A stretch of 38,065 nt of DNA from assembly GCA_028707875.1 (NCBI GenBank), contig JAQWAC010000007.1:1-38065 (forward strand), written 5' to 3'. The notes beneath the pieces were generated by a model. That model was given only the letters and a program-made list of their open reading frames with translations. It was not told where the DNA came from and searched no databases. A program made the position numbers and the translations under genes. The DNA is from Candidatus Peribacteraceae bacterium (GTDB taxonomy: Bacteria > Patescibacteriota > Gracilibacteria > Peribacterales > Peribacteraceae). Each line of letters begins with the position of its first letter. Positions within the stretch are counted from its first letter, which is position 1. Below are positions 1 through 38,065 of the stretch, one piece after another.

Positions 1-511
1 CCAGAAGCGGCAGGAGCATGTGAAGCTGAAGCATCTCCGCCTTCTTTTTTTCTCCGCCGGAAAATCCATGGTTGAGAGACCGATCCGCGAAGGAAGGATC
101 AAGACCGAGCAATTTCATGCGTTCGGCAAGAAGCGCCTGAAACTTAATCGGGGAAATTTTCCGCAGAGAGGGATTGCGAACAGCCATCTGTGCATTGTAG
201 GCCGCAAAGAGAAAACTCCCGACGCTCACGCCGGCAATCTCCCGCGGATACTGAAAAGCAAGGAAGAGCCCCGCCCTTGCCCTCTCGTGCGGCTCCATCT
301 TCAGAAGATTCTTTCCGCGGAAAGTCACCGTTCCCTTGGTGATTTCATATCCCGGATGCCCCATGAGAGCATGAACCAGAGTGGATTTCCCGGCTCCGTT
401 GGGCCCCATGATCGCATGAACTTCACTTTCGCGAATCCCGAGCGAGACGCCGCGGACGATCTCCTTTCCTGCGACGGAAACGTGGAGGCCGCGAATGGAC
501 AGCAGATTCAC
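1..511 (-). CDS. sufC: Fe-S cluster assembly ATPase SufC, cut by the window edge
   Basis: SufC is the cytosolic ABC-type ATPase of the SUF iron-sulfur cluster assembly complex, which works with SufB and SufD. I read the reverse strand from a GTG at 511. It gives MNLLSIRGLHVSVAGKEIV, a Walker A motif GPNGAGKST at residues 36-44, a Q-loop FQYP at 86-89, and the SufC-type signature SGGEKKKAEMLQ near residue 150. About 170 residues are visible; Walker B, the H-loop and the C-terminus lie outside the window. No in-frame ATG lies close upstream. A GATACT box ends 6 bases before the GTG, matching the leaderless pattern of this region. The divergent neighbour is a 2Fe-2S ferredoxin, which fits an Fe-S theme. 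The family assignment is secure; the exact start is less so. Confidence 0.9.
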   Translation of the reverse strand, partial: MNLLSIRGLHVSVAGKEIVRGVSLGIRESEVHAIMGPNGAGKSTLVHALMGHPGYEITKGTVTFRGKNLLKMEPHERARAGLFLAFQYPREIAGVSVGSFLFAAYNAQMAVRNPSLRKISPIKFQALLAERMKLLGLDPSFADRSLNHGFSGGEKKKAEMLQLHMLLPLL

Positions 512-612
512 GTATTTAGTATCCCGTATTTCGTATGATGTATCTAGGAAATCAACATGAAGCCCGGAGAAAAATATACTGGATACAAAATATGGTATAC
601 GTAATACTACGG
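512..612. repeat. Divergent promoter region made of a TACGTATT inverted repeat (family A, copy 1)
   Basis: The whole sufC/ferredoxin gap consists of variants of the words GTATTTCGTAT and ATACAAAATATGG, arranged as imperfect inverted arms. A second copy of the same design fills the tsaB/glycosyltransferase gap at 7337-7428. The outer words provide GATACT (minus strand, 6 bases before sufC) and AATACT (603-608, 6 bases before the ferredoxin), so the repeat probably also holds both -10 elements. Confidence 0.6.
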
Positions 613-614
613 CC

Positions 615-890
615 ATGCCCAAAATTACCTTCATCGTCTCCGGAAAGGAAACCGTCATCGATGCCGAAGCAGGCAAGTCCGTGCTTGAAGTCGCACAGGC
701 CCATGGCATCCCCATGGAGGCAGCCTGCGGAGGGAACGGCTTCTGCGCCACCTGCAAGTGCAAGATCTCGAAAGGGATGGAGAATGCGAGCCCGCGAAAC
801 GATCGCGAGGAAGGAATGGGGGTCACGGAGGGAACGGACCGTTTGGGGTGCCAGACCGTGATCAACGGGGATATGACGGTGGAGCTGTAA
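615..890 (+). CDS. 2Fe-2S ferredoxin (adrenodoxin/plant-type fold)
   Basis: This 91-residue soluble electron carrier begins MPKITFIVSGKETVIDAEAG. It has the cluster ligands of the adrenodoxin class: C38, C44 and C47 (a C-x5-C-x2-C loop within ACGGNGFCATCKC), plus a distal C79 in RLGCQT. C49 is an extra cysteine. The length is typical of the family. It diverges from sufC across a repeat-built promoter region; AATACT lies 6 bases before the ATG and there is no Shine-Dalgarno sequence. Its partner reductase or enzyme is not in the window. It may donate electrons during Fe-S assembly, given the neighbour, but that is inference. Confidence 0.92.
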   Translation: MPKITFIVSGKETVIDAEAGKSVLEVAQAHGIPMEAACGGNGFCATCKCKISKGMENASPRNDREEGMGVTEGTDRLGCQTVINGDMTVEL

Positions 891-897
891 GAAGGAA

Positions 898-988
898 GGA
901 AGATATTGAAAGTACAGAAGGTACTGAAGGTGACCGGAAACTGTCGCCTACCTTCCTTGCCTTACCTTTAATACTTTTCATGCCTTCG
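898..988. repeat. Convergent-gap inverted repeat (family B, copy 1)
   Basis: The region between the convergent ferredoxin and TPR genes is built of GAAGGTACTGAAGG-like words on the left and CCTTCCTTGCCTTACC on the right, forming a long imperfect hairpin. Words of the same family (CCTTGCCTT, ACTTTTC) recur before dnaE at 24930-25015. It could act as a bidirectional terminator, but there is no strong T-run after a compact GC stem. Confidence 0.5.
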
Positions 989-990
989 TT

Positions 991-1755
991 CTAAGCTTTT
1001 GCGAGCGCAGAAATCTTCTTCTTCACCGATTCGTCATACGGTTCGAGCTTGTTGATGCGCCGGTACACCTCCTCCGCCCTGTCCGTGTGCCCCAGCTGGA
1101 GATAACACTCCGCGAGCAAATGCATGAGGGCCGTATCACGGGAGAGTCGCGCAATCGCCTTATCGAGAAGGGGCGCCGCCTCCTCGTATCGCTGCGCGGC
1201 GATGCAGGCGCGCCCCAGCGCCGCACTGCGTTCCGGCGCCTTTGGATCACGATTCAGGGCTTCCTGATAAGCAAAACAGGATTCCACATATTTCCCCTGA
1301 CGATAGTAGGCGAGCCCCAGATTCGCATGGTAGGAGATGTCATCGTGACGCTGGAGGAGCTGGCGATACATCGCTTCGGCCTTATGATCCCGATCCGTCA
1401 GAAGATAGAGCTTCGCAAGTTGGGCCTGCACATCGAATGCTTCCGGGTTGATCGTCAGCGCCTGAATGAACAGACGTTCGGCATCGTCAAATTTCATCTG
1501 CGCGAGGGCTTTTTCCGCCTCACGCGTGAGGGAACGCACCTGCTGCATCTCGATGGCGGAAACACGCGGGTTTTTCCTCGGCTTTTCGATCTTGGTTTCC
1601 TCCAGAATCACCGCTCCGCGCTCCTCCGCCAGATCCGTGCGCTGACGGATGCCGCGCACGAAGCGGCGGACGAAGTGATGTCGCATCACAACGCGCCCGC
1701 CGAGAATGAGGCAGATGCCAAGGAGCGAGCCGAAGAGGACGAGGACATAGACCAA
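991..1755 (-). CDS. Membrane-anchored TPR protein
   Basis: From a TTG start at 1755 the product is about 254 residues. A hydrophobic segment near residues 2-20 (LVYVLVLFGSLLGICLI) is followed by a basic stretch (MRHHFVRRFVRG), so the rest should face the cytoplasm. From about residue 75 the chain is four to five tetratricopeptide repeats, for example EAEKALAQMKFDDAERLF, YHANLGLAYYRQGKYVES and LMHLLAECYLQLGHTDRA. TPR arrays bind other proteins; the partner is unknown. The open frame continues to 1950 inside holB, but that extension lacks TPR character and overlaps another gene, so I prefer the TTG. A TAGCCT box lies 10 bases upstream of it. The family call is firm; the start is uncertain. Confidence 0.75.
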   Translation of the reverse strand: MVYVLVLFGSLLGICLILGGRVVMRHHFVRRFVRGIRQRTDLAEERGAVILEETKIEKPRKNPRVSAIEMQQVRSLTREAEKALAQMKFDDAERLFIQALTINPEAFDVQAQLAKLYLLTDRDHKAEAMYRQLLQRHDDISYHANLGLAYYRQGKYVESCFAYQEALNRDPKAPERSAALGRACIAAQRYEEAAPLLDKAIARLSRDTALMHLLAECYLQLGHTDRAEEVYRRINKLEPYDESVKKKISALAKA

Positions 1756-1822
1756 GGGGCAAAGGAGGCTAGCATTTGAGGCCCGCGGGGGCAAGGCACG
1801 GGCGGGGAATACCGGTGATTTC

Positions 1823-2788
1823 TTATCCGGTCCGCAGGGCAAACCTCTGCGAGAGAAGCTGACGATGAGCGTTCGTTTTGAGTCCCGCCACAAGCTCATG
1901 GAGAGCCCGCACGTGTTCCTGTTGCGCGGGAGCCTGCTCGCGCAGCGCAAGCGACAGGTGCAGGAGCAACTGATCCGATTCCGTTCCGCGTTCCCGAAGC
2001 GGTTCCAGAATCTTGAGCCTTTCCTTCAGAGTCCGTGCGCGCCAGAAAGAAATTGCCTTCGTGTGAACAAGACGATGCACGCGGAGCGTTTCCGGATCAC
2101 TCTTGAGCTCGTGCACGATGCCCGGAGCGCCCTGCGCGAGGTGCAGAATGAATTGCCGGTCATCTTCCGTCACACCTTCGAGCAGCGGATTGAGCTCGCG
2201 ATGTGCAAGAGGATGAAACCGGAACACACGCATGCGGGAGACGACGGTCGGCAGGAGCGACGTGAGCGCCTGTGTGGTAAAAAGGAAGACGAGAGGCGCA
2301 GGCGGCTCCTCAAGAATTTTCAGAAGAGCGTTCGCCGCCTCCGCGTGCATGCGCTCCACCGAACGAATGATGCAGCAGCGGAACGGCGCCGTGGAAGTCT
2401 CCCCCAGACGTTCCTGAAGAGCGCGAATATCGTCGATACCGATCACATCGGTCCGTGCCGCAGGCTTCTTGCTGCGATGTTGCTGGGGGGCGTTGGAAGT
2501 CTGGGCGATGATGTCCCAATCTTCACAGATATCTTCAATCCAGAGCTGATCCAGAACGAAGAAATCCGGATGTGTGAGACGCTCGAAGGAATGACGGGAA
2601 CGCTCGATCTCCGCGGAAGGCAGACCGTGCGTGATGAGTTGTAGTGCGAACCAGCGTGCAAGCGTCATTTTGCCCAAATGACGTGATCCTGCGAAGAGGT
2701 ACGCATGACTGACGTTGCCCGACTGAAGATCGGTCAGAAGTTCGCGGCGAATCGCCTCGTGCCCGACAATGCCTTTCACTTTCGACAT
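1823..2788 (-). CDS. holB: DNA polymerase III delta' subunit
   Basis: The delta' subunit is part of the clamp-loader complex that opens the beta sliding clamp. The 321-residue product begins MSKVKGIVGHEAIRRELL. It has a degenerate P-loop GSRHLGKMT (34-42), the diagnostic delta' segment EAANALLKILEEPP (150-163), and VVSRM (182-186) as the SRC-like sensor. The Ser/Thr after the P-loop lysine is replaced by Met, as expected for a delta' that does not hydrolyse ATP. I see no four-cysteine zinc module, which many delta' proteins carry. A GTG 18 bases upstream could extend it, but the ATG at 2788 has TACCAT 8 bases before it. It is transcribed ahead of the TPR gene. Confidence 0.88.
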   Translation of the reverse strand: MSKVKGIVGHEAIRRELLTDLQSGNVSHAYLFAGSRHLGKMTLARWFALQLITHGLPSAEIERSRHSFERLTHPDFFVLDQLWIEDICEDWDIIAQTSNAPQQHRSKKPAARTDVIGIDDIRALQERLGETSTAPFRCCIIRSVERMHAEAANALLKILEEPPAPLVFLFTTQALTSLLPTVVSRMRVFRFHPLAHRELNPLLEGVTEDDRQFILHLAQGAPGIVHELKSDPETLRVHRLVHTKAISFWRARTLKERLKILEPLRERGTESDQLLLHLSLALREQAPAQQEHVRALHELVAGLKTNAHRQLLSQRFALRTG

Positions 2789-2796
2789 GGGGAGAC

Positions 2797-2802
2797 ATGG
2801 TA
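2797..2802 (-). promoter_or_regulatory. Putative -10 box for holB
   Basis: TACCAT on the minus strand ends 8 bases before the ATG at 2788. No clear -35 element or Shine-Dalgarno is visible. It fits the TANNNT-plus-short-gap pattern seen before many genes here. Confidence 0.45.
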
Positions 2803-2877
2803 GCACGAAGAGAAGGCCGGATGGCTCTTTTTCCCTACGCCATAAACCCTATCCCTACACCCCGACTCCGTGGCACT

Positions 2878-3477
2878 TCATGTATCGCTTCCCAAATCCT
2901 CCTGAGGAAAGGATAAGCCGAATTTATCCCGTAGTTTCCGACGAGTCTTCTGCAAAAAGGCTGCTTGTTTTTGCGTTAATGGTGTCGGCGGCGCTGAAAT
3001 TGCCTCGAGTGCGTCGTACGACAACATCAGCCGCACAATCTCTTCTGAACGCGGCTCAACGATCGCCACTTCAAATGCCACCTCTTCGGACATCAGAACG
3101 GAGGTCCCGTCAGAGCGAGCCATGACCCCCTCTCCATCCGTTTCGTGAATGGAAACAACTCCGTGCTGATGCGACGCGCTGCCCCCGCGATCCCTCCATT
3201 CCCGCATACCCGCACTGACAATATCGCCGGAAAGCGGAAGATGAAAAGGAATGAGTTCATTCAAAGGAATATTGGTATCAAGAGCCAATTCCAACAGTTG
3301 TGCCCTTGTGTGTTCTGCGCAGTAGGCGACTGCGTCTGCATCTGACAAAGTCGTGGCTATGTTAAGTAACCGCACAACATGAGTACACAATTGGTCTCTG
3401 GTCATTCCGAGTAATGAATCACCACCTCCAAAAAGGGGCGGCAGGTCTCCTTCGGATTCAGGGGAAGGAATTTCCAT
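2878..3477 (-). CDS. Unknown soluble protein
   Basis: The product is 199 residues with no signal peptide or membrane segment, and I do not recognise a family. The N-terminal half looks helical (DQLCTHVVRLLNIATTLSD, TRAQLLELALD). The middle is strand-like and rich in Ser, Gly and His (SASHQHGVVSIHETDGEG). The C-terminus is basic and helical (LTQKQAAFLQKTRRKLRDKFG). It begins 12 bases after the secA stop, and TATATT lies 6 bases before its ATG, so it may have its own promoter as well as read-through from secA. Codon use matches its neighbours. Confidence 0.7.
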   Translation of the reverse strand: MEIPSPESEGDLPPLFGGGDSLLGMTRDQLCTHVVRLLNIATTLSDADAVAYCAEHTRAQLLELALDTNIPLNELIPFHLPLSGDIVSAGMREWRDRGGSASHQHGVVSIHETDGEGVMARSDGTSVLMSEEVAFEVAIVEPRSEEIVRLMLSYDALEAISAPPTPLTQKQAAFLQKTRRKLRDKFGLSFPQEDLGSDT

Positions 3478-3483
3478 AGGAGG

Positions 3484-3489
3484 AATATA
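3484..3489 (-). promoter_or_regulatory. Putative -10 box between secA and the 199-residue gene
   Basis: TATATT on the minus strand lies directly after the secA stop codon and 6 bases before the next ATG. The gap reads CCTCCT, so there is no Shine-Dalgarno sequence. Confidence 0.45.
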
Positions 3490-6225
3490 TTACTCCGCTT
3501 TTCCGTGGCACTTTTTATACTTCTTCCCGCTTCCGCACGGACACGGATCATTCCGTCCGACATTCGTCGATTTAAGAGGCTTTCCCGCCGGAATCGGCTT
3601 ACCGGAATCCCCCGGCTGCGGCGTGAGGAGGGAGGCTCCGCTCTCCTGTGACTTTGGCCCCTGCGCCGTACCGACTCCCGTCTGCAATCCGGATGCGATC
3701 TGATCTTCATTCGTCTGGAGCGATGCCAGATCCTCCTGCGCCTGCGTGAGGAGGACACGTGCTTTGAATTCGGCAAAGTCCACCTGCAGAAGCGTACGCA
3801 CGATGGTGGAATCGATCGTCGTGATGAGCTGGTGGAACCGGCGGAAGCCCTGATCCTTGTACTCCACGAGCGGATCACGCTGCGCATACCCCGCGAACGC
3901 CACCTGCTCCCGCAGATGCGCCATGTCATCGATGTGGTCCATCCAGTGCGCATCAATGGAACGGAGCGTCACAAGGCGCTCGGCCTGCGCCACGGTCACA
4001 GGATCATCCTCCTTGCATTTCTCCTCATAGAATCGCTGCACGGTCTTCGTAAGTGCTTCCGTGAGCTCGGAGGGTTCGGCAAAGTTCTTGAGCTTCTCCG
4101 GAGTGATGATTTCCGCGAAAGCGGGATGCAATGTCGCCACGCTCTCCGTGATTTCTTTGATATTCCACTCACCCGGATCGTCACCGCTCGCATGCACACG
4201 CACAATACCTTCCATTTCACGGGCAATCGCCGCAAGGACATCCTGATGCAGCGGCTGCGCATCGATGGCCCCTTCCTCCTTGTCTCCCTTTTCCGCCGCG
4301 GCGATCCTCTCCAGAATCTTCTGGCGTCGCAGGTAGATGATCTGGCGATGCTTGTTCATCACGTCGTCGTACTGCACCACATGACGACGCAGATCGAAGT
4401 TGCGTCCCTCCACTTTCTTCTGTGCACTCTCGATGGAACGCGAGACGATGCCGTTTTCCAGCGGTACATCATCGGGCACATGGAGACGCTCCATCATCGA
4501 CTTCAGACGATCGCCGCCGAAGAGCCGCATAAGGTCATCCTCCATGGAGACGAAGAACTGACTCTCCCCCGGATCGCCCTGACGTCCGCTGCGACCGCGG
4601 AGCTGATTGTCGATGCGTCGTGCTTCGTGTCGTTCCGTCCCGAGGATGCAGAGTCCGCCGAGCGCGGCCACGCCCTCCCCCAGTTTGATGTCCGTTCCGC
4701 GTCCCGCCATGTTCGTCGCGATCGTGATGGTGCCCTTCTGACCCGCATTCGCCACGATCTCAGCTTCCTTTTCGTGCTGCTTGGCATTGAGCACCGAGTG
4801 AACGATTTTCTCACGGTTGAGGAGTGCGCTCATCGCCTCCGATTTCTCGATGGACGTCGTACCGATGAGCACCGGCTGCCCTTTGGCATGTTTCTCCTGT
4901 GCGATTTTGGCCACCGCCATGAATTTGGCTTCCACAGTGCGATAAATCGCATCGGCTTTGTCGTCGCGCACCATCGGCTTGTTGGTGGGGATGGTGACGA
5001 CGCGCAGTTTGTAGATGGTTTCGAATTCCTCTTCTTCCGTCTTGGCAGTTCCAGTCATACCCGCAAGCTTGGAGAACAAACGGAAGTAATTCTGAAACGT
5101 GATGGTGGCGAGTGTCTTTGATTCGCGTTGCACCTCCACGCCCACTTTGGCCTCAATCGCCTGATGCAGACCGTGACTGTAGCGGCGGCCTTCCATCAGA
5201 CGTCCGGTAAATTCGTCAACGATGATGATTTCTCCCTCCTTCACCACATAATCCACGTCGCGCAGGTAGATCGCATGTGCCCGCAATGCCTGTTCGATGT
5301 GATGCACTTCCTCGAATCCTTTTTCCGTATAGATGTTCTCGATTCCCAGAAGTTCCTCCATCTTCTTCACACCTTCTTCCGTCAGGACGGCGGTGCGCTG
5401 CTTCTCATCGCGATTGTAGTGCACGTTCTCCTGCAGCTGACCCACGAGCGAGGAGTACTGCAGATACTTCTGCGTGGATTCCTCGGCGGGCTGGCTGATG
5501 ATGAGCGGCGTGCGCGCCTCATCGACGAGAATCGAGTCCACTTCGTCCACGATCGCGTAGTTGAGCCCGCGCTGCACCTGCCGCGAAAGGGATGTCACCA
5601 TGTTGTCGCGCAGGTAATCGAATCCGAATTCGTTGTTGGTGCCGTAGGTGACATCGCACGCATACGCCGCAACGCGCTCCTCATTGCTCTTCTCATGCAC
5701 GATCACGCCCACCGTGAGACCCAGCGCCTCGTAGAGGAGCCCCATCCATGTGGAATCGCGCTTGGCGAGGTAATCGTTCACGGTGACGACGTGCACGCCT
5801 TTCCCCGTGAGCGCATTCAGATACACCGGCAGCGTACAGACGAGCGTCTTTCCTTCCCCTGTTCTCATCTCCGCGATGTTCCCCTGATGCAGCACGATGC
5901 CGCCAAGGATCTGCACATCAAAAGGCACCATATCCCACCGGAATTCCTGCTTCCCCAGGGAAGCTTTTCTGTCCGATGCCTTGAGGAGCTCACATGCCCG
6001 GATGGCGGTGGCAAAGGCTTCCGGCAACAGCGCATCCAGTGACTCGCCCTTGGCCACGCGATCCCTGAACTCCTGCGTCTTGGCGGGGAGCGTCTCCAGT
6101 GTCAGGGCACGGATCTTCGGATCTTCGCCGGCTTTGCGAACCTCCGCCACGATCGGCCGGATCTTCTTGAGTTCCTTCTCGTTGGGATCTGCAAGAAAAC
6201 GATTGATGAATTCAACGACGCCCAT
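3490..6225 (-). CDS. secA: Protein translocase ATPase SecA
   Basis: SecA drives unfolded preproteins through SecYEG at the cytoplasmic membrane. The 911-residue product is of normal length. It has Walker A RTGEGKT (121-127), the DEAD-type Walker [13 protein letters not shown] (near 225), the helicase-like motif [16 protein letters not shown] in the second nucleotide-binding fold, and a C-terminal SEC-C zinc motif ([17 protein letters not shown]) after a flexible linker. I chose the ATG at 6225; a GTG two codons upstream is also in frame. TACCCT lies 8 bases before the ATG. It is the only Sec component in the window and would serve the exported proteins at 15764-24917. Confidence 0.97.
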
Positions 6226-6233
6226 GTGCACAC

Positions 6234-6239
6234 AGGGTA
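6234..6239 (-). promoter_or_regulatory. Putative -10 box for secA
   Basis: TACCCT on the minus strand ends 8 bases before the secA ATG, with no Shine-Dalgarno between. Confidence 0.4.
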
Positions 6240-6297
6240 CCAGAGGATCCGTGAATCGTACGAGAAACGCGGATTATCTTTTTGGCGAATATCACGG

Positions 6298-6660
6298 CTA
6301 TTCGTGATTGTCCGGCGATGTCGCCTCCTGAATCGCTCTTACCACGGAATCCGTGATCCATTGAATATTCAGAACGTTCGATGCGGAGAGATCAAGCTGC
6401 AGACCCGTTTTTTCTTCAATGGCATGGATGAGGCCGATTTTCTGTCTGGAGGAAGTGACGGATTGAAGCGTCTTATCAAGTGCATCTGCATCGGCTGGAG
6501 GATCGACGGGAAGAACGTTACCGATCATCCACTCGTGCACCATGAGCGTAACGGTTGTCTGTAATTGCTGTGTGGTGAGAGCCGCCAATTCTCCGGCCGT
6601 GTATTGTCCGGGGGCAAGGTCGTCTCCAATATGTTCTCCGGCAGGCAATGAATCGTTCAT
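6298..6660 (-). CDS. Small protein with an acyl-carrier-like C-terminal half
   Basis: This 120-residue acidic, soluble protein is not clearly a known family. Residues from about 70 onward (SSRQKIGLIHAIEEKTGLQL, then NVLNIQWITDSVVRAIQE) follow the helix II to helix IV pattern of acyl carrier proteins. A serine in SSR falls where the DSL phosphopantetheine serine would be, but the DSL signature itself is absent. It could be an unmodified ACP-like fold or a chance resemblance. It lies between tsaB and secA on the same strand and has a recognisable promoter at 6682-6709. There are no fatty-acid or polyketide genes nearby. Confidence 0.6.
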   Translation of the reverse strand: MNDSLPAGEHIGDDLAPGQYTAGELAALTTQQLQTTVTLMVHEWMIGNVLPVDPPADADALDKTLQSVTSSRQKIGLIHAIEEKTGLQLDLSASNVLNIQWITDSVVRAIQEATSPDNHE

Positions 6661-6681
6661 GGAAAAGTTGGGAAGTACGCC

Positions 6682-6709
6682 AGACTAGCCCTCTGCAGAA
6701 ACCCGTCAA
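6682..6709 (-). promoter_or_regulatory. Sigma70-type promoter for the ACP-like gene
   Basis: On the minus strand, TTGACG (6709-6704) and TAGTCT (6687-6682) are separated by 16 bases. The ATG follows 21 bases after the -10, which leaves a short leader of about 14 bases. Confidence 0.55.
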
Positions 6710-6725
6710 GGTTTTAAAGGTACTG

Positions 6726-7334
6726 TCAGCCCTCCCGTCCGTACCACGGAGTGAGCAAGGAAGCCGTGAATGCCTGCTTTGCCAAAAAGCCGGAAAGAAT
6801 CTCTTCAGTTGATTTCGTCTCTGCAGGAATGAACCCTTTTTCGGACAGAACTTTCTCGTGCTCCGGAATGAGCTCCCCGACCCACTGAGCACCTTTTGGC
6901 AATTCCTTCTCCGCGACATCGAGCATGACATGCGTCGCCTCCGGCCACTGCCTTGCGTACACGCCGAACCCGCGAATGAAGAGCTCGTGTTTCTTGGTGG
7001 AGTGCAACCAAAGAATATCGTTCTCACTGCACTGGGCCTTTTTCAGATCACTCAGGTGAACGCCCGTCCCCGGGATCTTCAAACGGTGAACGAGCGTATT
7101 CACCAGCGCCACCGCCACACGCAGACTCGTGAAGCCGCCGGGTCCCGTGACACAGGCTACCTGCGTCAGATCTTCAAAGGACCAGCCGGATTTCTTCAGC
7201 AGATTTTCCAGCAAGGGCAGAAGTTCCTGATCGCCGACGCGATGGTCCACCGGCTCCGATGCAACAACTGCATCGCCGATGACACAGGCAAGGAGGCCGG
7301 AGTGAGAAGCCAGGTCGAGAAAGAGGGTGCGCAT
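6726..7334 (-). CDS. tsaB: tRNA t6A37 synthesis protein TsaB
   Basis: TsaB is the pseudo-ASKHA scaffold that pairs with TsaD to transfer threonylcarbamoyl to adenosine 37 of ANN-decoding tRNAs. The 202-residue product begins MRTLFLDLASHSGLLACVIG, the family's N-terminal nucleotide-fold hairpin. It carries GPGGFTSLRV (64-73), matching the GPGSFTGLRIG hallmark. The length is typical of bacterial TsaB. An open frame extends upstream to 7499 but overlaps the divergent glycosyltransferase, so the ATG at 7334 is the sensible start. tsaC for the same pathway lies at 28813. The gene starts inside a family A repeat. Confidence 0.9.
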   Translation of the reverse strand: MRTLFLDLASHSGLLACVIGDAVVASEPVDHRVGDQELLPLLENLLKKSGWSFEDLTQVACVTGPGGFTSLRVAVALVNTLVHRLKIPGTGVHLSDLKKAQCSENDILWLHSTKKHELFIRGFGVYARQWPEATHVMLDVAEKELPKGAQWVGELIPEHEKVLSEKGFIPAETKSTEEILSGFLAKQAFTASLLTPWYGREG

Positions 7335-7336
7335 GG

Positions 7337-7428
7337 CTGCGTATTGCGTATGAAGTATTCCGTATTTTGTATACCAAAGCCATATCCTCCTCTGGATACC
7401 TAATACGTTATACGAAATACTAGATACG
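7337..7428. repeat. Divergent promoter region made of a TACGTATT inverted repeat (family A, copy 2)
   Basis: The gap between tsaB and the glycosyltransferase repeats the design of 512-612: GTATTCCGTATTTTGTATACC on the left and GGATACCTAATACGTTATACG further right. AATACT (7416-7421) ends 7 bases before the glycosyltransferase ATG. Both copies in the window sit in divergent gaps. Confidence 0.6.
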
Positions 7429-8355
7429 ATGAGCTCCCTCTCCATCATCATCCCCACACACCGGCGCGCCGACATCCTCGCGCAGTGTCTGGAACACATC
7501 GAACGGCAAACTGTTGCCGATCAGATCGAGGTTATCGTCGTGAGCGACGGGCACGATGACAAGACCGCTGAACTCTTCGCCAAGAAGACATGGCGCATGC
7601 CGCTGCAATTTTTGGAAATTGAGAAGAGCCAGCAGGGCGTGGCACGCAATCGCGGCGTGGAGCGTGCTTCCGCGCCTCTCGTGCTCTTTGTGGGCGACGA
7701 TATGTTCCTTGCGCCTGATGCGTGCGAAGCGCATGTGTGCGCACATGCGCAATGGAAAATGGAAAATGGAAAATGGAAAAATACTGACGAGGAAAATAAA
7801 GGTATCCATTATCCATTATCCATTATCCATTCGAGGGTGGCCGTTCTGGGCTTCGTCACCTGGGATCCCTCATTGGAAATCAACTCCGTCATGCGCTGGC
7901 TGGAGGAAAGCGGCTGGCAGTTCGGCTACCCGAAGATCCGAAAGTATGCCGGGGCGTTCCTCCCGACGGATATTCAGGCGGATTTCACCTACACGAGCCA
8001 CATCAGTCTCCCGACTGCCATTGCCCGACAATTCCCCTTCCGTGAAGACGCTCTCCTCTACGGCTGGGAAGATATTGAGTGGGGGATGCGGCTCCGCGAT
8101 GCCGGCGTGCATCTCTTTTATGAACCAAAGGCGAAGATTCTGCATCACCACCACCTCACGCCTGAACAATCTCTGAAACGCATGGAAACGCTGGGGCAAT
8201 CCGTCGTTCGCATGGCGAACGTTGTGCCGGAATTCCGGAAGAAAATCGCGCCGTGGAAAATGATGATAAGCCGGCTGCTCTCGTTGTTCCCGACGACGGA
8301 TGGAGTGCACCGCCGCGCATTCCTCCGCGGGATAAGGAGCGCACGGAATGAATGA
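7429..8355 (+). CDS. Family 2 glycosyltransferase with a repeat-derived insert
   Basis: This is a GT-A fold glycosyltransferase, probably inverting and acting on the cytoplasmic face; donor and acceptor are unknown. Seen in the 308 residues: SIIIPTHRR (5-13), VVSDGHDD (37-44), an ARNRG loop (72-76), a DXD-like GDDMF (89-93) and the C-terminal acceptor motif GWEDIEWGMRLRDAG. Residues about 107-136 (reading KMENGKWK, then HYPLSIIHS) come from the ATTATCC repeat at 7751-7833 and look like a tolerated in-frame insertion between the DXD region and the next core strand (VAVLGFVTWD). There is no transmembrane helix. Its stop overlaps a possible upstream ftsW start, so the genes may be coupled. Confidence 0.88.
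   Translation: MSSLSIIIPTHRRADILAQCLEHIERQTVADQIEVIVVSDGHDDKTAELFAKKTWRMPLQFLEIEKSQQGVARNRGVERASAPLVLFVGDDMFLAPDACEAHVCAHAQWKMENGKWKNTDEENKGIHYPLSIIHSRVAVLGFVTWDPSLEINSVMRWLEESGWQFGYPKIRKYAGAFLPTDIQADFTYTSHISLPTAIARQFPFREDALLYGWEDIEWGMRLRDAGVHLFYEPKAKILHHHHLTPEQSLKRMETLGQSVVRMANVVPEFRKKIAPWKMMISRLLSLFPTTDGVHRRAFLRGIRSARNE
7751..7833. repeat. ATTATCC inverted repeat inside a coding region (family D, copy 1)
   Basis: The left arm is four iterations of AATGGAAA (7751-7780) and the right arm is four of TATCCATT (7803-7833), about 22 bases apart. The arms are inverse complements except for a regular A/T mismatch in each unit. The repeat is translated in frame within the glycosyltransferase. Confidence 0.8.
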
Positions 8356-8361
8356 GCGTGG

Positions 8362-8367
8362 TATGCT
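8362..8367 (+). promoter_or_regulatory. Putative -10 box for ftsW
   Basis: TATGCT ends 8 bases before the ATG at 8376, supporting that start over the earlier ATG at 8352. Confidence 0.35.
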
Positions 8368-8375
8368 CTGGGTCC

Positions 8376-9560
8376 ATGTTCCGTCGAATGGATTTTCTCC
8401 TCCTCGGCATTGCAGTCGTGCTCTCGCTCTTCGGGCTCGCCATGATCTCCAGCGTGAGCGTGTTTGAAAGTTACCAGATCACCCAACGACTCACGTTGCA
8501 GGGCCTTCGGGATTCGACGAGCAACTCTTTCTATCTTTGGCGCAGCTTCCGCCACATCATCTTGGGATTTTTGGCGATGGGCGTGATGTCGATCATCCCC
8601 TACCGCGTCTGGGAGCGCTTCGCCTTTCCTCTTTTTATTGCGTCGCTCCTCCTGCTCATCAGCGCATTCCTCCCGGGTATCAGAGCGGATTACGGTACTG
8701 CCCGCAGCTGGATCCGCCTGGGCTTCCTCTCTCTGCAGCCGTCGGAGGTCCTGAAATTCACGCTCATTCTGTATCTCGCTCTCTGGCTGCAGAAACGCGA
8801 GCAGCTTATCGGCACATGGAAGGAGGGATTCATTCCGTTCGCCTCCCTGTTGAGCCTCTCGACTATTCTTGTGGCCCTCCAGCCGGACCTCGGGTCGTTC
8901 CTCGTTCTCTCCTCCATCGCAGTCGTCATGTTCTTCGTGGCGGGGGGAAACATTTTCCACGTTCTCCTCGGCGGCGCGATGGCGGGCGTGCTGGGACTGC
9001 CGCTCATCCTTCAGAAGGAATACATCCGCAACCGCTTCCGTGCCTTCCTTTCCCCCGCTGATCCGTCCATATCCGAAACAATCGGTTTCCAGATCAAGCA
9101 GGCGCTCATCGCCATCGGGAGCGGCGGATTCTTCGGAGTGGGCTACGGCAAGTCCATCCAGAAATTCGGTTACCTGCCGGAAGTTCAGGCGGACACGATC
9201 TTCGCCGCCATGGCCGAGGAATTGGGCTTCCTTCGTCTTCTCATCATCCTCGGAATGTTTTCCATCTTCATCGTCCGCGGATACAAGATCGCCCGTGAGG
9301 CGCCTGACCGCTTCGGCTTCATGGTCGCCACGGGTATCACCACATGGGTCGCATTTCAGACGGTTCTCAATATTGCCGTCAATCTCTCACTCTTCCCGCT
9401 CACGGGCATCACACTCCCGTTCATCAGCTACGGAGGTTCCTCGCTTATCTCCATGCTTGCCGCCGTCGGTGTCCTCCTGAATATTTCCATGTACTCCACG
9501 GAGGCCGCATCCGTGGCGCGTCGCACCGAACGGAAACCCGCCGCATATTCACGAGTCTAG
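8376..9560 (+). CDS. ftsW: SEDS peptidoglycan polymerase, FtsW type
   Basis: SEDS proteins polymerise lipid II glycan strands together with a class B penicillin-binding protein; FtsW does so at the septum. The 394 residues contain about ten hydrophobic helices. They show the family segments GTARSWIRLGFLSLQPSEVLKF, the ALQPDLGSFLV loop carrying the key aspartate, and LTGITLPFISYGGSS near the C-terminus. I call FtsW rather than RodA because murG follows directly, as in division clusters; the sequence alone does not settle it. An ATG at 8352 overlaps the previous stop (ATGA) and would add eight residues. I prefer 8376 for its -10-like box and its fit to the family N-terminus. Confidence 0.9.
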   Translation: MFRRMDFLLLGIAVVLSLFGLAMISSVSVFESYQITQRLTLQGLRDSTSNSFYLWRSFRHIILGFLAMGVMSIIPYRVWERFAFPLFIASLLLLISAFLPGIRADYGTARSWIRLGFLSLQPSEVLKFTLILYLALWLQKREQLIGTWKEGFIPFASLLSLSTILVALQPDLGSFLVLSSIAVVMFFVAGGNIFHVLLGGAMAGVLGLPLILQKEYIRNRFRAFLSPADPSISETIGFQIKQALIAIGSGGFFGVGYGKSIQKFGYLPEVQADTIFAAMAEELGFLRLLIILGMFSIFIVRGYKIAREAPDRFGFMVATGITTWVAFQTVLNIAVNLSLFPLTGITLPFISYGGSSLISMLAAVGVLLNISMYSTEAASVARRTERKPAAYSRV

Positions 9561-9584
9561 TCGCTGCAAATTAAGGAAAAAGAA

Positions 9585-9657
9585 AGCAGAAGCTGTAAGC
9601 TGTAGCTGTAAACTTTACATGCCGCTTAAGGCTTACGTCCCGGAACTTACAGCTTCC
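9585..9657. repeat. AAGCTGTAAG inverted repeat before murG (family C)
   Basis: Iterated AAGCTGTAAGCTGTAGCTGTAA (from 9590) faces CTTACAGCTTCC at the right end. The element ends exactly at the murG ATG. An in-frame ATG at 9619 lies inside it and is probably not used. Confidence 0.55.
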
Positions 9658-10722
9658 ATGAACGATATCCTCCCGCTCACCGGCTCCAATTCCATCCTCT
9701 TCGTCGGCGGCGGCTCCATCGGACACATCGCGCCATCCGTGGCCGTGGCAAAAATTTTGAAACAGCAATTCCCCTCTCTCATCTGCCGTTTCGTCTGCGG
9801 CACGCGCCCCGAAGATGCGCTCTTCATCGAAAAAAACGGATTCTCCGCGACCCCCCTCGGCGCCCCGCGTCTCTCCGTCGGCTTTCCGTGGAAATTTTGG
9901 AGTGCTTACGGAAAGGCAAGGGCGATGCTTATTGAAGAGAAGCCTCGCGTGATTTTCAGCAAGGGCGGCTATGTGAGCGTTCCGGTGTGTCTTGCGGCGA
10001 AAAAACTCGGCATCCCGATCATTCTGCATGAGTCCGATGCCGTGAGCGGATGGGCCAACTGGCTGGTGGGACGGTGGGCGGAAAAAATCTGCCTCGGGTT
10101 TGAGGGAAGTCTGAAAAACCCAAAAGCCGTCTTCATCGGCAATCCGGTTGCAGCTTCCGTCACGGAAGGGTCGCGCCAGAAGGGGGTAGCGCTCACCGGA
10201 CTCTCCCGCATGCGTCCGATCCTCCTCGTTCTCGGGGGAAGTCAGGGATCTCTGGCCATCAATCAGGCGATTGCACACGGGCTTTTCACACTCCTCGGCA
10301 TCGTCGATGTCATTCATGTCACGGGGGAGGGGAAACGCACGGTGGAAGGAAAAATCGAGGGGTACTGGCAATGTCCGTTCGCCTATGAGGAATACCCGCA
10401 TCTCTTCGCGGCGGCCGATATCGCCCTGAGCCGAGCCGGAGCGGGCACGATTGCGGAGCTCGCGGCAAACGGCCTCCCGACGATTCTCGTCCCACTCAAG
10501 GGCGCCGCTCACAACCATCAGGAAAAGAATGCGCGACTCGCCGCTCAGTCGGGAGGGTGCGTCGTTATCGACCAACGGGAGCTTTTGGAAAAAATTACGG
10601 AGACCGTACGAACGATATTGGAGCCGCCAACATATGAATTAATGAGAAAAAAGATGCGTACACTCCATCGTTCTGATGCCACTCGACAAATCGCAGATCT
10701 GCTTGCCGGATATCTTGCCTGA
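9658..10722 (+). CDS. murG: Lipid II synthase MurG (UDP-GlcNAc transferase)
   Basis: MurG adds GlcNAc to undecaprenyl-PP-MurNAc-pentapeptide (lipid I) at the inner membrane face, making lipid II. The 354-residue product is of usual length. The N-terminal acceptor domain has GGGSIGHIAPSVAVA in place of the usual GGTGGHI loop and SKGGYVSVPV. The C-terminal domain has LVLGGSQGSLAIN and the UDP-GlcNAc site SRAGAGTIAELAANGLPTILVP, followed by NHQEKNA. The start at 9658 is set by homology, since upstream codons are repeat sequence. It lies just after ftsW, and its product is FtsW's substrate. Confidence 0.95.
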   Translation: MNDILPLTGSNSILFVGGGSIGHIAPSVAVAKILKQQFPSLICRFVCGTRPEDALFIEKNGFSATPLGAPRLSVGFPWKFWSAYGKARAMLIEEKPRVIFSKGGYVSVPVCLAAKKLGIPIILHESDAVSGWANWLVGRWAEKICLGFEGSLKNPKAVFIGNPVAASVTEGSRQKGVALTGLSRMRPILLVLGGSQGSLAINQAIAHGLFTLLGIVDVIHVTGEGKRTVEGKIEGYWQCPFAYEEYPHLFAAADIALSRAGAGTIAELAANGLPTILVPLKGAAHNHQEKNARLAAQSGGCVVIDQRELLEKITETVRTILEPPTYELMRKKMRTLHRSDATRQIADLLAGYLA

Positions 10723-10754
10723 TCAGGGAAATAATCGTAACCTGCCGCGGTCAC

Positions 10755-11372
10755 ATGAAGAAGTTCTATCTCCTCCTCATCCCTCTGTTTGCGTTGGCCC
10801 TACTTGTGGGCTGCGCTCCGGAGGATGGCGCTCCGACTCCCCCCGCACCCGTGAAAAAAAATCAGCCCATCGCTTTCGACGGCACCCTTCTGACCGGCAA
10901 GCACACCGTGATCCTGAAGACCTCAAAAGGGAATGTCACGATTGAACTCGACGGCGATGCCGCCCCCAAGACCGTGACGAACTTTGTCGTGCTGAGTAAG
11001 GCCGGGTATTACAACGGTCTCACCTTCCACCGCGTCATTCCGGACTTCATGATTCAGGGCGGAGACCCGAACGGGAACGGCACGGGCGGCGAGAGCGTCT
11101 TCGGGCCCAAGTTCGAGGACGAGATCAAAGGAAACAACCTCCCGATGGATCGCGGCATGATCGCCATGGCCAATGCGGGACCCAATACGAACGGCAGCCA
11201 GTTCTTCATCATCACGAAGGAGGGCGGCACCCCGTGGCTCATCGGTCACCACACGGTCTTCGGCAAGGTGACGAAGGGGATGGATGTCGTGGATGCCATC
11301 AGCAAGGTGCAAACGGGCGCGAATGACATGCCGGAGGATCCGGTGACATTCGAAGTTGAAGTGGTGAACTAA
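10755..11372 (+). CDS. Cyclophilin-type peptidyl-prolyl isomerase, lipoprotein
   Basis: This enzyme speeds cis/trans isomerisation of Xaa-Pro bonds. Residues 1-19 form a lipoprotein signal peptide with lipobox LVGC and lipidated C20, so it should be anchored on the outer face of the membrane. After a Pro-rich linker the cyclophilin core runs from about 48 to 205. It keeps the catalytic FHRVIPDFMIQGG (R93, F98, Q101), GSQFFI (147-152) and HTVFGKV (166-172). It probably helps fold exported proteins such as those of the 15764-24917 operon; that link is inference. A TAACCT box lies 11 bases upstream of the ATG. It is a complete, normal-looking member of the family. Confidence 0.95.
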   Translation: MKKFYLLLIPLFALALLVGCAPEDGAPTPPAPVKKNQPIAFDGTLLTGKHTVILKTSKGNVTIELDGDAAPKTVTNFVVLSKAGYYNGLTFHRVIPDFMIQGGDPNGNGTGGESVFGPKFEDEIKGNNLPMDRGMIAMANAGPNTNGSQFFIITKEGGTPWLIGHHTVFGKVTKGMDVVDAISKVQTGANDMPEDPVTFEVEVVN

Positions 11373-11376
11373 GCGA

Positions 11377-11445
11377 ATTGATAATGGGTAATGGTTAATG
11401 GATAATGAATTTGATTATTTTCCATTATCCATTATTCATTCATTG
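11377..11445. repeat. ATTATCC inverted repeat in the cyclophilin-gltX gap (family D, copy 2)
   Basis: The left arm (11377-11409) carries AATGGGTAATGGTTAATGG and the right arm (11420-11445) carries CCATTATCCATTATTCATT. It fills the gap and stops at the gltX ATG. The frame upstream of gltX is open through the repeat and reads PLSIIHS, the same peptide as in the glycosyltransferase insert. Confidence 0.75.
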
Positions 11446-12915
11446 ATGCGCACACGATTCGCCCCCTCCCCCACCGGCTTCCTCCATGTTGGAGGCCTGA
11501 GGACCGCGCTCTACGCCTATCTGATCGCCAAACAGACGAAGGGGAAGTTCCTGTTGAGGATAGAAGATACCGATCAGGAGCGGAGCGTCCCCGGCGCTGT
11601 CGAAAACATTCTCTCCACGCTCCATTGGGCGGGACTCCATCCCGATGAGGGCGTGATGATGCGGAAAGGCATCATGGCGCAGGAGGGAACTAAAGGACCG
11701 TACATCCAGTCGGAACGCACGGAGATCTACAAGAAATATGCCGACGAGCTCCTCGCGAAAGGCCTCGCGTATCCCTGCTTCTGCACTCCCGAACGGCTTA
11801 CGAAGATGCGCGATGATCAGTCTGCCCGCAAACAGGCACCCATGTACGACCGTCATTGTCTGAGCCTCCCGAAAAAAGAGATCGAACAGCGTCTCGCGAA
11901 AGGGGATCCGCATGTGCTGCGTCTCCACGTGCCGCACGAGCGTACGATCACGTATGAGGATGAAATCCGCGGAGCCATGTCTTTTCAGGGGCACACCATT
12001 GACGATCAGGTACTCCTGAAGAGCGACGGCTTCCCCACCTATCACCTCGCACATGTGGTGGATGACCACCTGATGGAAATCGACCTTGTGATCCGCGGCG
12101 AGGAGTGGCTCAGCTCCACACCCAAGCACCTGCTCCTCTTCGAACTCTTCGGCTGGACCCCGCCGAAGTACGCACACGTGCCTCTCTTGTTGAACAAGGA
12201 CCGGACGAAGCTGAGTAAGCGCCAGAGCGCAGTTGCGGCGGAGGATTACATTAAAGAAGGCTACCTCCCAGAAGCACTCCTGAATTTCCTCGCGCTCCTC
12301 GGATGGAATCCCGGCTCCGAGCAGGAGATGTTCTCTCTCCCGGAACTTGCCGAAGCATTCAGTCTGGAACGCGTACAAAAAGCGGGCGCCATCTTCGACA
12401 CGGAGAAGCTCCTGTGGCTGCAGGGACAGTGGATTCGCCGGCTCTCGCCGCAGGATTTTGCGGAGCGCATCCGGCCGATGGTTGTTGCACGCTTTCCGGA
12501 CGCCGACCAAGATCCGCATTTCCCGGAGCGTGCCGCACTCATTCAGGGGCGCGTGACGTTCTTCAGGGAAACACCGGAAATGCTTGGATTCTTTTACGAA
12601 GAGCCGAAGGTGACCATGGGGCTCCTCGCAAATCCCAAACAGAAAGTGACCCCCGAACTCCTTCCGAAGGTTCTGAAAGCTCTCGCAAAGACACTCGACC
12701 TCCTTCCGGACAACAAGTGGACGATCGACACACTCAAAGAAGCGGTTCAGAAGACCATGAAGAAAGAGGAACTCGGACAGGGACAAATTCTCTGGCCCCT
12801 TCGTGCCGCACTCACCGGCCTCCCCTTCAGCCCCGGTGCCTACGAGGTGGCCGCGGCACTCGGAAAAACGGCGACGATGGCCAGACTGGTCTCCGCGCAA
12901 AAAATTGCAGCCTAA
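11446..12915 (+). CDS. gltX: Glutamyl-tRNA synthetase
   Basis: This class I synthetase charges tRNA-Glu, and in some bacteria tRNA-Gln as well. The 489-residue product begins MRTRFAPSPTGFLHVGG with the HIGH-type motif HVGG (14-17). The KMSKS-type motif KLSKR is near residue 255. A YPCFC segment followed by Y and C at MYDRHC resembles the zinc site of some GluRS enzymes. The C-terminal half is the helical anticodon-binding domain. Length is normal. An upstream ATG at 11398 would translate the family D repeat, so I reject it. Whether the enzyme is discriminating cannot be told from sequence alone. Confidence 0.96.
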   Translation: MRTRFAPSPTGFLHVGGLRTALYAYLIAKQTKGKFLLRIEDTDQERSVPGAVENILSTLHWAGLHPDEGVMMRKGIMAQEGTKGPYIQSERTEIYKKYADELLAKGLAYPCFCTPERLTKMRDDQSARKQAPMYDRHCLSLPKKEIEQRLAKGDPHVLRLHVPHERTITYEDEIRGAMSFQGHTIDDQVLLKSDGFPTYHLAHVVDDHLMEIDLVIRGEEWLSSTPKHLLLFELFGWTPPKYAHVPLLLNKDRTKLSKRQSAVAAEDYIKEGYLPEALLNFLALLGWNPGSEQEMFSLPELAEAFSLERVQKAGAIFDTEKLLWLQGQWIRRLSPQDFAERIRPMVVARFPDADQDPHFPERAALIQGRVTFFRETPEMLGFFYEEPKVTMGLLANPKQKVTPELLPKVLKALAKTLDLLPDNKWTIDTLKEAVQKTMKKEELGQGQILWPLRAALTGLPFSPGAYEVAAALGKTATMARLVSAQKIAA

Positions 12916-13013
12916 GAGGAAGATTCCTGTCCCCCTTCAAGGCATCTGCTTCTTCCGAAAGGGCAAATGTCCGCACGCAGCCGAAGCCGCTGGCTCGCAA
13001 CAGGAGACGGACG

Positions 13014-13019
13014 TACAAT
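13014..13019 (+). promoter_or_regulatory. Putative -10 box for the two-helix membrane protein
   Basis: TACAAT ends 7 bases before the ATG at 13027. The leader would be about zero bases, so the mRNA may be leaderless. No good -35 is seen. Confidence 0.5.
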
Positions 13020-13026
13020 CCCCGGC

Positions 13027-13491
13027 ATGACGAACTCCACCGACCTCGAAATCGAAGTGAAGACGGAAAGCAGCAAGGCCATCATCACCGGAAAGACCTC
13101 CGTGCCGTTCCGTACCTTCGTCGGCCTTGTCCTTCAACGCAAAGTGCTCCAACTCTTCAAACAATGGGGGGAGGAACCGATCATCCTCAGCAGCGAGCTC
13201 CTCACCGGCCTCGCAAGTGCTCCGCAGGATTCTCCCGAGAACCGCGCGCATCTGATCATTGTGACACTGGGAGTCGGAACACTCTTCGGCATCTTCGCAC
13301 TCGCGGTCGGGGTTTCCATCCTCCTCGTCTTCAATATCACGCTGGGACTGCGCGAGTTCATGCTCATCGCGGGAGGACTTGCCGGTGTTGCGATTCTTGT
13401 CGGTTTGCTGGCCAAATTTCAACGAGTGAGCCGCGGCCAGAAAGTGGCGGATACGATGGAGAAAGTGGCGCAGTTTCTGTCGAAGAGATAG
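13027..13491 (+). CDS. Unknown membrane protein with two helices
   Basis: The product is 154 residues and I do not recognise a family. A soluble N-terminal region of about 75 residues (MTNSTDLEIEVKTESSKAII) is followed by two hydrophobic segments (HLIIVTLGVGTLFGIFALAV and EFMLIAGGLAGVAILVGLLA) separated by a short loop. A basic amphipathic tail (FQRVSRGQKVADTMEKVAQF) ends the chain. The frame is open from 12967, but the ATG at 13027 has a close -10-like box and no repeat or low-complexity start. It lies between gltX and murB on the same strand. Confidence 0.7.
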   Translation: MTNSTDLEIEVKTESSKAIITGKTSVPFRTFVGLVLQRKVLQLFKQWGEEPIILSSELLTGLASAPQDSPENRAHLIIVTLGVGTLFGIFALAVGVSILLVFNITLGLREFMLIAGGLAGVAILVGLLAKFQRVSRGQKVADTMEKVAQFLSKR

Positions 13492-13500
13492 CTCAAAAAG

Positions 13501-13638
13501 GTTTAGGATAAGGACAAGGATTGGGAGAAAATACGTGCTCCCTGTCATGTCATGGTGAGCTCGTCGAACCATGACATGAGTTGTCGCCCTTCGACGAACT
13601 CGGAGTGACAACTCATAAAGTGCTATCCGCTTATCCTT
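13501..13638. repeat. Nested inverted repeat with two overlapping hairpins before murB
   Basis: Outer words GGATAAGG (13506-13513) and CTTATCC (13630-13636) enclose two perfect hairpins. Hairpin 1 is TCATGTCATGGT (13545-13556) with ACCATGACATGA (13568-13579). Hairpin 2 is ATGAGTTGTC (13576-13585) with GACAACTCAT (13607-13616). They share ATGA at 13576-13579, so they cannot both form fully. The loops contain CTCGTCGAA and TTCGACGAACTC, inverse-related words. Confidence 0.7.
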
Positions 13639-14514
13639 ATGACCATTCAGGAAAACATCCCTCTGGCCCCCAAGACCACGATGCGCATCGGCGGCACCGC
13701 GCGCCACTTTGCGGAGCTGACGACCAAACAGGACGTGGAAGAGGCTTGGAAGTTCGCGAAAGAGAAAAATATTCCATTGATCGTTCTGGGTGCCGGAGCC
13801 AACACCGTCTTTGCCGACGGGACAATTGAGGCGCTTGTGGTGCGCATCCTCGCGCAGGAGATCGAAGTGAGCGGAAACACCGTCCGTGCGGATGCGGGCA
13901 CCATACTCGCCACGCTCGTCGCCACCCTCGCCAAGCGCGGACTCGATCTCTCAACCCTCGCCGGCATCCCGGGCACCGTGGGGGGTGCGATCTTCGGGAA
14001 TGCGGGACAGGGGCCGCAGGGAGTCTGGATCGATCACTATGTGCAGACCGTCACCGTCTTTGCCGGAGGAGAATGGAAGACACTTTCAAAAGATGAGTGC
14101 CGGTTCTCCTACCGTGAAAGTGTCTTCAAGCATTGGCCGCCGCCTGTTCCGCCCATCCTCTGGAAAATCACGCTCACCGTTCCGTCGCGTGCGGCGGACG
14201 ATATCGAGAAAGATATTACGATGCTCCTTAGGAAACGCTCCGTCGCGCAGCCCAATTTCCGGACGGCCGGCTCCTGTTTCAAGGCGCAACCGGACGGCAC
14301 GCCGGCATGGAAACTCATCGAGGCGGCGGGACTGAAGGGATCGAAGATCGGTGATTTGCAAATCAGCGACAAACATGCGAATTTTCTCATCAATACGGGC
14401 TCCGCATCGTTCGACGACCTTCTGAAAACCGTGGAGAAAGTCCGCGCATCTGTGACACAACCCCTGCACCTGGAGATGCGACTGATCGGACAGGACGGAC
14501 GAGCAATTTCCTAA
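13639..14514 (+). CDS. murB: UDP-N-acetylenolpyruvoylglucosamine reductase MurB
   Basis: MurB is a cytosolic FAD enzyme that reduces UDP-GlcNAc-enolpyruvate to UDP-MurNAc with NADPH. The 291-residue product has MRIGG (15-19), the FAD-binding GAGANTVFAD (51-60) and IPGTVGGAIFGNAGQ (110-124), YRES (158-161), the catalytic serine segment GSCFKAQ (211-217) and ISDKHANFLIN. A glutamate in LEMRLIG fits the C-terminal catalytic acid. It appears to be the shorter, type II form. It lies downstream of the nested repeat and converges on ssb. Confidence 0.95.
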   Translation: MTIQENIPLAPKTTMRIGGTARHFAELTTKQDVEEAWKFAKEKNIPLIVLGAGANTVFADGTIEALVVRILAQEIEVSGNTVRADAGTILATLVATLAKRGLDLSTLAGIPGTVGGAIFGNAGQGPQGVWIDHYVQTVTVFAGGEWKTLSKDECRFSYRESVFKHWPPPVPPILWKITLTVPSRAADDIEKDITMLLRKRSVAQPNFRTAGSCFKAQPDGTPAWKLIEAAGLKGSKIGDLQISDKHANFLINTGSASFDDLLKTVEKVRASVTQPLHLEMRLIGQDGRAIS

Positions 14515-14532
14515 TAATTAGGGAAATAATTT

Positions 14533-14566
14533 GCGGCGAAGTCGGGCTTTGCCCGACTGGAGCCGC
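14533..14566. terminator. GC-rich hairpin after murB
   Basis: AGTCGGGC (14540-14547) pairs with GCCCGACT (14551-14558) around a TTT loop. An outer GCGGC/GCCGC (14533-14537 and 14562-14566) extends it. There is no T-run, so it may stall transcription only weakly, or may be part of a repeat. Confidence 0.5.
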
Positions 14567-14586
14567 ACCTCTCAGGGAAAAGAGAG

Positions 14587-14624
14587 CTCATGGCACTGTC
14601 GTTCGCGAACGACAGTGCCATGAG
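14587..14624. repeat. Perfect 38-bp palindrome between murB and ssb
   Basis: The halves CTCATGGCACTGTCGTTCG and its exact inverse complement meet at 14605/14606 with no spacer or mismatch. As RNA it would form a 17-bp hairpin with a CGCG loop on either strand. It stands in a convergent gap, so it could be a shared terminator, a protein site or a mobile repeat unit. Confidence 0.8.
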
Positions 14625-14651
14625 AGAAAAACTGTAGGTTTTTCTCTCATG
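14619..14651. terminator. Bidirectional terminator next to the ssb stop
   Basis: CATGAGAGAAAAAC (14619-14632) pairs perfectly with GTTTTTCTCTCATG (14638-14651) around TGTAG. The stem carries A- and T-runs on both strands. It lies 1 base beyond the ssb stop and overlaps the last bases of the 38-bp palindrome. Confidence 0.6.
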
Positions 14652-14652
14652 C

Positions 14653-15510
14653 TCAAAACGGAAGATCCTCCACTTTGATCTCCGACGTATACTGCACTTC
14701 CGGCATTTCCGGTGAAGCGGCTGCAACGGGAGCGCCTTCCTCCCGTACGGATGACGTGGAGCGGCGTTGCGCACTCATCTGAACGGCTTCGGAAGCGATT
14801 TCGCTCTTCACGCCGAGGAGCGAACACTGATCGGCGATGATTTCGGTCGTCGTGCGCTTCTGGCCCGCCTGCGTCTCCCAGCTGCGCGTCTGTACGCGGC
14901 CGGAGACGAAGACACGACTGCCTTTGCGGATCACTTTGCCCGCCTCCTCCGCGAGTTCGCCCCAGATGACGACGTTGTGGAACTCCGCGCGCTCCTTCAT
15001 CTCGCCGGTGGAGCGTTCCTTCCAGCGATCATTGGTGGCCACTCCCAGCGTCATCACCTGCTTGCCGCCGGTGGTCGTGCGGATTTCCGGATCACGCGTC
15101 ACATTTCCGACGATATCCGCGCGATTCACGGCGCCCAGCGTGAGTTTGGCACCGTCCGGCGCCTTGATCTGTCCGTCTTTGGGGTCGAGGAGAATCATAT
15201 CGAGCGCAACAATCTTCGTCTTGGATCGTTTCTCGCCTGATGTCTGATCATCCCAGGAATCCGTCTGGAGTCTGCCGCCGATGAAGATGTGCGAACCGGG
15301 ACGAACGTACTGTCCGGCAAATTCCGCCATGGATCCCCAGAGGGTAACGACCTGAAACGCCTTGCCGGTGAGCATTTCGCCCTGTTCCGAACGGAAAGAA
15401 TAGGGCACGACGAGATTCAAATCCGCCACGTTCGTGCCGCCGGGTGTTTTGCGGACTTCGAGAGGCTGTGTCTGATAGCCGATGATGTTGACCCGATTGA
15501 GAGAGAACAT
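14653..15510 (-). CDS. ssb: Single-stranded DNA-binding protein with two OB folds
   Basis: SSB coats single-stranded DNA during replication and repair. This 285-residue chain has two tandem OB domains: OB1 about 1-112 (SLNRVNIIGYQTQPLEVR, then VTLWGSMAEFAGQYVRPGS) and OB2 about 126-233 (AVNRADIVGNVTRDPEIR, then VVIWGELAEEAGKVIRKGS). The parallel motifs show an internal duplication. A flexible tail follows and ends in VEDLPF, the acidic partner-binding tip. Most bacterial SSBs have one OB fold and act as tetramers; two per chain suggests a dimer, as in Deinococcus-Thermus. The ATG at 15510 fits the OB1 start; the frame is open to 15591. Confidence 0.93.
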   Translation of the reverse strand: MFSLNRVNIIGYQTQPLEVRKTPGGTNVADLNLVVPYSFRSEQGEMLTGKAFQVVTLWGSMAEFAGQYVRPGSHIFIGGRLQTDSWDDQTSGEKRSKTKIVALDMILLDPKDGQIKAPDGAKLTLGAVNRADIVGNVTRDPEIRTTTGGKQVMTLGVATNDRWKERSTGEMKERAEFHNVVIWGELAEEAGKVIRKGSRVFVSGRVQTRSWETQAGQKRTTTEIIADQCSLLGVKSEIASEAVQMSAQRRSTSSVREEGAPVAAASPEMPEVQYTSEIKVEDLPF

Positions 15511-15575
15511 GCCTGAAAGGGGGAAGTGGAAGTAAAGGATGCCACGTGCCTCGTCACGATGTGCCGAGTCGAAGC

Positions 15576-15611
15576 GTGTACAGATGTACACCGATGTTTG
15601 CGTCGACGCAA
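15576..15611. promoter_or_regulatory. Two palindromic operator-like sites between ssb and the exported-protein operon
   Basis: GTGTACA (15576-15582) and TGTACAC (15585-15591) form an inverted repeat with a 2-base spacer. Seven bases further, TTGCGTCGACGCAA (15598-15611) is a perfect 14-base palindrome. Both lie in the 253-base divergent gap. They look like dimeric regulator sites; the regulator is unknown. Confidence 0.45.
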
Positions 15612-15742
15612 CCGAGTTGCATTGAAAAAATATTTCATCGGTGCCCCGACGTGTTCGCGCCGATTTTCTTCAAACTACTCTCAGAAAGTTTCAAGCCATT
15701 ACCGTCAACCGCTGTTGGTGCATATTGCGGCGGAAATCGCTG

Positions 15743-15759
15743 TAGGATGGCACGGAAGG
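15743..15759 (+). promoter_or_regulatory. Putative -10 box and Shine-Dalgarno of the exported-protein operon
   Basis: TAGGAT (15743-15748) is followed by GGAAGGA (15753-15759), which lies 4 bases before the ATG at 15764. This is one of the few starts here with a purine-rich Shine-Dalgarno-like run. Confidence 0.4.
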
Positions 15760-15763
15760 ACGT

Positions 15764-18700
15764 ATGAAACTCTTGTCATCCCTCCGCCGATTTTTCCTCT
15801 ACGGTTTGATCACGCTCTCACTTGGGGGAATGGTTGGCATGGCCACGGCTGCGGAATTGATGCGTGTGGATGATGCGACGGATTTTCAGACCGTGGAGCA
15901 GACGATCGAGAAGCTGAAACAGGATATGGAAAAATCGATGTGCGGCGCCTGGGATTTTGAACAGCACTTGAAGCCCGTCGGAGGCGGGACGGGATCGGCG
16001 GGAAGCGCGGCTTCCGGCGAAACGCGGATCATCAGGGTGGAGGGGTTCCCGGGACGCGAGGGGAAAGTTTTTGGTGCAGCGGGCTCAACCGGATCGGCAG
16101 GATCGTCTTCTTCCCGGAAAATTCCCCTCCCGGTCCTTAAGAGCGGACTCGCGAATCGCGAGGAGAACGCGGGAAACAGCATGAACGGCTTCCTCTTCCC
16201 CGAAAATACAACGGGCGTCACCACCGCCTGCGAGGTGGACAAGAAGGATGTGCAGACGAACTGCGTTCCGAAATTCCCCTACATTCATGATCCCTACTAC
16301 GATGGCGACCCGTCCTGCATCGCCCGTCAGGATCTGGACCCGCCTCCTCCAAATGGCGCTTTCGAAAAAAGATGCACAAAGATCTGCGATGAGATGAACA
16401 ACTGGATCAGAGATGTCATCATTGACAATCGGTCCGGGGACTTTGTCTGGAAAGCTGAAAGATGCCGCCGTCAGGGATGCGAGTGGAAGGGGGATGAACA
16501 GGGAAGGGCGGCGATCCCCGAGCACGGGGAGTACCCCCAATGTTTTGATTACTCCGTCGATCCGCCGGAGGATCACTGCACCACGACAATGGTGTACTGC
16601 TGCACGGACGCATATATCTCCGATATCGAGAATGCCAACTGCATTCCCTGCCAGGGTGACGGAACCAATCAGGCCGAGGGCGGTTGCCGTGTCGGGAAAT
16701 ATGCCTATCCCAACAATGCCAAGTATGTTTCCTTCTACCGGAAATATGTCGGAAGTTTCAAACGGGAAAAAGTGGAGAAAAAGCCCGAGAAAGACGTCAA
16801 TGAGATGAAAAACCTGATCGTGAAGTGCTACAGCCGCTACACGGAGTTTGATCCGAAACTCCAACGCACCACCCCTCCCGACCGACACTGCGTTTTGGAT
16901 CTGGAATCGAGTTCCGCCCGATCCGCAACGTCCGCAGGGACCTCCAACCTGGAAATTTTCAGGAATATGAAAGATACCCAGAAGGGGCTCGGAAAAAAGT
17001 GGGGGCAGGATTCAAACTTCCGGGATCCCGCTTACTCCTCAAGCAGCCGGCCCACGCTCAATGATTTGTGGGTCACGAATCTGGGCGGCGCTTTCTCCAT
17101 GCTGAACGGAGAAAAACAAGAGGAGCAATTTAAGGACGCACCGCTCACGCTTCTCTCCCTCGATTCCACTTCCGTCATCCCCACTGCGCAGATGACGGAA
17201 GATATCGTCTTCTCAAGCGGCAGCCTGATGCGCGCCTTCGATGATACGATTTCCATCTCGAACCCCGGCGGGGGAGTCAGCACGGGGGGGATGAATTATG
17301 AGCGTCCGGGCCGTCGCACGATCACTGAGTGGTGGCAGGAACAGGAGACGGAAATGCACAAGCTTTTCACCCCGCCGATCCTCCGCGTGCTTCTCCCCAC
17401 CCCGCAATCGGAGAATCTGGTTTTCGACCATCCGCTCCTCAATCCCGCCGTCACCTCCCGGGACAGACCGAGAGCGACGGATCAGCAGTCACCGGGAGTG
17501 AAGGCCATCGACATTCAACTTCATGCCGCACCCGATGATCTTGCGGGAGAAGTTTCCTCGTATCTCATGGACTCGCTCCTTCTGCACATCGAGGAAGAGC
17601 CCGTTACTGTCGTCGTCCCCCTCGCGTCTCCGGTGGAACTCCGCGCGCTGGCGCAAGGATGGCGATCGTGGGGGAAAGAGCGTGAGGCGTTGGACGAGGA
17701 TTCCGGCGAAGCCGAGGCGATTGCAGCCAAGCTCGAAAAATACGCGAACAAAGTCGATGATGTGCGGGCCCTCCGGGGGGAATTGCTCCAATACGTCGGC
17801 AAGCTTTTGAAATTCCAGAAAGACATGATGTCCAGCATCACAAATTGGCACAACAGCAACACCTCCGCACTCGACAGCTATAACAGCCGGTGGCAGGAGC
17901 GTTTTGCGCTCAAGCCGAAGTGGGAGGGAATCCAGCGTATTTACCGGAAATTCAACGATGAAACGAACTTCCCGTGGTGCCGCAATGATCGCTTCACCAC
18001 GCCGGTCTACTCTCTTCTGGATTACTGGATGCCGAAACAGTCCAATCCGCGTGATCTCGCGCTTGATATTGATGCGCCGCCTTCGGAAGGCTCAAGCGCG
18101 GATGACCTTCCCCGTATCCGTGTGGCTCCCATGCCCGATCTCGTCTACGACTTCACAATGTTGCGTGTTGCGAGCGGAACTGTGAAGCTCCCCGTCCTGA
18201 AACCGATGCAGATCCGCCTTGATCTCCATTTGCTCCGGCCACCCACGTTCAACCAATCAGCGGAAGAACTCTCCGATCGGATGGATTACATCAGCGGACT
18301 CCCGAATGAGCTCCCGGCCGTTCCCACGATTTTCAAGGAAGTGAAGGACAAGTTGCTCCCGTCGGAGGTCATTAAAAGCGCGCCCCCGACCGTTCTTTCT
18401 GAGTCGCTGGATCCTCCGGCCGATTATATCGAGGGGGAAATGACACGAATGGAGGAAATGCTGACGAAGATGGATGAGACTCACAAGAAATTCTGGGAAT
18501 CCCTCACGGAAGACCGCAATGCAAGCATCGATAAATGGAATTGCCTCACTGTTGACGCTCTCCCCTGCATCCATGTGGAGATGGATCTCCTGGAACGCTT
18601 CGCGCGTATCGGCGCCCGTCCCGCCGTTTTTCTCTATGAGGATTTTCTCTCCGTCGGTTCCCGGCGCCCTCTCTCTCCCTTCGGGGCCAATTCCTCCGAT

Positions 18701-19021
18701 CCGTTCTTTGTCCCCGATCCCATAAAATCCGCTCCCCCTTGCCCGCGTGCCGACTGGTCCTGTCAGATCGTCAATGCGGAAAAGACGAAGCCGCGGTCGG
18801 GATGGCATACCGAAGGACCGGATAATGAGCACCTGCAGGAGGACCGGCAAAAGCTGAATGAGCGCATGCGAACGGAAACAATCCCGAAGAACGAGGACAA
18901 TGCCTTCCCCCTCGTCGCCCCTCCCAACGATCTCCTTCCCGCTTTCGCCGCGCCGGCCCCCTATCTGTTCCCCACTCCTCTTTCCTCTTACCCTTCGTCC
19001 TCCTCTCGGTCCTCCCCATGA
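15764..19021 (+). CDS. Large exported cysteine-rich protein, operon gene 1
   Basis: I do not recognise a family. The 1085-residue product has a signal peptide (MKLLSSLRRFFLYGLITLSL, cleavage likely after TAA near residue 30). Gly/Ser linkers follow (TGSAGSAASG, GSTGSAGSSSS), then a Cys-rich block at about 155-320 (RCRRQGCEWK, DHCTTTMVYCCTD, NCIPCQG). The second half is helical and Pro-rich, and the tail is Ser-rich (SSYPSSSSRSSP). I count 22 cysteines, an even number, consistent with disulfides outside the cell. There is no transmembrane anchor, sortase motif or lipobox. Its stop overlaps the next start (ATGA). It probably exits through Sec. It may be a surface or envelope structure; function unknown. 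Confidence 0.8.
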   Translation: MKLLSSLRRFFLYGLITLSLGGMVGMATAAELMRVDDATDFQTVEQTIEKLKQDMEKSMCGAWDFEQHLKPVGGGTGSAGSAASGETRIIRVEGFPGREGKVFGAAGSTGSAGSSSSRKIPLPVLKSGLANREENAGNSMNGFLFPENTTGVTTACEVDKKDVQTNCVPKFPYIHDPYYDGDPSCIARQDLDPPPPNGAFEKRCTKICDEMNNWIRDVIIDNRSGDFVWKAERCRRQGCEWKGDEQGRAAIPEHGEYPQCFDYSVDPPEDHCTTTMVYCCTDAYISDIENANCIPCQGDGTNQAEGGCRVGKYAYPNNAKYVSFYRKYVGSFKREKVEKKPEKDVNEMKNLIVKCYSRYTEFDPKLQRTTPPDRHCVLDLESSSARSATSAGTSNLEIFRNMKDTQKGLGKKWGQDSNFRDPAYSSSSRPTLNDLWVTNLGGAFSMLNGEKQEEQFKDAPLTLLSLDSTSVIPTAQMTEDIVFSSGSLMRAFDDTISISNPGGGVSTGGMNYERPGRRTITEWWQEQETEMHKLFTPPILRVLLPTPQSENLVFDHPLLNPAVTSRDRPRATDQQSPGVKAIDIQLHAAPDDLAGEVSSYLMDSLLLHIEEEPVTVVVPLASPVELRALAQGWRSWGKEREALDEDSGEAEAIAAKLEKYANKVDDVRALRGELLQYVGKLLKFQKDMMSSITNWHNSNTSALDSYNSRWQERFALKPKWEGIQRIYRKFNDETNFPWCRNDRFTTPVYSLLDYWMPKQSNPRDLALDIDAPPSEGSSADDLPRIRVAPMPDLVYDFTMLRVASGTVKLPVLKPMQIRLDLHLLRPPTFNQSAEELSDRMDYISGLPNELPAVPTIFKEVKDKLLPSEVIKSAPPTVLSESLDPPADYIEGEMTRMEEMLTKMDETHKKFWESLTEDRNASIDKWNCLTVDALPCIHVEMDLLERFARIGARPAVFLYEDFLSVGSRRPLSPFGANSSDPFFVPDPIKSAPPCPRADWSCQIVNAEKTKPRSGWHTEGPDNEHLQEDRQKLNERMRTETIPKNEDNAFPLVAPPNDLLPAFAAPAPYLFPTPLSSYPSSSSRSSP

Positions 19022-19902
19022 GAATGTGCCCGCTGCTTCTTTTCGGCTGCTCCGTATTTATGCTCACCTTCACCGCCGGGGTGGAGTCCCTCTCGGCACA
19101 AGGTTCTTCCTCGTCCGTCAGCCCCGATGCTTCCGCTTGCAGATCCGTGGTGGAAAAAGAGTATGCAAGAGAACAGCGCCTTTTCCGAAGCGTTCTCCTT
19201 GGGCACCCGAAAGCGAAAGATACCCCCGTCGGCGACGTGCGCTACGACAAGAAGGGAACTGCCTGGATCAAGACGAAAAAGAATGAATGGCATTCCGTCG
19301 CCAAAGGGTATGAGAGAACGACCTGGACGGACACTCAGATGGATGGCCAGGACGAAATGAAGGACCGCCGCGGCATTGTCGAGACGCGGGGCGTTCTCAC
19401 ATCCGATCTCGTCCCTTACTTCGCGCAGGCATTCCGCGCTCTGGAATGTCGCACGGAATACATCTGCGGCGTCGCTGCGTATTCCACAACCGTCGGCTCG
19501 AAGGAATCGAAAAAGACAAGGATTGCCGTTCCCGGATGTCTCTCTCCGGAACTGGACACGTACCCCGCCTGCCAGCTGGCCTCCGCGAACGGGAAAAAAC
19601 CCGATGAAGGAGATGTCCGCTCCTACTGCCAAAGCATCAAAAATGATTTCCTGACCCGTGAAGAGAATCTTCTGAAGCTCCTGACGGACTATGATGCCGC
19701 ATCCCGCTCACTCCTCCAGCTCTCCGGAAATTTTGATCTCTTCCTCGAAACGTGGCGATGGTCGATTGCGCATATTCTTGAGCAATCAACGAGTCTTGCG
19801 GGTTTCTTCAAACGTATCCCCTGCTTCATAGCAAGTTGCGACGAATCCCCTGTCTCTTCCGGCTCGTCCTCCTCCCACAGAGGATCCTCCGCCGCTCCGT
19901 AG
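19018..19902 (+). CDS. Exported protein, operon gene 2
   Basis: The 294-residue product starts in the ATGA overlap with gene 1. Its signal peptide is MRMCPLLLFGCSVFMLTFTA, with cleavage near SLSAQ (about residue 28), then SSSS. The middle has LECRTEYICG and several further cysteines (GCLSPEL, YPACQL, SYCQS). A helical segment (REENLLKLLTDYDAASRSLL) precedes IPCFIASC and a Ser-rich end (SSGSSSSHRGSSAAP). It shares its order of elements (signal peptide, Ser run, an EC-containing helix, a long helix, late cysteines) with gene 3, hinting at distant paralogy. No known domain is seen. The function is unknown. Confidence 0.75.
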   Translation: MRMCPLLLFGCSVFMLTFTAGVESLSAQGSSSSVSPDASACRSVVEKEYAREQRLFRSVLLGHPKAKDTPVGDVRYDKKGTAWIKTKKNEWHSVAKGYERTTWTDTQMDGQDEMKDRRGIVETRGVLTSDLVPYFAQAFRALECRTEYICGVAAYSTTVGSKESKKTRIAVPGCLSPELDTYPACQLASANGKKPDEGDVRSYCQSIKNDFLTREENLLKLLTDYDAASRSLLQLSGNFDLFLETWRWSIAHILEQSTSLAGFFKRIPCFIASCDESPVSSGSSSSHRGSSAAP

Positions 19903-19903
19903 C

Positions 19904-20755
19904 ATGTCTTTCCTCCGCGTTCCCTTCCGGCTCTCGTGGTTGCTCCATCCGTTGGGGATCTCGTGCGTGCTCCTTGTTCTCTGCCTCTTGCTCGCGCTCT
20001 CTACTCCGTCTTTCCGCGCCTCCTCCTCCGCAAGACTGGCACAATTGTTACCCACCGGAAGCAGTTCATCATCGGTCGCCGTCGACAAGTTAAACCCTCT
20101 CCTCTCCCCCTGCTCACGATACGACACGAGGTTTGAGAACCTGCCGTTCAAATCGAAGAACTTCAATGACTGGCCGAAGGAATATCACGATAAGGTGCAG
20201 GCGGTTGTGGAGGAGCATCTGAAATTCTCGTCGCAAAACGTGAGATGCAGCTCCGGAGATCTCGACTCCTTTCTCCAGCCACAGTCCAAGCTCCAGGCAT
20301 TGGCTCAAAGCCTACCCACCTGGAAGGGGCCGAACAGTCCATCATTGAAGCAGACGGATGTCGGGGTGGTATTGATGGAATTTCTCAATGTGTATGAGTG
20401 CGCGCTGAAGGAGCGCTTCTTCTTCCTTCCCCTTGATTCCCTTCAGTTTCTGAAACAACAGTCGTCCGGGCGGAGCAGTTCGGCGATGCCGCACTCCTCG
20501 CTCCTTCCGGAAATGGAGCAGGAGCTTTCCATCATCCGACGGGAGTTGGCCCTGTCCCGCAAAACACTCACCCGCACTCTTGCGATCATCGGCGGCATGA
20601 ACCGCCTCCTTCCTCTGGATCTCGAACTGCAGTGCATGGCGGGGAGTTCCATGGACCTCCGGAATGCGTCGGCTCTCGCAGCGGAGGCGAGTGCGTGTCT
20701 TCCCCGCGTCTGGAATGCCAAAGACTCATTCCGCGATCTCAAGGAAAGTCCATGA
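19904..20755 (+). CDS. Exported or membrane-anchored protein, operon gene 3
   Basis: The 283-residue product begins 1 base after the gene 2 stop. Residues 1-35 hold a basic start and a strong hydrophobic stretch (ISCVLLVLCLLLALS), either a signal peptide or an N-terminal anchor. A Ser run follows (TGSSSSSVAV). Later come FLNVYECALKERFFF, a long helix (EMEQELSIIRRELALSRKTL), LELQCMAG and a C-terminal ASACLPRVWNAKDS. No catalytic motif is visible. The likeness to gene 2 in layout is noted there. The next gene begins inside its stop codon (ATGA), so translation is probably coupled. Confidence 0.72.
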   Translation: MSFLRVPFRLSWLLHPLGISCVLLVLCLLLALSTPSFRASSSARLAQLLPTGSSSSSVAVDKLNPLLSPCSRYDTRFENLPFKSKNFNDWPKEYHDKVQAVVEEHLKFSSQNVRCSSGDLDSFLQPQSKLQALAQSLPTWKGPNSPSLKQTDVGVVLMEFLNVYECALKERFFFLPLDSLQFLKQQSSGRSSSAMPHSSLLPEMEQELSIIRRELALSRKTLTRTLAIIGGMNRLLPLDLELQCMAGSSMDLRNASALAAEASACLPRVWNAKDSFRDLKESP

Positions 20756-23331
20756 CCCGTCTTCTTCTCGCGATTATCGGCATGCTCTCCTGCGCCCTCC
20801 CCGCTCTCGCGGCGGAGGACCCCTCTTTCAAACTCTACGAGCGCATGAAAGAGATCACCGCCAAAGATCAACTCCTCGGGGATTCGGAGGAGGATGTCCG
20901 CACATTTGTCGCGAATGTTCTGAAAGATGCGAAAGACAAAAAACCTCTGAAGGCGGAGGATGTGAAGCTGGCGCTTGAGACGCGCGGATGGGAATTCTGC
21001 ATCGCCCGGGAGGGGCTGTTCGGCTCGTGTACCGATCTCTATGGCAGAATTCAGGATACCGCGGCCAGAGTATCGAGGTTCCGCACGCTGGGTCGCGACC
21101 TTCTTTCCATCGCCCAAGGATATGAAATGGGTGTCGACGGTCTGATGGGGGAGCCGCTCGGCATCACGACCAAGTTCTCGGCAATCGTCCATATCTGGCA
21201 GAGCGGTGCCGATCATCTGTTCTCACCTTCAAGAGAATTGCTCGTCCGTGCGGCACCGTTGCCCGATAATATGGATTTCTCAACGCTGGAAAAGAATCTG
21301 AAGGACCTTAAAGAAGACGCCACCAACGTCATCTGGCGCTACCGCTACGGTCTCAGAGCCGTGCAGGAGCAGAAGGAAGAGGGTAAAGCGGAGAACTGCG
21401 AAGACAAGAAGGGAAATGGAGAGCTCTTCAAGACGCGAACGCAACGATGGTGCGATGTGGAACGGGCGCTTCAGTCCGTCATCGGCGCCCTCCCCACGGA
21501 CCCCGCAAAATATGACCCGCCCATCGAACCCAACCAAACCGTCCTCTTCCCGACGCAACCCCTGGAGGATGTCCCCAACGCCACCGTGTGGATGACTGCA
21601 AAAATCGTGGATGGAAAAATCACCGGTGATGCGGGCTTGAGCTGGGATATCCCCATTGAAACCGTTCTGCCGGAAATTCTGCCGGACGACGGGGCGGGGG
21701 ACTGCATGGCGGAAGTGAACAACAAAGATTACTGCGATATGGTGAAGGATAAGAAAATCCTCCCCGGAGGTCTCTACCCCGATCCTCCGCCGGAACCGAA
21801 AACCTGGCAGGGCATCTGCGCACTCCCGCTCTCAAAAGGAAGTTATCTCTGCCGTCCGCGTCAGGGAGGGGACTGCTCCGAGGAAGTCAATCGCGATGCT
21901 GCCTCCGGCACCGCCCCGTACCCCGGTTCAAGTTCCCGTTCTTCGTCATCGGAAAGAGGGAATCCGCGCGCCATCGTCCTCTCACGATGCATGCCGGAAG
22001 CATATAAGTATCCCACGGCCCAGAGATTGCCCGGCCCGGATATCTGCCGTCTCGGCACATGGCGAACCGCCATCAGCAGTTCCTCTTCCTCGACGAACAG
22101 GGATTCGGCACAGAAGGACCCCGACCTGCGACCCGACGAATGTTCCGGCTGCGCCGTTGATATTTACTGCCAGGAAACCTGTCCGGGAAATCACACCGGC
22201 ATGACCACGCCCAAAGATGCGAACGGGGTCATCCAAATCTGTCTGACAAGCAGTTACCCAAAGACTTCCCTTCCCGCAAATCTTCTCCATGAACTCACGC
22301 ACGCCCAGCAATTATGTCAATTGGGGGCGGAAGAGGCGAGTGCCATGAACAGCGTAGAGAGCTGTTGCACCATGGAGCATGACGCTTACATCGTTCAATG
22401 TAATATTGCGGCGGAAGAAGGCATCCTGGATAAGGTGCATGTTTCGATCGATGAATGCGCAAGTTTGATGGCCAACACAAGCTGCGAAATTCTCTATGGT
22501 AAAAATGCATGCACCCCGCTTCCCGGGAGCAGCGGAAGCAGCAGCTCCCGCGGCGAAGACAGGTCCCAGAAACTGAAGGAGGCGCTCAAAAAAGCCTGGC
22601 AGGAAAAAGATCGCCTGCGTCCCGATGCCCCCTCCTGTGAAAAACTTATCAACGATCTTGGCAAACTGGAGCCACGTGCCGCCGCGATAAAAGAAGGACT
22701 GAAGTATTCCTGCAAACCGGGCTGTCAGACGAAGTATGAGAACACCATCGGGAACAACCTTTGTTACGTCGATCAGTGTACCGAGGAATCCGTCGAAGGA
22801 TCCCGTCTCACTCCGGGGCGCATGCCTTTGACAGCGGAGGATCAGACCTTCCCGTGGGACGCCTGCGAAGCTCCGGATCCGAAAAACGGCGCCATACTCG
22901 GCCTTCCCGCCGACACGAGCACTTCCCTCCCCTCCTATAATCCCCGCCGCCTTCTCCAGGCTTTGGACATCGCCATTTGCCAGTCGAATGGAATGCCGCC
23001 CGCAACTCCTCCGGTTCTCTGCAGCTTCCTTTCGTCGCGACGTCTCGATGCCCCTCTCGGAGATTACCTGAGCAATGCGATTGATCTCGGAACACAGCCG
23101 GGGGAGAGCCTCACTGCCACCGCCGGGCTCGAAGAAATGGCTCCGAGCCTTGGGGCACGCATCGGTACGACAATGTTTTCGGGCTATTTGAAACAATCGC
23201 TGAACACCCTGAAAGACCTCCTTCAGGCGGCCAACGGCCTGATGTCACAAATGGAAAAGGTCCGGTTCCCGCTTGTCGCCTGTCCGCGCAATGCGACTGA
23301 GGGAAACATCTGCAGCCAACTCAATCCATGA
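20752..23331 (+). CDS. Exported protein with a zinc-protease-like HELTH motif, operon gene 4
   Basis: The 859-residue product has a signal peptide (MTRLLLAIIGMLSCALPALA, cleaved before AEDPS). The N-terminal part (about 21-330) is mostly helical. Cys-rich segments and Ser linkers (SSSRSSSSERG) follow, then CSGCAVDIYCQETC. LLHELTHAQQLC comes next with H513, E514 and H517. E542 in MEHDAY is a plausible third zinc ligand, as in gluzincins. The rest alternates Ser linkers and helices, with more cysteines. It is thus a candidate secreted metallopeptidase; no exact family is recognised and activity is inferred only from the motif. An in-frame ATG at 20632 lies within gene 3, but the signal peptide fixes 20752. 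AAGGAAAG lies shortly before it. Confidence 0.8.
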   Translation: MTRLLLAIIGMLSCALPALAAEDPSFKLYERMKEITAKDQLLGDSEEDVRTFVANVLKDAKDKKPLKAEDVKLALETRGWEFCIAREGLFGSCTDLYGRIQDTAARVSRFRTLGRDLLSIAQGYEMGVDGLMGEPLGITTKFSAIVHIWQSGADHLFSPSRELLVRAAPLPDNMDFSTLEKNLKDLKEDATNVIWRYRYGLRAVQEQKEEGKAENCEDKKGNGELFKTRTQRWCDVERALQSVIGALPTDPAKYDPPIEPNQTVLFPTQPLEDVPNATVWMTAKIVDGKITGDAGLSWDIPIETVLPEILPDDGAGDCMAEVNNKDYCDMVKDKKILPGGLYPDPPPEPKTWQGICALPLSKGSYLCRPRQGGDCSEEVNRDAASGTAPYPGSSSRSSSSERGNPRAIVLSRCMPEAYKYPTAQRLPGPDICRLGTWRTAISSSSSSTNRDSAQKDPDLRPDECSGCAVDIYCQETCPGNHTGMTTPKDANGVIQICLTSSYPKTSLPANLLHELTHAQQLCQLGAEEASAMNSVESCCTMEHDAYIVQCNIAAEEGILDKVHVSIDECASLMANTSCEILYGKNACTPLPGSSGSSSSRGEDRSQKLKEALKKAWQEKDRLRPDAPSCEKLINDLGKLEPRAAAIKEGLKYSCKPGCQTKYENTIGNNLCYVDQCTEESVEGSRLTPGRMPLTAEDQTFPWDACEAPDPKNGAILGLPADTSTSLPSYNPRRLLQALDIAICQSNGMPPATPPVLCSFLSSRRLDAPLGDYLSNAIDLGTQPGESLTATAGLEEMAPSLGARIGTTMFSGYLKQSLNTLKDLLQAANGLMSQMEKVRFPLVACPRNATEGNICSQLNP

Positions 23332-24917
23332 TGAAGCGTTCCCTGCTCCTCATCGGCCTGCTCTTCATCCCCCTGACGGCATTCTCCGCGGAACAGGGCG
23401 ACCGCTACGCCGATTTGACTCCGGTCTCGGAGCACTACGTCAAAAAGGTCGTGGACCGTGCGAAAAAAGGAATCGAATATGCAAAGGGCGCCGCTGCGGG
23501 GGGAGGGGGAAGTCCGGATTCCTACCTCAAAATCTCTTGGGCGATCCGGCTGGCCTCCGCGGTGCTCGCCACGGTGGATACCGATCTCCGTCTTACGCAA
23601 CAGGAGCGGGACCTCATTGAAAATTCTCCCTGTCTCCGTGTCGATACGCTCATCCTTGAAGGTTGGATGGAACGCGCCCGGCAGGAGAAAATCAAAGCGA
23701 TGGAGAACAGCAAACCGACCACCCTCTCCCACCTCATTTCTCTCCAACGGTACCTGAACGGACGATATAAAGCGCTCCTTGCCGGCGCGCGTGACCCTTC
23801 CTTCATCGATAAAAACGAAGGCATGCTCAACGATTTCGACCCTCCGCCCTACTGGTGTTGCATGGGGGAGAAAGTGTCTACGGAAGACGAGGAAGACGCC
23901 GGCACATGTCAGGAAATAGCGCAGTCTCAGACTTCCTACTGCCTCATATGGGGCGGGAGCATCCACAAGCGTCTCTATGCGTGTAAGGAAGCCGGTTGCA
24001 CGGCGGCGGGAGGAGGAGAGGACGCACAACCCCTCTGCCCCTTCACTTCCGATTACCTTCCTCCGACGACCGCGGGGTACGGTTGCGATCTCAGTGTTCT
24101 GGAAAGGTACAAAGACAAAGCCTACGACGGACTGAAGAAGGAATATGAAGCGCTCGATGCGCTCATAAAGGATCGGGACACGTATATCAACGACATCGGT
24201 TCCGTCAAAGGAACGGTCGCAGATCTTTACGCGGCTCTCGGACTCACCGAACCGAATCTGGCGAACTTTCAAAAGGGAAAGAGCAGCGAACGGACACACC
24301 AAAAGCAGGAGGGATGCGTTGCACTGGACAAACAGTGGCCCGAAGGCATGGCCCTCCTGGAACCTCGGCACCCGTTCACTCTCGAAAAACAAGAGACGAC
24401 CATTCTCAACCGTCTCCACCAGCTTTGGCAGGGGTGGGGGGCTTTCCGTGTTCCGCCCGACTACCTGAAGCCCGCCAAAGACCTTTTGGATTCCAATGAG
24501 AAGAAGGAGAAGGAGTTGGAACTGGAAACGGGGCTTTTCGCTTTGCCGTACCGCGGAGCGAAATGGATTTCTCGCTCCTATCTTCAAAAAGAAAGCGTGC
24601 GGCAACTGGGAGAAGACAGCACCCTCATTGCAAAGATCTCCGATGGCCCCCTCCAACTGATTGATCTCTATCGCCCCTTGCGGGACCAGACGTACTCATT
24701 CAGACAGTCGGTGCAGAGCTCCGGCAAGGGGGTGCGCGCCTTCGCAAAAAATCTGGCGTACTTCCTCCGGCGCTCCTGCATCTTCCGCCCCTGCAACACG
24801 TCGTTGGACCGCACTCTGAAAATCCTTTTTGAAGACACCTGCTTCCCGTATGCGGACGGGCTGAAGACCGGCAACCCCAAGGCATACGAGGACTGCAAGA
24901 AGAATGCGGGGATCTAG
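23328..24917 (+). CDS. Exported cysteine-containing protein, operon gene 5
   Basis: The 529-residue product overlaps the gene 4 stop (ATGA) and ends the operon. The signal peptide is MMKRSLLLIGLLFIPLTAFS, cleaved near FSA. A Gly-rich linker (AAAGGGGS) leads into helices. A Cys-rich block follows at about 178-245 (YWCCMGEK, SYCLIWGG, YACKEAGC), resembling the RCRRQGC block of gene 1. The C-terminal half is helical with late cysteines (RRSCIFRPCNTS, EDTCFPYADG). There is no anchor, lipobox or enzyme motif. I cannot name a family. The shared Cys/Ser style and tight coupling suggest the five products act together outside the membrane. Confidence 0.78.
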   Translation: MMKRSLLLIGLLFIPLTAFSAEQGDRYADLTPVSEHYVKKVVDRAKKGIEYAKGAAAGGGGSPDSYLKISWAIRLASAVLATVDTDLRLTQQERDLIENSPCLRVDTLILEGWMERARQEKIKAMENSKPTTLSHLISLQRYLNGRYKALLAGARDPSFIDKNEGMLNDFDPPPYWCCMGEKVSTEDEEDAGTCQEIAQSQTSYCLIWGGSIHKRLYACKEAGCTAAGGGEDAQPLCPFTSDYLPPTTAGYGCDLSVLERYKDKAYDGLKKEYEALDALIKDRDTYINDIGSVKGTVADLYAALGLTEPNLANFQKGKSSERTHQKQEGCVALDKQWPEGMALLEPRHPFTLEKQETTILNRLHQLWQGWGAFRVPPDYLKPAKDLLDSNEKKEKELELETGLFALPYRGAKWISRSYLQKESVRQLGEDSTLIAKISDGPLQLIDLYRPLRDQTYSFRQSVQSSGKGVRAFAKNLAYFLRRSCIFRPCNTSLDRTLKILFEDTCFPYADGLKTGNPKAYEDCKKNAGI

Positions 24918-24929
24918 CGAAGCAACAAG

Positions 24930-25015
24930 GTGAGGAAGAAATGTAAGGCAAGAAACTCGCCGATGATTACCCTCAGTGCTTTCCTTGCCTTCAATACCTT
25001 CCTTACTTTTCTATC
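24930..25015. repeat. Inverted repeat before dnaE (family B, copy 2)
   Basis: GTAAGGCAAG on the left faces CTTTCCTTGCCTTCAATACC on the right, followed by TTCCTTACTTTTC. The words match copy 1 at 898-988. It separates the exported-protein operon from dnaE and may end transcription of the former. Confidence 0.5.
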
Positions 25016-25027
25016 CCCTTCCTCTGC

Positions 25028-25033
25028 TACACT
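25028..25033 (+). promoter_or_regulatory. Putative -10 box for dnaE
   Basis: TACACT ends 9 bases before the ATG at 25043; the gap (CCGTTTCCC) contains no Shine-Dalgarno. Confidence 0.5.
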
Positions 25034-25042
25034 CCGTTTCCC

Positions 25043-28000
25043 ATGAAAGCCTCGGATTTCGTTCATCTTCATTGCCACTCCACGTACTCCCTTCTGGAGG
25101 CGCTCCCGACCACGGAGGAAATCGTGGAGCGAGCGAAGGAGTTGGGGGAGAGCGCCGTCGGCATCGCGGATAAGGGCTACACCTACGGCCTCGTGGAATT
25201 TTATCTGGCTGCAAAGAAAAAGGGGATGAAGGCGCTCTTGGGACTGGAAACGTATGTCGCCACCCGCACACGCTTTGATCAGGAGAGCGGCACGGATACC
25301 AAACGCTATCCGCTGGTGCTCATGGCGGAGAACGAGGAGGGATACCGGAACCTGCTGGAACTCGCCACACACGCCGCACTGGAAGGCATGTATTACAAGC
25401 CGCGCGTGGACGCCGAACTTCTCGGGAAGTACGGCAAAGGCCTGATCGCCCTTACGGGACCCATTGGGGGCGCCATCCCGCAGGCGGCGCTGGCGGAGGA
25501 CGGCAAACGCATCGAGGAGCTCACGGAGCAGTACCGATCCTTCTTCGGGAAGGACAATCTCTACTTCGAGCTCATGGATCTGCCCAACGTCACGGGACAG
25601 GCGGAGGTGAATCAGCAGCTCATCCGCTGGGCGGAGAAGCTGAATGTCCCGCTCGTTGCGACCTGCTCCAGTCACTACTGCCGTCCGGAAGACGTGGAGG
25701 CGCATGATGTGCTCCTCTGCATCCAGAAGAACGCCAATATCTCGGATCCCAGCCGCTTCTCCATGCGCGACAGTGACTTTTCCATGCGACCCTTCTCCGA
25801 GCTGGAAAAAGTTTTCGCCCATGTGCCCGCGGCGCTGGAAAACACACGCGTCATCGCCGACCGCTGCAATGTTTCCTTTGAATTCGGGAAGTTTCACATT
25901 CCGCATTACCCGTTGCCCAAAGGAACGACTGAGGCGGACGAACTGAAACGTCTCGCGGAAGAAGGCTTCAAGAGACGCTTTCCCAAAGGTTCACCGGAAC
26001 ACCACACCCGCCTGGAATTCGAGCTTTCCGTCATCAATCAAGTGGGATTCGCGGGGTACTTCCTCATTGTTTCCGACTTCGTCAACGAAGCCAAACGCCG
26101 CGGCATCACCGTCGGGCCCGGCCGCGGCTCCGCCGCAGGATCGTTTGTCGCGTACTGTCTGAATATCACCGGACTGGATCCGCTGGAACACGGGCTCTTC
26201 TTCGAGCGCTTCCTCAATCCGGAACGCATCACGATGCCCGACTTCGACATCGACTTCGCCGATACGCGCCGCGACGAGATTCTGGAGTACGTCCGCGGGA
26301 AGTACGGCTCGGATCACGTCGTGCAGATCTGCACATTCGGGACGCTGGCGGCCCGTGCCGCGGTGAAGGACGTGGGACGCGCCTACGGCGTGCCGTTTCT
26401 GGAGATGAACGCTCTCGCCAAGCTCATTCCGGAACGTCCGGGCACCACACTGGGAGAGGCGCTTGGCACGCAGGAACTCAAGACCGCCTACGAGAGCAAC
26501 GAGACATACCACAAGATCATCGATACCGCCCTGCGGCTGGAAGGCAAGGCGCGCCACGTATCCGTCCATGCCTGCGGCGTGATCATCACGGAAAAGCCGA
26601 CGGTCCGGTACTCCGCTCTCCAGCGCGCCCCGAAGAACGAGGAAATCATCATCACCCAGACAGCCGCAAAACCGCTCGAGGCGCTCGGGCTTCTGAAAAT
26701 GGACTTCCTCGGTCTCATGAACCTCACGGTGATCCAGACGACACTGGAAATCGTGGAACGCGTCCGCGGCGAGAAGATCGACATCGCAACGATTCCGCTG
26801 AATGATGCAAAGACGTTCACGCTCCTCCAGCGCGGCGACACCACCGGCGTCTTTCAGCTGGAATCCGCGGGCATGCGCCGATACCTCAAGCAACTCAAGC
26901 CCACGGAATTCGGCGACATCACCGCCATGGTCGCTCTCTACCGTCCGGGCCCGATGGACTGGATTCCCAGCTTCATCAAGCGCAAACACGGGCAGGAAGA
27001 AGTGAAGTACGTGCATGATGCGCTCAAGCCCATCCTGCAGCCCACCTACGGCATCGGCCTGTATCAGGAACAGATCCTCCAGATCGCGCAGGTCTTCGCA
27101 GGATTCTCTCTGGGGGAGGCGGATATTCTCCGCCGCGCCATCGGAAAGAAAATCCGCGAACAGCTCGAAGCACAGCGGGAGAAATTCGTTCAAGGGGCCA
27201 TCGGGAACGGGTACGCAAAACCTCTCGCCGAACAAATCTTTGATGACGTCATCACGCCATTCGCCGGATACGGCTTCAACAAGTCCCACGCGGCGGGTTA
27301 CGCGCGCATCGCCTACGAAACCGCCTACCTGAAAGCCCGCTATCCCACCGCATTCATGGCGGCGCTCCTCTCCAGTGATGCGCAGAATACGGAACGCGTC
27401 ATGATCGAGATCGAAGAGTGCCGGCAAATGGGCATCGAAGTCCTGCCTCCTGATATCAACGAATCGCTCCGGCACTTCACCGCGATCGACCGCGAGGGTT
27501 CCGTCTGCGGTTCCATCCGCTTTGGGCTTTCCGCCATCAAGGGCATAGGGGACAGTTCCGTGCTCCAGCTCATCGCCGCGCGGGAAGCCGGCGGGAAGTT
27601 CACTTCGATCGAGGACTTCGCCAGACGCGTGCCGTCGAAGGTCCTGAATAAGAAGCTCCTCGAGGCATTGGCCAAATCCGGCGCACTGGATTCGCTGGGC
27701 AAGCGCCGCACCTTCATCGAGCACTACGACCGAATAGCGGACTTCTCCAAGGCGAGCGGCGACGTCAGCAGCCAGCAGGGTGATTTATTCTCGCAGGTGA
27801 GTGGCATGGACTCCGCAACCATTGAATTCCCGAATACTCCCGAAGCCTCTTCACAGGAAAAACTCCTGTGGGAGAAAGAAACTCTCGGCATGTACGTCTC
27901 CAGCCACCCGCTCGCAGGTTTGCGGAAGTACATCGGCAAGAAGGCACAGCTCATCGCGGATCTGACGGAAAAGGAAAATGGAAAGAAGGTGAAACTGGCA

Positions 28001-28813
28001 GGCCTCATGGAGGGGCTGAAGAAGATCACGACCAAGAAAGGCGAGACGATGGCCGTGGTGACGCTGGAGGACCCCACCGGCAAGATCGAAGTGACACTCT
28101 TCCCGCGCGTCTATGCCGAGTGCAGCCAGATTCTGGAACAACCGGATACCATCCTCGTGATCGGCGGCACAATGGATCTGCGGGCGGGACAGCTGCAAGT
28201 GCGCGCCGATGCGGTCAAGCGTGCGGCGCTCTCGACGATGATCGCCCATGCAAAGACAGAGGGATTCTTCGATGAAGAAGAAGCGCGGCACGGTATCGCA
28301 TTCGCCCGCAAGCGGCCGGAGGAGACCGAACAGGTGGAGATGCTCGATGAGGAGGGGAATGTCATTGCGGGGGAGACGGTGATCATCGCGGAAAACGCGC
28401 GGGCCGGCGATGATCTGACAGGCCCGCTCAACCAGTGGATCCTGAAAGGCATGCCGGTGGATGATCTTCTGACTGCGTGCGGATTCACCGCCGCCGAGGA
28501 AAAACCGAAACCCAAGACACCGGTGCAGAAGAAGAAATCTCCGCGCGAACTGGGGGAGGGGGAAGAAGCTCCATCGGCGCGCACCTTCTCCCCCACGCAT
28601 ATTTCCATCCACACCATCGAGTTGCCTGAGCGTGCGCCCAAGAAGCTCCTGCTCGACCTCAAAAAAGTGCTGGAGACCTTCCCGGGGAAAGAAAAAGTGC
28701 AGCTCAAGATCGGCGAGCAGCTGATTCCTCTCCCTCTCACCATCAACATGTCGACGGTATTGGAGAAGAAGATTGAGGAGGTGCTGAGCGCCCATGCCTC
28801 ACCGACCGCCTGA
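25043..28813 (+). CDS. dnaE: DNA polymerase III alpha subunit DnaE
   Basis: DnaE is the replicative polymerase, a C-family enzyme. The 1256-residue product begins with a PHP domain (FVHLHCHSTYSLLE, with metal-type H8, H10 and H12). The palm carries GPGRGSAAGS and PDFDIDFADTRRDE (near residue 398), with catalytic aspartates in the DFDIDF core. Fingers and a helix-hairpin-helix region follow. An OB domain (KVKLAGLMEGLKKITTKKGE, near 985-1065) and a C-terminal tail complete it. The length is about that of well-known DnaE1 proteins. It has its own -10-like box and shares its last base with the tsaC start. holB of the same holoenzyme is at 1823. Confidence 0.97.
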   Translation: MKASDFVHLHCHSTYSLLEALPTTEEIVERAKELGESAVGIADKGYTYGLVEFYLAAKKKGMKALLGLETYVATRTRFDQESGTDTKRYPLVLMAENEEGYRNLLELATHAALEGMYYKPRVDAELLGKYGKGLIALTGPIGGAIPQAALAEDGKRIEELTEQYRSFFGKDNLYFELMDLPNVTGQAEVNQQLIRWAEKLNVPLVATCSSHYCRPEDVEAHDVLLCIQKNANISDPSRFSMRDSDFSMRPFSELEKVFAHVPAALENTRVIADRCNVSFEFGKFHIPHYPLPKGTTEADELKRLAEEGFKRRFPKGSPEHHTRLEFELSVINQVGFAGYFLIVSDFVNEAKRRGITVGPGRGSAAGSFVAYCLNITGLDPLEHGLFFERFLNPERITMPDFDIDFADTRRDEILEYVRGKYGSDHVVQICTFGTLAARAAVKDVGRAYGVPFLEMNALAKLIPERPGTTLGEALGTQELKTAYESNETYHKIIDTALRLEGKARHVSVHACGVIITEKPTVRYSALQRAPKNEEIIITQTAAKPLEALGLLKMDFLGLMNLTVIQTTLEIVERVRGEKIDIATIPLNDAKTFTLLQRGDTTGVFQLESAGMRRYLKQLKPTEFGDITAMVALYRPGPMDWIPSFIKRKHGQEEVKYVHDALKPILQPTYGIGLYQEQILQIAQVFAGFSLGEADILRRAIGKKIREQLEAQREKFVQGAIGNGYAKPLAEQIFDDVITPFAGYGFNKSHAAGYARIAYETAYLKARYPTAFMAALLSSDAQNTERVMIEIEECRQMGIEVLPPDINESLRHFTAIDREGSVCGSIRFGLSAIKGIGDSSVLQLIAAREAGGKFTSIEDFARRVPSKVLNKKLLEALAKSGALDSLGKRRTFIEHYDRIADFSKASGDVSSQQGDLFSQVSGMDSATIEFPNTPEASSQEKLLWEKETLGMYVSSHPLAGLRKYIGKKAQLIADLTEKENGKKVKLAGLMEGLKKITTKKGETMAVVTLEDPTGKIEVTLFPRVYAECSQILEQPDTILVIGGTMDLRAGQLQVRADAVKRAALSTMIAHAKTEGFFDEEEARHGIAFARKRPEETEQVEMLDEEGNVIAGETVIIAENARAGDDLTGPLNQWILKGMPVDDLLTACGFTAAEEKPKPKTPVQKKKSPRELGEGEEAPSARTFSPTHISIHTIELPERAPKKLLLDLKKVLETFPGKEKVQLKIGEQLIPLPLTINMSTVLEKKIEEVLSAHASPTA

Positions 28814-29433
28814 TGCGTATTCTTCCTGCGTCAGAGGAGGCAATGACGGAAGCCCTGAAGATCCTGAAAACCGGAGGCGTCATCGCCCATGCCACGGAGA
28901 CCTGTTACGGCCTCGCCTGTGACCTCACGAGCCCTCAAGCGGTGGAGAAACTCTTCGCCATCAAGGAACGCCCCGCGGATCAGCCCGTGAGCGCCCTGTT
29001 CTCTTCCGTCGACGAGGCAAAGAAGTACGTGAAATGGAATGACGAAGCGGAGGAACTCGCACGGAAACATCTCCCCGGTCCGCTCACTCTGATTCTTCCG
29101 CTACGCAATGATGCGCCTGATCGGATTTTCCCCTGTCCATTATCCATTGTCCATTATCCATTCGCTTCGCTGGGAATCCGCATTTCCTCCCACCCCCTCG
29201 CTCAATCTCTTGTTTCAACGTTCGGGAAACCGATAAGCACCACCTCCGCCAACGTCCACGGGAAACCGAATCCCTACAGCGCAGAAGAAATCCGATCCCA
29301 ATTCAGGAATGCCAAGGTGCAGCCGGATCTGATTTTGGACTCCGGAGTCCTTCCTCCTGTCCCGCCATCAACGGTGATCAATCTGACGGAAGAAAAAAGG
29401 GGAGATGTGCTGAGGAAAGGGATGATTGAATAA
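28813..29433 (+). CDS. tsaC: L-threonylcarbamoyladenylate synthase TsaC/YwlC
   Basis: This enzyme makes threonylcarbamoyl-AMP from threonine, bicarbonate and ATP for tRNA t6A37, feeding TsaB/TsaD. The 206-residue product has the YrdC-fold motifs HATETCYGLACD (26-37), AIKERPADQPVS (49-60), HLPGPLTLIL (87-96), STTSAN and PSTVINL. There is no C-terminal Sua5 domain. Residues about 107-118 (CPLSIVHYPF) come from half of a family D repeat and look like an insert between two core strands, probably on a surface loop. The start overlaps the dnaE stop (TGATG), so translation is coupled. tsaB lies at 6726. Confidence 0.92.
   Translation: MRILPASEEAMTEALKILKTGGVIAHATETCYGLACDLTSPQAVEKLFAIKERPADQPVSALFSSVDEAKKYVKWNDEAEELARKHLPGPLTLILPLRNDAPDRIFPCPLSIVHYPFASLGIRISSHPLAQSLVSTFGKPISTTSANVHGKPNPYSAEEIRSQFRNAKVQPDLILDSGVLPPVPPSTVINLTEEKRGDVLRKGMIE
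29134..29164. repeat. ATTATCC half-repeat inside tsaC (family D, copy 3)
   Basis: TCCATTATCCATTG followed by TCCATTATCCATTCG is one arm of the family D element, with no facing arm nearby. It is in frame and encodes PLSIVHY, nearly the same peptide as in the glycosyltransferase (PLSIIHS). Both coding copies end in CCATTCG. Confidence 0.75.
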
Positions 29434-29434
29434 A

Positions 29435-29463
29435 TTTACATATAACCATAAATATGGTACAAT
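29435..29463 (+). promoter_or_regulatory. Strong sigma70-type promoter with an internal palindrome
   Basis: TTTACA (29435-29440) and TACAAT (29458-29463) are 17 bases apart in an AT-rich patch. The spacer and -10 edge contain ACCATA-AA-TATGGT (29445-29458), an operator-like inverted repeat. A leader of about 24 bases to the ATG at 29494 follows, so unlike its neighbours this mRNA should have a leader. Confidence 0.65.
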
Positions 29464-29493
29464 TAATATTAATATCCATTACTCTTTCCCAAA

Positions 29494-29904
29494 ATGTCTC
29501 AGGTGAACCTGACGGGATACTTTGGAAACACCGCGAGCACGCTCCCGAGAGTCGATTGGCTCTTAACAAAGGCGTCGGAGGAAACGCCGAATCCTGCCGT
29601 ACGGGGAGCTGTTGCGGAATTACTGAAAAATGAACAGACCGAGTCACGCGAGGCGATGGCAACGGCACTCTCTATGGGGCCGGATGACGAACCGGATAAA
29701 TTTGTCCTGCAGTTCTATGCAGGTCATGCCCGTGAGGGTCTTGCCAACATCCTCGCCAATATCTGCGCACTTCTCCCTAAATCTTCCGAAGTTCTCCCGG
29801 ATCTTCAGTATATTGAATGCACGATACGTAGGCTGAATGATCTGGCGCGCACTGTGCTCGGGAATGGGAATGGGGGCGGAAACGGGAGCGGCCGACACGC
29901 GTGA
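29494..29904 (+). CDS. Unknown small helical protein
   Basis: The 136-residue soluble product is not from a family I recognise. It appears helical (AVRGAVAELLKNEQTESREA, LANILANICALLP, YIECTIRRLNDLARTVL) and ends in a flexible Gly/Asn tail (GNGNGGGNGSGRHA). It has no signal peptide and no metal or catalytic motif. It has the clearest promoter in the window (29435-29463) with a palindrome that suggests regulation, and it sits between tsaC and nrdR on the same strand. Confidence 0.7.
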   Translation: MSQVNLTGYFGNTASTLPRVDWLLTKASEETPNPAVRGAVAELLKNEQTESREAMATALSMGPDDEPDKFVLQFYAGHAREGLANILANICALLPKSSEVLPDLQYIECTIRRLNDLARTVLGNGNGGGNGSGRHA

Positions 29905-29953
29905 ATATCCTCACTTCCTGATCCTTTTCCTTCGTCCGGATGGCAAAGATCGG

Positions 29954-29959
29954 TAAACT
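29954..29959 (+). promoter_or_regulatory. Putative -10 box for nrdR
   Basis: TAAACT ends 6 bases before the GTG start at 29966. No good -35 or Shine-Dalgarno is seen. Confidence 0.4.
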
Positions 29960-29965
29960 TGACGT

Positions 29966-30412
29966 GTGTTTTGCCCCCGTTGTAAAGCAGAGGATACGGC
30001 CGTGATCGACTCGCGTATCGCCGAGGACGGTCGCGCTATTCGCCGACGCCGGGAGTGCCCCAAGTGTGATCACCGGTTCACCACCTTCGAGCGGCAGGAA
30101 CTCAGCAGTCTCATCGTCGTGAAGCGCGACGGCACCCGCGAGCCCTACAGCCGCAGCAAGCTCGAGCGCGGTGTGTGGCTCGCCTGCACCAAGCGCCCGG
30201 TGACCCAGCAGAAAATCGACAAGCTCCTCACGACCCTGGAAGAGAAGTGGGCGGCAAATAAGCGGGAGGTCTCCTCCGCGACCATCGGCATGGACGTGAT
30301 GAAGGCCATGAAGAAGCTCGACCAGGTGGCCTACATCCGCTTCGCCTCCGTGCACCGGGAATTCAAGGATGTGGAGGAATTCAAACAGGAGGTGGGAAGG
30401 CTCTTCAAATAG
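29966..30412 (+). CDS. nrdR: Ribonucleotide reductase repressor NrdR
   Basis: NrdR senses ATP/dATP and represses ribonucleotide reductase genes. The 148-residue product has the N-terminal zinc ribbon (C3, C6, C31, C34 in FCPRC and CPKC) with DSRIAEDGRAIRRRREC, followed by FTTFER. An ATP-cone domain runs from about 48 to 138 (IVVKRDGTREPYSRSKLERG). The length is typical. The start is GTG with the canonical next codons for FCPRC. No ribonucleotide reductase gene is in the window and I saw no paired NrdR boxes here, so its targets lie elsewhere. Confidence 0.96.
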   Translation: MFCPRCKAEDTAVIDSRIAEDGRAIRRRRECPKCDHRFTTFERQELSSLIVVKRDGTREPYSRSKLERGVWLACTKRPVTQQKIDKLLTTLEEKWAANKREVSSATIGMDVMKAMKKLDQVAYIRFASVHREFKDVEEFKQEVGRLFK

Positions 30413-30421
30413 CCAAAATCG

Positions 30422-30449
30422 TTGACCGGCATGCAAAGGGGAATACACT
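30422..30449 (+). promoter_or_regulatory. Promoter for the 178-residue gene
   Basis: TTGACC (30422-30427) and TACACT (30444-30449) are 16 bases apart. The ATG follows 9 bases after the -10, so the mRNA would start within two or three bases of the start codon. Confidence 0.6.
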
Positions 30450-30458
30450 CACCCCCTT

Positions 30459-30995
30459 ATGACCGAATCTCCCTGTCTGGGACCCAACCCCTATCCCAGA
30501 AATTTCCACCGGCTGGCGGTGCGCCCCTGCGATGAGCATACACTCACAACCCTCCATGCCATCGTCGATCCGATTCGAAGACTCATCGATAACATCACGA
30601 CAGGAGACGGTAAACAATGGCAGGACTTTTTCCGCCGACAGGTGGAGGCCATTGAGCTGGAAGCAGCGGAGTACCTCAAGGCAGTGCGCGATTGTCTTCC
30701 GCTCTATCGGAATCCTTCCCCCAGAGCGGATGAGCGGGATCATGCCCTCTTCGGGCAAGCGGAAAAGGGGGGGATGCTCGCCAAGCGCGCCGGTCTTGTC
30801 ATGGTTCACCCGCTGCACGTTCCGCAGGAAAATACCGCAGCCATCCTTCGCCGATATGCGTACCTCACCAATTTCATTGAGCGCGTGTTGTCCCCGTCAC
30901 TTGATGACCCTCGTGTGCGATGGGAGATCAGATTAACCCGCGAAGGACTGGCGCACTTGGAAGAAACTTGCCTGTCGCAGCAGCAACAGGAATAG
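30459..30995 (+). CDS. Unknown soluble protein
   Basis: The 178-residue product is not recognised. It has a Pro-rich start (CLGPNPYPRNFHRL), a helical middle (TLHAIVDPIRRLIDNI, DFFRRQVEAIELEAAEYL) and a helical end (NTAAILRRYAYLTNFIERVL), closing with QQQQE. There is no signal peptide, membrane helix or catalytic motif. It has a promoter placed so close that the transcript is probably leaderless. It lies between nrdR and aspS. Confidence 0.7.
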   Translation: MTESPCLGPNPYPRNFHRLAVRPCDEHTLTTLHAIVDPIRRLIDNITTGDGKQWQDFFRRQVEAIELEAAEYLKAVRDCLPLYRNPSPRADERDHALFGQAEKGGMLAKRAGLVMVHPLHVPQENTAAILRRYAYLTNFIERVLSPSLDDPRVRWEIRLTREGLAHLEETCLSQQQQE

Positions 30996-31049
30996 GAAAC
31001 GCCTGAGCCAAAATCATTGTTGTTCCTAGTCATTCCCGTCATCCCATCC

Positions 31050-31055
31050 TATACT
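31050..31055 (+). promoter_or_regulatory. Putative -10 box for aspS
   Basis: TATACT ends 8 bases before the ATG at 31064. The -35 region is poor (TAGTCA at 31027-31032, 17-base spacer). Confidence 0.5.
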
Positions 31056-31063
31056 TTGAGCCT

Positions 31064-32830
31064 ATGTTGAGGACACACACCTGCGGCGAACTCCGTGCCT
31101 CCCATGCCGGCAAACCCGTCACCCTCTGCGGCTGGGTCCACCGGCGCAGAGACCATGGGGGACTGATCTTCGTGGATCTGCGCGATCACTACGGAATCAC
31201 GCAAGTTGTTTTCGGTCCGGAGCAAAAGGAGACCTTCGCCCGGGCGGAGAAAATCCGTCCGGAGTGGGTGCTCAAGGTGGAAGGCACGATCAATAAGCGG
31301 AAAGAAGGGGCGGAGCGCAAAGAGAATCCGACGGGAGACATTGAAGTCCTCGCGAAAGATCTGGAGGTTCTCGGCGAATCTAAGACGCCTCCGTTTGAGA
31401 TTGATCAGGAGAAGGATGTAAATGAGGAATTGCGTCTTCAGTACCGCTTCCTCGACCTGCGCCGCCCGACGCTGCAGGAGATGATGATGAAGCGCGATCA
31501 ATTCATCACCCATATCCGCACGTACATGCACGGCAAGAATTTTACGGAGGTGCAGACGCCCATTCTCGCCAACTCCTCGCCGGAAGGCGCTCGTGATTAC
31601 CTCGTCCCGAGCCGCATCCACAAAGGCATGTTCTACGCCCTGCCGCAGGCTCCCCAGCAATTCAAACAGCTGCTCATGGTCGCGGGGCTGGACCGCTACT
31701 TCCAGATCGCTCCGTGCTTCCGCGACGAGGACCCGCGGGCGGACCGCCATCCGGGTGAGTTCTACCAGCTCGATCTGGAAATGAGCTTCGTGGAGCAGGA
31801 TGACATCTTCGATACGGTGGAGCCGCTCATGGTGGAGCTCACGCAAACCTTTAGCGATAAGAAAGTCACCACGACGCCGTTCCCGCGCCTCACGTGGAAA
31901 GAGGCCGTCTCCCGCTTCGGCTCCGATAAGCCCGATCTGCGCTACGGGATGGAGCTCAAGGAGGTCACGACTCATGCCAAAGACTGCGGGTTCTCCGTCT
32001 TTGCGGATGCCGTGAAGAAGGGCGGAACGGTGCAGGCGCTCGTCGTCACGGGCGGAGCCGCCTTCAGCCGCAAAGATATCGATGACCTGACGGAGACGGC
32101 CAAAATTTACGGCGCCAAAGGGCTCGCCTACATCATGATGAAGGACGGGGAGCCGCAGTCGCCCATCGTGAAGTTCCTCGGGGAAGATCATGCAAAGAAA
32201 ATTGCGAAGGATGTCGGAGCCAAGAGCGGGGACGCCGTCTTCTTCGCCGCGGACAAATGGCAGGCCGCCTGCAAAGTGCTCGGGCAGGTGCGCATCGAAG
32301 TGGCGCGAAAGCAGAAGCTCACGGATTCCAAGAAGGCCGCGTGGGTCTGGGTGAAGGATTTCCCGATGTACGAATGGAATGAGGAAGAGAAGAAGATTGA
32401 TTTCTCCCACAACCCCTTCTCCATGCCGCAGGGCGGGATGGAGGCGCTCAATTCCAAAGACCCAACGGAGATCCTCGCGTTCCAGTACGACCTCGTCTGC
32501 AACGGCTTCGAGATCAGCTCGGGCGCCATCCGCAATCACCGGCCGGACATCATGTACCGCGCATTTGAGATTGCCGGCTACCCGCACGCGGAAGTGGACA
32601 AGCGCTTCGGCGGAATGATCCGCGCTTTCCAGTACGGCGCCCCTCCGCACGGAGGCATCGCCCCCGGCATCGACCGTCTGATGATGGTGCTCTGGGAATG
32701 CCCGAGCATCCGCGACATCTATGCCTTCCCCAAGAACGGCCGCGCGCAGGACGCCATGATGGGCGCCCCGTCTCCTGTTCTGGAGAAGCAGCTCAAAGAA
32801 CTGGGAATCCGAATCGCGGAAGAAGAATGA
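31064..32830 (+). CDS. aspS: Aspartyl-tRNA synthetase
   Basis: This class IIb synthetase charges tRNA-Asp, and in many bacteria lacking AsnRS also tRNA-Asn. The 588-residue product is of bacterial length. It has an N-terminal OB anticodon domain (GWVHRRRDHGGLIFVDLRD), a class II core with FRDEDPRADRHPGEFYQLD (motif 2), a bacterial GAD-type insert, and motif 3 near the end (GGIAPGIDRLMMVL). The PGEF form of motif 2 is one residue longer than the E. coli version. Whether it discriminates Asp from Asn tRNAs cannot be told here. TATACT lies 8 bases before the ATG. Confidence 0.96.
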   Translation: MLRTHTCGELRASHAGKPVTLCGWVHRRRDHGGLIFVDLRDHYGITQVVFGPEQKETFARAEKIRPEWVLKVEGTINKRKEGAERKENPTGDIEVLAKDLEVLGESKTPPFEIDQEKDVNEELRLQYRFLDLRRPTLQEMMMKRDQFITHIRTYMHGKNFTEVQTPILANSSPEGARDYLVPSRIHKGMFYALPQAPQQFKQLLMVAGLDRYFQIAPCFRDEDPRADRHPGEFYQLDLEMSFVEQDDIFDTVEPLMVELTQTFSDKKVTTTPFPRLTWKEAVSRFGSDKPDLRYGMELKEVTTHAKDCGFSVFADAVKKGGTVQALVVTGGAAFSRKDIDDLTETAKIYGAKGLAYIMMKDGEPQSPIVKFLGEDHAKKIAKDVGAKSGDAVFFAADKWQAACKVLGQVRIEVARKQKLTDSKKAAWVWVKDFPMYEWNEEEKKIDFSHNPFSMPQGGMEALNSKDPTEILAFQYDLVCNGFEISSGAIRNHRPDIMYRAFEIAGYPHAEVDKRFGGMIRAFQYGAPPHGGIAPGIDRLMMVLWECPSIRDIYAFPKNGRAQDAMMGAPSPVLEKQLKELGIRIAEEE

Positions 32831-32872
32831 TCCCCTTGAATAAAAAGGACTTTTCTCTTTTTAGGAGATGGG

Positions 32873-32878
32873 TACACT
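32873..32878 (+). promoter_or_regulatory. Putative -10 box for the homospermidine synthase gene
   Basis: TACACT ends 6 bases before the ATG at 32885, with GCGCGC between them. Confidence 0.45.
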
Positions 32879-32884
32879 GCGCGC

Positions 32885-34336
32885 ATGATCCACTCCAAAA
32901 TCCCCTTCAGGGGAAATATTCTAGTGCTCGGATTCGGCAGTGTCGCCAAGTGCACGCTTCCGTTGCTCCTGAGACACCTCGACGTCTCTCCCAAACAGAT
33001 CACGGTCGTCGATATGGCGGATGTCCGCGTATTTCTCACCGATCTGCTGAAACAGGGTCTGACTTTTCGGCAGGAAAAATTGGAAGAGGCGAGTCTGGGA
33101 CGGCAGCTGGCTGCACTGGTGAAACGGGGGGATCTCATCGTGGACCTTGCGTGGAATATCGGCTGCATCGATCTGCTCACATGGTGTCATGAGAACGGCG
33201 TGCTCTATGTCAATACGTCCGTGGAATTGTGGGATCCGTACAAAGAGGATCCGGATCCGTGCGCACGGACGCTCTACGTGCGTCATATGGCCATTCGGGA
33301 GCTCATTCGCTCCTGGAAAGACAAGCCCGGCCCCACCGCCGTCATCGAGCACGGAGCGAATCCGGGGTTGGTCTCACACTTCACAAAAGTGGCCCTCCTG
33401 GATATCGGGGAGAGACTCTGCAACGAAAAGCCCGGAGACTTACGCAGGAATGCAATCGACCATGCCATGCGCTATGAGAACTTCGCGGAACTCGCCTCGC
33501 TCCTCAATGTGCAGACAATCCACATCAGCGAGATCGATACGCAGGTGACAAACACTCCGCATGATCCGAACACGTTCCTCAATACCTGGAGTGTGGAAGG
33601 ATTTCATGAAGAAGGGGTGGCGCCTGCGGAAATGGGGTGGGGCACCCACGAACGGACAATGCCCAAGAACGGCCACGCACATACATCCGGTCCGCGGAAT
33701 CAAATCTGTCTGGATAGCTTCAGCATCAATACATTCGTCAAATCACGCGTTCCCAGTCAGGAGATTGTGGGCATGGTCATACGTCACGGAGAGGCCTTCA
33801 CGCTCTCCGATGCCCTGACGCTCTGGAACCGCGACGGAACGGCTTCCTATCGCCCGACGGTTCACTACGCCTACTGCCCCTGTGTCGAGGCCCTGCGGGC
33901 ACTGGAAGACCTGAGAAACAACAACTACGTCATGCAGGAGAAATGGCGCGTGATGCAGGACGAGATCACGGGCGGAGCGGATGAGCTCGGCGTCCTGCTC
34001 ATGGGACACGACTACACCGCATGGTGGATGGGATCCGTCCTGGACATACAAGAAGCGCGCGCACTCGTGCCCGGGCAGAATGCGACCACTCTTCAGGTGG
34101 CGGTTTCCGTTCTCGCGGCAGTGTGCTGGATCATCCGAAACCCCGAAGAGGGAGTGAATATTCCCGATCAGCTTCCGCATCGGGATATTCTGAAAGTGGC
34201 GGCTCCGTACCTCGGCAAACTGCCTTCCGTTCCCATTGATTGGACTCCCACGGGGAAAAAGGCCGATGCGGATACGTGGCAATTTGCGAACTTCCTCACG
34301 GAGGAGAAGCCGCACGGGAAGGTGTTTAAGCCGTGA
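32885..34336 (+). CDS. hss: Homospermidine synthase
   Basis: Bacterial homospermidine synthase joins two putrescines (or spermidine and putrescine) using NAD+ as an internal hydride shuttle, giving sym-homospermidine. The 483-residue product is of usual length. It has an N-terminal Rossmann fold (ILVLGFGSVAKCTLPLLLRH), NTSVELWDPYKED, IEHGANPGLVSHFTK and a helical C-terminal region typical of the saccharopine-dehydrogenase-like HSS family. No other polyamine gene (ornithine or arginine decarboxylase, speE) is in the window. Putrescine may be imported or made elsewhere. It follows aspS by 54 bases with its own -10-like box. Confidence 0.88.
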   Translation: MIHSKIPFRGNILVLGFGSVAKCTLPLLLRHLDVSPKQITVVDMADVRVFLTDLLKQGLTFRQEKLEEASLGRQLAALVKRGDLIVDLAWNIGCIDLLTWCHENGVLYVNTSVELWDPYKEDPDPCARTLYVRHMAIRELIRSWKDKPGPTAVIEHGANPGLVSHFTKVALLDIGERLCNEKPGDLRRNAIDHAMRYENFAELASLLNVQTIHISEIDTQVTNTPHDPNTFLNTWSVEGFHEEGVAPAEMGWGTHERTMPKNGHAHTSGPRNQICLDSFSINTFVKSRVPSQEIVGMVIRHGEAFTLSDALTLWNRDGTASYRPTVHYAYCPCVEALRALEDLRNNNYVMQEKWRVMQDEITGGADELGVLLMGHDYTAWWMGSVLDIQEARALVPGQNATTLQVAVSVLAAVCWIIRNPEEGVNIPDQLPHRDILKVAAPYLGKLPSVPIDWTPTGKKADADTWQFANFLTEEKPHGKVFKP

Positions 34337-34357
34337 ATGAATTGGTCTCTCGCGTTC

Positions 34358-34450
34358 CGCTCACTGTCATTCGACCCGCGCTCACTGAGGAATGACCGGC
34401 TCCCCGAGCGGAGCGGGCATGAGCGAGACCTTGTCGGGCCGGGTCGAATG
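34358..34450. repeat. Inverted and direct repeats at the tRNA-Leu 3' end
   Basis: CATTCGACCCG (34368-34378) pairs perfectly with CGGGTCGAATG (34440-34450), whose last two bases overlap the tRNA CCA end. Inside, CGCTCACTG occurs at 34358-34366 and 34379-34387. The element could terminate the tRNA transcript (minus strand), or be an insertion next to a tRNA. Confidence 0.55.
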
Positions 34451-34535
34451 GTGCCATGGGTGGGAGTCGAACCCACAAGTCCTTGCGGACACCGGCTCCT
34501 AGGGCCGGCGCGTCTGCCAGTTCCGCCACCATGGC
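34449..34535 (-). tRNA. tRNA-Leu (anticodon UAG), CCA encoded
   Basis: The 87-base minus-strand gene folds as a class II tRNA: acceptor GCCATGG/CCATGGC, D-arm with AACTGGCAGA, anticodon stem CCGGC/GCCGG, a long variable arm (TGTCCGCAAGGACTT), T-arm GTGGG-TTCGACT-CCCAC, discriminator A and a genomic CCA. The seven-base anticodon loop reads C-C-U-A-G-G-A, so the anticodon is UAG, which reads CUN leucine codons. Position 33 is C, where U is nearly universal; this is the one odd base. The long variable arm and identity features fit leucine. Confidence 0.93.
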
Positions 34536-34545
34536 AATTGCCGGA

Positions 34546-34573
34546 AATGTAAGGACCGTGGAAAATGATACAA
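34546..34573 (-). promoter_or_regulatory. Promoter for tRNA-Leu
   Basis: On the minus strand, TTGTAT (34573-34568) and TACATT (34551-34546) are 16 bases apart. The tRNA 5' end follows 10 bases after the -10. Confidence 0.5.
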
Positions 34574-34585
34574 CCGTCCGGCCCC

Positions 34586-34615
34586 GCCTGAGCTCCATGA
34601 GGAGCCGAGACAGGC
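34586..34615 (-). terminator. Weak hairpin after the coiled-coil gene
   Basis: GCCTG (34586-34590) and CAGGC (34611-34615) flank an inner stem GCTCC/GGAGC with an ATGA loop. It lies 64 bases past the stop at 34680 and just before the tRNA promoter. There is no T-run, so termination is uncertain. Confidence 0.35.
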
Positions 34616-34679
34616 GCCACCATGACATAAAAAGATCAGCATGAATACTGTACCAAGAATGCCGCGTCTCCGCCCCCGC

Positions 34680-35684
34680 TTAATCCCCGAAGAGAATCTT
34701 GTCCGATTCCTTGCCGGCATCGTCTCTCCTCTTCTGGGCGTCATGCTCTGCGTTTGTCTTGCGTAGGCGCACCTCCTGATCGATTTCCGCCTGACGCTTG
34801 CGTTCCGCGGTCGCCGCATCCTCGCGCTTGCGGCGCGCATTGGCCTCAATCTGCATCTTCTGCCGGGTTGCGTCCGCCTCCATATCCGTTTGCCTGCGTC
34901 GCGTCTCCTGCTCGATCTGCTGCATCTTCTGCCGCTCTTCCTGATCCGCCTGCTGCACTTCACGCATGCGCTGTGACGCATCCGGCGTCTGCTCCGCCAT
35001 CTGCTTCTTCCTGCGCATATCGTTCTCGACCATCATTTTTTGCTGCCGCTCTCTGGCGTCCATTTCCGCCTTCTTGCGACGCGTCTCCGTTTCAATCTCC
35101 TCCTTGAGCCGCTGCTCCTCGATATCGGCTTCTCCGCGCTTCTTGCGGCTCGCCGCCTCGGCGATTCCCTTCTCGCGATGCGCCCACATCTCCGCCTCCT
35201 GCCCGACGCGCAGAATAAGTTGATCCGCCTCCACGATTCCTTTCTCAATCGCCGTTTTGGATTCATATTTTTTCCGTTCCTCACGCATTTTCCTCTCATT
35301 CGCCTTGTGCATGTCATCCATGTACTGCTGCTTCTCCTTCCGTTCCGCCTCCTCCTTGGCGGCCCGCTCGTCCCAATAACGCTTCTCCTCCTCTTTTTTC
35401 TTTTTCATCTCTTCGATGTCCTTCTTGCGCTGCTTCTCTTTCTCCTGCCACTCCTTCTGCTGCTTCTTCTTCAAATCCTCGCGCTTCTGCTCTTCCTGGA
35501 CTCCCTGCTGCTCGCGCCTCAATTGCTCCGCAGCCTCCTTCTCACGGAGAGCCCTGCGCTCCTCATCCTTCCGGAGCTGTTCTTTTTTGTTCTCCTGACT
35601 TTTCGCAAGCACCTTCTCCATTTCCGCCTTCTTCTCATCAATTTTCTGCTGTCCTGCCGGCGGAGGAGATTGAGCGGGGTCCAA
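34680..35684 (-). CDS. Highly charged single-helix or coiled-coil protein
   Basis: The 334-residue product is almost entirely Lys, Glu, Arg, Gln, Ala and Met, in runs such as KDIEEMKKKKEEEKRYWDER and EEIETETRRKKAEMDARERQ, with almost no Pro or Gly after the first dozen residues. This is the make-up of a long stable single alpha-helix or coiled coil, which could span tens of nanometres. There is no signal peptide or domain. It seems to start at TTG (35684), 12 bases after the previous gene, so coupling is likely; the start is uncertain. No function can be assigned. Confidence 0.7.
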   Translation of the reverse strand: MDPAQSPPPAGQQKIDEKKAEMEKVLAKSQENKKEQLRKDEERRALREKEAAEQLRREQQGVQEEQKREDLKKKQQKEWQEKEKQRKKDIEEMKKKKEEEKRYWDERAAKEEAERKEKQQYMDDMHKANERKMREERKKYESKTAIEKGIVEADQLILRVGQEAEMWAHREKGIAEAASRKKRGEADIEEQRLKEEIETETRRKKAEMDARERQQKMMVENDMRRKKQMAEQTPDASQRMREVQQADQEERQKMQQIEQETRRRQTDMEADATRQKMQIEANARRKREDAATAERKRQAEIDQEVRLRKTNAEHDAQKRRDDAGKESDKILFGD

Positions 35685-35696
35685 TGGAACGTATTA

Positions 35697-38048
35697 TTAA
35701 GCGGTTTTATTCTTCGTGGAGTTGATCGGGGGAGGTTCGGATTCTGTCTTCTTTTCCGCAACCTTGGACTCCGCTTCGAATCGATTGCCCAGCGCAGCCC
35801 ATTGTTCCTTCGTCACTCCCTCCAGTTCAGGCATATCCCCGGGTTTCGGGGCGCCTTCCTCGATGGCAGCCTGAAGACCGGACTGATCGGCCGCAAGCTG
35901 TTCCGCAGCTTCGCTCTCCGGTGTGTTGAACTTATCGCCCAGCGCAGCCCATTGTTCCTTCGTCACTCCCTCCAGTTCAGGCATATCCCCGGGTTTCGGG
36001 GCAGCCTTGTCGATCTCCTTCTGCAGACTGTCCGGAATGTTCACGATCTGCCCGGGGACCGGCGTGAATGCATCGGCCGGATTGTTGGGTTTGGTTGGAG
36101 GAGGCTCATCGGCGGGCTTGGCCGGTTCTTTTGTGGGTTTTTCCGTCTTGGCTGCAGGTTTTTTTATTTCTGTTTTTACCTCTTCCAAATAGAACCCCCC
36201 ATGTTCATCGTCGCGGGCGAGGTTGAATTCTTTTCCATTAAATTTCACGGAAGCCGTTCTCACTGCATCGATTTTTGTGGCCGCCTCGGGGGAAGAACCG
36301 AACTGCTGATTCATCTCACCAAGAATCCTCACCACACTTGGATAATCATTGATATTCCCGATCTTTGCGCCTTCTAGAGCGGAAACGGTTTTTGTCAGTT
36401 CCTCGACGGATTTCTTGAACTCGGCGTCCGGCGTCTCTTTTGTTTGTTCCGCCGGTTTAACCGTTGCCTTGGCGGGCTCTTTTGCGGATTTTTCCGTCTT
36501 TGCGACGGGCTTCTCCTCGGGCTTAGCCGGTTCGGCGACTTTCTCGGCGGGCTTGGCCGCGGGGGCGGGGGCAGGCTTCTCCGGTTTGACAGGTGCGGCC
36601 TCCGCTTTTGCTTCCACCTTACCTCCCTTGGCGGCACCACTGGCACCTGCCTTTTTTTCCTCCGGCGCGCCGGGCAGCTGCCCCGCAATCGCCTTTGCAA
36701 TTTGTTCCTGCGTGACAGTAACGGCCTTGTCTCCCGATTTCTCGGCGCCGATATCCTTCAGCTTTGTCATCGCGGATTCCTGTTCGGGGGCGTCGCGCAA
36801 ATCAATGTTGAGCTTGCCTTCGGAGTTCACGGTGATGCCCCCTGCCCCGAGACGGAGCCCCAGCGTGGTGGCGATCATCTTTTCCACGATCGGCATCCAC
36901 ACTTTCATCTTGTCCATGCCCTTCTCCATCTTCTCGGCCGCCTTCATCTTGGCGTCCAGTGTCTTGTTGGTCTCCGTGAGGGAAGTGATCTTATCGCTGT
37001 GTTCCTTGATCGCATTCTTGTTAATATCAATCTTCCCTTTGATCGCCTTCATGTCCGTCTCCAGTTTGGAGCGCACCCCCTTGGAGGCGGGATCCTGCTT
37101 GCCCTCAAGCCCGTTGAGCTGCTCCTCGAGTTTGTGTTGCGCGTCGAGGAATTCGCCATTCTCCTTCTTGAGGCCGTCGATACTCTTGTTTCGCTCCGCA
37201 ATTTCCGTTTTGTTCGCCTCAATGTCCTTCCCCGCCTCTTCTCTCACTTCCCTCGCCGCAGCCTGTGTTTTCTCGGGAGTCGCCGGCTGGCCGTTCAGTT
37301 TGGTGTCGACTGCGGCTTTTGTCGCGGCTTCCGGCGATGCTCCGGCGGCCGCGCCGCCGCCTTTCGCCGCTTCCCCCTCCTTGGGTTTCTCCCCGTCCTT
37401 GGGGGCCTCGTCATCCTTCGCCTTATCAAGCTTGTCGCCCAGCGTTCCGTTGAACGCCCGCACAATGTATTCGATCACGAGCGCAATGGTCTTGATGACG
37501 GCCGCAAATTGCTTGTTCTTGTCGCCGCTCTCCAGCGCAGCATCATATTCCTGCGTCAGCTGATCGAATTTTTGGGACAGGCGCTCTTCCTGTGTCTCGG
37601 GGGCTTTCAGCTCTCCTTCCCTCTTCTCCGGAGCTTCCGTTTTGGAAGAGGCATTCTTCGGTTTTTCCGCTCCTGCTTTTGCTTCGGGACCGGTTGCGGG
37701 CATATCTTTGCGCATCAGCTTGTAGCCGACTTTGTCGGCAATAGCCGTGGCCCCGTTCTCCATCATGGCAAGAACGCCAACCTTGTTCTCCGTCCTCCCG
37801 ATTTCCGTCCTCGCCGCAGCCTTAACTGTTGTATCGGCTTTTTCCGGGGTGGATGGCTTCGCCTCCACTTTCGCCGCCGGCGCTTCCTTGCTTTCCGGCT
37901 TTTTGTCCGGAGAGGTCTTCGTCGTTTCCATCGGCGGAGGTGTGGCGGGTCGTGCGTTTCCTTCCGGTCCCGCCGCGGACATGCCTATCAACCGATGTTC
38001 CCCGACGAAAGAGGAAAACTGCTGCAAAGAAAAAGAGTGGCGTTCCAT
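35697..38048 (-). CDS. Large low-complexity Ala/Lys/Glu/Pro-rich protein with coiled coil and tandem repeat
   Basis: The 783-residue product is not recognised. The N-terminus lacks a signal peptide and is Pro/Lys/Glu-rich. A short hydrophobic stretch (FAAVIKTIALVIEYIVRAF) lies near residue 190. A coiled coil follows at about 265-385 (NKTEIAERNKSIDGLKKENG), then Ala/Pro/Lys linkers (EKPAPAPAAKPAEK). Near the C-terminus the unit PKPGDMPELEGVTKEQWAAL occurs twice, encoded by an exact 66-bp DNA repeat. The start at 38048 is close to the window edge; an ATG at 37982 is possible. The following single-helix protein shares its bias, so the two may form one cytoskeletal or scaffold-like pair. Confidence 0.7.
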   Translation of the reverse strand: MERHSFSLQQFSSFVGEHRLIGMSAAGPEGNARPATPPPMETTKTSPDKKPESKEAPAAKVEAKPSTPEKADTTVKAAARTEIGRTENKVGVLAMMENGATAIADKVGYKLMRKDMPATGPEAKAGAEKPKNASSKTEAPEKREGELKAPETQEERLSQKFDQLTQEYDAALESGDKNKQFAAVIKTIALVIEYIVRAFNGTLGDKLDKAKDDEAPKDGEKPKEGEAAKGGGAAAGASPEAATKAAVDTKLNGQPATPEKTQAAAREVREEAGKDIEANKTEIAERNKSIDGLKKENGEFLDAQHKLEEQLNGLEGKQDPASKGVRSKLETDMKAIKGKIDINKNAIKEHSDKITSLTETNKTLDAKMKAAEKMEKGMDKMKVWMPIVEKMIATTLGLRLGAGGITVNSEGKLNIDLRDAPEQESAMTKLKDIGAEKSGDKAVTVTQEQIAKAIAGQLPGAPEEKKAGASGAAKGGKVEAKAEAAPVKPEKPAPAPAAKPAEKVAEPAKPEEKPVAKTEKSAKEPAKATVKPAEQTKETPDAEFKKSVEELTKTVSALEGAKIGNINDYPSVVRILGEMNQQFGSSPEAATKIDAVRTASVKFNGKEFNLARDDEHGGFYLEEVKTEIKKPAAKTEKPTKEPAKPADEPPPTKPNNPADAFTPVPGQIVNIPDSLQKEIDKAAPKPGDMPELEGVTKEQWAALGDKFNTPESEAAEQLAADQSGLQAAIEEGAPKPGDMPELEGVTKEQWAALGNRFEAESKVAEKKTESEPPPINSTKNKTA
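35787..35852. repeat. 66-bp direct repeat, copy 1
   Basis: This is identical to 35937-36002, with a period of 150 bp (50 codons), inside the 783-residue gene. Identity down to third codon positions implies a recent duplication or gene conversion. Confidence 0.85.
35937..36002. repeat. 66-bp direct repeat, copy 2
   Basis: This is the second exact copy. Flanking codons of the 50-residue period are only partly alike, so conversion of the conserved core is as likely as a fresh duplication. Confidence 0.85.
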
Positions 38049-38065
38049 AAATTATTTGGAGAAAG

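Follow-up and report, generated by a model that had tools for sequence, protein, structure and literature searches.

The locus considered here raises the question of what is built by five consecutive genes whose products match no named family. The window, namely the whole stretch of DNA that was analyzed (38,065 nucleotides), comes from a Candidatus Peribacteraceae genome of 1.32 Mb that is 98.6% complete. Here, gene A (positions 15764-19021; a 1085-aa ORF), gene B (19018-19902; 294 aa), gene C (19904-20755; 283 aa), gene D (20752-23331; 859 aa as counted from the coupled ATG, with an alternative upstream GTG start at 20632 in the ORF list) and gene E (23328-24917; 529 aa) all lie on the forward strand. 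A preliminary description, made from the sequence alone, had presented these genes as coupled through ATGA overlaps or a 1-base gap and as taking up about a quarter of the window. Indeed, examination of the ORFs confirmed ATGA overlaps at the A/B, C/D and D/E junctions and a gap of 1 base at B/C, with the block accounting for 9,154 of the 38,065 bases (24%). A promoter scan found none.

The product features noted earlier were likewise borne out. Each of the five proteins begins with a signal peptide or a hydrophobic anchor, as do the proteins of relatives, judged by hydropathy only, the N-terminal segment of the gene C product being a membrane anchor that assumes a lipobox-like form in some relatives (L032, L035, L036, and L037). 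Cysteines number 22 in A, where they enrich the N-terminal part, 10 in B, 7 in C, 34 in D and 14 in E. In alignments of Peribacteria sequences, cysteine is the commonest near-invariant residue in A-E, accounting for 11, 8, 5, 13, and 8 such columns, respectively, with those in B and C being invariant. No VKOR was found in the genome from which the window derives. The impression that no product belongs to a nameable family also held, as no Pfam or NCBIfam model reached its cut-off with any of A-E, the closest match being that of DUF6782 to D (16.3 bits, with the cut-off at 27; E 0.0059). A PHROG and known-family search returned one weak match for B (9e-5, to a family of unknown function) and none above cut-off, PDB sequence-profile searches with A, B, D, and E gave no credible or significant match, and a tblastn search of 50,697 phage records with B and D as queries revealed no homolog. 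An AlphaFold2 model of D (ma0c3bf6d58e0; mean pLDDT 66) had no significant match in the PDB.

The distribution of these genes was considered first in family f1, corresponding to Peribacteria (in the NCBI taxonomy, class Candidatus Peribacteria in Candidatus Peregrinibacteriota). A, D, and E were each found in about 31-32 of the 59 relatives searched (31 in the case of A), and the genomes containing any of the three all belong to f1, except for one represented by a weak D match (1.7e-4). A search with an alignment of E found 33 loci in named genomes, nearly all assigned to Candidatus Peribacteria, Peribacterales or Peregrinibacteria. An E homolog sharing 29% identity was also seen at locus L083 (JAIPIN010000018.1), filed under a Kiritimatiellales genome and probably a misbinned Peribacteria contig. 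For the comparison within Peribacteria, 36 loci were retrieved, with synteny being judged on those operon-bearing loci uncut by a contig end. At such intact loci, family profiles revealed the A-B-C-D-E order on one strand in nearly every Peribacteria genus, with conservation extending over about 30 genera. An artefact, namely a set of ORFs antisense to ssb that had initially clustered with A, was excluded. The overlaps recur as well, with a -4 (ATGA) junction seen at 17 of 28 A/B, 7 of 28 B/C, 18 of 28 C/D, and 14 of 29 D/E boundaries, counts that are biased upwards because start choice favored proximity and hydrophobic N-termini; by estimate, random TGA stops would yield such an overlap at roughly 10% of junctions or less.

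The Peribacteria operon usually lies between murB/ssb and dnaE. In the window, ssb (14653-15591, reverse strand) and dnaE (25043-28813, forward strand; named by sequence reading) are the conserved left and right neighbors, both outside the unit, with a gltX-type tRNA synthetase gene and murB found further upstream and a Sua5/YrdC gene found downstream. Between the gltX-type gene and murB lies a 174-aa ORF (12967-13491, forward strand) without a Pfam match; about 17 relatives contain a family of similar-sized proteins at this position, and the window ORF falls outside that cluster. At the window edge, a 783-aa ORF (35697-38048, reverse strand) is also without a Pfam match.

The five-gene unit was next sought outside Peribacteria. 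A B profile run over 288 genomes of the class gave remote matches in families f9 and f11, and profiles built from Peribacteria only, when applied to the ORFs around these matches, recovered A, B, and C in order, followed by genes of D and E size; in f11, A and its companions are also found on separate contigs. A second B profile, run over the phylum, reached f16, f18, f20, f21, and f23, with a giant A match adjoining B in f16, f20, f21, and f23 (Peribacteria-only A profile, best 1.3e-15). That independent A and B profiles landed on neighboring genes provides the key control against coiled-coil artefacts. A followed by B-, C-, D-, and E-sized genes was identified in f2, f4, f9, f15, f16, f18, f20, f21, f23, f25, f26, f27, and f31, with profile matches for most genes and with D and E possibly fused in f31. 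The arrangement is less clear in f5. The A-B-C-D-E order is seen in about 14 families of the class. The flanks vary between families (ssb/dnaE, murD-like, uvrA-like) and the A-E order is constant.

With a broader B profile, matches were obtained in 121 of the 288 class genomes. Among the matches listed, 61 non-Peribacteria genomes contain both A and B; in 54 of these, B lies about 3-6 kb downstream of A on the same strand, in six it is on another contig and in one it is 45 kb away. As such, B is just downstream of A in 54 of the 55 same-contig non-Peribacteria genomes among the matches listed. A B match in another class (G331, 3.5e-4) corresponded to a transposase-like ORF and was set aside. 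Because iterated B and C profiles matched each other, non-iterated comparisons and gene position were relied upon. Profile-profile comparison of Peribacteria with distant families scored best when each protein was matched with its own counterpart (B, 7.5e-11; C, 2e-11; E, 1e-5; D, 2.5e-5), arguing firmly for the homology of B and of C, including gene C of the window, to their distant counterparts, and more weakly, from low similarity together with position, for that of D and E. A is found without adjacent B-E in the code-25 families f14 and f22, as well as in f6 and f29, indicating that A does not always need these partners nearby. Loci L145, L146, and L159-L161, in which TGA encodes an amino acid (f14 and f22), keep a giant A with no B-E beside it. 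Taken together, the five genes make up a single translation-coupled operon, itself conserved, for exported products that retain their cysteines. The dedicated unit suggested by the preliminary description gains support from synteny across Peribacteria and the wider class despite differing flanks; A-E are co-inherited and not unrelated singletons.

The part of A that reaches furthest is a core (17036-18793, forward strand; about residues 425-1010 in alignment A7) common to the giant SLH surface proteins of the class. Searches covering the class and samples of the phylum detected this A-core in 245 of the 288 class genomes (195 of 223 high-quality genomes; 152 of 175 genera), nearly always in one copy. 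Outside the class, essentially none of the about 343 phylum genomes sampled contained it, and a single match (G624, 3e-4) was set aside as weak. The AlphaFold2 model of the A-core (mean pLDDT 66) predicts a long helical hairpin with a 67-residue helix, short strands and a Pro-rich stretch, and had no significant match in the PDB and none among viral structures.

The proteins bearing this core differ greatly in length. When ORFs not cut by a contig end or TGA are considered, those of Peribacteria measure about 940-1380 aa and those found elsewhere about 2,600-5,850 aa, the f9 product being about 4,250 aa; in the f14 and f22 genes, TGA has to be translated as an amino acid, as it is by code-25 Gracilibacteria. 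Pfam searches of protein parts revealed SLH domains, mostly near the C-terminus, in giant A proteins of f9, f16, f23, f11, f5, and f26 (marginal in f26, at the cut-off), and FG-GAP in those of f9, f16, and f23, with some also matching Ig-like and TSP3 models more weakly. Many giants also have a C-terminal motif in common, around CxxCPC. Peribacteria A proteins gave no SLH, FG-GAP, Ig-like or TSP3 match and lack the CxxCPC motif; in the window, no SLH domain was detected by Pfam in any of A-E and A carries no other recognized anchor. The operon of the window is the compact Peribacteria form of a class-wide operon with a giant, mostly SLH-bearing A, and the surface location suggested earlier draws support from the SLH anchors of the related A proteins. 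An unrooted A-core tree splits Peribacteria from the giants. On visual inspection, the Cys-rich N-terminal part of Peribacteria A had seemed similar to the stretch preceding the core in giants, and this did not hold up when profiles were compared (E 0.11 and 0.41), no counterpart being detected there; a gingipain-like peptidase considered at the N-terminus of the f9 giants received no support from a PDB sequence search.

Large proteins of other kinds were also encountered in Peribacteria. At L107 (1505-9376, reverse strand; genome G194, f1), the protein at the D position spans 2,623 aa, contains four DUF4215 stretches and is 9.9% Cys, and the gene A product is just 756 aa; in this genus, D seems to have taken over as the giant. 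Elsewhere, contig C21 of Peribacteria genome G007 contains, at about 28389-30323 and separate from the operon, an open frame of 7,295 aa in which SLH was matched several times.

Considering the sequence evidence as a whole, a dedicated cell-surface apparatus, in which A would be the scaffold and B-E exported partners that anchor or assemble A, is the reading that we favor with moderate confidence. The A-E products would build a single cell-surface structure, with A as its scaffold or fiber and with the A-core, as modeled, offering a possible docking platform for B-E. C may tie the assembly to the membrane through its uncleaved-looking anchor or, in some relatives, its lipobox. Translational coupling usually links subunits, and coupled translation could here set the stoichiometry of A-E, with the conserved cysteines presumably locking the exported folds by disulfides. 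SLH domains bind cell-wall polymers, and those of the related A proteins would accordingly hold the cell wall, with the FG-GAP and Ig-like parts reaching outwards, probably for adhesion to partner cells. Since Peribacteria A lacks the SLH and adhesion parts, its companions, including the larger D, together with the Cys-rich N-terminus of A itself, probably do more of the structural work. At the same time, the genome considered here is rich in SLH proteins (26 matches), and the many other SLH proteins of Peribacteria genomes imply that an SLH-based surface is in place although A is without SLH. The same window includes secA (3490-6231, reverse strand), encoding the export motor that secreted A-E would need.

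Were B-E instead a machine dedicated to exporting or assembling A, its (giant) passenger, as in a single-substrate secretion system, then the fixed placement of A ahead of B-E, the coupling of these genes, the presence of one giant substrate per operon and the helical, exported nature of the companions would all be readily understood. Such a machine is nonetheless unlikely, given that the block is without an ATPase, a pore or a multi-pass membrane protein, with no ATPase, pilin, secretin or coupling protein being recognizable in A-E by Pfam and NCBIfam searches or, for A, B, D, and E, by PDB profiles. Moreover, all five products are themselves exported, and code-25 lineages and f6 retain the giant A with no B-E genes next to it.

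It might also be argued that the giant A proteins form a lattice, as true S-layer proteins do, with B-E serving as lattice accessories. This would agree with an A that bears SLH domains, is present in single copy and is near-universal in the class. With FG-GAP and Ig-like parts among their multiple domains, the giants are, however, more reminiscent of adhesins, the genomes encode many other SLH proteins and Peribacteria A is without SLH, such that we consider a lattice to be quite unlikely.

The preliminary description, which had noted one HELTH motif, had further suggested that the surface apparatus perhaps comes with its own processing protease. This part of the proposal did not survive, with the apparatus itself being supported. 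In the window, the HExxH metallopeptidase domain lies at 22129-22527 (forward strand), with HELTH at residues 513-517 (about 22288-22302) and a downstream CCxxE, the glutamate of which is a putative metal ligand. Peptidase_M76 matched four other D members weakly (best E 4.9e-4), and the best fold match of the region, also weak, was PprI (E 0.21). Among 29 Peribacteria D proteins, 16 contain an intact HExxH, five (L025, L026, L028, L038, and L053) keep the domain with the motif destroyed and eight are missing the domain. At L044, the domain is found in gene A (10870-14376, reverse strand; about residue 121) rather than in D, representing a transfer between neighboring operon genes. No HExxH was present in any of the 22 D counterparts at the more distant loci examined. 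Most simply, then, the domain is a Peribacteria insertion that in places has been retained without its catalytic motif, and in the proposed structure it would be an optional add-on. A secreted complex for proteolysis, made up of a protease (D) and of carriers or inhibitors (the other products), could call upon the intact motif and downstream glutamate, as well as the weak M76 and DUF6782 matches; it is rendered improbable by the absence of the domain from D at all 22 distant loci examined and by its decay, loss or relocation within Peribacteria, as a function that is lacking outside this group and is sometimes dead or moved is not the core function of the operon.

Finally, that five unrelated surface proteins stay together only through conserved gene order around ssb-dnaE, as the conservation of the flanking genes within Peribacteria might suggest, was already disfavored and is highly improbable, since the same five-gene order occurs among different flanks in other families and the translational overlaps persist.

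Returning to the favored surface apparatus, how Patescibacteria attach to other cells is a long-standing open question, discussion of which has so far been dominated by pili. The single-copy A-core, present in about 85% of the genera of the class and all but missing from the other phylum genomes sampled, stands out as a strong candidate for a device of the cell surface that defines the lineage. We tentatively raise the possibility that a single-copy giant with a class-specific core and four exported partners form a new envelope structure that defines the class and probably serves to hold partner cells, with Peribacteria having a form without the giant. In practical terms, A-E represent a concrete set of genes to localize and image, and the Peribacteria version, being naturally small, could be expressed and its structure solved.

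A literature search, with subscription papers and preprints largely outside its reach, yielded no description of the five-gene operon, and no pilus, S-layer or secretion operon that is known corresponds to the one in the window. Comparison with known systems nonetheless offers four points of reference. Peptidase M76 (Atp23) and DUF6782 share with most Peribacteria D proteins an HExxH and a downstream glutamate and cysteines; the similarity is limited to weak profile matches, that to DUF6782 falling below the cut-off, and operons outside Peribacteria yielded no such domain. SLH-anchored surface proteins (PF00395), such as S-layer proteins and large adhesins, resemble non-Peribacteria A, which carries SLH domains together with FG-GAP and weaker Ig-like and TSP3 parts, whereas A of the window is without SLH, and neither the A-core nor B-E could be matched to a described family. 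In the related lineage of Candidatus Vampirococcus lugosii, giant membrane proteins with DUF11 and integrin-type domains have been suggested to act in host attachment (PMC8080830); the text consulted presents no operon or common core for them. Of the same lineage as the window is Candidatus Peribacter riflensis, for which the available portion of the report describes large Cys-rich exported proteins, including a 14-gene cluster, with an average length of 1,655 aa and about 7.2% Cys, and suggests a role in attachment (PMC4736985). As compared by description, the five proteins of the window are similarly exported, Cys-rich and without assigned function, and differ in being of 283-1085 aa with about 2-4% Cys and in belonging to a gene set of fixed order that extends across the class.
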